Source of the DNA: Bryobacterales bacterium
Lineage (GTDB): Bacteria; Acidobacteriota; Terriglobia; Bryobacterales; Bryobacteraceae
Assembly: GCA_027452065.1 (NCBI GenBank)
Contig: DAIDHC010000010.1
Location: forward strand, 1-64,000
Length of the DNA stretch: 64,000 nucleotides
Direction of reading: 5' to 3'
Shown here: positions 1 through 64,000 of the stretch, one piece after another
Position numbering within the stretch: the stretch's first letter is position 1
Layout of the letters: each line of letters begins with the position of its first letter
Made by a program: the position numbers and the translations under genes
Notes under the pieces: model-generated
Database searches by the model: none
The model's input: the letters and a program-made list of their open reading frames with translations, nothing else
Told to the model about the DNA's origin: nothing

Positions 1-1620
1 AATCAGTCCGCGCAGAGGATCGCGCTCGTTGTTATGCCAATATCCTTCGCGCGCCATCTCGCCCATGTCGCCCCACTTTGTCCCGGGCGTCGTCAGGTAA
101 TCGGTGCCCGGAGTGAAATAGCGAAAGTCTCCGTAATCGAACTTCGAATAGCACTTTTGAAGATCGATGTGACGATCGAACCAGCCGAAGTTCTCGTCGA
201 ACATTTCTTCGATTCTGGCGAATCGGCTCGGATCCCGGGGCGAGAGCGGTCCAACCACGCCGGTGGATGTCACATACTGCGGATCGAGCGTTGCGCGCAC
301 CGGCCGCAAGCTGTTGTCCCGGACCTTCTGTTCGAACAGAGGCGTCGCGGTCTGTCCCGCCCAAAGACCGAGAACGATGGTCTGGGTCATGGCCACTCCC
401 TGGCGCGCGTCAAGGCATCCATCCTCGGAGGCTACGAAAGCCGTGTAGGGGTGGGGCATCACCGGCCAGTAACGCGTCATCTGGTACGTCGTCGTTCCGA
501 AAGGGTCGTTGGGCAGCAGAGGTTTGGATTTCAGGTGCGCATTCGCATGTTCCGGCCATAGCCCGATGGCCAGACTACTGTCGCCGACGGAAATTTCATT
601 CGGATATCTTTCGTAGAACTCGGGAACCGAAACTCCCAACAACCGCGCCGCATTTGACATGTAGAGCCAACCCGGACAGCGCTCGCCGTTGGCGCCTCCG
701 CTGGCCAGATTCTGGACCCTTCCGTCGGGGTTCCGCGTGCGCGCCCAATAGCGATCGTAGTCTTCCTGAACAAGCCATACCGGCCAGTCCTTCAGGAACG
801 GGCCATCGTAGGTGCCGCGCTCGCATCCGAAGACGAGGTGCCCGGGCTCCCATGCGAACGGCAGCACGAAGCGAATGTCGCGCACCTTTTCCGAGCTATT
901 GCTCGTGGTGTTCATCCAGATGACGGAAAGAACCACCTCGGGCCGGCCGCGATAGACCGTGCAGCGGAGGATGAAATCGAAGAACTCCGCGTCGAAGTTC
1001 GAGCGAGTTCGCCCTTCGATGCGGACCGCTCCCCGGACGGGACCGCGTTCCTCAACGGTGACGCGGTGCGGTTTGGCAGCGGATGCCCGGAACACGCTGC
1101 CGCCGCGCTCGGTAATCAACAAATCCACCGGCGTGGCCCCCCGAATAACAGGAAAGTACGACCCGGAAGACGACGGCGCCGAGATCTCTTCCACCCACCC
1201 GTCGCGGTTCAGGCGAAGCTGGGCGGCGCCGCTGTCGAGGACGACGGACCCGGATTGTTCGGTCACCAGATCTCCGGCGGCCGGTCCATCTTCGCTGGCA
1301 AGCGAGTAATCGCCAGGTCCGGCCTCCGGGTCGAAAACAAGATGCAGCCAGCGGACCGAACTGTCCGGCCAGTGTGAGCTCGGGTGCATCTGCGCCAGCA
1401 CCGGAGCGCCGCGCGGAGAGAGAACCCGGAATTTCGCCGGCCAGCGCAGTTGCCCGCGGGCGAAGGGAATCGCCGTCTCGGCCGGAGACCCGGATGGTGC
1501 CGGACCCGCAGGAGCGGCGACATGAATTACGATGCGTCCTCCCGTCTGGCTCAACGCGGCACAGGGGACCGCCGCGGCCGTCTGGAGGAAGGACCTCCGC
1601 GAGAAGAGGCCGCCGCTCAT
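1..1620 (-). CDS. PcRGLX/YetA-like exo-rhamnogalacturonan lyase (partial, C-terminus off the window)
   Basis: This gene is missing from the ORF track because it has no stop inside the window. Translating the minus strand from the ATG at 1620 gives 540 codons without a stop down to base 1. The start overlaps the stop of the upstream gene as ATGA, so the two are probably translationally coupled. The N-terminus is a Tat-type signal (SRRSFLQTAAA). After it comes a region typical of the PcRGLX/YetA N-terminal barrel (KFRVLSPRGAPVLAQ, then WPDSSVRWLHLVF), and further on KFDYGDFRYF and WHNNERDP. Characterised relatives (PL26) cleave rhamnogalacturonan from the chain end by beta-elimination; the location here would be periplasmic. 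It is the last gene seen in the TonB operon. The family call is good, the substrate is inferred, and an inactive relative cannot be excluded since the C-terminal third is missing. Confidence 0.8.
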   Translation of the reverse strand, partial: MSGGLFSRRSFLQTAAAVPCAALSQTGGRIVIHVAAPAGPAPSGSPAETAIPFARGQLRWPAKFRVLSPRGAPVLAQMHPSSHWPDSSVRWLHLVFDPEAGPGDYSLASEDGPAAGDLVTEQSGSVVLDSGAAQLRLNRDGWVEEISAPSSSGSYFPVIRGATPVDLLITERGGSVFRASAAKPHRVTVEERGPVRGAVRIEGRTRSNFDAEFFDFILRCTVYRGRPEVVLSVIWMNTTSNSSEKVRDIRFVLPFAWEPGHLVFGCERGTYDGPFLKDWPVWLVQEDYDRYWARTRNPDGRVQNLASGGANGERCPGWLYMSNAARLLGVSVPEFYERYPNEISVGDSSLAIGLWPEHANAHLKSKPLLPNDPFGTTTYQMTRYWPVMPHPYTAFVASEDGCLDARQGVAMTQTIVLGLWAGQTATPLFEQKVRDNSLRPVRATLDPQYVTSTGVVGPLSPRDPSRFARIEEMFDENFGWFDRHIDLQKCYSKFDYGDFRYFTPGTDYLTTPGTKWGDMGEMAREGYWHNNERDPLRGLI

Positions 1621-3302
1621 GCACCACCCGCGGCGCGCAGAAGCCCGGCGAACTCGTCGGCCCGCACGATCTGGTATTCGTCTCCAAGACGCTTCACGAT
1701 GTTCTCGACCATGTCGAGGGAAGTCAGCCAGTTCGCGAGAAAGACGTTGAGAAAGGCGGGACGGTGCGACGGTGTGCGGCGGCGGATTTCAGAAACCATG
1801 AACGACTCGGCATCGCGCCTGGCCGAGGGCGTGAACGTAAATGGGCCTGGCGACCGGTTCACGGCGCGGAACACCGGCACTCCGCCGGCAACGGTTACTG
1901 TGTTCTCGTCCGTCGTGGTCCGGCTGCGGCCGTAATTCGCGAAGATCGCCGAACAGCCGGTGGTCGCGGCGAGGCTCTTCAGTCGCTCAGGCCGCATTTC
2001 GCTGTATGTCATCATCACCATGGCGTCGATTCGCTGCCGGTACAGCGCCGACTGTTCTAAATATTCCTTCCATATCCCGGATTGCCGGTCCTCGGCATAG
2101 TTTTCCGCATAGTTGTCTTCATGAATATAGCCGAGGCCGGTCAACGCGTTGACGAAGCAATCCCCAGGCCGGGCGTGGCGGTAGTAATAGTCGAGAATGT
2201 CGGGCATCCCATCGCTGGCGGTTGGCGATACCTGCCAGCCCATCGGCACCGTGCCGTGATGCGGGTCGTCAAACAACTTTCGGTAGTAATGGCGGTGGAA
2301 ATTCCAGCCATCGCCGTCGGAACGCACAAAGGCGATGTAGATCTTTCTACGGTCAAGCTGCGCCGCCGGATGAGTCTGGCGCAGCGCGGCTCGCGTTCCT
2401 GAATGCACCGAGAGGTTGCCTACGGCCGGCGAATATGCGTCGAATGCCGTGCAGGCAGCATACTTCGCGCATGCGCTTAACAGACGAACTCCCGGTGTTT
2501 CGCCGATTCCACCGGTCTTATCTCCGCTGGTGGGCCAGCCGAAGCACGGGATATTGGGCGGCCAGCGCATCAGAATATCCCGCGCGAACTCGAACTCCTC
2601 CTGCGAAGCGGCCTTCGGGTTGCGGGCCTCATCCTGCGGCCCGGAGATCCAAAGAATGGGAATTCGAAACTCGACCAGGTAATCCCGCAATGCGACCTCT
2701 TCCGGCGCGAGAATGGCAAACGCCTTCTGCGACAAACGGCTGCCCAGGTGCTGAAAGGCCCAGCGGTAAGCTTCGAGATCCTTCTTCCAGCCGAACTGGC
2801 GAAGGTCCATGCCGGAGTATGCCGAATCCGGCGTGCCTCCGAAGGGTAGTTGGAATTGATCGGCGATCGCCGGCGTTACGGCGATGCCGTCGTGCACCGC
2901 GGCCAGCATCGTGGCCACGTTGACGCTGGCGGGTACGGAGGGGTCCGTGATGAACATCTGTGTCGCGGCGGTGAGAAAGCGCTCGAACACCTGGCCGATC
3001 TCCAGCCATTCGACATGGTCCACGTCGCCGCGCTGGCCGAGCCAGTCGAGCCACAATTCGTCATAGCGGTCGTGAACCAGGTAGAGTCGCGGCTCACTTC
3101 GGTTTACGATGCCCTGCAGGCAAGTCAGGGCCAGGCGCAGGTCCCAGGACCAGGAAGTGAGGTCCCCGGAGCGGAACGCGGCCAGTGTGCGTGCGGGAGT
3201 TCGCGACTTCGGGCACACGTGGACGCCCTCGTTGTTGCCGGCCTTCACAAGCCCGGCTGCCAGAGCGGTCCCCGAGAGCGCGACGAATTCCCGGCGCGTC
3301 AC
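1617..3302 (-). CDS. GxGYxYP-type putative glycoside hydrolase, exported
   Basis: A 561-residue protein starting with GTG at 3302, which overlaps the stop of the upstream gene as GTGA. The N-terminus (MTRREFVALSGTALAAGLV) is a Tat-like signal. The segment LTCLQGIVNRSEPRLYLV near residue 60 is typical of the N-terminal domain of GxGYxYP proteins. The family signature appears as GLGYIHE near residue 390, with YIHE replacing the usual YxYP. The family is predicted to be a TIM-barrel glycosidase from polysaccharide loci, but I know of no firm biochemical assignment. It lies between the propeller proteins and the rhamnogalacturonan-lyase-like protein in a tightly packed operon, which suggests a role in the same polysaccharide. 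Confidence 0.72.
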   Translation of the reverse strand: MTRREFVALSGTALAAGLVKAGNNEGVHVCPKSRTPARTLAAFRSGDLTSWSWDLRLALTCLQGIVNRSEPRLYLVHDRYDELWLDWLGQRGDVDHVEWLEIGQVFERFLTAATQMFITDPSVPASVNVATMLAAVHDGIAVTPAIADQFQLPFGGTPDSAYSGMDLRQFGWKKDLEAYRWAFQHLGSRLSQKAFAILAPEEVALRDYLVEFRIPILWISGPQDEARNPKAASQEEFEFARDILMRWPPNIPCFGWPTSGDKTGGIGETPGVRLLSACAKYAACTAFDAYSPAVGNLSVHSGTRAALRQTHPAAQLDRRKIYIAFVRSDGDGWNFHRHYYRKLFDDPHHGTVPMGWQVSPTASDGMPDILDYYYRHARPGDCFVNALTGLGYIHEDNYAENYAEDRQSGIWKEYLEQSALYRQRIDAMVMMTYSEMRPERLKSLAATTGCSAIFANYGRSRTTTDENTVTVAGGVPVFRAVNRSPGPFTFTPSARRDAESFMVSEIRRRTPSHRPAFLNVFLANWLTSLDMVENIVKRLGDEYQIVRADEFAGLLRAAGGA

Positions 3303-4432
3303 CGGGCCTCTCCCGGCTTCAGGAACGTGATCGTCTTCTTCGAAACGCCGGACATGAAGAATCGGCCAGTGCGGCCAAGACGCTTGTCGGTCTCGCCATG
3401 CGCCAGTCCGATGGCTTGGGGATACCAGCCGTTGTCGCTCTTGGTCCGCGATACGCCGCTGCCCTTCATGACTTGCTGAATCGCCGCCCGATCAATAATC
3501 ATGTGCGGAGTGGACCAGTTGCGGGGATCCTCCAGAGATTGGGCGAAGCTGATGTAAATGCCATCGGTGTTCAGCCGCGAGTCGATAGCGTGGTTGAGCA
3601 GCATGACGTAAGCGCCAAGATGAGTATTGAAATGGACGCTCGGCCCCCAGAACATCTCCCCGTCGCCACGGTGAAAGTCGCGCCGGCTGGGAAAGATGGG
3701 CGATACGCGCCCGCCGAGCCCCGGCTCCTGCCATCGGCCTTCGAACCACTTGATGACCTTGCCGGAAGGATCGGTTCGATCGGCAAATGGTACGCGCGCG
3801 GCGAAGACGCCTTGCTGGGCAGGGTCGGAATCATAGCTGGTGGCAAAGAAATAAATATACTGTCTGCCTTCGTCGGGCAGAAAAACGAAGTCTCCCGTTC
3901 CACCGGCATCCCACGGACTGGCGGTGGTACATTTCACCGCGCACGGCTTGGCTTCGATCACAAAGCCCAAGTCCTCCCAGGTGGCGCCGTTATTGAACGA
4001 ACGCAGCCATCCGATGCGTGGCACGGTTGGCAGGTGCTGATTGGAAAAGCAGATCAGGTCGGGCTCATAATGGAAGGCGCCATAGAGGGAGTCGCCGGAG
4101 TCCTTCCAGGTGGCCTCGATCCACATGGAGAGCTGATCGTCAAAAGCGCCCAGCCCTGCGCGCGCGCCGCGCTTCAGGTGCAGGAGATCGGGGCCGGAGC
4201 TTCTCCAGGGGTGACTGTAGGAGTTAAAGACATAGACCGTGTCTCCATCCCAATGCACCGGACTATTCGAATCGCATTCGTGGTGGAATCCGCGCTCGGG
4301 CACCTCGACGCCGGGCATTTGAATTAAGGGTGCGTCTTCGAGAACCACCGTGGGAAGCGTCTTTCCGCTGTCGGCGGCCCAGAGATTCAGCCCTCCTCCC
4401 AACAATGCGCCGATCGCCTGACGCCGGTTCAA
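3299..4432 (-). CDS. secreted propeller-like protein, tandem paralogue B
   Basis: A 377-residue protein. The only in-frame start that fits the operon is a TTG at 4432, overlapping the upstream stop as TTGA. It begins MNRRQAIGALLGGGLNLWAA, a short Tat-like or Sec signal. It is clearly paralogous to the next gene upstream: both carry PGVEVPER/PGVQVPER, DSNSP-HWDGDT, SPWDAGGTGDFVFLPD, and TSYDSD followed by QG-F-AR. Repeated short beta segments with aromatic and Asp residues recall the five-bladed propellers of GH43-like enzymes, but I do not recognise the family. The conserved DAGGTGDF patch is the best candidate for an active-site or binding loop. The role is unknown; the context is polysaccharide breakdown. 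Confidence 0.6.
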   Translation of the reverse strand: MNRRQAIGALLGGGLNLWAADSGKTLPTVVLEDAPLIQMPGVEVPERGFHHECDSNSPVHWDGDTVYVFNSYSHPWRSSGPDLLHLKRGARAGLGAFDDQLSMWIEATWKDSGDSLYGAFHYEPDLICFSNQHLPTVPRIGWLRSFNNGATWEDLGFVIEAKPCAVKCTTASPWDAGGTGDFVFLPDEGRQYIYFFATSYDSDPAQQGVFAARVPFADRTDPSGKVIKWFEGRWQEPGLGGRVSPIFPSRRDFHRGDGEMFWGPSVHFNTHLGAYVMLLNHAIDSRLNTDGIYISFAQSLEDPRNWSTPHMIIDRAAIQQVMKGSGVSRTKSDNGWYPQAIGLAHGETDKRLGRTGRFFMSGVSKKTITFLKPGEAR

Positions 4433-5652
4433 TGCCGCTCCTCCCCTGGCTTATAAAATGTGATTTCCAGGCGCGACATCCCGGTCATGAACACGCGGCA
4501 CGTCTGCCCGCACAGCTTATCCGTCTGGCCCTTCTCTGTGCCGATGATCTGCGGATACCATCCGCTTGAAATCGTGTCCGCGACCACGAGCCCGTTCTTG
4601 GAGGCGCGCAACTCTCCGTAGTACACGCCCGAGGGCACCACCATCATTCCGTCCTGGACGGTGCCCACGGCCGTGGCGTCCAGAATGGTCTTGCGGTCAA
4701 TCATCATCACCGGTTTCGACCAGCCTTGCGGGTTTCCGAGATCGGAGTTGAAAGAAAGGAAGATGCCGTCATTATTCAGTTTGGTGTCCACGGCATGGTT
4801 CAGGATCATGACGTAAAGTCCCAGGTGAGTGTTCCAGTGGATGGACGGGCCCCAGAACATCGAGCCGTCCTTGTGATGGTAGTTTCGCGTGGCCGGCATT
4901 ACAGGCGTGAGGTGGCCCCACAACCCGGGTTCTCGCCACTCGCCGTGATACCACTTCCAAACTTTCCCCGCGGGATTGTTTCTGTCGGCATAGCGCATTC
5001 GCGCGACAAAGATGCCCTGCTCGGCGAAGTCTGAGTCGTAACTGGTGCCGTAAAAGTAGAAGAAACGCTTGTCACGGTCTGGCAGGAAAACGAAGTCGCC
5101 GGTGCCTCCGGCATCCCAGGGGCTCTGTGTATCGCAGCGAATGGCGCAAGGGTTGGCGTCGATAACAAAGCCTAGATCGTCCCAAGTGGCTCCGTTGTCA
5201 TGAGATCGCAGCCAGCCGATCCGGGGCGCGGTCGGAAGGTGCCCGTTGGAGGAGCAGATGTCGTGCGGCTCGAAATGATAAGCGCCGTACAGGGTCCCGT
5301 CGTCGTCCCGCCAAGTCGCTTCGATCCAGAGCGGCATCCTGTCGTTCAGCTCGCCCAGTTTTGTGGACAATCGGTTCGACAGATGAGCGAGGTCCGGGCC
5401 CGAGGTTCGCCACGGGTGGGCATAGTTGTTGAACAGGTAAAGCGTGTCGCCGTCCCAGTGCATGGGACTGTTGGAATCCACCTCATGAAGCAGACTGCGC
5501 TCCGGCACCTGAACCCCGGGCATCTGCATCATCGGAACCTCGCGGATCCGAAACGTGGGCTGGTCACCGTGCTTCGGAGCAGGATCCGGCGGTGCGCCGC
5601 TGAGCGGGAGCGACGCCGCCGCCACGAAGAAGCACGCGAGCGAGAGCCTCAT
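4429..5652 (-). CDS. secreted propeller-like protein, tandem paralogue A
   Basis: A 407-residue protein starting at an ATG one base after the stop of the TonB receptor gene. It has a Sec signal peptide (MRLSLACFFVAAASLPLSGAPP), whereas its downstream paralogue has a twin-arginine start. Shared motifs run along the whole length. The extra length relative to the paralogue lies mainly near residues 330-370 (VGTVQDGMMVVPSGVYYGEL), just before the common C-terminal segment that ends ITFYKPGEER, matching ITFLKPGEAR in the paralogue. The family is unrecognised. A glycosidase or sugar-binding propeller is the most likely guess from fold-like repeats and context. Confidence 0.6.
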   Translation of the reverse strand: MRLSLACFFVAAASLPLSGAPPDPAPKHGDQPTFRIREVPMMQMPGVQVPERSLLHEVDSNSPMHWDGDTLYLFNNYAHPWRTSGPDLAHLSNRLSTKLGELNDRMPLWIEATWRDDDGTLYGAYHFEPHDICSSNGHLPTAPRIGWLRSHDNGATWDDLGFVIDANPCAIRCDTQSPWDAGGTGDFVFLPDRDKRFFYFYGTSYDSDFAEQGIFVARMRYADRNNPAGKVWKWYHGEWREPGLWGHLTPVMPATRNYHHKDGSMFWGPSIHWNTHLGLYVMILNHAVDTKLNNDGIFLSFNSDLGNPQGWSKPVMMIDRKTILDATAVGTVQDGMMVVPSGVYYGELRASKNGLVVADTISSGWYPQIIGTEKGQTDKLCGQTCRVFMTGMSRLEITFYKPGEERH

Positions 5653-5653
5653 G

Positions 5654-8600
5654 TCAGAACGAGAACTTCAGAGCAAACTGCATCGCACGGGGATCGGTTT
5701 GAACATTGGTGATCATGCCAAACTGGCACCCGACGATGTGAGTGGCGTCAGTGGCGCCGTTCGCGTACGGAGGCAGACACCAGGTGTTATTCGGAACACC
5801 CAGATTCTGATGGTTCAGCGCGTTGAACAGATCCCACCGGAAGGTGATGTACCGCGACTCGGTGAAATGGAAATCCCGGGACAGCGATGCGTCCACGTTC
5901 CAGAATGCGGGCGTGCGGCCGGACGGTATTCGTAAGCCGACATTGCCGTATTGCCACCACTGGTTGACCGTGTTGTAGTCCAGCGGCGCCCCGCTCGGGG
6001 TCAGGCCGGTGGAGACTTCCTGCAAGATTGTCGGGTCATTGCCGAACGGCGCCGTGAAGGCGTTCGCGTTCCACCACTGGTTTTGCTGTTGTTGTTTGGT
6101 CTCGCTGCCCCGGCCGGCGGCCGGATTGCCGACGAGATTCGGGCGGCAGCTGATTCCATTGCAGGCGCCCGAGTTGAAGAACATCGGCACGCCGCTCTGG
6201 AAATTCCAGTTCTGAGAGATTTTCCAGCCGCCGAAGATAGCGGATGCAACGCGGCTGGTAGCGAACGCCTTTCCCTTGCCGAACGGAAGCTCGTAGGTGG
6301 AGGAAATATTGAGCACGTGAGGAATGTCGTCAGGCGCCTCGGCCGTATAGCCGTAGACGTTGTCCAGATTTTCCGGGCCCGTGTGAGTATAGCGATCGCC
6401 CGAAGCGCCGCCGGCGGCGCCAGGAACAACGGCGATGCGGCCTACGCCCTTGTTGCTGATGGTGGACGGCGACGGAGTGTTGGCGACCAGGGCTCCCAAA
6501 CCGGGACTGACCATGTTCTTGGAGTAGGTGTAGGAGGCGATGAAATTCAGTCCGTGCGAATACCGCTTCTCCACTCGAAGCTGCCCGGCGTTGTATCGAT
6601 TGAAGCCCTGCGGCATGAGCAGAGCCGCCACCGCGTAATACTGCGGGTACGATTCCAAAGCGTAGTAGCCGGGACAGAGAGAATTCCCATTGGCGGCCGT
6701 GGGGCAGCCATACAGCTGCGACAGCACCGGGTTGCCCTCAAAAGGCAGATTGATGTTGTTGCGCAGCGAGAGCTGAGTCGCCGTCGGCACGTAGTCCATG
6801 TTTTGCAACTCATTCCCATACAGATGCAGTCCATGGCTGCCGACATAGCCCGCGCTCACCACCATGTTCCCGGGTAGTTCGTGCTGTATAGAGAAGTTCC
6901 AGTTTTCTACATATGGATCTCTCGATCCCTTCACAAATGCATCGATGTAGGTGCCCAGCAACTGATTGTTGGTTTGGGCGTTCGTGGCGAGATTGGGTAT
7001 CGGCAGAGTGGGGGCGGGTTGTCCCAGGATAAAGCTGGGCTTCGTGTTGTAGGCATCGGTGATCGTTGCGCTCACCGGAACCGAAAAGCCCGGTGTGCTC
7101 TCGGCGCCGTTTCCCTGCCCGAACAGGGCGGACATGCTGTTGCTGTATACGATGCTGAAGCTGCCGCGGATCACGGTCTTCGACGTCGGCGCATAGGCGA
7201 ATCCAAACCGCGGGCCGAAATCGCCCAGGTTGGCCGGATAAAGATTCCGGCCGGGATGGTTAGGGGTTCCCATATAATCGAGCGCGCCCATCATGCCCGG
7301 CGCCGCCGGATTCATCTCGCTCGCGTTGAAGTTGGCAAGTGCGTTATGACGCTCGCTAATCCAGCCCGAGATGTCCCAACGCAGCCCGTAACTCAAAGTC
7401 AGGTTGCGGGTGACCCGAAAATCGTCCTGGCCATAAAAGCCCCAATCTGTGTTCGTCTGCCAGGGAGCATACTGCACACCGGAGCTGGGTTGTCCCTGGT
7501 CGACCCAGCCGAGCAGGAACGTAGCCAGCCCATTGCCGCCCAGACCGGTAACCGGATCGTTGGTCGAGCCGGTGTTAAAGCCGAGATTGTATCCATAGGC
7601 GGCCAAATTCCAGAGGCCGTTTCTGCGCCACGACGCCCCAAACTTCAGCGTGTGTTTTCCCAGAACCTTTGTGATGTTGTCCACCGCGGTCCATTCCTGC
7701 TGCCCCATGGACCCGTTCTGGAACTCCTGCGGGCCCCAGCAAAACGAGTCCACGCAGATGTCCGGCACCGACTGCAGTGGATCGTACAGCAGGAAGTTCA
7801 TGCCGGCGAGCTTCTGCTGCACCTCCTTGGTGGAGGTGACGCTGTCGGGATTAGGCTGAGCCTGCATCGCCTGGCGGCCGAACGACAATCTCCACTCATT
7901 GACCAGTGTCGGCGTCAGGGTGGATGTGAGGCCGACGATGGCGAGTTGATTGCGCGTATTGTAGGGCTGCGATCCCATGACGCCGGTGTTCGTCTGAGCC
8001 GTGGGGCCGTTCCACGGATAGCGGAAGTTGCCGTAGAAACTCGGATTGTATAGCCACGTCAGGAAGGCCGCTTCTTTTTCGTTAAAGCGGTGATCGATCT
8101 TTACGGACGCATTGTACGTAGTCAGGCTGCTTCCGACCGCGCCCATATAGTTGTTGCAGAGATTGCCGCAGCCGCCGGGCCCCTGCTGAAGCGGGTCGAG
8201 GAAATTCGGGTTCGGAATCGAGTTCAAGAAGTACTGGGCGAGGGGATTGATGCGGCTTGCCGGAATCACCGGCGTCAGAAAAGGCGTTCGATGCTGCTGT
8301 CCGTTCGCATCGGGCAGGGTCGTGGTGAACGGATCGTAAATGCAGTTGGTGATGCCGGCGGCCGGGTTGCAGGCCGCGGCATATCTCGGGTCGCCCGTGA
8401 AATTGCCTTGCCTCTCGGCAGGGAGGGGAACGGTAAGGAGGCGGTTTACGGTCTCGTGCAGCAGGGAAGTGTCGTCGGAGACGAAAAAGAACGTGCGGTT
8501 TTTGCCATTGTAAACATGCGGTATGACGACGGGGCCGCCGAGTGAGAAGCCGGGATCGTTCCAGTTTACGCGGGGATCAAGCATCGGGTTGCCGTTGGCA

Positions 8601-9454
8601 TCCCGGCGCGCGAAGGGATTCGTCGCGTTGAAGTACGAATTGCGATTGTATTCGTAGATGTCGCCGTGCACAGCGTTGGTTCCGGACTTCAGCACGACGT
8701 TGATCACGCCTCCACTCGTCTGCCCGTACTCGGCGGCGAGACCGTTACCGACGAGGCTGAATTCCGAAACCGCGTCGGGCGACGGATTGACGATGGCCGC
8801 TTCGGCGCCAACGGTGGCGTTCAGCGTGCCTTCCAGGAACCATGCGTTTGCCCCGGCCTGTGATCCGTTGACGCTAATGCTGGAGCCGACCAGGTGCAGA
8901 GGATCGGGGAAGCCCCCGAACTGGCTGTCGAATCCAAAATTGGCGCCTGATGGCCCGGCCGACTGGATCACGCCCGGGATCAGAGACACCAGCGTCTGAA
9001 TATCCCGGCCATTCAGCGGCAGGTCCTGAATGTAGCGCTGGTCAATGCTGGTAGTGAAATTCGACGACGTGTTTTCGACGAGCGGCGCTTCGGCGGTGAC
9101 CTGCACACTCTGGGTGCTCTCTCCGACACGCATCGCGGCATTGGCAATCGCTATCGTCCCTGCCGTCACCGTCACGCCGGAGATTTCCATAGCACTGAAT
9201 CCGGCAGCCTGGATGCTTACCGTGTAGTTGCCCGGCACCAGGTCGGTCACCAGGTAGAAGCCGACCGAATTGGTTTTGAGAGTGTTTTGAACGCCGGTGT
9301 CGACGTTCCGGACCGTGACCTGGGCGGCCGGAATGAAGGCGCCCTGCGGATCGGTCACTGTCCCCTGAAGCGTCCCGCGGTCCGGTGCCGCTGTTACGAG
9401 AGTCGAAATCATCAGCCATAGACTGCAGGAAAAAAAAGCGCGTTTGGAGTTCAC
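5654..9454 (-). CDS. TonB-dependent receptor, Oar-like, with N-terminal carboxypeptidase-regulatory-like domain
   Basis: A 1266-residue outer-membrane receptor with a GTG start at 9454, preceded by GGAAGG on the coding strand. A signal peptide is followed by a carboxypeptidase-regulatory-like beta-sandwich (GTLQGTVTDPQGAFIPAAQV, residues about 25-110). A plug domain follows (LPLNGRDIQTLVSLIPGV, about 150-300), then a long barrel ending in an aromatic residue (MQFALKFSF). Such receptors are abundant in Acidobacteria, where they are thought to import large substrates using TonB energy; SusD partners are absent here. As first gene of the operon, it is the likely uptake gate for the polysaccharide attacked by the downstream enzymes. 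Its promoter is annotated separately. Confidence 0.92.
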   Translation of the reverse strand: MNSKRAFFSCSLWLMISTLVTAAPDRGTLQGTVTDPQGAFIPAAQVTVRNVDTGVQNTLKTNSVGFYLVTDLVPGNYTVSIQAAGFSAMEISGVTVTAGTIAIANAAMRVGESTQSVQVTAEAPLVENTSSNFTTSIDQRYIQDLPLNGRDIQTLVSLIPGVIQSAGPSGANFGFDSQFGGFPDPLHLVGSSISVNGSQAGANAWFLEGTLNATVGAEAAIVNPSPDAVSEFSLVGNGLAAEYGQTSGGVINVVLKSGTNAVHGDIYEYNRNSYFNATNPFARRDANGNPMLDPRVNWNDPGFSLGGPVVIPHVYNGKNRTFFFVSDDTSLLHETVNRLLTVPLPAERQGNFTGDPRYAAACNPAAGITNCIYDPFTTTLPDANGQQHRTPFLTPVIPASRINPLAQYFLNSIPNPNFLDPLQQGPGGCGNLCNNYMGAVGSSLTTYNASVKIDHRFNEKEAAFLTWLYNPSFYGNFRYPWNGPTAQTNTGVMGSQPYNTRNQLAIVGLTSTLTPTLVNEWRLSFGRQAMQAQPNPDSVTSTKEVQQKLAGMNFLLYDPLQSVPDICVDSFCWGPQEFQNGSMGQQEWTAVDNITKVLGKHTLKFGASWRRNGLWNLAAYGYNLGFNTGSTNDPVTGLGGNGLATFLLGWVDQGQPSSGVQYAPWQTNTDWGFYGQDDFRVTRNLTLSYGLRWDISGWISERHNALANFNASEMNPAAPGMMGALDYMGTPNHPGRNLYPANLGDFGPRFGFAYAPTSKTVIRGSFSIVYSNSMSALFGQGNGAESTPGFSVPVSATITDAYNTKPSFILGQPAPTLPIPNLATNAQTNNQLLGTYIDAFVKGSRDPYVENWNFSIQHELPGNMVVSAGYVGSHGLHLYGNELQNMDYVPTATQLSLRNNINLPFEGNPVLSQLYGCPTAANGNSLCPGYYALESYPQYYAVAALLMPQGFNRYNAGQLRVEKRYSHGLNFIASYTYSKNMVSPGLGALVANTPSPSTISNKGVGRIAVVPGAAGGASGDRYTHTGPENLDNVYGYTAEAPDDIPHVLNISSTYELPFGKGKAFATSRVASAIFGGWKISQNWNFQSGVPMFFNSGACNGISCRPNLVGNPAAGRGSETKQQQQNQWWNANAFTAPFGNDPTILQEVSTGLTPSGAPLDYNTVNQWWQYGNVGLRIPSGRTPAFWNVDASLSRDFHFTESRYITFRWDLFNALNHQNLGVPNNTWCLPPYANGATDATHIVGCQFGMITNVQTDPRAMQFALKFSF

Positions 9455-9487
9455 GTTTACCTTCCACGTCCGATCAAAGACTAGTCG

Positions 9488-9516
9488 ATTATAGGGAGGG
9501 AAGGGGGGGCTGTCAA
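9488..9516 (-). promoter_or_regulatory. consensus promoter of the TonB/polysaccharide operon, with a G-rich spacer
   Basis: On the minus strand TTGACA (9516-9511) is followed by exactly 17 bases and TATAAT (9493-9488), a full sigma-70-type consensus. It lies 34 bases upstream of the GTG start of the TonB receptor. The spacer is almost pure pyrimidine on the coding strand, so the template strand reads GGGAGGGAAGGGGGGG, which fits a G-quadruplex pattern. Confidence 0.8.
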
Positions 9517-9575
9517 GTGAATAGTTTCATGAACATCTTGCGACTCGTGAACCAAACACCGCCTGGCCACAGCGT

Positions 9576-10652
9576 TCACTGGCTAGCGGTGGAAGGAGGT
9601 CGAGTCGTCCCGCGCTTCGCAAGTGTCACCGGAACTACGACTTCCGGGATCCGCACGCCCGGGTTTTGCAATTTTTCGATCGCCATTTTCGCCAATTCCG
9701 AGCCGACCTGCGCCTTATTGATCCGTACGCTGGTCAGCGCGGGTGATTTGAACTGCGCCTCGTCGTTATCGCCGTAGCCGATCAGGCTGACATCGCGCGG
9801 TACCTCGAGGCCGTGTTTGCGAAGAGCGTCCCAGGCACCGAAAGCCATCTCGTCATAAGCCGCGAAGATAGCCGTAACCGGCTGTTTTTGCTCAAGGATA
9901 ACCTCAGCACAAGCGTAGCCGTTGCCGTACCAGTTGTCCGATAGGCTGACGGTCTGGCCTCTCGGCTCGAACCCCGCCTCGACCATCGCCCGGCTGTAGG
10001 CGGCGTAGCGCTGGCTGTACCAGGGCAGCGAGGTGTCGCCGATGAACCAGATGTGCTCGTGCCCGAGTGCAATCAGATATTTTGTAGCCTCGAGAGCCCC
10101 TGTCGTATCGTCCCAGCCGACGCGGTCGAATGGCGGCCGGTTGGCGGCGCCTACGTGATGATTGGAAAGTGTAACGAACGGAACCGACATCGATTCAAGC
10201 GCTTCGAGGAAGTTGTCGTAGTTGGTGCCAGCCAGAATCAGGCAGTCGGCCATCCCGTGGCTCCGCAGTACACCCGGAAGCTCGAGCGCGCCCGAAGGCG
10301 TCTCGCGCGAATAGTCATACTTGGTGAACATCACGAAGTATCCGGCCCGCGCGCAGTACTGCTCTACTCCCTGCAAGATGCCCGAGTGGAAGGGGTTCAG
10401 CAACCCGCGATTACTGAGAATGAAGGATAGGACGGGCGTGGAGTTCTGTACAAAGAGGCGGGCGCGGGCGTTCGGCCTATAATTCAATTCCCGGATCGCC
10501 GCTTCCACCCGCTCCTGGAGCTGTGGATCAACGTCAGGGAACTTATTGATAACGCGGGAGACCGTGCCGATAGAGACGCCTGCGGTCCTGGCGACATCCT
10601 TGATCGTGGTGATGGAATTCACCGAATCTGTCCGTTTGACTCGCCGAGCCAT
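9576..10652 (-). CDS. LacI-family transcriptional regulator (first copy)
   Basis: A 358-residue repressor-type regulator. The helix-turn-helix TIKDVARTAGVSIGTVSRVIN lies at residues about 16-36, the hinge region near 60, and a periplasmic-binding-protein-like effector domain fills the rest (IWFIGDTSLPWYSQRY, LIGYGDNDEAQF). It is divergent from the SMP-30 lactonase operon and sits just upstream of the TonB operon, so it is well placed to control both and itself. A near-palindromic site overlaps the divergent promoter. A TATAAT lies only five bases upstream of the ATG, so either the message is almost leaderless or translation begins lower, for example at the GTG giving VNSITTIKD. The effector is probably a sugar or sugar acid from the pathway; this is inference. 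Confidence 0.9.
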   Translation of the reverse strand: MARRVKRTDSVNSITTIKDVARTAGVSIGTVSRVINKFPDVDPQLQERVEAAIRELNYRPNARARLFVQNSTPVLSFILSNRGLLNPFHSGILQGVEQYCARAGYFVMFTKYDYSRETPSGALELPGVLRSHGMADCLILAGTNYDNFLEALESMSVPFVTLSNHHVGAANRPPFDRVGWDDTTGALEATKYLIALGHEHIWFIGDTSLPWYSQRYAAYSRAMVEAGFEPRGQTVSLSDNWYGNGYACAEVILEQKQPVTAIFAAYDEMAFGAWDALRKHGLEVPRDVSLIGYGDNDEAQFKSPALTSVRINKAQVGSELAKMAIEKLQNPGVRIPEVVVPVTLAKRGTTRPPSTASQ

Positions 10653-10657
10653 GAAAC

Positions 10658-10663
10658 ATTATA
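10658..10663 (-). promoter_or_regulatory. TATAAT -10 hexamer five bases upstream of the lacI-type start
   Basis: The coding strand reads TGTATAATGTTTC immediately followed by ATG. No good -35 is visible at 17 bases (GATGCA). If used, transcription would start at or very near the start codon. Confidence 0.45.
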
Positions 10664-10721
10664 CAGGTTTTGAAATCCGCTGCATCCGGATTTGTCTTCG
10701 CGAGCGCAGAATAAAAACGTA

Positions 10722-10750
10722 TTGACAGCGTTTTCAATCGCTGATAGTAT
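10722..10750 (+). promoter_or_regulatory. promoter of the lactonase/GH105 operon with an overlapping LacI-type operator
   Basis: TTGACA at 10722-10727, a 17-base spacer, and TAGTAT at 10745-10750 form a strong promoter. The bases 10722-10737, TTGACAGCGTTTTCAA, are a near-palindrome centred on CG (12 of 16 positions symmetric), the usual form of a LacI-family operator. The site covers the -35 and the start of the spacer, so binding would block RNA polymerase. The adjacent divergent LacI-type gene is the obvious candidate protein. The -10 ends only nine bases before the first ATG of the lactonase. Confidence 0.7.
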
Positions 10751-10759
10751 GCTCCCTTG

Positions 10760-11701
10760 ATGGTGAAACAGTTCATGATCGATTCCGCTCATTCTTCCCT
10801 CGGCCCCGCAACCCTCCTTACCGACTCCGGTGACCTTTGTGGCGAATGCCCTGTCTGGGACGCCACCAGCCAAAAGCTCTACTGGACCGACTGTGTCGGC
10901 TTGAAATTCCATTGCTTCGACTGGTCGAGCGGCGCCTATAGAACGCTTCGGTCAGGACTCGAAATCTACGGGTTCCGAATCAATCAGCACGGCGGGTTCG
11001 TTATCACCAACACCAGTGGCGTATGGCTTTGGGACGGAACGAACGAACCGCGGCTCGTCGCCAGCGAGGCCGAGGGTGCGCGTCTGCAATTGAACGACTG
11101 CTGCGCCGACAGCACCGGGAGGCTGATCACCGCTTCTTTCTATTACAATCCGGCGGGCGACTATGAGCTGGGCCGGCTGATCGGTGTCGATCCCACCGGG
11201 CGGGTGCGGGTGCTCGATGACGGATTCCATCTGGCAAACGGCATCGGCCTGTCGCCCGACGAACGGACTCTTTACGTAACCGACACGGTGGCGCGGCAAA
11301 TCCGCGCCTACGACTACGACGCGCCGACCGGTGCCGTCGCCCGGCGGCGCGTGCTTGTCGAGGTGCCGGACGATGAGGGGATCCCGGACGGATTAGCGGT
11401 TGATTCCGAAGGCTTCCTCTGGTCGGCTCAGTGGTATGGCGGATGCGTTGTTCGGTACGACCCGGATGGAAGCGTCGAGCGGCGGATTCCAGTGCCGGCC
11501 AAACAGACTTCGTCGGTCGCTTTCGGCGGCCCGGAGTTGAAGCATCTGCTCATTACCTCAGCCGCCCAGTCGGAAAAGCTCCCCGTCATGCCTCGGGGCT
11601 ACGACCCGGATTGCGGCCCGTTCGGCGGCGGAGTGTATCAGGCCGACGCGGGCATCGCGGGCCAGCTTCAACGTCCGGCCGCGATCCGGCTGCCGGCTTG
11701 A
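10760..11701 (+). CDS. SMP-30/gluconolactonase-family sugar lactonase
   Basis: A six-bladed propeller of about 313 residues. Metal ligands expected for SMP-30 lactonases are visible: Glu in GECPVW, Asn in LANGIGLSPDE, and Asp in IPDGLAVDSEGFLW. The family hydrolyses sugar 1,4- or 1,5-lactones to acids in the cytoplasm. As first gene of an operon with two SDR dehydrogenases and an enolase-superfamily dehydratase, it would carry out the second step of a non-phosphorylative pathway. The ORF track starts at a TTG. The ATG at 10760 and another at 10775 are better starts, because the -10 box ends at 10750 and leaves almost no leader. Confidence 0.85.
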   Translation: MVKQFMIDSAHSSLGPATLLTDSGDLCGECPVWDATSQKLYWTDCVGLKFHCFDWSSGAYRTLRSGLEIYGFRINQHGGFVITNTSGVWLWDGTNEPRLVASEAEGARLQLNDCCADSTGRLITASFYYNPAGDYELGRLIGVDPTGRVRVLDDGFHLANGIGLSPDERTLYVTDTVARQIRAYDYDAPTGAVARRRVLVEVPDDEGIPDGLAVDSEGFLWSAQWYGGCVVRYDPDGSVERRIPVPAKQTSSVAFGGPELKHLLITSAAQSEKLPVMPRGYDPDCGPFGGGVYQADAGIAGQLQRPAAIRLPA

Positions 11702-11738
11702 GTCGCACCGGATCGAACCGCACCGGAGCTAACTGCAA

Positions 11739-12878
11739 ATGACAAGCCCAATCGACTTCCGAAGCCAGGCTTCCGCGGCGGCAGACCGCCTGCTCGTTCA
11801 TCAATGGCGCCTTTGGTTCTGGGGAGATTCCATCGGCCTTGATGGCCTCCTCGATGCCACCGAGCTTACGGGCGACGGCAGATACCTCGGATTTGTCCAC
11901 GGACTGCTGAAGGGTTGGATCGCGCGCGAGCAGCACCGCAGCAAGTTCGACTACACGGCGCCCGGCGTGGCTTTGCTCCGCGCCTGGCAGCACACGGGCG
12001 ACCCTGCACTGCTGGCCGCCGCCCGCCGCCACGCCGATTATATGGCGGGATTCCGCCAAACCACCTCCGGCGCTTACATGCGCTATGAAGATGCTGCGAT
12101 CGAGCTGCCGCCGGAGCTTCCTCCTGACCACAAGGACTACGACGCGATCCGTCAACGACGGGCGGCGGAGAACGGAGGCCCTTGTGTCTTTGTCGACTGT
12201 GTTCATTTCGATGCGCCGTTCTTTGCGAAACTGTATGAGGTCACAAGGGAGCCTCAATATCGCGAACTCGCGTTGCACAACATACTGCCGCAGATCGAGC
12301 TGCTCTGGGACCGGGAGGAACATCTGTTCCATCACTTCTGGATGGAGCGAACCGGCCGGCCGAACGGCGTACTGTGGGGCCGGGGAAACGGTTGGGGTCT
12401 GCTGGGAGTCGTGCTCACGCTTGAATACCTCGGCGCCTCGGAAGAATCCGCCGCTCCCCTGCGGTCCGTGCTCATCGCGACGCTGGAACGGCTGGTCCAA
12501 CTCCAGCATGCGTCGGGAGCGTGGCATACGGTGCTGAATGATCCGGATTCCTACGTCGAGAGTTCCACCGCTGCCTTCTATGCCGACGTGATCGCACGGG
12601 CATTACGCCTCGGTCTGATCTCCGGCAGCCGTTATTCTGAAGTTCTGGAACAAGCGATGCACTTCGTACTTAAACGTGTTGATGACCGCGGCGTGTTCCA
12701 GGGTGTTTCCTACGAAACCTTCCCCAGTACACGCGCGCAGCATTATCGTGAGATGCCGCGAGGCGCGTCGGTTCCCTGGGGTCAGGGACCGCTGCTGTGC
12801 TGCCTCCGGTCGTATGCAGACCTGTATCTGCCATCGGGCAACTCCGGCGGCCGCAGGGAGACGCATGCCACCCAATGA
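11739..12878 (+). CDS. GH88/GH105-family unsaturated rhamnogalacturonyl hydrolase
   Basis: A 379-residue alpha/alpha-barrel enzyme. Typical family segments are GVALLRAWQHTGDP, FVDCVHFDAPFFAKL near residue 155 (the Asp in this type of motif is the catalytic residue in YteR/UGL relatives), and VLWGRGNGWGLLGVVLTLEYL near residue 210. These enzymes hydrate and release the unsaturated uronic acid left at the end of oligosaccharides by lyases, so it complements the lyase-like gene at 1-1620. No signal peptide is visible, so it is probably cytoplasmic, acting on imported disaccharides. It overlaps the next gene by 14 bases. GH88 rather than GH105 specificity cannot be excluded. Confidence 0.83.
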   Translation: MTSPIDFRSQASAAADRLLVHQWRLWFWGDSIGLDGLLDATELTGDGRYLGFVHGLLKGWIAREQHRSKFDYTAPGVALLRAWQHTGDPALLAAARRHADYMAGFRQTTSGAYMRYEDAAIELPPELPPDHKDYDAIRQRRAAENGGPCVFVDCVHFDAPFFAKLYEVTREPQYRELALHNILPQIELLWDREEHLFHHFWMERTGRPNGVLWGRGNGWGLLGVVLTLEYLGASEESAAPLRSVLIATLERLVQLQHASGAWHTVLNDPDSYVESSTAAFYADVIARALRLGLISGSRYSEVLEQAMHFVLKRVDDRGVFQGVSYETFPSTRAQHYREMPRGASVPWGQGPLLCCLRSYADLYLPSGNSGGRRETHATQ

Positions 12879-13626
12879 TCGAGTCGCCATCGTTACCGGC
12901 GCGGCCAAAGGCATTGGCGAGGCGATCGCGACGCGCTTTCTCGAGGCGGGCTCGGCAGTCGCGGCCTTCGACATCGATTCGGCGGCGCTGAAGGCCGCCG
13001 TGGAGCGATTCCGCCAAAAGGGACGGGTGATTGCCATCGAAGGCGACGTTGCCCGCGAGGAAGACGTCTCCGCCGCGGTCCGGCGCACCGCCGATGAACT
13101 CGGCCGAATCGACGTGCTGGTCAACAACGCCGGCATTGAAGTCCCTGGACGCCTGCCGGACTATTCCAGTGCCGACTGGGACCGACAGATTGGGGTGAAT
13201 CTCAAGGGAGCCTTTCTGTTCGCCAAGCATGTCATTCCTCACCTGGCGGGACACGGCGGCGCGATCGTGAACATCTCCTCCGTGCATGCCTTCGTCTCCT
13301 ACCCCGGCAATGCCGCCTATGACGCTTCCAAAGCGGGCATGCTGGCCCTCACGCGTACCCTGGCGCTCGATCATGGCGCCGACGGTATTCGCGTCAATGC
13401 CATCTGCCCCGGCTATATCGACACGCCGATGATGGACGAGTGGCTGGCGACGCTCGAAGATCCGGACGCCGCGATGCGGCAGGTGCTCGCGGTTCATCCG
13501 CTCGGCAGAATTGGAAAGCCACGCGACATCGCGGACGCGGTGCTGTTTCTTGCCTCCGAGAGCGCCGCGTTCATTTCGGGCGCCTTCCTGGTGGTGGACG
13601 GCGCTATGACCACGTCGGGGCATTAA
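12865..13626 (+). CDS. SDR-family sugar dehydrogenase (first copy)
   Basis: A classical short-chain dehydrogenase of 253 residues. The ORF track begins 63 codons earlier, but that extension is the overlapping end of the GH105 gene; the ATG at 12865 gives the proper N-terminus, MPPNDRVAIVTGAAKGIG. The cofactor motif TGAAKGIG, NNAG, the catalytic Ser in NISSVHAF and the Tyr-Lys pair in YDASKAG are all present. An Asp after the second strand (FDID) suggests NAD preference. In this operon it most likely oxidises the sugar at C1 to the lactone, or a ketodeoxy acid later in the path. Rhamnose, fucose and galactose are all possible substrates. Confidence 0.85.
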   Translation: MPPNDRVAIVTGAAKGIGEAIATRFLEAGSAVAAFDIDSAALKAAVERFRQKGRVIAIEGDVAREEDVSAAVRRTADELGRIDVLVNNAGIEVPGRLPDYSSADWDRQIGVNLKGAFLFAKHVIPHLAGHGGAIVNISSVHAFVSYPGNAAYDASKAGMLALTRTLALDHGADGIRVNAICPGYIDTPMMDEWLATLEDPDAAMRQVLAVHPLGRIGKPRDIADAVLFLASESAAFISGAFLVVDGAMTTSGH

Positions 13627-13644
13627 TCGGGCTATGGAGACCAT

Positions 13645-14820
13645 GTGAAGATCAACAGGATCGAGTGTCTGGAACTACGCTCTCCGCAGGCGAACGCAGC
13701 CGACTGCGACGGGGCAGTCGATACGGCCGTCATTCGAGTTTCCGCTGAGGACGGCACCTATGGCGTCGGCGAAACCGACGCACCGCCGAACGCGATCGCG
13801 GCGCTGCTGGAAACGCCCAGTGCGCACATCTGGAGCCGGAGCATTCGCGATCTGCTGCTCGGCGAAGACCCGCTTGACGTGGAGCGCCTTTGGGACAAAG
13901 TGTACGAGGGCACGATCTACCACGGGCGCCGCGGACTGGGCGTCATGCTTCTGTCGGCCATCGATATCGCTCTGCACGACCTCCGGGGCAAGCTTCTGAA
14001 CATGCCCGTCTACCGTCTTCTGGGCGGCAACGCGCGGCCCGCCGTAACCCCTTACGTCACACTCTTTCAAAGCATGCCCCAGGGCCGCTCCTGGGAGGAA
14101 ATGAAGCAATGCTCGCTGGCCCTGATGCACCAGGCGGTAGAAGCGGGATTCCAGGCGATGAAGATGGAAATGCTTTTCTACGATCTGGTGGACGACCGCG
14201 AGTTGGTCCGCTTCATCCACGAATGCCGCACCATCGCCGGCGACGACCGCGGTTTTATGATCGACGTCGGCTACCGCTGGAACAATTGGAATGACGCGCT
14301 GTGGGTGTTGCGCCGAATTGAAGAGGACAAGCTGTTCTTCGTCGAGACGCCTCTTCACACGGACGATCTCGACGGCCTTGCCCGGCTCTCCGAGGCGACC
14401 GCTACGCCGGTAGCAGCGGGCGAGTTCCTGCAGACGCGCCATGAATTCCGCGAGCTCATGGATCGCGGCGCCTGCGACGTCATCCAACCCGACATGGGGC
14501 GCGTCGGTGGTCTCACCGAAGCGATGCGTTGCGCGCGTATGGCCGCGGAACGCGGCGTCACTTGCGTGCCGCACGCCTGGAAGACCGGGCTCACGGTAGC
14601 CGCGACGCGCCACTTCGGGGCCGCCGCGCCAAGCTGCCCGTATACCGAGTTTTTTGCGCGCGACTTCTTCCCCTCCTATCTCCGTTCTCACCTCGCCGGG
14701 CCCGAACCCGTACTGCAGGCCGGCCGATGGGAACTGCCCTCCGGGCCGGGGCTGGGCGTTGAGATGGACGAAGACGTCGTGCAACGGTCGCTCGTCAAGC
14801 CACCGGTGGTGATTGAGTAG
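13645..14820 (+). CDS. enolase-superfamily (mandelate racemase-type) sugar-acid dehydratase
   Basis: A 391-residue protein with a GTG start (MKINRIECLEL). The N-terminal capping domain is followed by a barrel with the expected acid/base and metal residues: KMEM on the second strand, Asp in MIDVGYRWN, Glu in VETPLHTDD, Glu in AAGEF, and an Asp/His dyad in PDMGRVGG and PHAWKTGL. Enzymes of this type remove water from aldonic acids such as rhamnonate, fuconate or galactonate to give 2-keto-3-deoxy acids. It follows a lactonase and an SDR, which fits a non-phosphorylative sugar pathway. The exact acid cannot be read from the sequence. Confidence 0.85.
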   Translation: MKINRIECLELRSPQANAADCDGAVDTAVIRVSAEDGTYGVGETDAPPNAIAALLETPSAHIWSRSIRDLLLGEDPLDVERLWDKVYEGTIYHGRRGLGVMLLSAIDIALHDLRGKLLNMPVYRLLGGNARPAVTPYVTLFQSMPQGRSWEEMKQCSLALMHQAVEAGFQAMKMEMLFYDLVDDRELVRFIHECRTIAGDDRGFMIDVGYRWNNWNDALWVLRRIEEDKLFFVETPLHTDDLDGLARLSEATATPVAAGEFLQTRHEFRELMDRGACDVIQPDMGRVGGLTEAMRCARMAAERGVTCVPHAWKTGLTVAATRHFGAAAPSCPYTEFFARDFFPSYLRSHLAGPEPVLQAGRWELPSGPGLGVEMDEDVVQRSLVKPPVVIE

Positions 14821-14826
14821 GCCGGT

Positions 14827-15885
14827 ATGAGCCAGGATTGTGTGTGCCGCGAGAACGAGATCAGTGGCTTTCGCGCGATCACCCTCGAGAACGAACTTAT
14901 CGCGGTCACCGTACTCCCCGACAAAGGGGCCGACATTTACTCCCTCGTCTCGAAGCCGCACAATCTGGATGTGCTGTGGAAGTCGCCCTGGGGCTTGACG
15001 CATGGGCCGGTGCCCGGTGCTGCCGCCTTCAGCGAAGCTGCATGGCTCGATCAGTACGAGGGCGGTTGGCAGGTGCTGTTTCCCAACGGAGGAGATGCCT
15101 GCGTCTATCGCGGCGCGCCGTTGAGTTTCCATGGCGAAGCTTCGGCCGCCCGGTGGACGTGCTCGCATCGATCGAGCGCGACCGAGGCGGCCATGGACTT
15201 GACTCTGACTCTTCGCCGAAGCCCTTTCACTATCTCGCGCACCTTATCGCTGCGGCGCGGCGAGCCGGTGCTCCACATTGAAGAATCAATTGCGAATCTC
15301 GGCCAGACTCCGCTCCACTATATGTGGGGACACCACCCGGCGTTCGGGCGGCCGTTTCTCGATGGCGCGCGCCTCCAGGTGCCCGCTCGCCGGTTTTTGG
15401 CGCATGACACTGAGATCTCGCCGGCGTGCCGCATCGGCGCGGGCGCTTCCGAACCCTGGCCTGTAGCGGTCGGAAAGAACGGAACCCCCGTCGACCTCAG
15501 CATCGTTCCCTCCGCCACCGAGCGCGTCACCGAATTCGGATACTTGTGCGACCTGGAAGCGGGCTGGTACGCGCTGGTGAACTCCGCGCGGAATCTCGCG
15601 TTCGGATTGGCGTGGCCGTTGGAAATCTTCCCGTTTCTATGGTTCTGGCAGGAGCTCGGCGGCAGCCTCGATTACCCCTGGTATGGCCGTTGTTCGGTGA
15701 TGGCGGTAGAGCCGGTCACCAGCATTCCGGGCGCCGGACTGGGGCGCGCCGTGGCGTCCGGAACCGCGCCGGTGTTGCGGCCCGGGGAAACACTTCGGGC
15801 GAAATTCGCCGCAATGTTCTTTGAGCCGGGAGACGTCGAATCCATCGATACCAGCGGCCGCGTCCGGATGAAAATGTCCTTATGA
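14827..15885 (+). CDS. aldose 1-epimerase-like (galactose-mutarotase fold) protein
   Basis: A 352-residue protein with the mutarotase beta-sandwich pattern: an early strand ending LPDKGADIYSLV, then MWGHHPAFGRPFL with the His pair expected in the active site, and a late FPFLWFWQELGG. Aldose 1-epimerases interconvert sugar anomers and would supply the correct anomer to the C1 dehydrogenase. It lies six bases after the dehydratase and overlaps the next SDR as ATGA. Some members of this wider family bind other hexose derivatives, so the call stops at fold and likely role. Confidence 0.75.
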   Translation: MSQDCVCRENEISGFRAITLENELIAVTVLPDKGADIYSLVSKPHNLDVLWKSPWGLTHGPVPGAAAFSEAAWLDQYEGGWQVLFPNGGDACVYRGAPLSFHGEASAARWTCSHRSSATEAAMDLTLTLRRSPFTISRTLSLRRGEPVLHIEESIANLGQTPLHYMWGHHPAFGRPFLDGARLQVPARRFLAHDTEISPACRIGAGASEPWPVAVGKNGTPVDLSIVPSATERVTEFGYLCDLEAGWYALVNSARNLAFGLAWPLEIFPFLWFWQELGGSLDYPWYGRCSVMAVEPVTSIPGAGLGRAVASGTAPVLRPGETLRAKFAAMFFEPGDVESIDTSGRVRMKMSL

Positions 15886-16691
15886 CCAACGACTCAACAA
15901 GTATGGGAACCGCGAATAGCGGGAATGCGCCCCGGTTCTTTGATCTGACCAACCACACCGTAATCGTCACCGGAGCGGCAGGCGCCATCGGAGCCGCCAT
16001 CTGCGCGCGCTGCGCAGCCGCGGGTGCTCACGTGGCAGTCGCCGATCTCGACTTCGACGCGGCCGGCTCAACCGCCGCCTCTCTCAACGAACAGATATCG
16101 GGACAGCTCTGCCGGCCGGTGCGCATGGACGTAACGGACCCGGAGTCCGTGGCGGAGGCCGTCCGTCAGGTGCGGGGATGGACCGGCAAGATCGAGGTGC
16201 TCGTCAACAACGCAGGCATCGCAGGCCCCGCGGCGCCCGTATGGGATCAAACGTATGAGAACTGGCGGCGCGTCCTGGCGATCAACCTCGACGGCGTCTT
16301 TCATTGCACTCGGGCGGTGATCGGATTGATGCGCGAGCGGAAGTACGGCCGTATCGTCAACATCGCCTCCATTGCGGGCAAAGAAGGCAACCCGAACATG
16401 ACTGCTTACTCGGCGAGCAAGGCCGGAGTTATCGGCTTCACCAAGTCCGTGGCGAAGGAAGTGGCGCAGCAGGGCATTTGCATCAACGCGGTAACTCCCG
16501 CCGTGGTGAAGACCAAGCTCCTGGAACAGCTCACCCCGGAACAGGTCACTTATATGACTGACCGGATTCCGATGCGCCGGACGGGTTTGCCGGAGGAAAT
16601 CGCCGCCGTCGTTCATTTTCTTTCCAGTCCGGACTGCTCTTTCGTCACCGGCCAGGTTTACGACGCCAGCGGCGGCCGCGCTACCTACTGA
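15882..16691 (+). CDS. SDR-family dehydrogenase (second copy), possible 2-keto-3-deoxy acid dehydrogenase
   Basis: A 269-residue classical SDR with TGAAGAIG, NNAG, a catalytic Ser in NIASIAGKEG and YSASKAG. An Asp (VADLDFD) again suggests NAD. The segment KEGNPNMTAYSASKAGVIGF and the later TPAVVKTKLLEQLTPEQ resemble the SDRs that oxidise C4 of 2-keto-3-deoxy-rhamnonate or -fuconate. With the first SDR, lactonase and dehydratase, this would complete an oxidative deoxysugar route up to a diketo acid. The cleaving hydrolase that would follow is not in the window. The start is the ATG overlapping the previous stop. Confidence 0.82.
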   Translation: MTNDSTSMGTANSGNAPRFFDLTNHTVIVTGAAGAIGAAICARCAAAGAHVAVADLDFDAAGSTAASLNEQISGQLCRPVRMDVTDPESVAEAVRQVRGWTGKIEVLVNNAGIAGPAAPVWDQTYENWRRVLAINLDGVFHCTRAVIGLMRERKYGRIVNIASIAGKEGNPNMTAYSASKAGVIGFTKSVAKEVAQQGICINAVTPAVVKTKLLEQLTPEQVTYMTDRIPMRRTGLPEEIAAVVHFLSSPDCSFVTGQVYDASGGRATY

Positions 16692-16699
16692 GTCTGAGA

Positions 16700-18874
16700 A
16701 TGCGAAAAGCTCCAACGGAGGTGACGCGGCGAGAATTTGCACAGATGCTCGCCACAGCTTACTGCCTGAGCGGCGCGGCAGTGGCGCAGGGCGGCGACGG
16801 GACGCGCGTGTGGCGAATCGGCAACGCCGGTATCGAGCAAATCCTCCAGCTTCGATCCGGAAAGTTTTCCTGCACCTCGATCCGAAACGTGCGCGCAGAC
16901 CGCGAGTGGATCCATCCTTCCGTGCCTTCGCTGGAATTTCGTATTGATGGCGAAATGGACGGCAAGACGTTCCAGTTAACCGGCGAGGGGCCGTGGACTG
17001 TTCTTCGCGAAGGCAACAGTACAGCCGGAGCATGGCGGCAGCTCACCATCGAGTTGAAGAGCGGCGACCTGCCATTCCATGTCGTGCGCGATTATCTTGT
17101 TCACGAGCGCCTGCCGATTCTGCGGACGCGGACTTCGGTCATCAATGGTAGCCAGCGAAGTGCCATCCTGCATCGAGTGGATACGTTCCATCTTCGCGTC
17201 GCTCCGTCGGCCGAGCCGCTCGATCTGAAGTGGTTGAACGATTTCGGGCGTGCGATGCTCCCCGAACCCGGGAATCCTCTGCATCTTTGCTCGATCACGG
17301 AAAATGTGCGCCAAGTACTGCGCACGGGGCCATACTCGCCCGACTTTGGCTGGTTCAGTCTTGCGATGCCTGACACAACGGAAACGCTGATCGGCGGCTG
17401 GGAATGGTCCGGCCCGATGGTGGTTGCCTTCGGCGACCTTCAGGAACCCTGTCCGATTGAAGGCGGCCTCGACCCGGATGGTATGCGCGAACCGTTCGCG
17501 CCGGGCGCCCGGTTTCAAGCTCCGGTCGGATGGTATGGTTTTTCGGGGACGCTGGAGGAGCAGGCTGCGCTGAGTCATGAGCTCGTGCGGACTTCCCTTG
17601 GCCCACCGCTTCCGGCTCACGATTTTCCCTGGGTCGGCTATTGCACTTGGGCGTGCTCGCTCGATGAGAAGAGCCCCTATAACGAGCCCGGCACGCATCC
17701 CTGGTTCCCGACCGAGAGCAATTTGTTGTCCCAGGTGGACGCCGCCGCCCAGGTGGGCTGCGATCTGTACCTGTGGGATTACGGCTGGTTTCCGCGCGTC
17801 GGCGATTGGTGGTGCGACCCAAAACGTTTTCCCGACGGACCGCGAACCGTGTCCCGTTCGGTGAAGCAGCGCGGGATGAAACTCGGCCTTTGGTTCGGAT
17901 TCGGCAATGCGGACGGGCAGTCGCGCGTGGCTCGCGAACATCCCGATTGGCTTGCCACGTGGAACGGCAGTCCGCTGCCGGATAAGTTCTTCACGCGGAC
18001 CGGCGCATCGGTTTGGAAGACGCGCGTGCTCTGTCTCGGGCACCGGCCCGCGCGCGAGTGGGTGAAGCAACAACTGTCCCGAGTAATCGACGCGTTCGAG
18101 CTCGACTGGCTGAAGCACGATTTCGACCTCGTCACCATGTGTGATTCCACCTCCCACACGCACACCCCAGGAGACAGTCGAATCGCTTCCTGCGAGGGGT
18201 TCTACGAGATCATGGATTTCGTCCGGCAAAGGTACCCCAACCTTGTTTGTGAAAACTGGGCCAACAACAGCGGACTTCCTGATTACGGCGCGCTGCAGCG
18301 TCATCACGTCCAGTTGATCGGCGATACCTACGCCGCCTTTACGCTGCGGCAGATGTTCTACGGCCACTTGTTCGTGTTCCCTGCCGACCGGCAGCACCGG
18401 TACGTGCGCTTTGAGGACTCGTCGGGCGATTTGAAGACGATGCTGCGCAGCGGCCTGATGGGAGGGCCGTGCACAATCCTCAGCGACCCCAGGCAGCTCA
18501 AGCCGGAGCAGCGCCAGGTGCTCGCGGCCGAGGTCGATCGTTACAAGCACTGGAGGGGCTTATTCGCCACAGCCGAGGTACATTCGATTCTTGGCCGGCC
18601 CCATCCACGCACCTGGGATGCCACGCAGTTCCAGGATTCCGCTTCCGGGCGCGGTATCGTTTTCGCATTTCGCAACGGCACGCCCGAGGCCGCCCGGCCG
18701 CTGCGCCTCCGCGGACTGGACCCCGACGCCGACTATCGGGTGGAGATGGTGGAGGCAAATGAATCCCGCGTCATTCGAGGCAGCCAGATGCTCTCTGCCG
18801 GGCTGACGGTCCCGATTCCCCAAGCCAACCAATCCGAAATCGTCCTTCTCACAAGAACCGGGAGAAGCGCGTGA
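16700..18874 (+). CDS. GH36-like alpha-galactosidase-type enzyme, Tat-exported
   Basis: A 724-residue protein. The N-terminus has a twin-arginine signal (TRREFAQMLATAYCLSGAAVA). After a beta-sandwich domain comes a GH36/GH27-type barrel: VGYCTWACSLDE, LYLWDYGWFPRVGDWW, MKLGLWFGFGNADG, and DWLKHDFDLV, where the Asp after KH is at the expected nucleophile position. A C-terminal beta domain follows. The family releases alpha-linked galactose, but related barrels act on other sugars, so specificity is open. It would work in the periplasm and stands out in an operon of otherwise cytoplasmic enzymes, linking side-chain removal with catabolism. Confidence 0.78.
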   Translation: MRKAPTEVTRREFAQMLATAYCLSGAAVAQGGDGTRVWRIGNAGIEQILQLRSGKFSCTSIRNVRADREWIHPSVPSLEFRIDGEMDGKTFQLTGEGPWTVLREGNSTAGAWRQLTIELKSGDLPFHVVRDYLVHERLPILRTRTSVINGSQRSAILHRVDTFHLRVAPSAEPLDLKWLNDFGRAMLPEPGNPLHLCSITENVRQVLRTGPYSPDFGWFSLAMPDTTETLIGGWEWSGPMVVAFGDLQEPCPIEGGLDPDGMREPFAPGARFQAPVGWYGFSGTLEEQAALSHELVRTSLGPPLPAHDFPWVGYCTWACSLDEKSPYNEPGTHPWFPTESNLLSQVDAAAQVGCDLYLWDYGWFPRVGDWWCDPKRFPDGPRTVSRSVKQRGMKLGLWFGFGNADGQSRVAREHPDWLATWNGSPLPDKFFTRTGASVWKTRVLCLGHRPAREWVKQQLSRVIDAFELDWLKHDFDLVTMCDSTSHTHTPGDSRIASCEGFYEIMDFVRQRYPNLVCENWANNSGLPDYGALQRHHVQLIGDTYAAFTLRQMFYGHLFVFPADRQHRYVRFEDSSGDLKTMLRSGLMGGPCTILSDPRQLKPEQRQVLAAEVDRYKHWRGLFATAEVHSILGRPHPRTWDATQFQDSASGRGIVFAFRNGTPEAARPLRLRGLDPDADYRVEMVEANESRVIRGSQMLSAGLTVPIPQANQSEIVLLTRTGRSA

Positions 18875-19854
18875 GCGCTGCCCCGCGGAGGCGCTTCACG
18901 ATGGCGGCGCTTGCTCTGGTCAATCTTCTCTGGGCGGCGCAGTACCCGGCGTATAAGATCGCCAGCACTTCCATGAGCGCGGCGACGATGAACTTCTGGA
19001 CGCTCGCGTTCGGAATCTTGTTCCTGGCGCCGTTCCTTCGCCGCCGGCACAACGCCCCGCGCGCCAACCCCGCCGGACCGTGGCAAAGAAGCGCCGTGCA
19101 GTTCACCCTGCTCGGAGTCTTTGGCATCGTGCCGCCATCGGTGATGCTGGCATGGGGCATCGCGCGCTCCACCGCGTCCGATGCCGCGATCCTGTCGCTT
19201 ACCATTCCCGTACTGATGACCGCCCTGGGCATCGTAATGCTCGGTGAACGGATCACCACGCTGCGCGTGGCGAGTCTCGCGATGGCGCTGGCAGGAACGC
19301 TGATCATCTCCCGGTCCGATCTCAGCGGAGAGCTGTTTCACTCCCGTCTCCTTGCGGGTAACGTGGTGATCTTCATCGCGGGCCTCGGCAGCGCCTTCTA
19401 CAATGTTTATGCCAAAGTTCTTCTCGAGCGGTTCAGCGAAATTGAGGTGCTGGTAGGAAGCTATGCCGTCGCCGCCGTTTGCTGCCTGGTCACGTCATTG
19501 ATTGGCGATACCCAGCCCTTTTATCGCGTCAACGCGTTCCCTGTTGCCGCGTGGCTATCGGTGGCCGTACTGGGATCGCTCACCTGGGGCGTTGCCATGA
19601 TGCTTTGGATGTGGGTGCTCAAGCGAATCGAGGCCGGCCAGGCGTCGGTCTCCATCTACCTGTTGTCCTTCTTTGGCGTTTTACTGTCGGCGCTCACCCT
19701 GCACGAAAAGATCGGGCTGGCTCAGGTTGCCGGCGGCGTTCTCGTCATCCTCGCGACGTACCTTACATCCGAATATGAAAATCGCAGATCCTCCCGGCGA
19801 GACGCTGTCCTGGCGGAAGGACTGCTCAATCGTCGGGAGCCTACGCAACCGTGA
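18871..19854 (+). CDS. EamA/DMT-family transporter
   Basis: A 327-residue integral membrane protein with about ten hydrophobic segments in two repeated EamA halves (first half LALVNLLWAAQYPAYKIAS..., second half NVVIFIAGLGSAFYNVYAKVLLERF...). The GTG start overlaps the stop of the previous gene as GTGA, so it is coupled to it. DMT transporters move small metabolites or sugars; in this operon it may carry the sugar or sugar acid released in the periplasm. The substrate is unknown. Confidence 0.85.
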   Translation: MSAAPRRRFTMAALALVNLLWAAQYPAYKIASTSMSAATMNFWTLAFGILFLAPFLRRRHNAPRANPAGPWQRSAVQFTLLGVFGIVPPSVMLAWGIARSTASDAAILSLTIPVLMTALGIVMLGERITTLRVASLAMALAGTLIISRSDLSGELFHSRLLAGNVVIFIAGLGSAFYNVYAKVLLERFSEIEVLVGSYAVAAVCCLVTSLIGDTQPFYRVNAFPVAAWLSVAVLGSLTWGVAMMLWMWVLKRIEAGQASVSIYLLSFFGVLLSALTLHEKIGLAQVAGGVLVILATYLTSEYENRRSSRRDAVLAEGLLNRREPTQP

Positions 19855-19904
19855 TGGTCATTCGTGGAGTGCTCCGGGACAAACATGGGTATTGAGGTCC
19901 TTGT

Positions 19905-21290
19905 ATGATTGTCGATTCGCCCATATCTCCTCCTCCGGAAATTGAACGGCGGCAATTTCTGAAGCTCGCCGGTTCCGCCAGCGCTCTCGCTGCACGCTCC
20001 TATGCTCGGGTGATCGGAGCCAACGATCGTATCCGGGTTGCGCAACTCGGATGCGGCGGCCGAAGCGGCGGCCACGTGAACATGGTCCACGCGGCCGCCC
20101 GCCGAACGCCTGTGGAAACCGTCGCTGTCTGCGATATCTGGAGTCTGGCGCGCGAGCGGCGAGCGGCTCAAGTGAAGCAGTTGTCCGGCATGGCGCCGGC
20201 GATGTACAAGTACTCCGAGCAGATGCTCTCTCGTCACGACATTGACGGCGTGATGATCGCCACCGGCGATCATCAGCACGCCAAACTCTGCGTTGAAGTC
20301 GTGAATGCGGGCAAGGATTGCTACGTCGAAAAGCCGTTCGCGAATGTGCTCGATGAAGCCAAAGCCGCACGAGCTGCCGTCAAGAGTTCCGGGCAGGTCG
20401 TCCAGATGGGGACCCAACACCGCAGCCAGCCGTACCCTCTCGCCGTGCGCGACCTGATTCGCTCCGGCCGCATCGGTGAAGTGGTTCGCATCACCCAGGA
20501 GTGGAACGAAAACAAACGTCGCTGGCGGTACATCCCGGGCATCGATGACGGAAAACGGCCGCCGCTGCTCAGGCAGGAGGACACCGACTGGGAACGGTGG
20601 CTGCTGGGCAAGCCGCATCGTCCGTTCGACCCTCATGTCTACCTTGAATTCCGGCTCTATCGCGAGTATTCAGGCGGTATCTTCGATCAATGGCTGAGCC
20701 ACGCCTGCGATCTGGTTCACCTGTGGACCGATGAAACCTGCCCCGTCAGCGCCGTTGCTACCGGTGGCATTCTCACCTGGAAAGACGGACGCGAGAACCC
20801 CGACAATGCCACTGTCTCGTTGATGTATCCGAAGGGTTTTCTCTACACCTACTCCACGTCGTTCTCGAACAGCTACCGCAGCTACAGCCGTATTCAAGGC
20901 CGCCTCGGCACCATTGAAAACTACGGAGGCGAGGGTGCGTCACTGTTCATGGTCACCCGCGAGGGCGGACCTCATGAAGCCGATCCCGAAGAGAGCCTGG
21001 GTCCCCGCTACACGGCTCCGCCCGGAATGGGACCGGCGGCCGACGCGGCGGAAATCATTCACATCGACGGCGCGCCTAAGCCTGACTCCGTCGGACCGGA
21101 CGACGACGATGTGGACCACTTGATGAACTGGCTCGACGCGATGAGGGATCGCAAACAGCCCAATGCGAATGTCGATCACGGATTCTCCCACGCCATCGTC
21201 TGCATGATGGCCGCTCAATCCTACTGGTCCGGAAAGCGATTGTACTGGAATCCCCGGACGGAGACAATTGAGAGCCACGAGGCCACATAG
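19905..21290 (+). CDS. Gfo/Idh/MocA-family oxidoreductase, Tat-exported (first copy)
   Basis: A 461-residue protein with a Tat signal (IERRQFLKLAGSASALAA) and then a Rossmann domain (RIRVAQLGCGGRSGG). EKPFANVLDEAKAA holds the conserved Lys-Pro of the family, and the C-terminal half is the alpha/beta catalytic domain. A GAGG-like ribosome site sits eight bases before the ATG. Members oxidise or epimerise sugars using tightly bound NAD(P). Tat export fits a cofactor loaded before transport. It follows the DMT transporter after 50 bases and is probably the last gene of the operon; the opposite-strand TPR gene ends 18 bases beyond it. Confidence 0.87.
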   Translation: MIVDSPISPPPEIERRQFLKLAGSASALAARSYARVIGANDRIRVAQLGCGGRSGGHVNMVHAAARRTPVETVAVCDIWSLARERRAAQVKQLSGMAPAMYKYSEQMLSRHDIDGVMIATGDHQHAKLCVEVVNAGKDCYVEKPFANVLDEAKAARAAVKSSGQVVQMGTQHRSQPYPLAVRDLIRSGRIGEVVRITQEWNENKRRWRYIPGIDDGKRPPLLRQEDTDWERWLLGKPHRPFDPHVYLEFRLYREYSGGIFDQWLSHACDLVHLWTDETCPVSAVATGGILTWKDGRENPDNATVSLMYPKGFLYTYSTSFSNSYRSYSRIQGRLGTIENYGGEGASLFMVTREGGPHEADPEESLGPRYTAPPGMGPAADAAEIIHIDGAPKPDSVGPDDDDVDHLMNWLDAMRDRKQPNANVDHGFSHAIVCMMAAQSYWSGKRLYWNPRTETIESHEAT

Positions 21291-21307
21291 GCCATCGCGG
21301 TCTCGCG

Positions 21308-22693
21308 CTATTGGGGAGGTCCGGACTTGATCACATGCATTCGATCGAATGCTTCCTGCGCCTGTTTCGGTTGGCCCATGGCGAGCAGCAGCCGGCCGAG
21401 ACGGTAATAAGGACTGGGGTCCATCGGAGCCAGTTCGATGGAGCGCGTCAAAGCCAGACGGGCCTGCTCGTTCTGGCCGGTGGCGAGGAAAACCTTGGCG
21501 CGCAGGTAGAACACTTGGGCGTCGGAGGGAGCGCTCTTTTCCGCCAGACTCAGTTCGTCGAGTACCTTCGCGTAGTCGGCAGGCTCCTGGTTGAGCATGG
21601 CGCTGGCGACGAGGACGTGGATGGATGGGTAGTCGGGCCTTCGGCGTTCCAGATCGCTGAGGATCTGGACCTCTCCGGCGTGATTGCCGGTTTTGCGGTA
21701 CGCATCGGCCAGACGAAGGTGAGCGTCGGAATCGTCGGGTGCCTGTTCCAGCAATTGCCTGAGAGCGGTAATGGCGGCCGGATAGCGCTCGACGCGTACG
21801 AGGTTGGAACCGAGCGGGAGCAGGAGCGCGGCCGATTGAGGAAACCTCCGCCGGGCTTGTTCCAGGACCGCGACAGCGTCGCCAAATTTCTGGAGTTTCT
21901 CGTACAGAAAGGCCAGAGCGAGATAGGAGTTCTCTTGCGAAGGGTCCAACTGGATGGCCTCCTGCAAGCGGGGAATCGCGGCTTCCGGATGGCCGGCGCT
22001 CTCTTCACTCAGGCCGGCGACGCCGGCTGCCGAAGCGCGTAACGAAGCGGGCAGTCCGGCTTGGCTGCCGATCCACAGCGCGTTGCGGATGGCATCGTCA
22101 TACGCGCCGACCGTGTTCTCGAGGACAGCAAGCTCGATGCTCGCCTGGGCGGAAGGATGGGGATCAGCCTGCTGGGCTCGGAGCGACTCGGCGAGGGCCA
22201 AGTCGAGAAGCTTGTTCTGAACGAGAAACTGCGCCAGCATGGCATGCAATTCACCATCGTGAGGGAATTGCGCGGCCAAGGCGCGTAGCGACGCCTTCAC
22301 GCCGTCGATGTCGCCCAGGGAAAAGCCCACCCGAACCAGCATCGCGAGCGGCAGAGGGTTGCCGGGCTCCCTCTGGCGGACGGCTTCGAAAGACTTGCGG
22401 GCCGAGAGGAAGTCGCCGGAGGCAGCCTGGGCGACGCCGAGGCTGTATAGAATGCGGGGATCCTGAGGCGCGAGACAGGCCGCCTCGCGAAGCTCTCCGG
22501 CGGCTTCGGCGAACCGATGCCCCTCCATGTCTGCCTGAGCGGCGCGTTCCAGTTGGCTGAGGCGCGACTGGACTTCGGCGGCACCGCCGGTCGGAATCGG
22601 CGGGCATGCCTGTGGCAGCGCGAACGCGGGCGCCGCCAGCAGAGCGATCTCAACGCACAGTGCAAGAAAGCGGCGCACACCAGTTGAGCTCAT
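21308..22693 (-). CDS. TPR-repeat protein with signal peptide
   Basis: A 461-residue protein with a Sec signal (MSSTGVRRFLALCVEIALLAAPAFA) followed by about ten tetratricopeptide repeats, seen as recurring A-x-x-L-G/A patterns (RILYSLGVAQAASGDFLSARKSF, PYYRLGRLLLAMGQPKQAQEAF). TPR proteins of this kind act as periplasmic scaffolds. It overlaps the end of the sulfite-oxidase-like gene by 44 bases, showing tight linkage. No partner can be named from the sequence. Confidence 0.85.
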   Translation of the reverse strand: MSSTGVRRFLALCVEIALLAAPAFALPQACPPIPTGGAAEVQSRLSQLERAAQADMEGHRFAEAAGELREAACLAPQDPRILYSLGVAQAASGDFLSARKSFEAVRQREPGNPLPLAMLVRVGFSLGDIDGVKASLRALAAQFPHDGELHAMLAQFLVQNKLLDLALAESLRAQQADPHPSAQASIELAVLENTVGAYDDAIRNALWIGSQAGLPASLRASAAGVAGLSEESAGHPEAAIPRLQEAIQLDPSQENSYLALAFLYEKLQKFGDAVAVLEQARRRFPQSAALLLPLGSNLVRVERYPAAITALRQLLEQAPDDSDAHLRLADAYRKTGNHAGEVQILSDLERRRPDYPSIHVLVASAMLNQEPADYAKVLDELSLAEKSAPSDAQVFYLRAKVFLATGQNEQARLALTRSIELAPMDPSPYYRLGRLLLAMGQPKQAQEAFDRMHVIKSGPPQ

Positions 22694-23711
22694 AAATATC
22701 CTTCCGCGACTTGTCCCGCACGAGAGGCTGTTTATTGCCTTGCGAGTCGGAAGCGCGGCTCATGACTACATACTCGCCCGGCCCAGCCGGCCAAACGTAG
22801 CTCCATCGGACCCAGTTGAACGGACCGGGCGTGGTTTCCAGACGGGCGGCGTTCCACGTGGCTCCGCCGTCGACGGAGACCGATACCCGATTGACGGCGC
22901 CTGAGCCGGTCCAGGCGAATCCCCAGACAAGGTGCCGGCCGGCGGGCAGGCTGGCTTTATCGCCAGGCCATGCAACGACCGACTTGACCTGGAGTGTGGA
23001 GAGGCGCGCGACGGCCCGATCGCCGCCCGTTTGCGTGACGCGGTTGTAGACCAGATTCATTCCACTCTCATAAAACGGAGAGTGCCGGTCGTCGGGTCCA
23101 AGGGCGGTAATCCTGCGCAGCCATTTCACTGAGTTCATGGCATACCATCCGGGCACCAGCGCGCGCGCCGGAAAGCCGTTGCGCCGGGGCAGGAACAGAT
23201 CGTTGAGTTTGAACGCCACCATACTGGACGAATCGAGACACTTCTGCAGTGGAACGATCTGGGCGTAAGGAAGCTGTGGCGAGCGCTGGAGCAGGCGCCC
23301 CGAATCATAGCCTTCGAGGGCCAGGAAGGCCGCATCGTGTCCGATACCCGCCTGCTCCAGCAGAAAGGAAACGGGAACACCCTCCCATATTCCATTGGCC
23401 GCAGCCGAGCCGTTGGCGGCATTTCCGGAGCATTCGAGCACCGCCTCGACGCGCTTGGTGGGAAGTTCCAGAAGATCGCTAAAACCGATCCGATACGGAT
23501 TTTGGACGTGCCCGTCGATGGTGAGCTGCCAGGATTCGAGCGAAAGCGCCGGCGGGGGGAAGTGGTCCCGGACGAAGAACAGGTCCGGCGGAGTGATCGA
23601 GTGGGAAATGCCGCGGAGCGGGTAGGAGACGTTCTGGGGTTCATCGGCCCAAAGCGCCGGGGCAAGGTAGGCACCGGCGCTCGAGAGCAGAAGTAGTTCG
23701 CGGCGCGTCAC
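22650..23711 (-). CDS. sulfite-oxidase-family molybdopterin enzyme, exported
   Basis: A 353-residue protein with a GTG start one base after the TonB receptor stop and a Tat-like leader (MTRRELLLLSSAGAYLAPALWA). The molybdopterin-binding domain contains VEAVLECSGNAA, whose Cys is the expected molybdenum ligand. The C-terminal half is the Mo-co dimerisation domain (VSVSVDGGATWNAARLE, FNWVRWSYVWPAGPGEYVV). The family oxidises sulfite or reduces/oxidises other small compounds in the periplasm. No haem domain or partner cytochrome is in the operon, so the electron acceptor is unknown. Confidence 0.87.
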   Translation of the reverse strand: MTRRELLLLSSAGAYLAPALWADEPQNVSYPLRGISHSITPPDLFFVRDHFPPPALSLESWQLTIDGHVQNPYRIGFSDLLELPTKRVEAVLECSGNAANGSAAANGIWEGVPVSFLLEQAGIGHDAAFLALEGYDSGRLLQRSPQLPYAQIVPLQKCLDSSSMVAFKLNDLFLPRRNGFPARALVPGWYAMNSVKWLRRITALGPDDRHSPFYESGMNLVYNRVTQTGGDRAVARLSTLQVKSVVAWPGDKASLPAGRHLVWGFAWTGSGAVNRVSVSVDGGATWNAARLETTPGPFNWVRWSYVWPAGPGEYVVMSRASDSQGNKQPLVRDKSRKDIYELNWCAPLSCTVR

Positions 23712-23712
23712 C

Positions 23713-26700
23713 CTAAAAGATTAGCTTGAGCGCCATCTGCGTGATGCGTGGGTCGCGCGCCGTAGTGATCTGGCCAAACGTGCCGTCGGTGACCGTCGTA
23801 TCGGGGTTGTTCAACAACGCGTGGTTGAAAAAGTTGAAGAACTCGGCGCGATACTGCAGGTGATACCGTTCGCCGAAGGTGAACTCTTTGTGGATGGAGA
23901 AATCCACGTTGAACGTCCCCGGTCCCATCAGGATGTTGCGTCCGGCATTGCCGAAGCTGTTGAGCTGGGGCGTGGTGAACGCGCTGGTGTTGAACCATTG
24001 ATTGATCTTATTGTTCAGCGAGCCCTGGGTATAGGACGGATTGCCGATCAACTGAGCCTGGTCGTTGGAGACCTCGGGCAGAGAGAAGGAGTAGTCGCCT
24101 CCGGATGTGATGTTGAGCGGGAAGCCGCTCTGCCAGGTCCAGATGCCGGACGTCTCCCAGCCTCCGAGGAGCGCTTTCGCAATGCCTTGTTTCGGTGACG
24201 GAAGCTGATAAAGATAGCTCAGCACGAAGTGTTGCGGAACGTTGAAGTCGGAGACGCTCCGGTAGGCGTTCAAATCGTAAGGGTTGATGATATTGATGCC
24301 GCAGAGGTCGGTTTGATAGGAGACCTGATCGATGCTCTTGCTCCAGGTGTAGTTGGCGCTGAGGTTCAGCCCGTGTGAGAAGCGCTTCTCAACGGAAACC
24401 TGCAGAGCGTTGTAGCTGGAGTTGGCGCCGGAGGTGTCCTGAGTGATCTGTTGATACTGCTGGTACGGCCGGCGGGCGTTTTCGTTGTCGGCTGTGGCAG
24501 TGGCGCTCGGCAGCGGAGCGTTGACGTCGGTGTTGTAGGCCAGGTGCCGGCCGACGGATCCGACGTAAGCGACGCGGAAGAGGATATCGTTGGAAAGCTG
24601 GCGCTCGACGGTGAAGTTCCAGTTCATCACTCGCGCCGGTGTCCAGTTGTGCTGGTAGGAGACGGCGAGGCTGAGCGGATTGTCGAACGCGACGCTCGAC
24701 GGGGGGATCTGCGGCGCATACGCTCCCGGGAAGGGATTGTTCTGCCCCTGATAAGGGTTCATGAAGGGAACTTTGAAGAAGCTGTATTGGGGACTGAACG
24801 GCGCGCTGTCCACCATGTTGTTGAACGCCTCGACAAACGGCGGCTGATCGAACAGGCCGACTCCGCCGCGAATGGTCGTTTTCGATGTGCCGCCCGGATT
24901 GTAGGCAAAGCCGAGCCGGGGGCTGAATTCCATCCAACTCGCGGTAAAGCCGCCGCTCGGGCAGCCGCGGTCGCCGGCAAAAAGATATCCGCCGGGCGCG
25001 TTCGGGAAACGCGTGGACTGAAGCCCGGGCAGGAAGCACTCGGTGCGGCCTTCCGAATCGGTGTAAGGAATGAACGGATCCCACCGGAGCCCGAGGTTCA
25101 GCACGAGATTGGGGTTGACGCGATAATCGTCCTGAAAAAACAGACCGGCCATGTTGCCGCTGCGGTTGGCGAACTCGCCGCCGCCTTGAATGAAATGGTT
25201 GACGTCGCCGATCAGGAAGTCGGCGAAGGGATTTCCGCTGTTGGCGGTGCCGCTGAAGTTGAAGCTGCCGTTCTGGCGATAGGTGTTGCTCAACTGGACG
25301 TTCATGCGGACGAAATCGCCCCCGATGGCGATCTGGTGGGCGCCGACGACCCAGTGGAGGCTGTCGCTGAAATTGATGTTGCGGCGGTCGAACTCTCCCG
25401 GATGACCGGAACTGATACTGAAGTAGCCGGCGACGGAAAGCGCCAACTCTGGCGGCGTCGTGCTGGCGATCGGAATCCCGAGGCTGGAGAAGCCAAAGGG
25501 CGCGCCGCTCACGACCGTCCCGTTGTTCTGGTTGTAGGAGAAGATCGCGCTATTCAGCATGTTCGGACTGATGTTGTACGTGTCGCTGAGAGAGGCGCCC
25601 TGGTCAAAGAGGGCGAGACCGCGGCCGGCGGTGATCAGGTCCGTCGTTCCCAGCGTCGGATCCTTTCCGTAGCGCGAGTAGAAATAGCGGCCGTAAATGC
25701 GCTGCTTGCTCAAGTTGTAGTCGACGCGCGTGAGGAACTGGTTGTCGTGCTCGTTGATCGGCAAATTGTAGTGGATCACCTGGCTGGGGCCGGTCGGGAT
25801 CGGAATGAGAGACAGGATCTTGCTGCTGGCCGGCGTGATCTGGTCCGAAGGGATGATGTTGCCGGGGTATGGGGCGCCGGTGTAGGGATTGACCAGTTGC
25901 GTGCTGAGGGCTGAAAAATCGCCGCCGCGTTCGGCGGCCGTCGGCACCGTGGTCGAATTGCCGCCCGAGATGTCGCGCGACTGGGTTCCCTGGTAGGTGC
26001 CGAAGAAGAATAGCTTGTCCTTCACGATCGGCCCCCCCACGCTTCCTCCAAACTGGTTCCGCTTGAGCTGATCCGGCTGGTCGGCAAAGAAGTTGCGCGC
26101 GTTCAGATCGCCATTGCGGAGAAAGTCGAAAGCGGTGCCATGAAACTGGTTCGTGCCGGACTTGGTGACAACGTTGACGATGGCCCCGGCTCCTCGTCCG
26201 TATTCGGCGCTGTAGCTGTTGGACTGGACGCTGAATTCTTCCACCGCGTCCGGATTCGGAAACGGATTGTTGGTGTTGGTGTAGGGGTCCTGGTTGCTGC
26301 CGCCGTCCATGTTGTAGTTGATCATGTCGGCGCGGGCGCCGTTGGTGGAGATGGACTGCGACCCCGGATAATTGACCGACTGAACCGTATCACCGGAACC
26401 GTTGGCATTACCGGCATTGAGATCGTTGGTGCCCGGCGTCAACAGGATCAGCGCGGCCGCATTGCGTCCGTTCAAGGGGAGCTTGATGATATTTCGCTGG
26501 CTGACCACCTCGCTCAACGCCCCGGACCGTGTCTCAACCATCTGGGCGTTCGCTTCCACCGTAACCGATTGCGTGGTGCTGCCGATCTGAAGCGTGAGAG
26601 GCACCGTGGAATTCTGGTCCGCCCGAACTTCGATTCCTCGCTGTTCCAGGCGCTCAAAACCCGGCGCCTCCACCGAGACGCTATAGAAACCGACCGGCAG

Positions 26701-26916
26701 AAGCGGGAAGACGTAGGTGCCGTCGTTCCGGCTCACGGTCTCGCGGGTGAGGCCGGTGGCCAGGGCGGTGGCAGTAACTCTGGCGTTGGCTACCGGAGCG
26801 CCGCTCGGATCGAGGATGGCGCCCGCGATGGTTCCCGTTGGATCCGCCGCGTGAAGGAGCGTACAGAGCGCGAAAAAGGTGACGATGCTTTTGAAATCGA
26901 TGCGTTTAAGACCCAT
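23713..26916 (-). CDS. TonB-dependent receptor, Oar-like (second copy)
   Basis: A 1067-residue outer-membrane receptor with a signal peptide, a carboxypeptidase-regulatory-like domain (GTIAGAILDPSGAPVANARV), a plug (LPLNGRNAAALILLTPG), and a barrel ending MALKLIF. It opens a three-gene operon with the molybdoenzyme and the TPR protein, a different pairing from the first receptor. The ATG at 26916 has a GGGAG eight bases upstream. The cargo is unknown; nothing in this operon points to carbohydrate. Confidence 0.92.
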   Translation of the reverse strand: MGLKRIDFKSIVTFFALCTLLHAADPTGTIAGAILDPSGAPVANARVTATALATGLTRETVSRNDGTYVFPLLPVGFYSVSVEAPGFERLEQRGIEVRADQNSTVPLTLQIGSTTQSVTVEANAQMVETRSGALSEVVSQRNIIKLPLNGRNAAALILLTPGTNDLNAGNANGSGDTVQSVNYPGSQSISTNGARADMINYNMDGGSNQDPYTNTNNPFPNPDAVEEFSVQSNSYSAEYGRGAGAIVNVVTKSGTNQFHGTAFDFLRNGDLNARNFFADQPDQLKRNQFGGSVGGPIVKDKLFFFGTYQGTQSRDISGGNSTTVPTAAERGGDFSALSTQLVNPYTGAPYPGNIIPSDQITPASSKILSLIPIPTGPSQVIHYNLPINEHDNQFLTRVDYNLSKQRIYGRYFYSRYGKDPTLGTTDLITAGRGLALFDQGASLSDTYNISPNMLNSAIFSYNQNNGTVVSGAPFGFSSLGIPIASTTPPELALSVAGYFSISSGHPGEFDRRNINFSDSLHWVVGAHQIAIGGDFVRMNVQLSNTYRQNGSFNFSGTANSGNPFADFLIGDVNHFIQGGGEFANRSGNMAGLFFQDDYRVNPNLVLNLGLRWDPFIPYTDSEGRTECFLPGLQSTRFPNAPGGYLFAGDRGCPSGGFTASWMEFSPRLGFAYNPGGTSKTTIRGGVGLFDQPPFVEAFNNMVDSAPFSPQYSFFKVPFMNPYQGQNNPFPGAYAPQIPPSSVAFDNPLSLAVSYQHNWTPARVMNWNFTVERQLSNDILFRVAYVGSVGRHLAYNTDVNAPLPSATATADNENARRPYQQYQQITQDTSGANSSYNALQVSVEKRFSHGLNLSANYTWSKSIDQVSYQTDLCGINIINPYDLNAYRSVSDFNVPQHFVLSYLYQLPSPKQGIAKALLGGWETSGIWTWQSGFPLNITSGGDYSFSLPEVSNDQAQLIGNPSYTQGSLNNKINQWFNTSAFTTPQLNSFGNAGRNILMGPGTFNVDFSIHKEFTFGERYHLQYRAEFFNFFNHALLNNPDTTVTDGTFGQITTARDPRITQMALKLIF

Positions 26917-26945
26917 GCAGAGCTCCCGAGTGAAAAGTGAACATC

Positions 26946-26974
26946 AGTTTGCCTGGACGGCGAGACATTGTCAA
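26946..26974 (-). promoter_or_regulatory. probable promoter of the TonB/molybdoenzyme/TPR operon
   Basis: On the minus strand TTGACA (26974-26969) is followed by 17 bases and CAAACT (26951-26946), a full -35 with a weak -10. It is 30 bases upstream of the ATG. Confidence 0.45.
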
Positions 26975-27218
26975 GGGTTTTGAGAGAACTTTCCCGGTTC
27001 CATGATATTTCTTTCCTGTCAGGCCGGAAATTCTACGACTTGAAGCCAGAAAATCGTCTCTGCGAGACCTGCCTTCCCTCGCCCAACAGCCTGCCCGGGA
27101 GTCGCAGTGAAATGCAACGCCCGTCAGCGGTTTTGATGATAAACTGCCCTGCGCCGCTCGGTCCTCCGAGTGCAAACAGTAACCGGAATCAATCTGGAAA
27201 ATTCTCGATTGTGAAAGG

Positions 27219-27251
27219 TTTCTTGACTCCGGGAAACAAACATGGTTGACT
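27219..27251 (+). promoter_or_regulatory. TTTCTTGAC promoter motif, copy 1
   Basis: TTTCTTGAC at 27219-27227 supplies a -35 (TTGACT). After 17 bases comes TTGACT as a possible weak -10. The arrangement, including an inner GAAACA, matches the motif upstream of the paralogous hydrolase at 35840, so it is likely a shared, activator-dependent promoter. If this is correct, the TTG start in the ORF track lies within the -10 and cannot be used. Confidence 0.5.
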
Positions 27252-27272
27252 GCTAAAGGGATCACGTCACGA

Positions 27273-29468
27273 GTGCTGCGTCGCGCCAAACCGAATCCTG
27301 AAGGTGCTCAGTCGGCTCGCGGCCTCGCGACCCTGCTGACAAGGCGCCAGGCGTTCGTCCTGCCCGCCCTCGGGTATGCTCAGACTCGGTTCCCGGGCGT
27401 CGGCTATCGAAACTATCCGGCCTGTCTGCCCGCCTATCTGGCTGAACTTGCGGCCGCGGCGCGGGAAAAGCGCGACGGCCAACTCGCACGGCTGACTTCG
27501 AGGGAAGCAATCGCCCAAAGACAGTCCTGGGCCCGGAGGACGCTCATCGACCTCATCGGTGGACTTCCCGAGCGCACCGCGCTCAACGCCCGAACGCTCG
27601 GCTCGTTGGATCGGGAACAGTACCGCGTCGAAAAGGTCGTTTATGAGAGCCGCCCGGGCTTCCGCGTTTCGGCGAATCTTTACGTTCCCAAGCACGGACA
27701 CGCTCCGTACCCGGGCGTCTTGTTCCAGCTCGGACACGGTCTGAACGGAAAGGCCTACGCCAGCTATCAGGCGGCCTGCCAGGGCCTGGTGCAACTGGGA
27801 TTCGTGGTGTTGTCCTTCGATCCGATGGGCCAGGGCGAGAGAATCTACTACCCGGAACCGGATGGCCTGCACTCCCGGCTGCGCGATGCCGATCTGGAGC
27901 ACACGGTCCCAGGCCGCCAGATGGTTCTCGTCGGGACAACCTGCACGCAGTTTCAGTTGTGGGATGCGATCCGCAGTCTGGATTATCTGGCTGGGCACCC
28001 ACTGGTGAATCCGCGGCGGCTGGCCTCCGCCGGACAATCCGGAGGCGCGACTCTCACCATGTTGCTTGCCGCGGTGGAAGATCGGCTCCATTGCGCCGCC
28101 GAGTTCAGCGGCAACACCGAGAACGTGGCCTGTCCGGATTTCCTTCCGCCCGGAGCCGTCGATGACGCCGAGCAGAACCTGCTGGGTTCGGGACCAGCGG
28201 GCTTCGATCGCTGGGATCTGTTTTATCCTTTCGCTCCGAAACCAATGTTGATTTCGATCAGCGACAAGGACAGTTTCGGAACATATTCGCCGAATTACGT
28301 GAAGGATTCGTGGCGTGAGTACCAGCGTCTGGTGGCCGTCTACCGCGCCCTGGGCGCTGCCGGCAACCTGGCCTGGACGGAGACGCCGCTGCCACACGGG
28401 CTGTCCTATGACAGCCGCCTGCAGCTTTACAACTGGCTCCGCCTTCATCTGCTGGGTCAGACGGAGCCGATTCAGCAGGAGCCGCCCATCGTCCTCGAGG
28501 CCGAGGAACAACTCTTCGTCTCCGATAGCGGGAATCTGGTCCGGTCGTTCGGCGGCGAGACTCCGTTCACCTTGACACGAAAACTCGCCGTGGAGCGGAA
28601 AAGCCCGGCTCGTCCCGTTCCCCTGGAACAGCTATTGAAGCTCGATCGGCCGCGCCGCGAGCCGGCTTCCGTCCTGCGGCGCGTGAACTCAGCGGGCCAA
28701 ATCAGCATCGAGGCGCTCGACATTCCGTCGGCGCTCTCGGTCGGGTTGCCGGCGTGGTTATTTCGAGGCCCCGAATCGAGGCCGGACGCCCCCGTTGTTC
28801 TGGTTCTGAATCCGCGCGGCCGCAACGCGGCCTGGCATGAAGGGGAACTCTGTCAGGCGCTGGCCGGGCGCGGGTTCATCGTGTGCGCGGCCGACGTGAG
28901 AGGCATCGGAGATCTGACTCCGCAGGTCAGCCCGGGAGCCCCGGGATACGCGATCTCGCATGAACGGGAAGAAGACTACGCATGGTCGTCGCTGATTCTC
29001 GGGCGCCCTCTGGCGGGCCAGCGGGTGACGGACATTCTCGCCGTCGTCGGTGCGCTTCGGAAGATGACGGGCGCCTCGCGCCCTGTGGCCATCGCGGCCT
29101 TGGGTGCATTGACGGTGCCGGCGCTTTTTTCCGCCGCCGTCGATCCCTCCATTGCCTCGCTGTACCTGGCCGGCGGGTTGGCTTCGTTTCGCAGCGTGGT
29201 CGATGACATGGATTATGAGCACCCCTTCGCGAATTTTGTGCCGCGGCTTCTGGCTCATACCGACCTGCCGAAAATTGTAGAAGAGCTCGTCCCGCGCCGG
29301 GTTCTCATTGCCGGCCCCATAGACGGCCGGGGTGCGACAATAGCCGGGGAGAACGCCCGGGAAATCTACCGGGCGGCGCTGGCCCACGGGCACCTCATCA
29401 TCCACGAGACGGCCCGCTGGAGTGACCAGGCCTTGACGGATTGGCTGGCTCAACCAAAGCAGGCCTGA
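27273..29468 (+). CDS. two-domain alpha/beta hydrolase (acetyl xylan esterase-like), paralogue 1
   Basis: A protein of about 731 residues from the GTG at 27273; the track's TTG at 27246 falls in the likely promoter. The first domain is an active alpha/beta hydrolase: FDPMGQGERI, nucleophile Ser in GQSGG, acid in DKDSFGTYS and His in LPHGLSYDS. The second domain repeats the fold (CAADVRGIGDLTPQ, YAWSSLILGRPLAGQRVTD), but its nucleophile region reads AALGALTVPALF with no Ser-containing elbow, so it is probably structural or binding. The paralogue at 33693-35840 has the same plan. Relatives deacetylate or cleave esters of plant polysaccharides. The N-terminus is uncertain; LTRRQAFVLPALGYA may be part of an export signal. 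Confidence 0.78.
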   Translation: MLRRAKPNPEGAQSARGLATLLTRRQAFVLPALGYAQTRFPGVGYRNYPACLPAYLAELAAAAREKRDGQLARLTSREAIAQRQSWARRTLIDLIGGLPERTALNARTLGSLDREQYRVEKVVYESRPGFRVSANLYVPKHGHAPYPGVLFQLGHGLNGKAYASYQAACQGLVQLGFVVLSFDPMGQGERIYYPEPDGLHSRLRDADLEHTVPGRQMVLVGTTCTQFQLWDAIRSLDYLAGHPLVNPRRLASAGQSGGATLTMLLAAVEDRLHCAAEFSGNTENVACPDFLPPGAVDDAEQNLLGSGPAGFDRWDLFYPFAPKPMLISISDKDSFGTYSPNYVKDSWREYQRLVAVYRALGAAGNLAWTETPLPHGLSYDSRLQLYNWLRLHLLGQTEPIQQEPPIVLEAEEQLFVSDSGNLVRSFGGETPFTLTRKLAVERKSPARPVPLEQLLKLDRPRREPASVLRRVNSAGQISIEALDIPSALSVGLPAWLFRGPESRPDAPVVLVLNPRGRNAAWHEGELCQALAGRGFIVCAADVRGIGDLTPQVSPGAPGYAISHEREEDYAWSSLILGRPLAGQRVTDILAVVGALRKMTGASRPVAIAALGALTVPALFSAAVDPSIASLYLAGGLASFRSVVDDMDYEHPFANFVPRLLAHTDLPKIVEELVPRRVLIAGPIDGRGATIAGENAREIYRAALAHGHLIIHETARWSDQALTDWLAQPKQA

Positions 29469-29485
29469 CAGGATTTTTATCTTAT

Positions 29486-30289
29486 ATGGACGACAACGGA
29501 AAAATGGAACACTACACGTATGGCAAAGCCTCCGTTCAGGTTTTTGCCAATGCCGATGCGCTGGGAGAGGCCGCGGCGAAAGAGGCGGCTCAAATCATTG
29601 CCGCCGCAATTGCCCGGAACGGACGGGCGAGGATCATTGTTGCCACCGGCAATTCCCAACTGGCTCTCGTCGGCGCCCTCGTGCGGCGGACCGATGTCGA
29701 CTGGAAATCGGTGGACTTGTTCCATATGGATGAGTACGTCGGAATTTCTCGGGATCATCCCTCCAGCTTTCGTTACTGGATCCGAACGCGGCTGGCCGAG
29801 AAGGTTCATCCGCGCCGTGTGCACTACATCGAGGGCGACGCCGCCGACGTCGAGGCGGAAATCGCACGCTACGCCGGCCTGCTCACCGCCGAGGCCAACG
29901 ATCTGGCGTTTGTGGGCTTTGGCGAGAACGGGCACATCGCCTTCAATGATCCGCCGGTCGCCGATTTTGAGGACCCGGCTATGGTGAAGCGAGTGACGCT
30001 CGACGAGGCCTGCCGCCGGCAGCAGGCCGGCGAAGGCCACTTCCCCACCATCGCCTCCGTTCCCCGCGAGGCGATCACGTTGACCTGCCCGGGACTGTTC
30101 CGCGCCGCCACCTGGGTATGCTCGGTGCCCGAGGCGCGAAAGGCCGAGGCGGTGTTCAATGCCCTGGAGGGACCAATCACCAGCGCTTGCCCGGCCTCGC
30201 TGGTTCGCCGCCACCCGCACGCTTCGGTTTATTTAGACACCGGATCGGCCGGGCTTTTGCCGGCGTTCGCTTCCGGTAAGGTGGGGTGA
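29486..30289 (+). CDS. NagB-family glucosamine-6-phosphate deaminase-like protein with an altered active site
   Basis: A 267-residue protein from the ATG at 29486. Family segments are VATGNSQLALVGAL, VDLFHMDEYVG (the Asp acting as base in NagB) and FVGFGENGHIAFNDPP. In E. coli NagB the last reads NDGHIAFNEP, so here the catalytic-triad Asp is Asn and the Glu is Asp, while the His is kept. I recall this variant from a NagB subfamily in several phyla, so it is probably not a mutation, but the substrate may differ from glucosamine-6-phosphate. It lies 7 bases before a LacI regulator gene and 17 after the hydrolase, likely one transcript. Confidence 0.75.
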   Translation: MDDNGKMEHYTYGKASVQVFANADALGEAAAKEAAQIIAAAIARNGRARIIVATGNSQLALVGALVRRTDVDWKSVDLFHMDEYVGISRDHPSSFRYWIRTRLAEKVHPRRVHYIEGDAADVEAEIARYAGLLTAEANDLAFVGFGENGHIAFNDPPVADFEDPAMVKRVTLDEACRRQQAGEGHFPTIASVPREAITLTCPGLFRAATWVCSVPEARKAEAVFNALEGPITSACPASLVRRHPHASVYLDTGSAGLLPAFASGKVG

Positions 30290-30296
30290 TGTTGCC

Positions 30297-31382
30297 ATGG
30301 CCGACAAGGTGAGAAAAAAGCCCTCCTTCCAGAACGTCGCCACGCTGGCGGGCGTCAGCATGGCCACCGTGTCGCGGGTGGCGCGCGGGCAGATGAACGT
30401 CGATCCCGCGATTCGCGCGCGCGTTCGCAAGGCGGCTGCCGAGTTGGGACTCAACCTGGAGGAGAGGCGGAAAGAAAAATCCACCATCATCGCCTTCATG
30501 CTGTCTAACCGCGACCTGCTCCACAGTTTTCAGGCGCGCGTTTTGCTCGGGGCCGAGGCATATTGCGCCTCTCAGAATCTCGAGCTCCTGTTCATGTCGC
30601 ACCGCTATTCCCCGACCGTGCCTCCCAACGAAATTCATCTTCCCCAGATCCTGAGCCAGCGGACGATCGTGCGGGCGGTGATTCTGGGCGGCACCAACTC
30701 GGCCAACATGCTGGCCGCGCTGCGCGAGCGGGAAATCCCCTTTGCCGTTCTCGGCAACAACGTGTTCGGCCAGTGGTCGCCTGCCGAATACGACGCTGTC
30801 TATTCCGACGACGTGCAGGGCGCTTTCGATCTCACCTCCCAGCTCATCGCCGACGGCCACCGCGATATCTGGTTTATCGGAGACACGGAGTTTCCCTGGT
30901 ACGCGCGTTGCGCGCAGGGCTATCGCGACCGGATGCTTCACTCCGGCCTTCAACCCCGCCTGAGCGAGCTTCATTCGCAGGACCGGGATCTTGGCTATCT
31001 GGCGATGCGGTCAATCCTCTCCCGGCGCGAGCCGGTCACGGCGGTCTTCGCCGGTTCCGACCAGATCGCACGGGGCGTTTACGAAGTGTTGCGGCAATCG
31101 GGACTCAGCGTGCCGGATGACATCTGCGTGGCCGGCTTCAACGACAGCGAGGCGATGCTGATGGACCCTCCGCTGACCAGCGTGGCCGAATTTCCGGAAG
31201 AGCTCGGAAGATATCTCGCCGAGTTTGTCTTCAAGCGCGTACGCGAGCCGGATCTGCCGCCCCAGCAGATCACCATCCCCACCAAAGTGATTGTTCGCGG
31301 ATCGACGCGCCTGGTCGCACCTCGCCTACAGGAGTCGGAGGGGCCGGGCGCCTCCGTTCGTACCGGAATCAATGAAAGTTGA
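30297..31382 (+). CDS. LacI-family transcriptional regulator (second copy)
   Basis: A 361-residue regulator with helix-turn-helix NVATLAGVSMATVSRVARG at residues about 13-31 and a sugar-binding-protein-like effector domain. It is a paralogue of the first LacI copy, sharing LSNR-LL and IWFIGDT--PWY. It is co-oriented with the NagB-like gene and the following DUF6807 and MFS genes, so local control of this group is likely. No clear palindrome was seen directly upstream of the NagB-like gene; the TTTCTTGAC promoters nearby are possible targets. Confidence 0.9.
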   Translation: MADKVRKKPSFQNVATLAGVSMATVSRVARGQMNVDPAIRARVRKAAAELGLNLEERRKEKSTIIAFMLSNRDLLHSFQARVLLGAEAYCASQNLELLFMSHRYSPTVPPNEIHLPQILSQRTIVRAVILGGTNSANMLAALREREIPFAVLGNNVFGQWSPAEYDAVYSDDVQGAFDLTSQLIADGHRDIWFIGDTEFPWYARCAQGYRDRMLHSGLQPRLSELHSQDRDLGYLAMRSILSRREPVTAVFAGSDQIARGVYEVLRQSGLSVPDDICVAGFNDSEAMLMDPPLTSVAEFPEELGRYLAEFVFKRVREPDLPPQQITIPTKVIVRGSTRLVAPRLQESEGPGASVRTGINES

Positions 31383-31424
31383 GCCGGCTGGATCCGGCGA
31401 TTATCAACCAGGAGAACGGTATTC

Positions 31425-32429
31425 ATGCACTCGATTTTTCTCAAAAACAGGATGGGGAATCTGGGGCGCCTTGCCGGCGCGGCTTGTCTGTGTTCGGCGC
31501 TCGGGGCCGGTCCGGTTCAATTGCATCGCGGCACGGACCGCATTGACGTATCGGTGGATGGGAAGCCCTTCACGACGTACATTTATGGCCCCGCGACCGC
31601 GAAGCCTTACCTGATGCCGCTGCGTACTGCGAGCGGCGTGATCGTCACCAGAAATTTCCCGATCGGCAACGACGCCTCTACCGAGAGCCCCAGGACACCC
31701 GGCTTCGAACCGCACCAGCGCCCGCTCTATTTCGCTCATGGAAACGTCGACGGCCTGGATTTCTGGGAAGAGCCGGTGTTCGACAAATACTACACTGACC
31801 ACGGACACCAGGCCTATGGCCTCATGGTGCTCGACAAAATCGAAGAGGTCAAGGAATCAGGAGACGCGGGAGTCATCCGGGCGCGGTTTCGCCTGGAGGA
31901 TCCGAGCGGCCGCACCATTGCCGAGGAGATTCAAAGTTATCGCTTCCAGGGGACGGCCGGCACTCGAATCGTCGACTGCGAGTTCACCATTCATGCCACC
32001 AACGGGCCGGTTGTTTTCGGAGACACGAAAGAGGGAACGTTCGGCATTCGCCTGGCGCCGGAATTGAGCGCGCCCCACGACCACATGACCAATTCCAACG
32101 GCGCGCAAGGGGAAAAGGCGATCTGGGGCAAACCGGCCAACTGGGTGAATTATTCCGGCACCATCGGCGGGAAGCCCTTGGGCATTGCCGTCTTCGACCA
32201 TCCAACGAGTTTTCACCACCCCACCACCTGGCATGCCCGCGCCTACGGATTGTTCGCCGCAAATCCGTTCGGACTTCGCGAATTCAGCAAAGACCCGAAC
32301 AAGGACGGAAGCTGGACGGTGCCCGAGGGCGAGTCGCTGAAGTTCCGCTACCGGGTCCTGATCTACGATGGCTCCTTTGACCCCTCGCGGATCGAAAAAG
32401 ATTACCAGCAATATGCCGCTACCAACTGA
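31425..32429 (+). CDS. DUF6807 (PmoA-like) protein
   Basis: A 334-residue protein with AGGAGA ten bases before the ATG and a likely signal peptide (LAGAACLCSALGAGPVQ). The family hallmark is present as HQRPLYFAHGNVDGLDFWEEP, followed by HGHQ-like and GDTKEGTFGIRLAPEL segments. The family is named after a methane-oxygenase-like annotation that is almost certainly misleading; members occur widely in polysaccharide loci of Acidobacteria, Planctomycetes and Bacteroidetes, and their activity is not established to my knowledge. Here it is directly followed by a sugar-acid transporter. Confidence 0.8.
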   Translation: MHSIFLKNRMGNLGRLAGAACLCSALGAGPVQLHRGTDRIDVSVDGKPFTTYIYGPATAKPYLMPLRTASGVIVTRNFPIGNDASTESPRTPGFEPHQRPLYFAHGNVDGLDFWEEPVFDKYYTDHGHQAYGLMVLDKIEEVKESGDAGVIRARFRLEDPSGRTIAEEIQSYRFQGTAGTRIVDCEFTIHATNGPVVFGDTKEGTFGIRLAPELSAPHDHMTNSNGAQGEKAIWGKPANWVNYSGTIGGKPLGIAVFDHPTSFHHPTTWHARAYGLFAANPFGLREFSKDPNKDGSWTVPEGESLKFRYRVLIYDGSFDPSRIEKDYQQYAATN

Positions 32430-33675
32430 GGTGTCCGCCCCGCCGGTCGCCTCGTTGCTGGTTCGCCGCCGATGGTGGATCGTCTGGACGCTGTTTGGCT
32501 CGACGCTGATCAACTATGTCAATCGCCAGACGCTGTCCGTGCTGGCGCCGGTCATTTCGAAGGACCTGCATCTGTCGCACAGCGCGCTGTCGCAGATTTT
32601 CGGTTCGTTTCAACTCTCCTACGGCATCACCTGGCTGTTGGGCGGCATGTTCCTCGACCTGGTCGGCACCCGATTCGGTCTCTCCTTCGCCGTGATCTGG
32701 TGGTCCCTCGTCAGCGGTTTGACCAGCTTCGTCAACTCCGCCGCTTCCTTCAGCGCGCTCCGATTTCTGCTCGGCATCGGCGAGGCGTTCAACTGGCCCG
32801 GCGCCAGCAAGGCCGTGGCTGAGTGTTTTCCTCCCCAGGAGCGTAGCCTTGCCGTGGCGATTTTTGACAGCGGATCAAGCGTGGGCGGTGCACTGGCCGC
32901 GCTCTGCATTCCCTTCATCTCCATCCGCTTCGGATGGCGGGCGGCGTTCGTGTTCTCCGGGTTGCTCGGCATTGTTTGGCTGGCCGTATGGCTTGCCGTA
33001 TACCCCCGTAACAGCGCCGCTGCCGCACGGCCCGAGGGATTTGTGCGGACCTACTTCCGCGGCTGGGGTCCGCTCTGCAAGCGACCCGAGACGTGGGCCA
33101 TCGTCATCGGACGTTCGTTAAGCGATCCGGTCTGGTGGTTCTACGTGTTCTGGCTGCCGCAGTATCTCAGCGACGCCCGCGGATTCAGCCTGAAGCAGAT
33201 CGCTTTCTTCGCCTGGATCCCTTTCATCGCCGCCGATCTGGGCAACTTCGCCGGCGGCCTGGGCTCCCGGGCGCTGGTGGCGAGAGGAATGCCGGTGTTG
33301 CGCGCCCGCAAGCTGGTCTGCGTAGCCAGCGCCATCCCCATGCTGTCGGCCATTCCCGCCTCGCTCGCCGCCACTCCCTTTGCTGCGCTGGCCCTCATTT
33401 GTGTCGCGTTATTCGGATTCGCCAGTTTCTCGACCATGGCGCTTACGCTGCCCTCGGATTTGTTTTCCCCCGACGTGGTCGCTTCGATCACCGGCCTGAG
33501 TGGTTTGGGAGCCGGTCTTGCGGGGACTGCGTTCACTCTCGTGGTCGGCCGGCTTGTGGACCGGTTCTCGTATACTCCGGCGTTCTTCGTGGCCGCTCTT
33601 TTGCCCGTGTTCGCGACGGCGGCGATCCTGTTTCTGATCCGCCCGGGAACCGAACCGGTCCCTTACACGGCGTAG
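32413..33675 (+). CDS. MFS transporter, hexuronate/anion:cation symporter type
   Basis: A 420-residue membrane protein with twelve predicted helices. The start at 32413 overlaps the previous gene by 17 bases; the track's start 45 bases earlier adds a charged non-membrane tail. LINYVNRQTLSVLAPVISKDLHLS is the classic first-helix segment of the ACS family (ExuT-like), and GIGEAFNWPGASKAVAECFPPQERSLA matches its conserved loop. Uptake of hexuronates or aldonates is the expected role, which fits a pectin or rhamnogalacturonan diet. Confidence 0.85.
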   Translation: MPLPTEVSAPPVASLLVRRRWWIVWTLFGSTLINYVNRQTLSVLAPVISKDLHLSHSALSQIFGSFQLSYGITWLLGGMFLDLVGTRFGLSFAVIWWSLVSGLTSFVNSAASFSALRFLLGIGEAFNWPGASKAVAECFPPQERSLAVAIFDSGSSVGGALAALCIPFISIRFGWRAAFVFSGLLGIVWLAVWLAVYPRNSAAAARPEGFVRTYFRGWGPLCKRPETWAIVIGRSLSDPVWWFYVFWLPQYLSDARGFSLKQIAFFAWIPFIAADLGNFAGGLGSRALVARGMPVLRARKLVCVASAIPMLSAIPASLAATPFAALALICVALFGFASFSTMALTLPSDLFSPDVVASITGLSGLGAGLAGTAFTLVVGRLVDRFSYTPAFFVAALLPVFATAAILFLIRPGTEPVPYTA

Positions 33676-33692
33676 ATGCTCTCCGGCTGAGC

Positions 33693-35840
33693 TCAGGCTG
33701 ACAATCGCGAAATCAATTCCTCTGCCGTCCAGCCCGGGCTTTCCAGAATGGACAGCGTGCCCGAGGCGTGCGCTGCCGCGTAAATGCCTTGGAGCTTACC
33801 GGCGGGCACCCGCTCACCCGCCCCGTCCACCGTTCCCGCCATAATCAGGCGGCGCGGAGCAAGGCTCGATGCGATTGCGGGCAGGTCAGTGTGCTTGAGC
33901 AGGTTGGGTACGAAGTTGGCGAACGGGTGATCGTAAATCTCGGTCTCCATCAGGTTTTGAAACGACACCAGACCTCCGGCCAGATACAGGCGCTCAATCT
34001 TCGGCTCGATCGCTGCCGCGAACAGCGCCGGCACGGTGAGCTTACCCGCGGCCGCGAGATACACGGGCCGGCCGGCGGTCACTGGATAGCGGCGCAGAGC
34101 GGCGACCAGCGCGAGGATGTCGACGGCGCGCTGCCCCGCCAGCGGTTTGCCCAGAATCAGAGAACCCCAGGCGAAGTTCTCTTCCTGCTGGTGCCATGCC
34201 GCGTACCCCGCCATGCCCGGGCTGAATTCGGGGGTCGAAACGCCCACGCCGCGGATGTCGGCGGCGCAGATGATGGGCGAATCCTCCGGCAGCACCTGAT
34301 CGACCTCGGGATGAAACCAGAGCCTGGTCGACTCGCTGTCGTCCAGCACGAGCAGCACCGGTTTGTCTCGCGCGGTCTTGTCGGGAACCAGCAGGAACGC
34401 GGGCACCGACACCTCGGGCGCCGAGGCAACTTCCAGAACCTCCACTCGAATGTTGCGGCATCGCGTTTCTCCGATCCGCCGGGCCGTGGCCTTCGCCGGC
34501 AACGAACTCAGTTTCAGTAGCGATTCGATGCGCGCCGGCTCGGAACGAGTCTTCCGCGCTTGAAGGAGCGAGAACGGCGTTTCGCTGCCCAGCGAGCGCA
34601 CCACGCTGCCGGATTCGGTTGCCCACAATGTTTGCTCCGGCTCCGGGCTGACCGGCGGCTCCGCCGTCACCGCCGGCGCACCTGGCTTCAACCACCGTGT
34701 GAACCAGTTGTAGAACAGAAGCCGGCTGTCGTAGGCGAGCGCGTGGGGAAGCGGCGTATCGGCCCAGGAAAGCCGCTCCGGATGACTCAGCCGCTGATAA
34801 ATGGCCTTGAGTTTCTGATATTCCTCCCAGCCGTTGCGAATGTATTGGGACGAGTAGGTGGCCAGAAAGTCCCGATCGCTCGGCAGGATCAGCATGGGTT
34901 TGGGCGCGAAGGGATAGAAAAGATCCCAGCGATCGAACCCCACCGGCCCGGAATCGACGAAGTTCTGCTCGGCGTCGTCGACGGCGCCGGGCGGCAGGAA
35001 TGGTGCGGCGGCAACGTTTTCCGCATTCCCCATACACACCGCCGCTGCCGAGAGCCGTTCGTCGGCCGCCGCCAGCAGCATTGTGAGGGTGCCGCCTCCC
35101 GAATGGCCGACGGAGGCGACTCGCTTGGCATCGACCACCGGCAGCGAAACGAGGTAATCGAGGCTGCGGATCGCGTCCCAAAGCTGAAACCGCGTGGCCG
35201 TTTCGCCGACAAGCAGGAGTTGCTTGCCCGGCGTGGTGTGCTCGGAATCCGGATCCGGCAGGCGGCTTTTCAATCCGGAAGAGTCGGGGTAGTTGATCCG
35301 CTCGCCTTGCCCCATCGGATCGAACGCCAGAACGACGAAGCCCAACTGCGCCAATCCCTGGCAGAAGCGTTGGTAACTGGTGTAGGCTTTGCCTTCCCAA
35401 TAATGTCCGCTCTGAAACAGGACTGCCGGAAACGGCCCACGCCCCGCCTGGGGGATGTATAAATTCGCGGAAACGAACATTTTGGGGCGGCTCTCGTATA
35501 GCACCCGATCCACCCGATAGTTGGATCGCTCAAAGCTCCCGGTTACGCGGGCGCCGAGCGGGCTATCATCGGGCTTGCCTCCGATGAGATTCCAAAGGGT
35601 TTTGCGAGCCCACGCCTGGCGCTCCCCGATCGCGGCCGGCGAGGTAAGCCGGGCAAGCGCTTCGGCCCGCTGCCGTGCCGCGGCCGCCGCAAGCCCGGAA
35701 AGGTAGTCGGGCAGGCAGCGGAAGTAGGGTCTAAACTGAGTTCCCGGGAAGGTGGACCTATCGCTCGCCTCCTGGGGCCTCGCCGCTGTGCCGGAGATCG
35801 CGCAGAGGAGCGCGGATTGGAATAATTCTCGACGTTTCAT
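33693..35840 (-). CDS. two-domain alpha/beta hydrolase (acetyl xylan esterase-like), paralogue 2
   Basis: A 715-residue paralogue of the protein at 27273. A Tat-like leader (MKRRELFQSALLCAISGTAA) is clear here. The first domain has FDPMGQGERINY, nucleophile Ser in GHSGGG, DRDFLATYS and LPHALAYDS. The second domain is again degenerate: VYLAAAGKLTVPALFAAA sits where a nucleophile elbow would be. A perfect inverted repeat and a TTTCTTGAC motif lie upstream. It converges on the MFS gene with 17 bases between the stops. It is likely a periplasmic esterase removing acyl or methyl groups from polysaccharide. Confidence 0.8.
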   Translation of the reverse strand: MKRRELFQSALLCAISGTAARPQEASDRSTFPGTQFRPYFRCLPDYLSGLAAAAARQRAEALARLTSPAAIGERQAWARKTLWNLIGGKPDDSPLGARVTGSFERSNYRVDRVLYESRPKMFVSANLYIPQAGRGPFPAVLFQSGHYWEGKAYTSYQRFCQGLAQLGFVVLAFDPMGQGERINYPDSSGLKSRLPDPDSEHTTPGKQLLLVGETATRFQLWDAIRSLDYLVSLPVVDAKRVASVGHSGGGTLTMLLAAADERLSAAAVCMGNAENVAAAPFLPPGAVDDAEQNFVDSGPVGFDRWDLFYPFAPKPMLILPSDRDFLATYSSQYIRNGWEEYQKLKAIYQRLSHPERLSWADTPLPHALAYDSRLLFYNWFTRWLKPGAPAVTAEPPVSPEPEQTLWATESGSVVRSLGSETPFSLLQARKTRSEPARIESLLKLSSLPAKATARRIGETRCRNIRVEVLEVASAPEVSVPAFLLVPDKTARDKPVLLVLDDSESTRLWFHPEVDQVLPEDSPIICAADIRGVGVSTPEFSPGMAGYAAWHQQEENFAWGSLILGKPLAGQRAVDILALVAALRRYPVTAGRPVYLAAAGKLTVPALFAAAIEPKIERLYLAGGLVSFQNLMETEIYDHPFANFVPNLLKHTDLPAIASSLAPRRLIMAGTVDGAGERVPAGKLQGIYAAAHASGTLSILESPGWTAEELISRLSA

Positions 35841-35876
35841 TTGGTTGAGGCCCGGACTAGAGGATTTTCATATGTA

Positions 35877-35909
35877 GTGAAACATGATCTGTTTCACAGT
35901 GTCAAGAAA
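35877..35909 (-). promoter_or_regulatory. promoter/operator of hydrolase paralogue 2: perfect 8-bp inverted repeat and TTTCTTGAC copy 2
   Basis: GTGAAACA (35877-35884) and TGTTTCAC (35890-35897) are perfect inverted arms around a 5-base centre. On the minus strand TTTCTTGAC (35909-35901) gives a -35 of TTGACA, placing the repeat between -35 and -10 (TTCACT at 18 bases). The start codon is 36 bases downstream. This looks like a binding site for a dimeric regulator. Confidence 0.6.
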
Positions 35910-35954
35910 TATTACTTGAAAGTGACTCATCTGATGCTAGCGGCGACTGATTAC

Positions 35955-35987
35955 TTTCTTGACCTCGAATCCCGAATGTGATTCACT
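35955..35987 (+). promoter_or_regulatory. TTTCTTGAC promoter motif, copy 3
   Basis: TTTCTTGAC (35955-35963) gives a -35 of TTGACC; 17 bases later comes TTCACT as a weak -10. The same spacing occurs in copies 1 and 2. It would drive the sugar isomerase at 36075. The rest of the 35841-36074 gap shows nothing further. Confidence 0.5.
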
Positions 35988-36074
35988 AGTTGAAATGCAG
36001 CGGCCGAAGCGGGCGAGGGAAAACCCCGCACACGGTCACGTCCAGAGGAGCGGGTCCGATCGGGAGGGGGTCTT

Positions 36075-37013
36075 GTGAGCACATCTCGCAGGGATGTCTT
36101 GAAAGGTCTGCCGCTGTTCGCCCTTTGCCCGGCCGTGACCGCCGCCCCGGACGCACCTCGCGCTCCCGCGGCTGATTTCCCGTCCGAGGTGACCGAGCGC
36201 CTCGCGGTTACATCGTGGCCTTTTCGAGCCCTCATCGACGCTCCGTCCAACCATTACTTCGACAAAACGAAGCCAGGCATGGACCTGAAGGAATTTCCGG
36301 CGATGGTGGCCCGGCGATTTGGCGTCCACAAGATCAATCCTTTGACCAGCCACTTCCGGTCGCTCGATCCGGCTTACGTGGATGCGTTCCGCCAGGCTGT
36401 CGAGAAAGCGGGCTCGTCGGTGGTGGACCTTGGCTTGGGCGGCGGCAACTTTTATGACGCTGACGAAACTAAACGGCGCGACGCCGTCGCGCGGGGCCGG
36501 CAGGGAATCGATATTGCGGTCGCCGTCGGCTCTCCCAGCGTACGGCAGCATGTTTCCGGGCCCCGAAATGCAACCCCCGACGTGACGCGCGCCGCGGAGA
36601 GCCTGGGCGAGCTCGCCGCCTATGGAGCCAAGCGAGGCGTCGTCGTGAACCTGGAGAACGACGATCCCGTCGCCGAAGACCCCTTCTTTCTGGTGAACGT
36701 CATCGAAAAGGTGAGCAGCCCGTTTCTGCGCGGCTTGCCGGATTTCGGGAACTCGTTGAATCACTATGATGCCGCTCGGAACGAGCAGGCGGTCGCCGCG
36801 ATGTTCCGGCACGTCTATAACATGTGTCACGTGAAGGATTCGGTCCAGTCCGCAAGCGGCGCCCGGGTCGAGGTCGACCTGCCGGCCATGTTTCGGATTG
36901 CGAAAGCGAGCATGTACAAGGGATATTTTTCGATGGAGTTTGATACGGCCGGAGGCGAGCCCTTTCGCGGTACCGAAAGGCTGCTCGAGTTGACGCGAAA
37001 GTATCTGGCCTGA
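36075..37013 (+). CDS. sugar phosphate isomerase/epimerase-type TIM barrel, Tat-exported
   Basis: A 312-residue protein with a GTG start preceded by GGGAGGGGG. The leader is twin-arginine (TSRRDVLKGLPLFALCPAVTA). The barrel shows the xylose-isomerase-like pattern: VDLGLGGGNFYDAD, GVVVNLENDDP (metal-binding Glu), GLPDFGNSL and NMCHVKDS with a His, then YFSMEFDTAGGE with the last Glu. The family isomerises or epimerises sugars and sugar phosphates with a divalent metal. Export makes a phosphorylated substrate unlikely. It is 60 bases upstream of an exported Gfo/Idh/MocA gene, so the two probably act together on a free sugar. Confidence 0.8.
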   Translation: MSTSRRDVLKGLPLFALCPAVTAAPDAPRAPAADFPSEVTERLAVTSWPFRALIDAPSNHYFDKTKPGMDLKEFPAMVARRFGVHKINPLTSHFRSLDPAYVDAFRQAVEKAGSSVVDLGLGGGNFYDADETKRRDAVARGRQGIDIAVAVGSPSVRQHVSGPRNATPDVTRAAESLGELAAYGAKRGVVVNLENDDPVAEDPFFLVNVIEKVSSPFLRGLPDFGNSLNHYDAARNEQAVAAMFRHVYNMCHVKDSVQSASGARVEVDLPAMFRIAKASMYKGYFSMEFDTAGGEPFRGTERLLELTRKYLA

Positions 37014-37072
37014 AGAGCGCGAGCCGCGAAGCGGTTCGGCCGCGGTGAGAAGACGGAACAAGGAGAGTTGCG

Positions 37073-38488
37073 GTGAAAGAATCGGGAATGAATCGGCGTG
37101 ATTTTTTCGGGACCGCCAAAGGACTGGCCGCCATCGGCGGCATCGGTCTGCTGGCCGACGGGCAGCGTGTCAAAGGCGCCAATGAGCGCGTGCGAGTGGC
37201 CATCTGCGGCTTGCACGGCCGCGGCAAGGACCACCTGCACAATTTTTCGCAGATTCACAACGCCGAGATCGCCGCCATCTGCGACATCGACGAGAGCGTG
37301 ATCCGCGCGCGCTTGGCCGACTTCTCGCGCATGGGTCTTCCGAAACCGAAAACATATGCCGACGTGCGACTCCTGCTGGAGGACAAATCGATTGATGCGA
37401 TATCGATTGCCACCCCGAACCACTGGCACTCGTTGATGGCCATCTGGGCCTGTCAGGCGGGCAAGGACGTCTATGTCGAAAAGCCCTGCTCCCATAATCT
37501 GTGGGAGGGCAAGCAACTCGTAAAGGCCGCGGAGCGATATAACCGCGTCGTCCAGCACGGGACGCAGACGCGCTCTTCGACTTCGGTGCGCGAAGCGATC
37601 CAGAAAATCAAGGACGGCATGATCGGTGAGACGTACATGGCGCGAGGCATCTGCTACAAGTGGCGGGACACCATCGGCCGTGCCCCCGTCGAGGCCGTGC
37701 CGGCCGGCGTTAACTACGATCTATGGACGGGCCCGGCCCCGCTTCATGCGTTCACCAAAAACCGCTTTCACTACAATTGGCACTGGTTCTGGGCTTACGG
37801 CAACGGTGACCTCGGCAACCAGGGCATTCATCAGGTGGACGTCGCGCGCTGGGGTATGGGCCTGACCTTCCCCACCAAAGCCAGCGCGATCGGCGGACAT
37901 TTCATGTTCGATGACGATCAGGAGACGCCGAACAGCCTGAACTGCGCTTTCGAATTCGATCCGCCGGGACGCAAGCGCCGGATGATCACTTTCGAGGTGC
38001 GGCACTGGATCGCCAATCATGAAGCCGAGATCGGAACCCGGTATCTCGGCACTCCCGAAAAAGTCAGCCCTCCCGGCCAGCCGCGGCTCGGACCGCTGGC
38101 AGGCGCCCACAATAGTATTGGCGATATCTTCTATGGCTCGAACGGCTACCTGTCCACGGGCGATGAGGACGCCGACACCTACGCCGCCTGGATTGGCAGA
38201 GACCAGTCTCCAACCAAGCCGGTGAGCGGAGGAAGCGAGCGGGATCACTTCCAGAACTTCATCGATTGCGTCATCAGCCGGAACCGGGCGAATCTAAACG
38301 CGCCCGTTGAAGAGGGCCACATTTCGTGCGCCATGGTGCATCTGGCCAACGCCTCATACCGCCTGGGACGGACCATACACTTCAATCCGGAGACACAAGA
38401 GGCCATCGGCGACGAAGAAGCGAATAAGTTACTCGGCAACATTGACCGCGACTACCGCAAACCATATACCGTCCCGGAGAATATCTGA
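37073..38488 (+). CDS. Gfo/Idh/MocA-family oxidoreductase, Tat-exported (second copy)
   Basis: A 471-residue protein from a GTG with AGGAGAG six bases upstream, which decides the start. Leader MNRRDFFGTAKGLAAIGG is a Tat signal. The Rossmann domain (RVAICGLHGRGKDH) and EKPCSHNLWEGKQL with its Lys-Pro identify the family; ATPNHWHSLMAIWA is typical of the exported acidobacterial/planctomycete branch. It is likely to oxidise or epimerise a free sugar in the periplasm using bound NAD(P). The neighbour is an exported isomerase in the same orientation. Confidence 0.88.
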   Translation: MKESGMNRRDFFGTAKGLAAIGGIGLLADGQRVKGANERVRVAICGLHGRGKDHLHNFSQIHNAEIAAICDIDESVIRARLADFSRMGLPKPKTYADVRLLLEDKSIDAISIATPNHWHSLMAIWACQAGKDVYVEKPCSHNLWEGKQLVKAAERYNRVVQHGTQTRSSTSVREAIQKIKDGMIGETYMARGICYKWRDTIGRAPVEAVPAGVNYDLWTGPAPLHAFTKNRFHYNWHWFWAYGNGDLGNQGIHQVDVARWGMGLTFPTKASAIGGHFMFDDDQETPNSLNCAFEFDPPGRKRRMITFEVRHWIANHEAEIGTRYLGTPEKVSPPGQPRLGPLAGAHNSIGDIFYGSNGYLSTGDEDADTYAAWIGRDQSPTKPVSGGSERDHFQNFIDCVISRNRANLNAPVEEGHISCAMVHLANASYRLGRTIHFNPETQEAIGDEEANKLLGNIDRDYRKPYTVPENI

Positions 38489-38518
38489 GACGGTAAACAA
38501 ACCGAGCGGACGCGGGCA

Positions 38519-40969
38519 TTACTCCCAGCGCAGCGCCGTGAGAGGATCCACCTTCACCGCCCTGCGCGCCGGAACGTAGCAGGCGGTAAGAGCGGCCAGC
38601 GTCAACACCACTGGGGCGGCGATAAACGCCACCGGATCGCGTGCCGTCACGCCATAGAGCAGTCCGGCGAGCAGACGCGTCAGTACGAGCGCGCCCGCCG
38701 TGCCGGCCGCGATGCCGGCCGCGGCCATCACCAGTCCCCGAGCTACGACCATTCCCAGGATGCGCGACGGCGCCGCCCCCAGAGCCGCGCGGATACCGAA
38801 CTCGCGCGAGCGGCGGGCCACCGCATAGGACATCACTCCGTAAATGCCGATCGTGGCGAGCGCCAGCGCCAGCAGCCCAAACGCCGCAACCAGAGCCATC
38901 ATAAAGCGCTGGCTATGGATCGATCCGCCGGCCACTTGTGCCATCGAGCGCACATCGTACACCGGAAGCGAGCCTGCCGCCCGGTGAATCTCGCCCACTG
39001 CCTCGCGGCTCAGCGCCAACGGATCGCCGCCCGTCCGCGCCACCACCACCATGGGCAGGTAATGACTGACCAGCGCCGACACCGCGTCGTTGATCTGCGG
39101 CAGCGGAACAAAAGCGGAGGGCTCCGGCTCCGAGGCGAGGCTCTGCTCATGCAGGTCGTTGACGACGCCGACAATCTGACGCAGGCGGTCTGCCGCATCC
39201 GGGCCCACCATCGACCATGCGATCAGGATCTGCTTTCCGATCGGCTCCTGCCGGGGCAGATATTTGCGCACAAACGCCTCGTTGACCATCACAACGCCCG
39301 CACCCGCGGCGTTGTCTCGCACATCGAACGGGCGCCCGTTTTCGAGCCTCATGCCCATGGCCTCGAAAAAGCCCGGTGTCACGCCGAACCACTGCAGATT
39401 TCCCAGAAAACGCCGCTCCGGGTTCGGCTGCCCGGCGATGCTTTCGAGTGGAATGTTGAAGCCGCCCTCGAGCGGCAGATAGTTGGTAACCGCCGCGGTG
39501 CGCACGCCGGGCAGCCGGTTGAGGCGGTCCACGGCGCCGTCGGCGAAGCGGGCCACCTGCCCGGCCGTCTCATAGCCCGGTCCGGAGACGCTCACCTTCA
39601 TGGTCAGTACATGCCGGGTGTCGAAGCCAGGTTCCACCCGCCGCAGCTTCATGAAAGTTTCCCCCAGCAATGATGCCCCGATGAGCAGGACCAGGGAGAG
39701 GGCGAATTGCGTGGCGACAAGCACCTCACGGAGCCTGTGGCCGGCGCGGGAATCGCCTCCCCGCGCGCCGCCCTCGGCCAACGCCTCGTTCCCATCTCCG
39801 CCCGCGGCCTGCAGCGCCGGAACCAGCCCAAACAGAATCCCCGTGAGCATCGAGGCGGCCAGCGTGAACAGCAGCACGGGCCCGTTCAGCGACACGCGGT
39901 CCAGGTTCGCCACGTCCGGCGGATTCAGGCTAACCAGAGCGGCGATGGCGAAATGGGCGAGCGTAAGCCCGAGAAGCCCGCCCGCCAACGCCAGGCACAG
40001 ACTTTCCACGAGGAGTTGGCCCACCACCTGAGTCCGCGATGCGCCGACAGCCAGCCGGATCGCAATTTCGCGGCGGCGTCCGGCCACCCGCGCCAGCAGG
40101 AGATTGGCGACGTTGGCGCAGGCAATCAGCAGCACCAGGCCGACAGCGGCGGCCAAAACGAGCAGCGCTGGGCGCACGGCCGCCGTCGTCTCCTGTTGAT
40201 ACGGGAAGGCCCGTGCCGATTCCTTCGCGTCGCCGTGTTTCGGGTGCGCGGCCCGGTACTGGCGCGCCACCACCTCGAGGTCGGCCTGCGCCTGCTCCAT
40301 CGGGACTCCGTCAGGCAGGCGGCCCAGCACAAGAAAATTCTGCCCGCCGAACTCCGGGTCGTTCCTTACGTCGAGCGGCGTCCAGATATCGGTGGCAAGC
40401 GTGGGATCCAGGTTCGGCGGCGCCACGCCGGCAATCGTGTACGAGCGTGTCCCCAGCGTCAGCCCGCGTCCGAGAACGCCCGGCTCGCCGCCGAAGCGCC
40501 GCTGCCACAGTCCGTAGCCGAGGATGGCCAGAGGCGCCGCGGCGGTGTCCTCGCCCGGTTGGAAATCCCGGCCCAGCACCGGCGGCGTTCCGAGCAGACG
40601 AAAGAATCCCGCGGTGACGCCGCGCATCCGCACGCGCTGGGGCTCGGAGCCGCCCGCCAGGTTCTGCTCGCCGCCGCCGCCCACGATCGCGACGTCGCGC
40701 AGCGCGGTGATGTGCCGCTGCCAGAATAATGCACGCTCGCCGTCCGCGTTCGAGGCGCGGCCGGCGGCGAATACTGTCTCGATCTGCACCAGACGGTCCG
40801 GCTCGGGGTAGGGAAGTGGGCGCAGCAGCACCTCGTAGAGCAGGCTGAAGATCGCCGAAGTGGCGCCGATGCCCAGCGCCAGCGTTGCGACGGCGATCAG
40901 TGAGAATCCCGGCGAGCGTCCCAGCAGGCGGAGCGCGAAGCGAACGTTGCGGCCGGCAGTGGCGATCAT
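38519..40969 (-). CDS. ADOP-type FtsX/MacB permease (acidobacterial duplicated orphan permease)
   Basis: An 816-residue membrane protein. RNVRFALRLLGRSPGFSLIAVATLALGIGATSAIFSLLYEVLLRPLPYPEPDRLV is typical of the ADOP family. There is one N-terminal helix, a large periplasmic MacB-like domain, three central helices (VLLIACANVANLLLARVAGRRREIAIRLAVGAS), a second periplasmic domain and three C-terminal helices (EFGIRAALGAAPSRILGMVV). Two FtsX domains are therefore present in one chain. No ATPase gene is adjacent, as is usual for these orphans. Function is unknown; extracellular-protein or antimicrobial-related export has been suggested for MacB relatives. Confidence 0.9.
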   Translation of the reverse strand: MIATAGRNVRFALRLLGRSPGFSLIAVATLALGIGATSAIFSLLYEVLLRPLPYPEPDRLVQIETVFAAGRASNADGERALFWQRHITALRDVAIVGGGGEQNLAGGSEPQRVRMRGVTAGFFRLLGTPPVLGRDFQPGEDTAAAPLAILGYGLWQRRFGGEPGVLGRGLTLGTRSYTIAGVAPPNLDPTLATDIWTPLDVRNDPEFGGQNFLVLGRLPDGVPMEQAQADLEVVARQYRAAHPKHGDAKESARAFPYQQETTAAVRPALLVLAAAVGLVLLIACANVANLLLARVAGRRREIAIRLAVGASRTQVVGQLLVESLCLALAGGLLGLTLAHFAIAALVSLNPPDVANLDRVSLNGPVLLFTLAASMLTGILFGLVPALQAAGGDGNEALAEGGARGGDSRAGHRLREVLVATQFALSLVLLIGASLLGETFMKLRRVEPGFDTRHVLTMKVSVSGPGYETAGQVARFADGAVDRLNRLPGVRTAAVTNYLPLEGGFNIPLESIAGQPNPERRFLGNLQWFGVTPGFFEAMGMRLENGRPFDVRDNAAGAGVVMVNEAFVRKYLPRQEPIGKQILIAWSMVGPDAADRLRQIVGVVNDLHEQSLASEPEPSAFVPLPQINDAVSALVSHYLPMVVVARTGGDPLALSREAVGEIHRAAGSLPVYDVRSMAQVAGGSIHSQRFMMALVAAFGLLALALATIGIYGVMSYAVARRSREFGIRAALGAAPSRILGMVVARGLVMAAAGIAAGTAGALVLTRLLAGLLYGVTARDPVAFIAAPVVLTLAALTACYVPARRAVKVDPLTALRWE

Positions 40970-41013
40970 AAACTTTCAGTACGCCGCAAGCCGCCGCCGG
41001 GTTCCCGCCGCAT

Positions 41014-42597
41014 TCAGGAGGCCAGGATCGCCCGCGCGGCGTTGTAGCCCGGCGCTCCCATGACGCCCCCGCCGGGATGCGCGCCGGAGCCGCAGAGGTA
41101 CAGCCCCCGCACCGGCGTACGATACCGGGCGCTGCCCGCTACCGGCCGCAGAACGAACATCTGGTCGACGCTCATCTCGCCGTGGAAAATGTTGCCGCCG
41201 GTAATGCCGAAGCGCTGTTCCAGATCGTACGGCGTCAGCACCTGACGGTGGACGATGCGGCTGGAAAAGCCGGGCGCGTATTCATCGATCAACGCGACGA
41301 CGCGATCGGCGAACGGCTCGCGAAGCTCCTCCCACGAAGCGCCCCGCAGAGTGTACGGCGCGTATTGAAGAAAGATCCCCATGATGTGCCGTCCCTCGGG
41401 CGCCAGCGCCGGGTCGTACATCGTAGGCAGCGTCATCTCGATCATCGGCGAGCGGGACGGCGCGCCGTACTTGGCGTCGTCCCAGGCGCGCTCCACGTAC
41501 TCGATCGACGGGCAGATGTGCATTGTGGCCCGGTGCTGCGGTCCCGGCGTTCCCGGCGTCGCGCGAAAGTCCGGCAGGCCGTCCAGCGCCAGATTGATCT
41601 TGCACGAAGTGCCCTCGCACCGGTAGCGGCGGATCGAGGCGGCGAACTCCGCGTCGAGATGGCGTTCTCCCACCAGACCCAGGAACGTCAGCTTCGGATC
41701 GACGTTGCTGGCGATCACCTGCGCCCGATACTCGTCGCCGCCCTTCAGCACCACCGACCGCGCGGCCCCGTTTTCTACGCGAATGCTCTCCACCTCGGCG
41801 CCGGTGCGAATTTCCGCGCCGTGGCTGCGGGCCGACGCGGCGATCGACTCCGCAATCGCTCCCATACCGCCCTTCACAAATCCCCACAGCCCACGCTTTC
41901 CCGCTACACCGCCCATCACGTGATGAAGCAGAATGTAGGCCGTGCCCGGCGACCTCGGCCCTCCGTTAGCTCCAATGACGCCGTCGGTCGCCAGCGTCAC
42001 CTTCACCTCGGGCGACTCAAACCACTGGTCGAGGAAATCGGAGGCGCTCATGGTGAAAATGTTCACCAGGCCCGTCATTTCCTTCCGTCCGAGCTTGCGC
42101 AGCCGCCCCGCCAGTTTGAGATAGTCCAGCAGGTCCCCGACGCCGGAAGGAGGAAACTCGGGAGGTATCGTCAACAGCAGGCTCTCCACCACTTCGGCCA
42201 GACGCTCGAGATGGGCCTCGTAGGCCGGAAATACTTCGGCGTCGCGGCGGGAGAACTTTGCCAGCTCGGCAAGCGTTTTCTGGCCGTCCTGCCACATGAA
42301 GAGATGCCGGTCGTCGGGAAACACCGAATAAAACGCCGGATCTTTCGCATCCACCCGGTAGCCGAATCGCTCCAGCTCCAGTTCGCGAATGATCCGCTCC
42401 TGCATCAGGCTGCAGAGGTAGGCCGCCGTCGATACGCGGTAGCCGGGCCAAAGCTCCTCGGTCACCGAGCACCCGCCCAGCAGTTCCCGGCGTTCGAGCA
42501 CCAGCACCTTCCGTCCGGCCCGCGCCAGGTAAGCCGCGGTCACCAGTCCGTTGTGTCCGCCGCCGATGATAATTACGTCGAATCGGTTAGTGTTCAA
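41014..42597 (-). CDS. CrtI/PYROXD2-like FAD-dependent oxidoreductase
   Basis: A 527-residue protein with an N-terminal FAD-binding motif (DVIIIGGGHNGLVTAAYLARAG, then LERRELLGGCS) and the C-terminal dinucleotide-binding end typical of phytoene-dehydrogenase-like enzymes (YLCGSGAHPGGGVMGAPGYNAA). The best start is a TTG at 42597; the nearest ATG is out of frame. Such enzymes desaturate or isomerise isoprenoids or retinoid-like compounds, but this subgroup is largely uncharacterised. No carotenoid genes are nearby, so I would not name a substrate. It follows the GH130-like gene by 25 bases. Confidence 0.82.
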   Translation of the reverse strand: MNTNRFDVIIIGGGHNGLVTAAYLARAGRKVLVLERRELLGGCSVTEELWPGYRVSTAAYLCSLMQERIIRELELERFGYRVDAKDPAFYSVFPDDRHLFMWQDGQKTLAELAKFSRRDAEVFPAYEAHLERLAEVVESLLLTIPPEFPPSGVGDLLDYLKLAGRLRKLGRKEMTGLVNIFTMSASDFLDQWFESPEVKVTLATDGVIGANGGPRSPGTAYILLHHVMGGVAGKRGLWGFVKGGMGAIAESIAASARSHGAEIRTGAEVESIRVENGAARSVVLKGGDEYRAQVIASNVDPKLTFLGLVGERHLDAEFAASIRRYRCEGTSCKINLALDGLPDFRATPGTPGPQHRATMHICPSIEYVERAWDDAKYGAPSRSPMIEMTLPTMYDPALAPEGRHIMGIFLQYAPYTLRGASWEELREPFADRVVALIDEYAPGFSSRIVHRQVLTPYDLEQRFGITGGNIFHGEMSVDQMFVLRPVAGSARYRTPVRGLYLCGSGAHPGGGVMGAPGYNAARAILAS

Positions 42598-42622
42598 TCC
42601 AGCATTGTAGCCCTACGGCCCC

Positions 42623-43732
42623 TCATTCGCGCAGTCCGGCCCCCGCGGCCACCGCTGCGCCGACGAAGGAGTCCGCGCAGCCGTAATACAGAAACCAGCG
42701 GTCATGAAACAATACCAGGCCTTCGGTGAACGTAGTGCCCGCCGCGTATTGCCCGCTGCGCTCGAACGGCTCCGACGGTTGGAAGAAGGGCTGCTCCAGC
42801 CGGTCCAGGAGCCGCTCCGGATGGTCCGCCGCGAACAGCGCCTGACCGGCGGCGTAGGCGCCCGCCGCCAGTGCGCGATCCCCATTCGCCGCGTTCTTAC
42901 CGTTGTAAACGAGCACGATTCCCTTCGACGTGAGGATCGCGGGAGGTCCGACCTCGGGGAAGTCGCTGTCAAAATGCCCGGTCCGCGGACCGAGCACATC
43001 TACCAGCGCGCCGTGGCTGTCCTCCAACGGCTGCCACGCGGCCAGGTCCGCGGAACTCGCCAGATGGATGTGCCCTTCGCCCCAATACATCCAATAACGC
43101 CCCCGAATTTTCGCCGCCACCAGCCGGTTTCCCGCCACCCGCGTCACAATGCCGGCCGATTTGTACGCGAGGTTTGAATACTTTCCCCCAGCCGCCGTCC
43201 CGAACAGAGGCCCGTGTTTGGTCCAATGCACAAGATCCCTCGACGTCGCCGATGCCGCTCGCCAGATCGTACCGTTCCATTGCGTGTATGTAAGGACGTA
43301 GCCGCCGTCCTCTGTCTCCACCAGCCTCGGGTCCTCGCACCCGCCAGGCCATTCGCGAGACTTCTGATCGTCCTCGGCGGGACCGAACACCGGCGCCGGC
43401 CGCCGTTCAAAGTGCATGCCGTCGGTGCTCTCGGCCAAACCCAGCCGCGAGGTGTGGCTGCCGAGTTGCTTCGAGCCGCTGTCGTCCTCGGCGCGATAAA
43501 GAACGTAGATCCGTCCGTTCCTCACCACCGCGGCCGGGTTAAAGGTGTGCAGCGCCTCCCAGTGGACCGGAGAGCGGCGAACCGGGCATTCGAATACCGA
43601 GTCGCGCTTGGGAACGATCACCGGATTCACACCCGCCGGCCGGGCGAACGGCCCGAGTGCCCAATCGGGCGATGCGCCCCGGCACGGCGCCAGCGCCACC
43701 AGCGCCGCCGCGGCCCAGATGCCCGTCCTCAT
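42623..43732 (-). CDS. GH130-like glycoside phosphorylase/hydrolase, secreted
   Basis: A 369-residue five-bladed propeller with signal peptide (MRTGIWAAAALVALAPCRG). Family markers are FNPAAVVRNGRIYVLYRAEDD and GGCEDPRLVETEDGGYVLTYTQWNG, whose Asp is at the expected catalytic position of GH130. GH130 members cleave beta-mannosides with phosphate or water; an exported member is more likely a hydrolase because phosphate esters would be wasted outside the cytoplasm. It overlaps the stop of glgB as ATGA, an odd pairing with a cytoplasmic glycogen enzyme. Confidence 0.8.
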   Translation of the reverse strand: MRTGIWAAAALVALAPCRGASPDWALGPFARPAGVNPVIVPKRDSVFECPVRRSPVHWEALHTFNPAAVVRNGRIYVLYRAEDDSGSKQLGSHTSRLGLAESTDGMHFERRPAPVFGPAEDDQKSREWPGGCEDPRLVETEDGGYVLTYTQWNGTIWRAASATSRDLVHWTKHGPLFGTAAGGKYSNLAYKSAGIVTRVAGNRLVAAKIRGRYWMYWGEGHIHLASSADLAAWQPLEDSHGALVDVLGPRTGHFDSDFPEVGPPAILTSKGIVLVYNGKNAANGDRALAAGAYAAGQALFAADHPERLLDRLEQPFFQPSEPFERSGQYAAGTTFTEGLVLFHDRWFLYYGCADSFVGAAVAAGAGLRE

Positions 43733-45909
43733 CGCCGTCCGGCCGTATCGGGCGACTCGAACACCACCACGCCCAGCGGAGGCAGGTTCAGCACAATGCT
43801 ATGATCCCGCCCGTGCTGCGGCACCGCTTCGGAGGCCGCGACACCGCCATTGCCCACATTGGAGCCGCCGAACGCCGCCGCGTCGGAGTTGAAAATCTCC
43901 CGCCACATCCCTGCATCCGGCACCCCGACGCGGTAGCCCTGCCGCACCACCGGCGTGAAGTTGCAGCAGAACAGCAGCGCCGGATGCCCGTGTCTCGGCC
44001 GCCGCAGAAATGCGATGATCGAGCTCTCCATGTCCCGGAAATCCACCCACTCGAAGCCCGACCAGTGATAGTCCACCTCCCACATCGCCGGGTGTTTCCG
44101 GTACAGGTGGTTCAATTCGGCGACGAAATGCTGCAGCTTCTTGTGCAGGTCGTGCTCGAGCAGATCCCAGCGTACGCTGCCCTCGCTGTTCCACTCCGCC
44201 CACTGTCCCACTTCGGCGCCCATGAACAGCAGCTTCTTACCCGGGTGCCCGAACATGAATGTCATAAACGCACGCACGTTGGCGAACTTCTGCCAGCCGT
44301 CCCCTGGCATCTTGTCGATCAGCGACCTCTTCCCGTGCACCACCTCGTCGTGCGATACCGGCAGCAGGAAATTCTCCGAAAACGCATACAACAGGCTGAA
44401 CGTGATGTCGTTGTGATGGTATTTGCGATACACGGAATCGATGGAAAAGTACTTCAGCATGTCGTGCATCCATCCCATGTTCCATTTCATCGTGAAGCCC
44501 AGCCCGTTCAGATAAACCGGCTTGGAGACGCCCGGAAACGCCGTCGATTCCTCGGCGATCGTTACCACGCCCGGCTCCTTGTGCGCCAGTTCGTTCATCT
44601 TGCGCAGAACGTCGATCGCCTCCAGGTTCTCGTTGCCGCCGTACTGATTGGGAACCCACTCGCCCTCCTCGCGCGAGTAGTCCAGATAAATCATCGACGC
44701 TACCGCGTCCACCCTCAGCCCGTCGATGTGATAGTGCTTCAGCCAGAACAAAGCGTTCGAAATCAGGAACGCCCGCACCTCGTTTCGCCCGTAGTTGAAG
44801 ATCAGCGTGCCCCAGTCGCGATGTTCGCCCTTGCGCGGATCGGCGTGCTCGTACAGTGCCGTCCCGTCGAAGTACGCCAGCCCGTGCGAATCTTTGGGAA
44901 AATGCCCCGGCACCCAGTCCACGATTACTCCCAGCCCGGCCTGATGGCAGCGATCGACGAAATACTTGAAATCCTCCGGGGGCCCGAAGCGCGCCGTTGG
45001 CGTATAGTATCCGGTCACCTGATAGCCCCACGACCCGGAATAAGGATGCTCCGCCACCGGCATCAACTCCAGGTGCGTGAATCCCAGCCGCACGGCGTAG
45101 GGCACCAGCGTTGCCGCCAGCTCCCGGTAGCTGAGCGGCCGGTTCCCGGGCCCCCGGATCCACGAGCCCAGATGAACCTCATACACCGAGAACGGCTCAT
45201 CCAGATAATTTTTGTGCCCGCGGTGCTCCATCCACTCCCCGTCATGCCACTCGTAGGCGTCAAACCGCGCCACGATGGATGCCGTCCTGGGCGGAAGCTC
45301 GGAGGCGAAGGCGTAAGGATCGGCCTTCAAAACCTCGTATCCGGCGATCCGGGATTTGACCGCATATTTATAGGTCGCTCCTTCGCCCACCGAAGGCAGG
45401 AAGATCTCCCATACGCCGCCGTCTCGCGCCCGCATCGGATGGCGCCGCTGATCCCAGCCGTTGAAATCGCCCACCACCGACACCACCAGCGCGTTCGGCG
45501 CCCAGACCGCGAAACGTACCCCCTTCACGCCCTCCACCTCGACGCAATGCGCTCCCAGCGTTCGGTAGCTCTCGAAGTTCGTGCCTTCGCCGTGGAGATG
45601 CAGGTCGAAGCTTGTGAGCACCGGAGGGAAGCGGTAAGGATCGTGGATCGATTCCACTGCGCCGTCCGACAGCCGCGTCCGAAGCAGATACCGGCCCGGC
45701 ACCTCCGGCATCCGGGCGGCATACACGCCCGCCCCATCCAGCTTGATCATCGGCGTCAACTTGCCCCCGTCGCTCACCCACGCCTCCGCGGCCTGGGGTA
45801 GGAACGCCCGCACCTCCCAGTCGCCGTCCGCGCGCTGGTGCTGCCCGAGAACGCCAAAGGCGTCCGAGCAGTATCCATGGACCACTGAGTCGAGTTCTTG
45901 CCCGGTCAT
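43729..45909 (-). CDS. glgB: 1,4-alpha-glucan branching enzyme
   Basis: A GH13 subfamily 9 enzyme of 726 residues from the ATG at 45909; the longer track start is a TTG that would run into the divergent gene. N-terminal domains (GVYAARMPEVPGRYLLR; GVRFAVWAPNALVVSVVGDFNGWD) precede the catalytic barrel. Catalytic residues are the Asp in LRVDAVASMIYLDY, the Glu in VTIAEESTAFPG and the Asp in VSHDEVVHGK. GNENLEAIDVLRKMN and YLNGLGFTMKWNMGWMHD are family-diagnostic. It introduces alpha-1,6 branches in glycogen. No other glg genes are in the window. Confidence 0.96.
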   Translation of the reverse strand: MTGQELDSVVHGYCSDAFGVLGQHQRADGDWEVRAFLPQAAEAWVSDGGKLTPMIKLDGAGVYAARMPEVPGRYLLRTRLSDGAVESIHDPYRFPPVLTSFDLHLHGEGTNFESYRTLGAHCVEVEGVKGVRFAVWAPNALVVSVVGDFNGWDQRRHPMRARDGGVWEIFLPSVGEGATYKYAVKSRIAGYEVLKADPYAFASELPPRTASIVARFDAYEWHDGEWMEHRGHKNYLDEPFSVYEVHLGSWIRGPGNRPLSYRELAATLVPYAVRLGFTHLELMPVAEHPYSGSWGYQVTGYYTPTARFGPPEDFKYFVDRCHQAGLGVIVDWVPGHFPKDSHGLAYFDGTALYEHADPRKGEHRDWGTLIFNYGRNEVRAFLISNALFWLKHYHIDGLRVDAVASMIYLDYSREEGEWVPNQYGGNENLEAIDVLRKMNELAHKEPGVVTIAEESTAFPGVSKPVYLNGLGFTMKWNMGWMHDMLKYFSIDSVYRKYHHNDITFSLLYAFSENFLLPVSHDEVVHGKRSLIDKMPGDGWQKFANVRAFMTFMFGHPGKKLLFMGAEVGQWAEWNSEGSVRWDLLEHDLHKKLQHFVAELNHLYRKHPAMWEVDYHWSGFEWVDFRDMESSIIAFLRRPRHGHPALLFCCNFTPVVRQGYRVGVPDAGMWREIFNSDAAAFGGSNVGNGGVAASEAVPQHGRDHSIVLNLPPLGVVVFESPDTAGRR

Positions 45910-45919
45910 CGCAGCTATT

Positions 45920-46861
45920 ATGGCAAGAATGGACTTCCGGCAAATGCCCAAAGCCGAGCTTCACCTTCACCTCGAAGGTTCCGTGCAGGCAGCGACCCTG
46001 ATCGAGCTCGACCCTTCGCTCGATCCGGACCAGATCGCCGCCCACACCGCTTACACCGACTTTGCCGGTTTTCTGAAGGCCTATGTGTGGGTCAATCGCC
46101 TTTTGCGAAGCCCGGAACACTATGCCCTGGCTGCGCGCCGGCTCTTTGAGTCGCTCCAGGCTCAGGGTGTCGTCTACGCCGAAGTGACGCTGTCGGCCGG
46201 CGTTGTTCTCTGGAAGGGCCAGGACCTGGAGGCCGTCTACAACGCCCTGTACCGGGAGACGCTGCGAGCGCCGTTCCCCGTCCACTGGATCCTCGACGCC
46301 GTCCGCCAGTTCGGCCCCGAAGCCGCGGTGCCCGTGGTCGAGTTCGCCGCCGCCCATCGCGGCCGCGGCGTCATCGGATTTGGAATCGGCGGCGATGAAG
46401 TCCGCGGCCCGGCGCGGGATTTCGCCGGCATTTTCGATCGCGCCCGCAAGGCCGGCCTGCGCCTCACCTGTCACGCCGGGGAGACCGATGGCCCGGAGTC
46501 AGTCGCCGCCGCCCTCGACATCGGCGCCGAGCGCATCGGCCACGGCATCGCTGCCGCCACCGACCCGGCCCTTTCGCGCCGCCTCCGCGAGCTCGACGTC
46601 CCCCTCGAAGTCTGCCTCTCCAGCAATCTCCGCACCGGCGTCGTGCCTTCGCTCGATGCTCACCCCCTCCGCCGCCTCTTCGACAGCGGCGTCGCCATCG
46701 TTCTCAATACCGACGACCCGGCTTTGTTCGATTGCTCGCTCGAATCCGAATACGCCCTCGCCGCTTCGCGTTTTGGCTTCGCCGAGTCCGAGCTTCGCCA
46801 TCTGGCCGAAAACAGCCTTCGCTATGCCTTCGCCCCCCGCGGCGCGCTCAGCTCTTCCTGA
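45920..46861 (+). CDS. adenosine deaminase-family protein
   Basis: A 313-residue amidohydrolase barrel. Metal ligands are HLHLEG near residue 15, His in CHAGETDGP, and Asp pair in LNTDDPALF; the catalytic Glu is in CHAGE and the His in RIGHG. The length fits adenosine or aminodeoxyfutalosine deaminases. Which purine it uses cannot be settled here. The start is the ATG at 45920 or at 45929, with the divergent glgB start at 45909, so the two start codons are only about 10-20 bases apart and promoters must lie inside the opposite genes. It ends overlapping the convergent cysE by 14 bases. Confidence 0.85.
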
Positions 46862-47516
46862 CCTGCTCGCTCTCCGATGGCGCCGGCGCCACCTCGCGCA
46901 GCCGGTCTTCCAGCTTCTCCACCCTCCGCATCAGATCCTCGATCAGTTGCCCCTCCGGATCCGGCAGCCGCCCGTGATCCAGGTCGTCTCCCGGCTCGGC
47001 AGCGCGGCTTCTCACCACCCGTCCCGGCACGCCCACGACAGTGCAATGATCCGGCACCGAGCGGATCACCACCGAACCCGCGCCCACGCGAACGTGGTCC
47101 CCAATCGTGATGTTTCCCAGAATCTTCGCTCCCGTCCCCACTACGACATTGTTGCCCAGCGTCGGATGGCGCTTGCCCCGTTCGTGTCCGGTGCCTCCCA
47201 ACGTCACGCCCTGGTAAAGCAGCACGTCGTCCCCGATCTCTGCCGTTTCGCCGATCACGATCCCCATCCCATGATCGATGAACAGCCTCCGCCCCACCTG
47301 CGCGCCCGGATGGATCTCGATGCCCGTCAGCGCCCGCGAAATCTGAGACAGCAGGCGCGCCGTGAAATAAAGACGCCGCTTGTACAGCCAGTGAGCCGCC
47401 CGGTGAAACAGCACCGCATGAAAGCCCGGGTAGCAAAAAACCACTTCCAGCACCGACTTGGCCGCCGGATCGGCGTGAAATACCGTCTCGATCTGCTCCC
47501 TGAAAGCGCGCAACAT
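46848..47516 (-). CDS. cysE: serine O-acetyltransferase
   Basis: A 222-residue protein from the ATG at 47516, chosen because GGAGGA lies eight bases upstream; the track's much longer start is an artefact. It has an N-terminal helical part ([17 protein letters not shown]), then left-handed beta-helix hexapeptides ([43 protein letters not shown]) with the catalytic His in DHGMG. A C-terminal acidic tail may carry the CysK-binding end, though it terminates VRKS rather than in Ile. It acetylates serine for cysteine synthesis. It converges with the deaminase gene. Confidence 0.94.
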
Positions 47517-47594
47517 AATGATTTCCTCCATTATCGCGCGCCCGCCCGCGCCCCGTCTTTTTGCCGCCGCCCGCATCGGCACCCGACCGCCCGG

Positions 47595-47600
47595 TATAAT
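47595..47600 (+). promoter_or_regulatory. TATAAT -10 hexamer of the small lipoprotein gene
   Basis: A perfect TATAAT ends nine bases before the ATG at 47610, leaving a leader of a few bases at most. No convincing -35 is seen at 17 bases. Confidence 0.5.
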
Positions 47601-47609
47601 CTTGGATTC

Positions 47610-48041
47610 ATGCGGCAAACTTTTGGATTCCTGCTCGTCGCCATCCTCCTCACCGGCTGTTCGTCCTCCTCCGACGCGCCAAAGCCCAAAGCGAACACCG
47701 CTCTGGTCACCGCCTCCAATCCCAATAACCCCGTTGCCAAGTTCATTGAGCTCGTCGGCTTCCGCATCGCCGAGAAGGGCCCCGGCAAGCTCGCCATCAC
47801 CTTCGGTGTCGTCAACCACTCCGATGCTGACATCGGCGATCTCGGCCTCAATGTAAATATCCGCACCACGGCCTCGAAGCCCGATGACCCGCCTTTGTTC
47901 TCCTTCGCCGCCAAAGTCCCCTCGATCGGCCCCAACGAGCTTAAGGACGTCACCGTCGAGACTTCGACCAAGCTCCGCGTCTATGAGGTCCCGGACTGGC
48001 AATTCCTCAAGGCCGATTTCTCCGTCACCTCGCCTCAATAA
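47610..48041 (+). CDS. small lipoprotein of unknown function
   Basis: A 143-residue protein buried at the end of a long spurious frame in the ORF track (46203-48041). [22 protein letters not shown] is a lipoprotein signal with Cys in the lipobox LLTGC. The mature part reads like one immunoglobulin-like beta-sandwich ([52 protein letters not shown]), the layout of FxLYD-like domains that probe protein or envelope partners. It is divergent from cysE with under 100 bases between starts. The codon pattern and lipobox support it being real. Confidence 0.8.
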
Positions 48042-48417
48042 GCCGGCTCCTGCCTCCGGCACTCCACGCGGCCAGTGTTTTCTGGCGGCGCGGGCCGTTC
48101 GATGTTGTTATCCTGAAGTCTGGTAGGGGGCTGTCGCTCGCCGATTCCCGTGGTCTGCCGGTTCAGTCATGGTTCTGTGTGTCTCAATCCTGTGGCGAAA
48201 AGAAACTGCAATTGCGCGCCCCGGTTCCTGAATTAATGAGGTTTCCGATGTGGCACTCCAACTGCACATTCGCGCCACCAGGAGAAACACTCTCCCGGCC
48301 GCCAGGCCCGCGCGGCCGGCTCGCCCCACATTCGCACATCGGACGTCGGCAACCGCGCCGCCGCCGCGAATGTATCCGGGGAACAGCTCGCACATTTTTG
48401 AGGAGATATTGATTTTT
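48042..48417 (+). ncRNA. structured leader region upstream of the TIGR03437 protein (candidate)
   Basis: About 375 bases without a supported gene. The right half carries CCGGCCG (48295-48301) and CGGCCGG (48313-48319), a 7-bp hairpin. ACATTCGCG (48266-48274) and ACATTCGC (48328-48335) can each pair with CGCGAATGT (48365-48373), giving mutually exclusive stems before the AGGAG at 48401. It matches no riboswitch class I recognise. Confidence 0.35.
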
Positions 48418-50166
48418 ATGAACTTCAGAGCTTTGCTGCTGGGCACGGTCCTGGCTCTCGGAAGCACCGCCGCGCTCAGCGCCGCGCCCCAATTGCGCCT
48501 CACCTCATCGGCTCTCGGACCGTACGTCGTCGCCGCGGGCTCCAATCTCAATAATGGTCAGGCCGTCGTCGTCAACGCCGCCAACATCGGCTCCGGTTCC
48601 CTCAGTCTTCAGGTCTCCTCCTCGGTCACCTGGCTGTCGGCCACCGTCGGCGCCGCTCAATCCTGCACCGTTTTCAAAACCTGCTACCCCATCAGCATCA
48701 CCGGCCAGACTTCTTCGCTCGCCGCCGGAACATACACCGGCCTCATCACCGTCAACGACCCCAACGCCGTCGACGCGCCACAGTCCATCAGCGTCACCGT
48801 GCAGGTCGGCTCAGACGTGCCGAGTTCGCTCCAGTTCTATCTCGCCCCCGGCGGCACGGCGACCTCCTCGTTCACCACGTCGAGCGCCGTCACCGCCACC
48901 TCCTCCGCCTCCTGGCTTTCGGTCGGGCTGCAAGGTACGGGAACGTACAACTTCGCTGTTCCCTACAAAGTCACCGCCACCGCCGCCTCCAACATGGCGG
49001 CGAACACATATAACGGCACATTTACCCTGGCCGGCTCTAAGCTCGCCGATGACAATAAGACGGTCAACGTCACTCTCCAGGTCACATCTTCGCCCATCGC
49101 CCAGCCCAGCGCTTCCGAGATCGATCTGAAACTTGCCGCCAACAGCATCAAGCAGACCGTGCCGGTGAGCATCGCGAACTCCGGCATGGGCACGCTCACC
49201 GTCAGCAGTGCCACCGCCACAGCCGCCAGCAACGGAACCTGGCTCACCGCCACCAACAACGGAAATGTCGTTTCCGTCGTCGCTGACCCCACCAATCTTT
49301 CGCCCGGCCCCTACACCGGCACGGTGACGGTGAAATCGAATGCCGTCAATTCCGTCACCATCTCCGTCAACCTCACTGTCGTCGCCCAAAGCGCGCCGCT
49401 GGCCAACTTCCAGGGTGTCGTCAACAATGCCACGTTCGTGCCCGGCGAAAAGGTCGCCCCCGGCGATATCATCGCTATCTTCGGCGAACAGTTCCTTTAC
49501 AGCGACAGCCCGCTCTACGCCTCGGCCACTCCGCTGCCGACCAGCCTCGGCGGCTCTTCCGCCACCCAGGTGCTGGTCAACGGCCAGCCCGCCCCGCTCT
49601 ACTTTGCCAGCTACAACCAGATCGATTTCCAGATGCCCTACGAGACCCAGGCCGGTCAGGCCGTGATCCAGGTCGTCCGCGCAGGCCAGACCGGCAATAG
49701 CATCGCGGTCGAGGTTGCAAAAAATCAGCCGCGCATTCTCCCCTTCGCCTACGGCAACTACGGCATCATCCAGAACGCCACCCAATCGGGCTTCGCGGTT
49801 TCTCAGGCCGCGGCCACCGCTCTCGGCCTTCCGGTCGCCCATCCGGCCAAGGCGGGCACCGATTATCTCACCATCTACGCTATCGGCCTCGGCCCCACAT
49901 CGCCCGCCGCGGTCACCGGCGCTGCCGCCTCCGGGACAGTCCTCTCCCATGTTTCTCTTGCCACCAGCGTCGTCTTCTCCGCCAACAATCCTTTCGCCAC
50001 CTCCGTCACGGCAACGCCCAGCTTCGCCGGGCTCGCGCCCAACTTCGTCGGACTCTACCAGGTGAACGTCCAGGTCCCCGCCAACTCGCCCAAAGGCGAC
50101 AGCGTGCCCCTGTATCTGGTGAACGGCGGCGTCCTCAGCAACATCGTCAACATCGCCGTCCAGTGA
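48418..50166 (+). CDS. secreted beta-sandwich protein with C-terminal TIGR03437 domain
   Basis: A 582-residue protein with a Sec signal (MNFRALLLGTVLALGSTAALSA). About three immunoglobulin/BACON-like repeats follow, each with a W-L-S/T-A element (VTWLSATVG, ASWLSVGLQ, GTWLTATNN) and a closing PGPYTGTVTV-type strand. From about residue 340 the TIGR03437 domain runs to the end: VVNNATFVPGEKVAPGDIIAIFGEQF, LPTSLGGSSATQVLVNGQPAPLYFASYNQIDFQMPYE, and VGLYQVNVQVPANSP. This domain is largely restricted to Solibacter-type Acidobacteria and supports the lineage call. Function is unknown; surface adhesion or carbohydrate binding is plausible. Confidence 0.88.
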   Translation: MNFRALLLGTVLALGSTAALSAAPQLRLTSSALGPYVVAAGSNLNNGQAVVVNAANIGSGSLSLQVSSSVTWLSATVGAAQSCTVFKTCYPISITGQTSSLAAGTYTGLITVNDPNAVDAPQSISVTVQVGSDVPSSLQFYLAPGGTATSSFTTSSAVTATSSASWLSVGLQGTGTYNFAVPYKVTATAASNMAANTYNGTFTLAGSKLADDNKTVNVTLQVTSSPIAQPSASEIDLKLAANSIKQTVPVSIANSGMGTLTVSSATATAASNGTWLTATNNGNVVSVVADPTNLSPGPYTGTVTVKSNAVNSVTISVNLTVVAQSAPLANFQGVVNNATFVPGEKVAPGDIIAIFGEQFLYSDSPLYASATPLPTSLGGSSATQVLVNGQPAPLYFASYNQIDFQMPYETQAGQAVIQVVRAGQTGNSIAVEVAKNQPRILPFAYGNYGIIQNATQSGFAVSQAAATALGLPVAHPAKAGTDYLTIYAIGLGPTSPAAVTGAAASGTVLSHVSLATSVVFSANNPFATSVTATPSFAGLAPNFVGLYQVNVQVPANSPKGDSVPLYLVNGGVLSNIVNIAVQ

Positions 50167-51332
50167 CCCAGCGTCTTTACTACGACGACAGCTACCTGCG
50201 CCGGTTCGAGGCTCGTGTCCTCGGCACGAGTCCCGACCGCCGCCTGGTTTACCTCGACCGCACGGCCTTCTACCCCACGTCCGGCGGCCAGCCGCACGAC
50301 CTCGGAACCCTCGCCTCACAACCCGTCCTCGACGTCTCCGATGAGGACGGCGGCATCGCCCATCAACTCGAAACCCCGCTGCCCGAAGGCGCCGAATCCG
50401 GCCCCGTCGCCGGCCTGCTGGACTGGACCCGCCGCTTCGATCACATGCAGCAGCACACCGGCCAGCATCTGCTTTCCGCCGTTTTTCTTCGTGATCTCGG
50501 CGCCGAAACCGTTAGCTTCCATCTGGGCGCCGAATCCAGCACCATCGATCTCGCCGCTCCCCTGCCCGACGCGGCATCGCTGGTCCGCCTCGAGCGCGCC
50601 GCCAACGCCATTGTCTTCGAGAACCGGCCCGTCGCCGTCACCTACGCCGACTCCTCCGAGCCGCTCAACCTCCGCAAGCCTTCGGCCCGCGCCGGCGCCA
50701 TCCGCATCGTCGAAATCGACTCACTCGATCGCAGCGCCTGCGGCGGCACCCACGTCAAGGCAACCGGCGAAATCGGACCCATTCTTCTCCGCAAGATCGA
50801 AAAGATCCGCAACAACGTTCGCGTCGAATTCCTCTGTGGCTTCCGCGCCGTCGACGCCGCCCGCCGCGATTTCGACGAGCTATCCTCTGTCGCCCGCTTC
50901 TTCTCCGCTCCCCGCGAGCAGGTCCTCGCCTTGGCCGAAGCCCAGCGCGCCCGCCTCGAAGACGCCGAGAAAACGCGCCGCCGCCTCGGCGCTGAGCTGG
51001 CCACTCTCCAAGGCCTCCGCGCCTACGACGAAACTCCGCCCGATCCCTCCGGCCTTCGCTGCCGTGTCGTCCGCCTCGGTTCGCTCAACGACGAAGTCCG
51101 CGCGGAAGCACAGAGCTTCACCAGCCGCCCCGGGGCGTGGTTTCTCGCCCTCGGCTCCCGCCCGCCCGCCGTTCTTCTGGCTGTCTCCGCCGACGTTCCT
51201 TCCGCCGGTCCCCGCCTGCAGTCTGTCCTGTCCGGCTTGGGCGGCCGCGGCGGCGGCAGCGCCCGCCTGGCCCAGGGCAGCCTCCCCAACGAGTCTCTTC
51301 TCGCCGAAGCCGAGCGTCTCCTGCTACCCTGA
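50163..51332 (+). CDS. AlaX-like alanyl-tRNA editing protein with DHHA1 tail
   Basis: A 389-residue protein. The GTG start overlaps the previous stop as GTGA. The editing domain has the zinc ligands in HTGQHLLS and CGGTHVKATGEIG, and FYPTSGGQPHDLG is typical. A coiled coil (LAEAQRARLEDAEKTRRRLGAELATLQ) leads into a DHHA1-like end (GGRGGGSARLAQGSL). This matches class II AlaX, which hydrolyses mischarged Ser- or Gly-tRNA(Ala) in the cytoplasm. Its position between a secreted adhesin-like gene and an exported glycosidase is functionally odd. Confidence 0.9.
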   Translation: MTQRLYYDDSYLRRFEARVLGTSPDRRLVYLDRTAFYPTSGGQPHDLGTLASQPVLDVSDEDGGIAHQLETPLPEGAESGPVAGLLDWTRRFDHMQQHTGQHLLSAVFLRDLGAETVSFHLGAESSTIDLAAPLPDAASLVRLERAANAIVFENRPVAVTYADSSEPLNLRKPSARAGAIRIVEIDSLDRSACGGTHVKATGEIGPILLRKIEKIRNNVRVEFLCGFRAVDAARRDFDELSSVARFFSAPREQVLALAEAQRARLEDAEKTRRRLGAELATLQGLRAYDETPPDPSGLRCRVVRLGSLNDEVRAEAQSFTSRPGAWFLALGSRPPAVLLAVSADVPSAGPRLQSVLSGLGGRGGGSARLAQGSLPNESLLAEAERLLLP

Positions 51333-51343
51333 TTGGGAACCAG

Positions 51344-54250
51344 ATGCCGCACGGCTCCCGACGCGCTTTCTGCGCCCAGGTTGGACTCGGTCTCACGCTC
51401 TCGCGCCGCCTCGGCGCTGCGCCACCTCCAATAATTACGCTCGACTCCGTCCGTTCCGCCCCGCCGCGCCTTTCCGCCTCCAACGCCTCCGCGCTCAAGC
51501 TCACCCGCCCCTGGAACGGCAATCTCTGCCGCCCCACTCTCACCAACACCGGCACCACTCCGGTCCGCGTCCGCGAGGTGGTTCTCTTCTCCATCGAACA
51601 TGCCCTGCCTCCGGAGACCGGCCTCTACGGCGAGAGCTTCCAGATGCTGTCCCAAACGTCGGGCACGCTCGGCCGCCCGATTGATCTCGGCATGTCCGAG
51701 CGCCGCCACTACCGCATTCCCCAACCGGACGACGCCCTCGCGCTCACCGGCCTGCTCGCTCTTTCCCCTCCTTCCCATCCCGTCGCTGCCCTGGCCTTCA
51801 CCTCCTGCCGCCGTTTCGCCGGCCGCTTCTACCTCCGTCCCGGCTCCGTCGAGGTCGTCATCGACACCGAGAACCTGTCGATCAATCCCGGCGAAACCTG
51901 GCCTCTCGAAGAATTTTCCTTTTTCGACGGCCCATCCCTTTCCGCCCTCCTCGACCGTCTCGCCGCGCGCATCGTCGAAAATCATCCCACGAAGCTTTTT
52001 CCGTCCCCGCCCGCCGGCTGGTGCTCCTGGTATTGCTTCGGTCCCCGCGTCACCGCCCGCGAGGTGCGCGAAAATCTCGACGCCATCGCCGCCCACATGC
52101 CCTCCCTGCGTTACGTCCAACTCGATGACGGCTACCAGCGCGCCATGGGAGACTGGCTCGAAACCGGCGACGCTTTCGGCGGCGGCATCCTCAGCCTCCT
52201 TCAGGACATTCGCCGCCGCGGCTTCGAGCCCGCCATCTGGGTCGCACCCTTCATCGCCGAGGCCGGCTCCCATCTGTTCCAGAATCATCCCGACTGGTTT
52301 GTCCGCGACGACGCCGGCCGCCCGCTCTCCTCCGATCGTGTCAGCTTCGGCGGCTGGCGCCGCGGCCCCTGGTACAGCCTCGACGGCACCCACCCCGAAG
52401 CCCGCCTCCACATCGAGTCCGTCTTCCGCACGATGCGCCGCGACTGGGGCTGCACCTACTTCAAGCTCGACGCCAATTTCTGGGGAGCCATTCACGGCGG
52501 CCGCTTCCACGACCCCAACGCCACCCGTATCCAGGCCTACCGCCTCGGCATGGAGGCCGTCCGCCGCGGCGCCGGCGACGCCTTCCTGCTCGGCTGCAAC
52601 CACCCCATCTGGGCGTCCTTCGGCCTCATTGACGGCTCTCGCTCCTCCAACGACATCTCGCGAGAATGGCAGGCCATCCGCTCGGTCGCCCGCCAAGCCC
52701 TCGCCCGCAACTGGCAGAATGGCCGCCTCTGGTGGAACGATCCCGACGCCGTCGTTCTCACGGGCGCCCTCACCGGGGACGAAATTCGCTTCCACGCTAC
52801 CGCGGTCTACGCCTCCGGCGGCCTCATCCTCTCCGGTGACGACCTCTCCCAGCTCAGCGCCGGGCGCTTCGCCATGCTTGCCAAGCTCCTCCCGCCCGCT
52901 GCCCATGCCGCCGCCTTCGACGATCTCTCGCTCCGTTCTGGTTTCGTGGATCTCCCGGGAACCCGCATGGCTTGCCTGTTCAACTGGGATGATGCCCCCT
53001 CGCCGGCCACCATCCGCCTCGAACGTCCCGCCGAAATCTCCGACTTCTGGACCGGCCAGTCCCTCGGCCGCCACCAAGGCGAATTCAACGTCGGCGAGAT
53101 GCCGCCCCGCTCCGCGCGCCTCCTGGCCTGCCGCGCTCCCGCCCTCGCCTTCGATGTTGCCGCCTTCGATCGGCGCCGCGTTCTCGATGCCGCCGCCCGC
53201 TTTCTCGCCGACCCACCGGTCACCATCACCGCCGCCACCTCGTCGCGCAGCGCCGGCGGGCGCCACGATTTCTTCTCCGAGGGCGATTACTGGTGGCCCG
53301 ATCCCGCCGGCCCCCAGGCGCCCTATGTCCGCCGCGACGGTTTGTCCAATCCGGCTAATTTCAATAGCCATCGCGAATTCCTCATGCGTTTCAGCGTCCG
53401 TATGCCGGCCCTCGCCGCCGCCTGGAAACTCACTTCCGATCTCCGCTACGCCCGCCATGCCGCCGCCCATGCCCGTGCCTGGTTTCTCGCTCCCGAAACG
53501 CGCATGAATCCCAGCCTCGAATTTGCCCAGGCCATTCACGGCCGCGTCACCGGCCGCGGCACCGGCATCATCGACACTATTCACCTGGTCGAGGTTGTTC
53601 AGGCGCTCCGCGTCATCGAGCCCTCCGGCGCTCTCTCGCCGGAAGAAATGCGTGGCATCCGCATCTGGTTTACCGATTACCTCAACTGGCTGACAAGCTC
53701 TCCCCACGGCATCGAAGAACGCGAGGCGAAGAACAACCACGCCTCATGCTGGGTGATGCAGGCCGCCTGTTTCGCCCGCTTCACAGGTAATGACACCGTT
53801 ACCGGCTACTGCGCAGACCGCTTCCGCACCGTCCTTCTGCCCAACCAGATGGCCCCCGGCGGCAGCTTCCCGCTCGAGCTCCGCCGCACCAAACCCTATG
53901 GCTATTCGCTGTTCAACCTCGAAGCCCTGGCCGCCGTCTGCCGCATTCTTTCTATTCCGGGCGATTCGCTGTGGGAGTTTCAGTTGTACGACGGCCGCTC
54001 GCTCCGCCGCGGCGTCGAATACATGCTCCCCTTCATCTCCGACAAGCGCCGCTGGCCTCTGCAGCCCGATGTAATGTATTTCGACGACTGGCCCATGCGC
54101 CAGTCCAGCCTTCTGTTCGCCGCCGAAGCTTACGGCGACCGAAGCTATCTCGATGTCTGGAAGAAGCTGCCCGCCGATTCGAGCGTCAACGAGGTCACTC
54201 GCAATTTCTTCCTCCGTCAGCCCGTCCTCTGGGAAGGCGAATGGTCGTAG
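51344..54250 (+). CDS. fusion of a GH36-like alpha-galactosidase domain and an alginate-lyase domain, Tat-exported
   Basis: A 968-residue protein from the ATG at 51344 (MPHGSRRAFCAQVGLGLTLSRR, Tat-like); the track start lies inside the AlaX gene. Residues about 30-600 form a GH36-like enzyme: AGWCSWYCFGPRV, RYVQLDDGYQRAMGDW, CTYFKLDANFWGAIHGG (nucleophile Asp) and a later SNDIS. From about 640 the chain becomes an alginate-lyase-superfamily alpha-barrel: EGDYWWPDPAGPQAPYVRRDG, PSLEFAQAIHGRVTGRGTGIIDT, and EREAKNNHASCWVMQAACFARF with the family's NNH. The reading frame is continuous with no sign of a lost stop. One protein could therefore remove alpha-galactosyl units and cut a uronate chain. 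Confidence 0.82.
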   Translation: MPHGSRRAFCAQVGLGLTLSRRLGAAPPPIITLDSVRSAPPRLSASNASALKLTRPWNGNLCRPTLTNTGTTPVRVREVVLFSIEHALPPETGLYGESFQMLSQTSGTLGRPIDLGMSERRHYRIPQPDDALALTGLLALSPPSHPVAALAFTSCRRFAGRFYLRPGSVEVVIDTENLSINPGETWPLEEFSFFDGPSLSALLDRLAARIVENHPTKLFPSPPAGWCSWYCFGPRVTAREVRENLDAIAAHMPSLRYVQLDDGYQRAMGDWLETGDAFGGGILSLLQDIRRRGFEPAIWVAPFIAEAGSHLFQNHPDWFVRDDAGRPLSSDRVSFGGWRRGPWYSLDGTHPEARLHIESVFRTMRRDWGCTYFKLDANFWGAIHGGRFHDPNATRIQAYRLGMEAVRRGAGDAFLLGCNHPIWASFGLIDGSRSSNDISREWQAIRSVARQALARNWQNGRLWWNDPDAVVLTGALTGDEIRFHATAVYASGGLILSGDDLSQLSAGRFAMLAKLLPPAAHAAAFDDLSLRSGFVDLPGTRMACLFNWDDAPSPATIRLERPAEISDFWTGQSLGRHQGEFNVGEMPPRSARLLACRAPALAFDVAAFDRRRVLDAAARFLADPPVTITAATSSRSAGGRHDFFSEGDYWWPDPAGPQAPYVRRDGLSNPANFNSHREFLMRFSVRMPALAAAWKLTSDLRYARHAAAHARAWFLAPETRMNPSLEFAQAIHGRVTGRGTGIIDTIHLVEVVQALRVIEPSGALSPEEMRGIRIWFTDYLNWLTSSPHGIEEREAKNNHASCWVMQAACFARFTGNDTVTGYCADRFRTVLLPNQMAPGGSFPLELRRTKPYGYSLFNLEALAAVCRILSIPGDSLWEFQLYDGRSLRRGVEYMLPFISDKRRWPLQPDVMYFDDWPMRQSSLLFAAEAYGDRSYLDVWKKLPADSSVNEVTRNFFLRQPVLWEGEWS

Positions 54251-54278
54251 CTATCGCGCCCCGGCCACCAGTGTGCTC

Positions 54279-55091
54279 TCACACAAATTCCTCGTAGCGC
54301 TGCCGTACCCGGGCCGCAGTTTCCACCGGCGGCGCGTTCCAGATCGATTCGTTGAAAATCTCCACCTCGATCGCTCCGTCGTAGCCCGCCGCTTCCACTG
54401 CTTGGCGGATTCTCCGCAGCTCGATGCACCCGTCCCCCATCATGCCCCGGCCCATCAGTATGTCCGGCAGCGGTACGATCCAGTCCGACACATGGAACCC
54501 CACGATACGGCCCCGGGCCCGCTCGATCTCCGCGTAAAGCTCCGGATCCCACCAAACATGGTACGCGTCGATCACTACCCCGACCTCGTCGCCGAATTGC
54601 CGGGCAATGCCGTTCGCCTCACCCAGGGTCACAATCACGGATCGGTCTGCCGCAAACATCGGATGCAGCGGTTCGATTCCCAGCTTTACCCCCAGCCGCT
54701 TCGCCTCCGGCGCCAGCTCTGCAATTGCATCCTCCACCATTCGCCGCGCCCCGTCCAGATCCCGGTCCGGCGCCGCCCCGCATACCAACACCAATACTCC
54801 CGCGCCCAGCCCCGCCGCCTGCTCCAGCGCCACCAGGTTATCGGCAATCCGCTCCCGCCGTTCCTCCGCCGTCGCCGCCGGAAACAACCCGCCCCGGCAG
54901 AGGCTCGATACCCGCAGCCCCGCCTCGCGGATCAGCCGCGCGTCCCTCCGTACGTCGCCCGCCGCCAGCTTGTGCCGCCACGGTGCAATCCATCCGATGC
55001 CCGCGGCATTGCACGCCTCCACCGCCTGCTGGAGCGTCGCGTGCCCCGACGTGATCTGGTTAAAGCTCAGCTTCGCTAAGCCGGCCTCCAT
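54279..55091 (-). CDS. sugar phosphate isomerase/epimerase-type TIM barrel (cytoplasmic)
   Basis: A 270-residue protein whose ATG at 55091 overlaps the DUF993 gene stop as TGATG; the longer track frame is spurious. The barrel holds the metal ligands of the xylose-isomerase-like family: Glu in VKLGIEPLHPMF, Asp-His in VVIDAYHVWWDP, His in IVGFHVSDW, and Glu in DGAIEVEIFNESIWNA. No signal peptide is present, unlike the paralogous-type enzyme at 36075. It is the last gene of an operon with a regulator, a Gfo/Idh/MocA oxidoreductase and a DUF993 aldolase-like protein, a set that suggests a keto-sugar pathway. Confidence 0.85.
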   Translation of the reverse strand: MEAGLAKLSFNQITSGHATLQQAVEACNAAGIGWIAPWRHKLAAGDVRRDARLIREAGLRVSSLCRGGLFPAATAEERRERIADNLVALEQAAGLGAGVLVLVCGAAPDRDLDGARRMVEDAIAELAPEAKRLGVKLGIEPLHPMFAADRSVIVTLGEANGIARQFGDEVGVVIDAYHVWWDPELYAEIERARGRIVGFHVSDWIVPLPDILMGRGMMGDGCIELRRIRQAVEAAGYDGAIEVEIFNESIWNAPPVETAARVRQRYEEFV

Positions 55092-56248
55092 CAATCGATG
55101 CCTCCCAGCGCCAGCACGTACTTCATCCGCTGCGCCGCCATCTCCGCATCCCGGATCAGCCCCGCGCCATCCGCCAGCACGAACAGGTCGGCCAGATGCG
55201 GCAGCGACCGCCATCCCTCCTGCGCCCCCAGCATCCGGAAATGTCTCTGGTGCCCGTTCAGGTATGCCAGAAACACCACGCCCGTCTTGTAAGCGTAAGT
55301 CGGCGCCTGGAAAATGTGCCGCGACAGTGGGATCGTCGGTTTCAACAATTCCCTGTATCGCTCGCTGTCGCCCCCATCGAGCGCCCGCAGCGCCGCCGCC
55401 GCCACCGGCGCGATCGCGTCGAAGATCCCCAGCAGCGCGTCGCTGTGCCCACGCTCGTCGCCCAGAATCAGCTCATCGTAATGAAAGTCGTCGCCGGTGT
55501 ACATCCTCACCCCGGCCGGCAGTCTCCGCCGCATCTCAATCTCCCGCCCCTTGTCGAGCAGCGAGATCTTGATCCCGTCCACCTTGGCTCTGTTCTCGGT
55601 GATGATCCCCAGACACACATCCATCGCCAGCGCCGGATCCCGGCTCCCCCAGTAGCCGCCCAGCAGCGGATCGAACATTTCTCCCAGCCAGTGCAGGATC
55701 GCCGGCCGCCGCAGTTCTCCCAGCACCGTCCCGTAAATCCGCGCGTAATCCTCCGGCCCCCGCGCGCACGCCGCCAGCGCCCGGCTCGCCATCACGATCG
55801 CCTGCGCCCCCAGCGAATCGGCGAATTCGCACTGTTCCCGGTACGCCGCCAGTACCTGCTCCAGGTTCGCTCCCGCCGGCGCTGCAAGCTGGTCCGTTCC
55901 CACGCCGTAGGCGATTCGCCCGCCTCCGCTCTCGGCCACCGACCGCCGCATCAGCTCCCGCGCCTGCTCATAGCTCAGCCCCCCGCCGCGCTGCGCCGTG
56001 TCCATCGCCTCGGCTATCGCAAATCCCTGCTTCCACAGGTACCGCCGGTAGGCCAGCGTCGCATCCCAGTCGATCGCCGCTCCGCACAACGGATCTCCCG
56101 CCGCCAATGGATCCACCACCACGTGCGCCGCTGCGAACGCAACCCGGCTGGTGAACGGCGCCGGAGCCGTCTCCCATCCCCGGTTCTCCCTCATCCGGTA
56201 CTCTTTCACCCGGCCTCCACCCACCGGCAGCGTCACCGAAATCGCCAC
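55091..56248 (-). CDS. DUF993, dihydrodipicolinate-synthase-like protein
   Basis: A 385-residue protein; the GTG at 56248 is chosen because it gives VAISVTLPVGGGRVKEYRM, the usual opening of this family, and AAGGAC lies just before it. DUF993 proteins are placed in the dihydrodipicolinate synthase/aldolase superfamily. AILHWLGEMFDPLLGGYWGS and ENRAKVDGIKISLLDKGREI are characteristic, with the Lys of GIKIS at the position expected for a Schiff base. The reaction is not established; an aldol cleavage of a ketodeoxy sugar acid is the natural guess from neighbours. It lies 4 bases after the Gfo/Idh/MocA gene. Confidence 0.82.
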   Translation of the reverse strand: MAISVTLPVGGGRVKEYRMRENRGWETAPAPFTSRVAFAAAHVVVDPLAAGDPLCGAAIDWDATLAYRRYLWKQGFAIAEAMDTAQRGGGLSYEQARELMRRSVAESGGGRIAYGVGTDQLAAPAGANLEQVLAAYREQCEFADSLGAQAIVMASRALAACARGPEDYARIYGTVLGELRRPAILHWLGEMFDPLLGGYWGSRDPALAMDVCLGIITENRAKVDGIKISLLDKGREIEMRRRLPAGVRMYTGDDFHYDELILGDERGHSDALLGIFDAIAPVAAAALRALDGGDSERYRELLKPTIPLSRHIFQAPTYAYKTGVVFLAYLNGHQRHFRMLGAQEGWRSLPHLADLFVLADGAGLIRDAEMAAQRMKYVLALGGID

Positions 56249-56252
56249 GTCC

Positions 56253-57401
56253 TTATACCTCCGCCAGCCGCGGCACGTCCACCCATTGCCGCTTCTGCCA
56301 CGACTCGTAGGCCAGTTCAGCCAGTTGCACTCCCTTGGCCGCCTCCACGAATCCATGCGGAAACGCCGCATCCTCGGCCACGTGCCGCAGAAACATCTCC
56401 CACTGCGTCTTGAACGCGTTGTCAAACACCATGTTGTCCGGCACGTCTTCCCACCCGTCCCGGTACTTCAGCGCTGAGGGCACGTCCGGGTTCCACACCG
56501 GCTTGGGAGTGAAGCTCCGATGCTGCACTTTGCAATCGCGCAGGCCCGCCACCGCGCTCCCCTCCGTCCCGTCCACCTGGATCGTCAGCAGATCGTCCCG
56601 GTACACCCGGAAAGCCCACGATGCGTTCAGTTGCACCAACACGCCGCTGGCCAGTTCAAACATTCCGTATGAGCTGTCATCGGCCGTGCAGGGGTACTTC
56701 ACGCCCCGCTCGTCCACACGCTCTGGAATGTGGATCGCCCCGTGGCACAGCAGCGACTTCACACGTCCGAACAGCCCCTCCAGTACATACTGCCAGTGCG
56801 CGTACATGTCCAGAATCATCCCTCCGCCGGCCTCTTTGCGGTAGTTCCACGACGGCCGCTGTGCCGGCTGCCAGTCCCCCTCGAATACCCAGTATCCGAA
56901 CTCGCCCCGCACCGAAAGGATCCGCCCGAAGAATCCTCCCTCCACCAGCCGCTTCAGCTTCCGCATGCCCGGCAGAAACAGTTTGTCCTGCACAATGCCG
57001 TTCTTTCGTCCCCGTTCCCGCGCCAGCCGCGCCAGCTCCAGACACGCTTCGATGCTCGTCGCCAGCGGCTTCTCGCAGTAAACGTGCTTGCCGCTCTCGA
57101 GCGCCGACTTCACGTCCGGGAATCGCCGCGCCGTCGCCTGCGCGTCGAAATATACCGGATACTCCTCCGACGCCAGACACTCCTCCAGGCTCGTGCTCCA
57201 TCGCGCCACCCCGTGTTCGGCCGCCAGCCGCTTCAGCTTCTCCTCGCTCCGCCCCACAAGAATCAACTCCGGCATCACCCTCTCGCCGCCGCTCAGCTCC
57301 ACCCCGCCCTCGCGCCGGATCGCCAGCAGCGACCGCACCAGGTGCTGGTGCGTGCCCATCCTCCCCGTCACTCCGTTCACGATGATCCCGATGTTTTTCA
57401 T
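56253..57401 (-). CDS. Gfo/Idh/MocA-family oxidoreductase (cytoplasmic)
   Basis: A 382-residue protein from the ATG at 57401, overlapping the regulator stop as ATGA. MKNIGIIVNGVTGRMGTHQH is a Rossmann start resembling dihydrodipicolinate-reductase-like GVTGRMG. VYCEKPLATSIEACLEL holds the conserved Lys-Pro and GGGMILDMYAHWQYVLEGLFG the catalytic His region. It has no export signal, unlike the two other copies in the window. It is expected to oxidise a sugar or inositol-type substrate with NAD(P), feeding the DUF993 and isomerase proteins encoded after it. Confidence 0.88.
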   Translation of the reverse strand: MKNIGIIVNGVTGRMGTHQHLVRSLLAIRREGGVELSGGERVMPELILVGRSEEKLKRLAAEHGVARWSTSLEECLASEEYPVYFDAQATARRFPDVKSALESGKHVYCEKPLATSIEACLELARLARERGRKNGIVQDKLFLPGMRKLKRLVEGGFFGRILSVRGEFGYWVFEGDWQPAQRPSWNYRKEAGGGMILDMYAHWQYVLEGLFGRVKSLLCHGAIHIPERVDERGVKYPCTADDSSYGMFELASGVLVQLNASWAFRVYRDDLLTIQVDGTEGSAVAGLRDCKVQHRSFTPKPVWNPDVPSALKYRDGWEDVPDNMVFDNAFKTQWEMFLRHVAEDAAFPHGFVEAAKGVQLAELAYESWQKRQWVDVPRLAEV

Positions 57402-58564
57402 GTCCGGCCTCCCATCATAGCTTCCGCGAGCGCCCGCCCACCCGCCATCAAGGCATCGTTCGGATAGTGATGGTCCACGTTCTCCGGCGTGATTAACTGG
57501 TGCTTCACGAACACCGCCGGCGGCACCGGCCTTCGGTTCAACAAATCCATGGCCACGCGCACCAGGTCGCGCCCGTAGCGCTCCGGAAAATAACCTACCG
57601 ATCCGATCAGCCTCGTGCCCGGCTCCCTCAGCTCCATCCGCGCTTCCGGCGACGCGTTGTGCCCGACAATCGCGCAGTTCGCCGTTCGCCCCGTTTCCTG
57701 AAACGCCCGCAGGGCCCCCAGCGCGCTCGCGTCGTTGATCGCGCACACCAGGTACTGCCCCATCCGCCCGCCCCGCAGAAATTTCCTCACCGCCTCCAGG
57801 CTCGCTCCCAATTGCCCGTTCCCGTCCAGCCGCGTCACCGGCCGCTCGTCAATGTCCGGCAGCGCTTCCTTCATCCCCACCAGCATCCCCGTCAGCCGCA
57901 TCCTCGGCAAACTCCCCGCCCGCGGCAGCTCCAGGAACACCACCTCGTCCACCTTTCCCTGCCAGTGCTGCTTCGCCCATCGCCCCAGATGCCGCCCGCC
58001 CAGCAGCCCCGCTCCGTAATTATTCGCCCCGTAATATGTCGCCCCGGGATGCGGAATGTCGATCGCGATCAGCGGTATGTTCGCCTCCCGGTATTTGGCC
58101 GCGATGATCGGCGCCACGGTCTCATCCGTCTGGAACTCGATCACCAGGTCCACCTTCTCCCGGATCAGCAGATCGGCGTTCCGCTGCGCAATCCGCGCGT
58201 TGTAGCGGTTGTCCACCGTGATCACTTCAATCCCCTCGGCCCGTGCCGCCGCCAGCAGGCTCTCCGATACCCCGCGCGAAAAATCGTCGTCCGCCCCCTG
58301 CGCCGCATACCCCAGCCGGTGCCGCTTCTGCCTCACCGGCCTCACGCACGAGCGGTACTGGTTCTCCCCCACCTTCTCCACCATCCCGCACTTCTCCAGC
58401 GTGTACAGCAGCCGGAACGACATCCCCTTCGTCAATCCCGACCGCGCCGCCACGTCCCGCAGCCGCAGCGTCTCCCCCGCCGTTTGAAATGCCGCCAGCA
58501 ATTGCGACGCATGCACCAGGCTCTTCACCAGGTATGGATCCCGCGTTGCTCCCGAATTCCCCAT
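57398..58564 (-). CDS. unusual regulator: IclR-type winged helix fused to an RbsB-like sugar-binding domain
   Basis: A 388-residue protein. Residues 10-75 are an IclR-type HTH (SLVHASQLLAAFQTAGETLRLRDVAARSGLTKGMSFRLLYTLEKCGMVEKV). The rest is not an IclR effector domain but a periplasmic-binding-protein fold (VDLVIEFQTDETVAPIIAAKYREANIPLIAIDIPHPGATYYGANNYGAG, then GQYLVCAINDASALGALRAF), as in LacI or RbsB. It heads the operon and is divergent from rhaI by 288 bases, so it may sense the sugar and control both sides. GGAG lies before the ATG. A CCACGTGG palindrome sits just upstream of the start. Confidence 0.83.
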   Translation of the reverse strand: MGNSGATRDPYLVKSLVHASQLLAAFQTAGETLRLRDVAARSGLTKGMSFRLLYTLEKCGMVEKVGENQYRSCVRPVRQKRHRLGYAAQGADDDFSRGVSESLLAAARAEGIEVITVDNRYNARIAQRNADLLIREKVDLVIEFQTDETVAPIIAAKYREANIPLIAIDIPHPGATYYGANNYGAGLLGGRHLGRWAKQHWQGKVDEVVFLELPRAGSLPRMRLTGMLVGMKEALPDIDERPVTRLDGNGQLGASLEAVRKFLRGGRMGQYLVCAINDASALGALRAFQETGRTANCAIVGHNASPEARMELREPGTRLIGSVGYFPERYGRDLVRVAMDLLNRRPVPPAVFVKHQLITPENVDHHYPNDALMAGGRALAEAMMGGRT

Positions 58565-58852
58565 ATCAGCTCCACGTGGTGCCGGACAATTTTCTTACGA
58601 TGCACAATACCACACCGCCGCCCCGAATCCGTTCCGCTTCTCGAAACAAGGCCCCCGCCGCCGCCCTCCCGGAGCCGGGCTCCCGCTCGCCGCAGCCCCC
58701 GCCAAACGGTCGCCACTCAGCCATCTGCGTCCCGCCCCGCCGCCAACGCCTCATTTCGCAGCCTGAAACGCCGTGCCCCCCGCGCGCCCGGCTTGAGCTA
58801 TGAGCTGCCCGCCGCTATGCTGGTGATCGGATTCCTGTTCGCCGGAGACAGC
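58565..58852 (+). other. divergent intergenic region between regulator and rhaI
   Basis: This region has no supported gene, although an open frame continues through it into rhaI. It contains a CCACGTGG palindrome near the regulator start and a GGAGCC-G-GGCTCC dyad at 58671-58683. No convincing -35/-10 pair was found for either direction. Confidence 0.5.
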
Positions 58853-60043
58853 ATGCGCGCCTCTCAATTCGATTCCATCCTCGCCACGCTCGACCGCTTC
58901 CGCATCGAAATCCCCTCCTGGGGCTTCGCCAACACCGGAACCCGCTTTGGCAAATTTGTCCAGCCTGCCGCCGCTTCCACCATCGCCGAAAAGCTCGCCG
59001 ACGCCGGCTTCGTCCACTCACTCACCGGCTGCTGCCCCACCGTCGCCCTCCACGTCCAGTGGGATTTTCCCCGCGGCATCGAGAGCGCCCCCGAAGTCGC
59101 CGGCCTCGCCGCCGCCCACGGCATTGCCCCCGGCTCCATTAATCCCAATCTTTTTCAGGACCAGATTTACAAGTACGGCTCCTTCGGCAATCCCGACCCC
59201 TCCGTCCGCGCCGCCGCCGCCCAACACGTCGCCGAAAGCATCGATATCGCCTCCCGCCTCGGCAGCCGCGACATTTCCCTCTGGTTCGCCGACGGCTCCA
59301 ACTACCCCGGCACCGCGAACATCCGCCATCGCCGCCGCTGGTTTCAGGAAGGCCTCGCCGCAGCCCATCGCCTCCTCAGCCCCTCCCAGCGCCTCCTCGT
59401 CGAGTACAAACCCTTCGAGCCCGCCTTCTATCACACCGATATCGCCGACTGGGGCATGGCCTTCCTCCTTGCCCGCGAGGCCGGCCCGCAAGCCCGCGTC
59501 CTCGTCGACACCGGCCACCACTACGCAGCCCAGAATATCGAGCAAATCGTCGCCTGGCTCCTCGATCACGGCATGCTCGGCGGTTTCCATTTCAATGACC
59601 GCCGCTATGCCGACGACGATCTCACTCTCGGTTCCATCGATCCCTATCAGCTCTTCCGCGTCTTCCACGAAATTCTCCTCTTCGAGTGGGAGCGTGGCGA
59701 GCAGGCCGGAATCGCCTTCATGATCGACCAGAGCCACAACCTCAAGGGCAAAATCGAAGCCATGATCCAGAGCGTCGTCACCGCTCAGGAGCTCATCTGC
59801 AAAGCCGCCCTTGTCGATCACGCCGCCCTCTCCGCCTTCCAGCTCTCCTGCGACCTCGTTCCAGCCGAGTCCTGCCTCCAGGACGCCTTCTCCACCGACG
59901 TCCGCCCCGTCATCGCCGAATGGCGCCGCGTCCGCGGCCTCCCCGAAAATCCCCTCGACGCCTTCCGCCACAGTGGCTACCTCGAGCGCATCACCGCCGA
60001 ACGCTCCGCCCACAGCAACGCCGGCGTCTCCTCCTATGCCTGA
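58853..60043 (+). CDS. rhaI: L-rhamnose isomerase (RhaI type)
   Basis: A protein of about 396 residues in the Pseudomonas stutzeri-type L-rhamnose isomerase family: IEIPSWGFANTGTRFGKF, VALHVQWD, YKYGSFGNPD, LWFADGSNYPG, VEYKPFEPAFYHTD (metal Glu), VLVDTGHHYAAQNIEQIVAWL, GGFHFNDRRYADDDLTLGSIDPYQLF and MIDQSHN all follow the expected order. It converts L-rhamnose to L-rhamnulose in the cytoplasm and can act on several aldoses. The ATG at 58853 is preferred to the one at 58817 because the shorter protein starts like known members. It is followed by the mutarotase gene. Confidence 0.93.
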   Translation: MRASQFDSILATLDRFRIEIPSWGFANTGTRFGKFVQPAAASTIAEKLADAGFVHSLTGCCPTVALHVQWDFPRGIESAPEVAGLAAAHGIAPGSINPNLFQDQIYKYGSFGNPDPSVRAAAAQHVAESIDIASRLGSRDISLWFADGSNYPGTANIRHRRRWFQEGLAAAHRLLSPSQRLLVEYKPFEPAFYHTDIADWGMAFLLAREAGPQARVLVDTGHHYAAQNIEQIVAWLLDHGMLGGFHFNDRRYADDDLTLGSIDPYQLFRVFHEILLFEWERGEQAGIAFMIDQSHNLKGKIEAMIQSVVTAQELICKAALVDHAALSAFQLSCDLVPAESCLQDAFSTDVRPVIAEWRRVRGLPENPLDAFRHSGYLERITAERSAHSNAGVSSYA

Positions 60044-60063
60044 CCCGGCCCGCTGACCCGCTC

Positions 60064-60402
60064 ATGGAACGCGTCTGCTTCCTTCTCCGTCTCCGTCCCG
60101 AGCGTCTCGATGAGTACAAGCGCCGCCACCAGGCCGTCTGGCCCGAAATGCTCGACGCCCTCCGTCGCGCCGGCTGGTGCAACTACTCTCTCTTCCTTCA
60201 TCCCGACGGCCTCCTGATCGGTTACTTCGAAACGCCCGACCTCGCCCGCGCCCGCGCCGCCATGGACAGCGAGGACGTCAATGCCCGCTGGCAGCGCGAA
60301 ATGTCCCCCTTCTTCGTTCCGCTCTCCAGTCCTCCCGACCACGCTTTCCTTCGCCTCGAAGAAATCTTCCATCTCGACGGCGCCGCTCTCCCGTCTCCAT
60401 GA
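60064..60402 (+). CDS. rhaM: L-rhamnose mutarotase
   Basis: A 112-residue protein, the normal size for RhaM. MERVCFLLRLRPERLDEYKRRHQAVWPEMLDALRRAGWCNYSLFL contains the conserved His of the active site (RRHQAVWPEM) and the Tyr-Ser of NYSLF; IGYFETPD and a late EEIFHLD complete the pattern. It interconverts alpha and beta rhamnose, supplying RhaI. It starts 20 bases after rhaI and its stop overlaps the next start as ATGA, so the three genes form one unit. Confidence 0.94.
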   Translation: MERVCFLLRLRPERLDEYKRRHQAVWPEMLDALRRAGWCNYSLFLHPDGLLIGYFETPDLARARAAMDSEDVNARWQREMSPFFVPLSSPPDHAFLRLEEIFHLDGAALPSP

Positions 60403-63095
60403 CCGTCCGCCTCGCCGCCGTCCCCCTCGCCCTCCTCGCCTCCCTTCTCGCGGCCCCTCCGCCCGCCCCGCCCGCCGCCGTTCCGCTGTCCTTCACTGAG
60501 CTCCACCGCGCCTTCGCCCACCCTCCCGGCTCCTCCCGCATCATGATGCGCTGGTGGTGGTTCGGTCCCGCCGTCACCCGTGACGAGCTCCATCGCGAGC
60601 TGTCCGCCATGAAATCCGGCGGCATCGGCGGCGTCGAGGTCCAGCCCGTCTATCCCCTCGACCTCGACGACCCGGCGCGCGGCTTCTCCAATCTCCCCTA
60701 TCTCTCTCCCGCCTTCCTCGACGTCCTCCGCTTTGCCTCTCAGGACGCTTCCGCCCTCGGCCTCCGCCTCGATCTCACGCTCGCCAGCGGCTGGCCCTAC
60801 GGCGGCCCCTCGGTCCCGGTCACCGAAGCCGCCGGCCGCCTGCGCCTCGAACAGGTGCCCGTCCCCTCCGGCGTCTCTTCGATTCCCGCTCCCGCGCTCT
60901 CCACCGGCGAGAAACTCCTCGCCGTCTTCCTCGATGACGGCCCCTCTCTGCCCGCCTCCGCCGTCGTCTCCGGCCGTCTCGCTGTCGCGCCCGACCCCGC
61001 GCGCTCCCGCCTCGCCCTTTTCTTCATCTCCAGCCGCACCGGCATGATGGTCAAGCGCGCCGCCGCCGGTGCCGAAGGCTTCGTCGTCGATCACTACGAT
61101 GCCGCCGCCGTCCGCCACTACCTCGCCGCCGTCGCCGGCACCCTCGCCCGATCGTTCGGCCCGCATCCCCCTTACGCTGTCTTTAGCGACAGCCTCGAGG
61201 TGATGGCCTCCGACTGGACGCCCGACCTGCTCGACCAGTTCCGCCGCCGCCGCGGCTACGATCTCACGCCCCTTCTGCCCGCCCTCGCCCTCGGCCGCGA
61301 TCCCCGTTCCGCCGCCGTTCGCCACGACTGGGGTCAGACGCTCACCGAGCTGGCCAACGAAAACTACCTCGTCCCTGTGGAGCATTGGGCCCGCGCCCAC
61401 GGCGTCCTGTTCCGCTCCCAGACCTACGGCGATCCTCCCGTCGCCCTTTCAAGCAACGCCCTCGTCGATCTGCCCGAAGGCGAAGGCTTCCGCTGGCGCG
61501 AGTTCTGCGAATCCCGCTGGGCCGCCTCCGCCGCCCACCTCTACGGCCGCCCCGTCGTCAGTTCGGAAACCTGGACCTGGCTCCACTCCCCGGCCTACCG
61601 CGCCACTCCTCTCGACATGAAGGCCGAGGCCGACCGCCACTTCCTCCAGGGCATCAACCAGCTCGTCGGCCACGGCTGGCCCTACTCTCCGCCCTCGGCC
61701 CCGGAGCCCGGTTGGGCCTTTTACGCCGCCGCCGCTTTCTCTTCCCACAACCCCTGGTGGTTCGTCATGCCCGACGTCGCCGCCTACCTCCAGCGCCTCA
61801 GCTTCCTCCTCCGCCAGGGCGCCCCGGTCATCGACGTCGCCCTCTTCCTGCCGACCGACGACGCCTGGGCCCGCTTCAGTCCCGGCCCCGTCTCTCTCAA
61901 CCGCTCCTTCGCCTCCTTGCTCGACCCTCATGTCATCCCCTCCATCCTCGACGCCGGCTACGGCCTCGATTTCATCGACAACGATGCGCTGCTCAACACC
62001 GCCGCCCGCTATCCGGTCCTCGTACTGCCCAACATCGAGCGCATCCCCGTCCCCGTCTACCGCCGCATCGAGTCCCTCGTGCGCTCCGGTGTTCACCTCG
62101 TCTTCACCCGCCGGGCTCCCTCGCTCGCCCCCGGTCTCCCGGACGCCGAATCCCAAACGGCCGAAATCCGCGCCATCTCCGGCCGCCTCCTCGCCAGCCC
62201 CAACGTCCGCCTCGTCCCGGAAGAAGGCGCCGCCCTCGCCGAGGCTCTTCATTCCTTCGTTCCTCCCGACCTCATCGTCCAGCCCGCCGCGCCCGCCCTC
62301 GGCTTCGTCCACCGCAAGCTCCCCTCCGCCGACATCTATTTCCTCGCCAACACCTCCAACCAACCCGCGAACATCCGCGCCTCCTTCCGCTCCGCCGGCC
62401 CGGCCGCGCAATGGTGGGACCCTTTCACCGGCGTCTCCACTCCCGCGGACCCCGCCGCTCCCATCACCCTCGCCCCCTACGAGTCCCGCGTCCTTGTCTT
62501 CTCCTCCGCCCTTCCTTCCGCGCAGCCCCCCACCTCTCCGCCCGGCCTCGCTTCGCTTGAGCTCGACCTCTCCACCGGCTGGCGCGCCACCTTCCCCGAT
62601 CTCCATCGCTCTCTCACCCTGTCCACCCTCCATTCCTGGACCGACGATGAAGCCCTACGCTATTTCTCCGGCCGCGCCATCTACGAGAAGTCCGTCACCG
62701 TCCCCGCGTCCTTCCTCCGCCCCGGCGCACCCGTCCGCCTCGACTTCGGCCCCGGCATCCCCGTTCCCGACCCCGGCGGCAACGCCCCCGGCATGCGCGC
62801 CCTGCTCGAAAGTCCGGTCCGCGAAGCCGCCCGCGTCTCCATCAATGGATCCCCCGCCGGCGCCGTCTGGCACTCGCCCTACTCGCTCGCCATCGCCCCC
62901 CTCCTCCGCCCCGGCTCCAACACCATCCAAATCGAAGTCGGCAATCTCGCCATCAACGCCCTCGCCGGCCGCGCCCTCCCCGACTACCGCCTCCTGAAGC
63001 GCCGCTACGGCGACCGCTTCTCCCCCCAAGGCCTCGCAAACATCGCCCCCCTCCCCTCCGGCCTCCTCGGCCCCGTGAGACTCGTCTCTCCCTGA
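60399..63095 (+). CDS. GH106 alpha-L-rhamnosidase, secreted
   Basis: An 898-residue protein from the ATG at 60399, with a Sec signal (MTVRLAAVPLALLASLLAAPPPAPPAA). GH106 features are MMRWWWFGPAVTRDELHRELSAMKSGGIGGVEVQPVYP, FSDSLEVMASDWTPDLLDQFRRRRGYDLTPLLPAL, VSSETWTW and QLVGHGWPYSP. A C-terminal galactose-binding-like beta domain follows (RVSINGSPAGAVWHSPYSLAIAPLL). It removes terminal alpha-L-rhamnose from polysaccharide or glycosides. Direct coupling to rhaM and rhaI makes rhamnose the product with good confidence. It is somewhat shorter than many GH106 enzymes. Confidence 0.92.
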   Translation: MTVRLAAVPLALLASLLAAPPPAPPAAVPLSFTELHRAFAHPPGSSRIMMRWWWFGPAVTRDELHRELSAMKSGGIGGVEVQPVYPLDLDDPARGFSNLPYLSPAFLDVLRFASQDASALGLRLDLTLASGWPYGGPSVPVTEAAGRLRLEQVPVPSGVSSIPAPALSTGEKLLAVFLDDGPSLPASAVVSGRLAVAPDPARSRLALFFISSRTGMMVKRAAAGAEGFVVDHYDAAAVRHYLAAVAGTLARSFGPHPPYAVFSDSLEVMASDWTPDLLDQFRRRRGYDLTPLLPALALGRDPRSAAVRHDWGQTLTELANENYLVPVEHWARAHGVLFRSQTYGDPPVALSSNALVDLPEGEGFRWREFCESRWAASAAHLYGRPVVSSETWTWLHSPAYRATPLDMKAEADRHFLQGINQLVGHGWPYSPPSAPEPGWAFYAAAAFSSHNPWWFVMPDVAAYLQRLSFLLRQGAPVIDVALFLPTDDAWARFSPGPVSLNRSFASLLDPHVIPSILDAGYGLDFIDNDALLNTAARYPVLVLPNIERIPVPVYRRIESLVRSGVHLVFTRRAPSLAPGLPDAESQTAEIRAISGRLLASPNVRLVPEEGAALAEALHSFVPPDLIVQPAAPALGFVHRKLPSADIYFLANTSNQPANIRASFRSAGPAAQWWDPFTGVSTPADPAAPITLAPYESRVLVFSSALPSAQPPTSPPGLASLELDLSTGWRATFPDLHRSLTLSTLHSWTDDEALRYFSGRAIYEKSVTVPASFLRPGAPVRLDFGPGIPVPDPGGNAPGMRALLESPVREAARVSINGSPAGAVWHSPYSLAIAPLLRPGSNTIQIEVGNLAINALAGRALPDYRLLKRRYGDRFSPQGLANIAPLPSGLLGPVRLVSP

Positions 63096-63127
63096 CCCGG
63101 CCCATCCCCGCGCACACGTTTCACTAG

Positions 63128-63373
63128 TGCGCCAGCCTTCGCACGCTGCGCCACACGCACGGGCCGCACCTTCTCGCCGCCGGTCTGCCACTGACCGACG
63201 TCGGCAAGTCCCTCGGGCACACCAACCCGGATGTGACGGCGACCGTCTACGCTCACGCAATGCCGTGCCATGACGATCTCGCCGCCGACGCGTGGGACAG
63301 GTTTCAAAATGCAGCGCGTGCGCCCATCATCGTGAAGTCGCCAAACCGGGGGCAGGCGAGGAAGACGGCTTAG
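63128..63373 (+). pseudogene. decayed C-terminal fragment of a tyrosine recombinase/integrase
   Basis: An 81-codon open stretch with no start codon ends at TAG 63371-63373. It reads LRHTHGPHLLAAGLPLTDVG, KSLGHTNPDVTATVYAHAM, the box II region of phage-type integrases: the Arg, the LGH His and the nucleophile Tyr are kept. The first His of the HxxR motif is Arg (CGC for CAC). Upstream of 63128 is a stop and then the end of the GH106 gene, so the N-terminal three quarters are gone. It marks an old mobile-element boundary; the 63096-63127 stretch shows nothing else. Confidence 0.75.
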
Positions 63374-63421
63374 GACCCGGTCCGGTTTACGATTCAGTCG
63401 ATTTGTGGACCTTGGGTTTGC

Positions 63422-63447
63422 AAAAAAACCGATTTCTCAAACCGGTT
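63422..63447 (-). terminator. intrinsic terminator overlapping the fic stop codon
   Basis: On the minus strand AACCG and CGGTT (63447-63443 and 63431-63427) form a 5-bp stem around a loop containing the TGA stop, followed by a run of seven T. The stem is short but correctly placed. Confidence 0.5.
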
Positions 63448-64000
63448 GCGATGGAGCGAGTGAATAGCTCGTGCTGCGACCCCCCTCGGGGTTCTGAACC
63501 AGGACGCGGTGCTCGACCAGAGCGAGGATGTCCCGATAAGCGGTGTCCTGCGAGCATTTGGCGAGAGTGGCGTATTTTGATGTGGTGAGCTTGCCTTCGA
63601 ACCCGTCGAGCAGCCGGTTGACGGCCAGCCGTTGCCGCGAGTTGAGATGCACATCTTGGATACGGTCCCAGAAACGCGCTTTCTCAAGCACGGTGCCTAG
63701 TGTTACCTGTGCGCCGTCGATGGCGCGGCCGAGACATCGTAGAAACCACTCCATCCACGGCGTGATGTCCATCGTGCCTTTCTGCGTGCGTTCCAGAATG
63801 TCGTAATAGTCGTTGCGCTCCTGCCGGATCTGCGCCGACATGCTGTAAAACCGTTGCGGGCTGTGCTCCGAGCGCGCGAGGGCCATGTCCGTGATGGCGC
63901 GGGCAATGCGCCCGTTGCCGTCATCGAAAGGGTGAATGGTGACGAACCAGAGATGCGCGAGCCCTGCTTTCAGCACCGGGTCAATCTGGTCTTTTCCTTC
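63437..64000 (-). CDS. Fic-domain protein (partial, N-terminus off the window)
   Basis: The open frame runs from the window edge; the track's GTG at 63976 is internal, since EGKDQIDPV precedes it in frame. The Fic core HPFDDGNGRIARAITDMAL is complete, with catalytic His and the Arg that binds phosphate. A C-terminal winged helix follows (LTTSKYATLAKCSQDTAYRDILALVEHRVLVQNPEGGRSTSYSLA). Fic proteins AMPylate or otherwise modify targets. Whether an inhibitory helix is present cannot be seen here. Neighbouring integrase debris suggests horizontal acquisition, as a toxin or regulatory gene. Confidence 0.9.
   Translation of the reverse strand, partial: EGKDQIDPVLKAGLAHLWFVTIHPFDDGNGRIARAITDMALARSEHSPQRFYSMSAQIRQERNDYYDILERTQKGTMDITPWMEWFLRCLGRAIDGAQVTLGTVLEKARFWDRIQDVHLNSRQRLAVNRLLDGFEGKLTTSKYATLAKCSQDTAYRDILALVEHRVLVQNPEGGRSTSYSLAPSQPV

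Follow-up and report, generated by a model that had tools for sequence, protein, structure and literature searches.

A genus-specific fusion of a GH36-type glycosidase and a PL38-type lyase in Bryobacterales, with a probable galactose-decorated uronan as substrate

A single gene from a soil-type Bryobacterales bacterium encodes a GH36-type glycosidase (residues about 42–597) and, on the same chain, a PL38-type uronan lyase (residues about 603–963), giving a domain architecture that is new and made from two known families. We consider it likely that this genus-specific fusion joins two enzymes cooperating on a uronan that is decorated with alpha-galactosyl units and probably fucosylated as well. 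By their joining, an enzyme of alpha-galactosidase type and a uronan lyase are marked as members of one pathway, and the value of the fusion lies in this pointer to a pathway shared by two subfamilies that are widespread and uncharacterised. It also gives a functional sense to the pairs of separate genes in Chitinophaga and other Acidobacteriota, for which the substrate is narrowed to a uronan whose side chains are galactosyl and probably fucosyl. Many uncharacterised lyases of the same type are present in soil bacteria of these groups, so that assigning one of them would aid the annotation of many. All positions refer to the window, the whole stretch of 64,000 nucleotides that was analysed (Table 1).

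Reading frame and domain organization of the fused protein

From the translation, it is clear that the fused gene is one continuous frame with zero internal stops, as the initial annotation had claimed, and all the landmarks quoted there are found in it, with LDDGYQRAMGDW from residue 260, FKLDANFW from 373, YWWPDP from 649 and NNH at 797–799. With an alternative start, the frame would reach upstream as far as 51137; position 51344 was taken as the start since this ATG lies 11 bases 3′ of the stop codon of the AlaX-like gene, opens a twin-arginine leader (MPHGSRRAFC) and is matched in relatives, both other fused proteins beginning with MKPSSRRDFC. The fused protein is probably exported by the Tat route. 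On the opposite strand, an open frame of 905 residues (51023–53740, −) lies over the fused gene; it is typical of GC-rich DNA and was not counted as a gene.

Table 1. Features of the fused gene and of other genes in the window
Feature	Position	Strand	Remarks
Fused gene, GH36-type glycosidase plus PL38-type lyase	51344..54250	+	968 aa plus stop; complete
Likely Tat-type signal peptide, MPHGSRRAFC...LGAAP	51344..51421	+	Twin-Arg, then helical segment; kept in the two other fused proteins
N-terminal beta-sandwich of GH36 module, residues 42–196	51467..51931	+	AlphaFold secondary structure; Foldseek match to TmGalA
(beta/alpha)8 catalytic barrel of GH36 module, residues 225–513	52016..52882	+	Pfam and PDB matches, AlphaFold, Foldseek
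Predicted nucleophile D376 (FKLDANFW; KxDxN)	52469..52471	+	Aligned to T. maritima GalA nucleophile; D in 20/20
Predicted acid/base D437 (SRSSND)	52652..52654	+	Aligned to T. maritima GalA D387; D in 20/20
C-terminal beta-domain of GH36 module, residues 532–597	52937..53134	+	AlphaFold model
PL38-type all-helical lyase module, residues 603–963	53150..54232	+	Directly behind GH36 module, about 8 linker residues
Y649 (YWWPDP) and D665 (RRDG)	53288..53338	+	Equivalents of BoPL38 Y91 and D108, each mutated in published structures of BoPL38
N797-N798-H799	53732..53740	+	Equivalent of BoPL38 N242-H243 (H243 proposed catalytic base; PMC13169297)
Y854	53903..53905	+	Equivalent of BoPL38 Y298 (catalytic Tyr; PMC13169297)
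AlaX-like tRNA-editing protein	50163..51332	+	11 bases upstream of fused gene; also next to it in the two other genomes with the fusion
GH88-type unsaturated-uronyl hydrolase	11739..12878	+	Candidate downstream enzyme for lyase products; on this contig at a distance of about 38 kb
Second, ordinary GH36 (Melibiase plus GH36 C domain)	16700..18874	+	Same sugar operon as GH88

For the N-terminal half, Pfam PF02065 (Melibiase) matched residues 265–378 with 35.2 bits against a cut-off of 27, covering 104 profile positions only, and among solved structures this half aligned to the Thermotoga maritima GH36 enzyme GalA (TmGalA, E 2e-45). This enzyme (PDB 1zy9, 5m1i), which shows 25% identity to the GH36 module over 286 aligned residues, shares with it the beta-sandwich, the (beta/alpha)8 barrel and the C-terminal beta-domain, and its nucleophile and acid/base Asp both align; unlike the fused protein, which carries a lyase after the GH36 part on the same chain, it is stand-alone with a single activity. 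The acid/base role is assigned to D437 because the GalA mutant chains 6gta and 6gwf carry Ala in this column (D387 of T. maritima GalA). D261, D262, W299, K374 and R433 are essentially invariant across 20 aligned GH36 homologues. A retaining alpha-galactosidase-type activity is predicted for this module.

The C-terminal half was matched by Pfam PF05426 (Alginate_lyase) on residues 628–904 with 272.6 bits against a cut-off of 22.2, a profile that by itself does not separate PL38 from PL5. No lyase family other than PL38 was present among the seven PDB sequence matches of this half, which include BACOVA_01668 from B. ovatus (3nfv, E about 5e-60 to 4e-59) and BoPL38 (8bdq, E about 7e-43 to 4e-42); a PL5 identity was rejected, since a PL5 structure is absent from these matches. 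Like BoPL38 (PDB 8bdq, 9fhu) and BACOVA_01668 (3nfv, 3nnb; 35% identity to 3nfv), the lyase module has an all-helical lyase fold, and it has equivalents of BoPL38 N242, H243, Y298, D108, Q173 and Y91, of which H243 and Y298 are the proposed H5-abstracting residues (PMC13169297). N798, H799, Y854 and D665 are kept in all 22 aligned lyase homologues. The single mismatch among the mutation-probed positions of BoPL38 is H297, preceding the catalytic Tyr, which corresponds to Gly853 in the fused protein and is Gly in 3nfv too. A His in this position is not known to be a defining feature of PL38; with the change to Gly, the specificity of the lyase may differ from that of BoPL38. Unlike the fused protein, the B. 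ovatus PL38 lyases have no GH module. The lyase module would be expected to act on a uronan by beta-elimination, and both active sites look intact, since the catalytic residues of the GH36 and lyase parts are conserved.

In addition to the sequence comparisons, an AlphaFold model of the whole chain was obtained from an input of 40 natural sequences, with a mean pLDDT of 86.9 and a pTM of 0.71. In this model, the beta-sandwich, the (alpha/beta) barrel and the beta-domain follow one another at the residues given in Table 1, with a purely helical part at 605–963 behind them, and the two modules are separated by about eight residues, with neither a flexible linker nor a binding module between them. 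Foldseek against the PDB retrieved TmGalA for the first part (TMt 0.74) and BACOVA_01668 (3nfv) and BoPL38 for the second (TMt 0.74–0.76). Taken together, the Pfam and PDB matches, which are far above what chance would give, the fold matches and the catalytic residues bear out the GH36-like glycosidase and the alginate-lyase-superfamily domain of the initial annotation, which had proposed a domain search and a structure prediction as a check; both folds were retrieved, and the contrary outcome of a C-terminal half without a lyase fold was not seen.

Occurrence and origin of the fusion

Two further members of the genus carry full-length fused homologues, each without a stop, at 64% identity; the fused gene was not found in a fourth genus member. 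Beyond these three members, no further GH36–PL38 fusion was found among 237 genomes of the family and none in 396 genomes drawn from the phylum, and in a wider GTDB-based collection only L002, which matches G001, is fused among the best 80 of 585 relatives; outside the family, rare further fusions may exist. Long open frames pointed to two other fusions, which were set aside: L033 (860 aa) owes its length to an extension of the open frame in a frame that differs from that of the GH29 gene, and for L009/G130 (947 aa) the codon model gives a gene of 585 aa. In per-domain trees, the three fused sequences form one clade with a support of 96 in each tree, and therefore the simplest account is one fusion in or near the genus ancestor. 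The fusion is best read, from these sequences, as recent, genus-specific and of single origin.

The source assembly is in 240 contigs, and a stop codon lost in the assembly might in principle have joined two genes, which the initial annotation had named as a refuting case. Such an artefact is extremely improbable, however, since the two independent full-length homologues share the unbroken frame and exclude a sequencing error at the junction, and a stand-alone lyase (L028) opens with its own signal peptide whereas the fusion has none at the junction. No paper on a GH36–PL38 protein was found in a literature search that had most subscription journals outside its scope, so the earlier view that the architecture is undescribed holds for the literature searched. 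In the survey of architectures, which the initial annotation had suggested as a check, the fusion was confined to one genus; that annotation had missed this confinement, and also that the two domains are separate genes elsewhere, often in tandem.

In Chitinophaga, GH36 and PL38 are adjacent separate genes at six of six loci among the best 80 of 585 relatives (L004, L016–L019, L023), the glycosidase first and the lyase immediately next. These pairs resemble the fusion in their two subfamilies (48–51% identity) and in their order, with the genes up to about 100 bases apart, and differ from it in giving two proteins, the lyase having its own leader; to our knowledge, they are uncharacterised. Four Acidobacteriota loci of this set (L005, L012, L021, L028) hold GH36 and PL38 in one cluster, in either order. 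In most Bryobacterales-type genomes the two genes are unlinked, and co-occurrence in the family is weak (a close GH36 in 21 genomes, 6/21 of them with a close lyase, versus 38/200 genomes overall), and hence this type of GH36 does not always come with the lyase.

Gene neighbourhoods

No obvious utilisation locus surrounds the fused gene in any of the three genomes, and its AlaX-like neighbour is probably unrelated to it in function. The operon with the GH88 gene (Table 1) also holds two dehydrogenases, a mandelate-racemase-type enzyme and an SMP-30 lactonase. As a whole, this probable sugar-acid operon (10757–21290) comprises the SMP-30 lactonase, GH88, an SDR, the mandelate-racemase-type dehydratase, a DUF4432 epimerase-like protein, an SDR, the GH36 melibiase, an EamA transporter and a Gfo/Idh oxidoreductase, and resembles an oxidative sugar pathway with an unsaturated uronyl hydrolase linked to it. 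Across the whole genome, only one Alginate_lyase domain is present, along with two GH88 (one of them in the window) and several GH29 and GH95.

Downstream lies a rhamnose-type locus (54279–63095) with a xylose-isomerase-like TIM barrel, DUF993, a Gfo/Idh oxidoreductase, an IclR-HTH/periplasmic-binding-type fusion, a second TIM barrel, a rhaM mutarotase and a GH106 rhamnosidase; a regulator pairing an IclR HTH with a sugar-binding domain is unusual. The rhamnose genes are convergent to the fused gene. A rhamnose polysaccharide as substrate, as GH106, rhaM and the sugar-isomerase-like genes (58805–63095) might indicate, was set aside because an other-strand block lies between these genes and the fused gene, next to which they are absent in the other two genomes.

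In the relatives, GH95 and GH29 make up 6/81 and 5/81 of the neighbours at GH36-bearing loci, and sulfatases 17/84 at stand-alone lyase loci, where GH29, GH2 and GH88 are found too. The Chitinophaga loci L016 and L017 have the order GH2, GH95, GH29, GH36, PL38, and in L004, L018, L019 and L023 GH95 stands directly 5′ of the pair. In L012, a galactose-1-phosphate uridylyltransferase (GalT) gene overlaps the called start of the stand-alone GH36 gene, and PL38, a symporter and a GH29-cluster gene lie upstream of the glycosidase. The order in L028 is a TonB/Oar-like receptor, a GH29-cluster gene, GH36, a second lyase-family (PL38-type) gene and GH88, followed by a GH36 with NPCBM, PL38, a sodium-solute symporter and an enolase-family dehydratase; this acidobacterial cluster (L028:6342–14365) is a doubled pair, in which a single GH88 is surrounded by two GH36-type genes and two PL38-type genes. 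GH88 enzymes act on the unsaturated uronyl end produced by lyases. In Bryobacterales, stand-alone close lyase homologues (L050, L055, L029, L034–L036, L039 and similar loci) stand directly between sulfatase genes and TonB/Oar-like receptors, which suggests a sulfated uronan for this branch.

Proposed action and substrate

The GH36 module would work as a retaining exo-glycosidase, in which D376 attacks the anomeric carbon and D437 donates a proton, removing a terminal alpha-D-galactosyl unit from the substrate. The PL38 module would then cut the uncovered uronic-acid chain by beta-elimination, with H799 and/or Y854 abstracting H5, and would leave a 4,5-unsaturated uronosyl end to be processed further by GH88-type hydrolases. 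The fusion would hold both activities on one chain without a second signal peptide. We infer the alpha-galactoside specificity, the uronan backbone, the order of action, the export route and a substrate bearing galactose and probably fucose from this set of observations; for the galactosylated uronan, these are the conserved active sites, the GalT gene abutting GH36 in L012 and the GH88 and fucosidase neighbours. The neighbour genes favour a uronan with both galactose and fucose, which may also be sulfated in the sulfatase-containing loci. The fusion and both folds of the initial annotation stand, and both catalytic centres are supported; that annotation had named galactose alone and missed the pointer to fucose from the gene context. 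Known PL38 substrates are alginate, beta-1,4-glucuronan and, as recently described, hyaluronan or chondroitin (PMC13027841; PMC11790493), a diversity that prevents the uronan from being named from sequence.

Two other readings share the domain assignment. The GH36/GH27 clan includes members that cut sugars of the same configuration, and the sugar that the GH36 module takes off the uronan might be, for example, beta-L-arabinopyranose or alpha-GalN/GalNAc instead of alpha-D-galactose; there are PDB matches to a galactosaminidase and a GH27 arabinopyranosidase, and a weak match to NCBIfam NF053652 (beta-L-arabinopyranosidase BtArabpyr). The latter, with 26.5 bits, is far under the cut-off of 1100, the top sequence and fold matches are plain alpha-galactosidases, and GalT abuts a homologous GH36 gene in L012, which makes another sugar unlikely. 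It is similarly doubtful that the two modules were joined for co-expression or shared export only and serve different glycans. Such a lack of cooperation would agree with the absence of a conserved sugar operon around the fused gene in the three genomes, with the weak co-occurrence in the family, and with the fusion of the same GH36 subfamily behind an AXE1-type esterase domain in a verrucomicrobial relative (L022:8789–11725); the adjacency in Chitinophaga and the clustering with GH88 and fucosidases in distant Acidobacteriota fit one shared substrate instead.

For the preferred reading, cooperation on a galactose- and probably fucose-bearing uronan, a Mucoromycota wall polyuronide is a candidate combining galactose, fucose and glucuronic acid, as in the Mucor mucedo glycuronan with Fuc:Man:Gal:GlcA of 5:1:1:6 (PMC6433966); bacterial exopolysaccharides and plant arabinogalactan are also possible. 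It would be a bold and rather improbable extension that the GH36/PL38/GH29/GH95/GH88 loci of Chitinophaga and Acidobacteriota, together with the fused enzyme, form a dedicated system for galactose- and fucose-decorated Mucoromycota wall polyglucuronides, in which one genus has combined debranching and chain cleavage on one polypeptide. We know of no bacterial degradation system for such polyglucuronides.

A different joining of two uronan-breakdown steps on one chain is seen in Ignavibacteria, where a 1183-residue GH88–GH2 fusion (L072:5226–8774) lies in a cluster with three PL38-type genes; unlike in the fused protein, other enzymes are joined there and the lyase is a separate gene.
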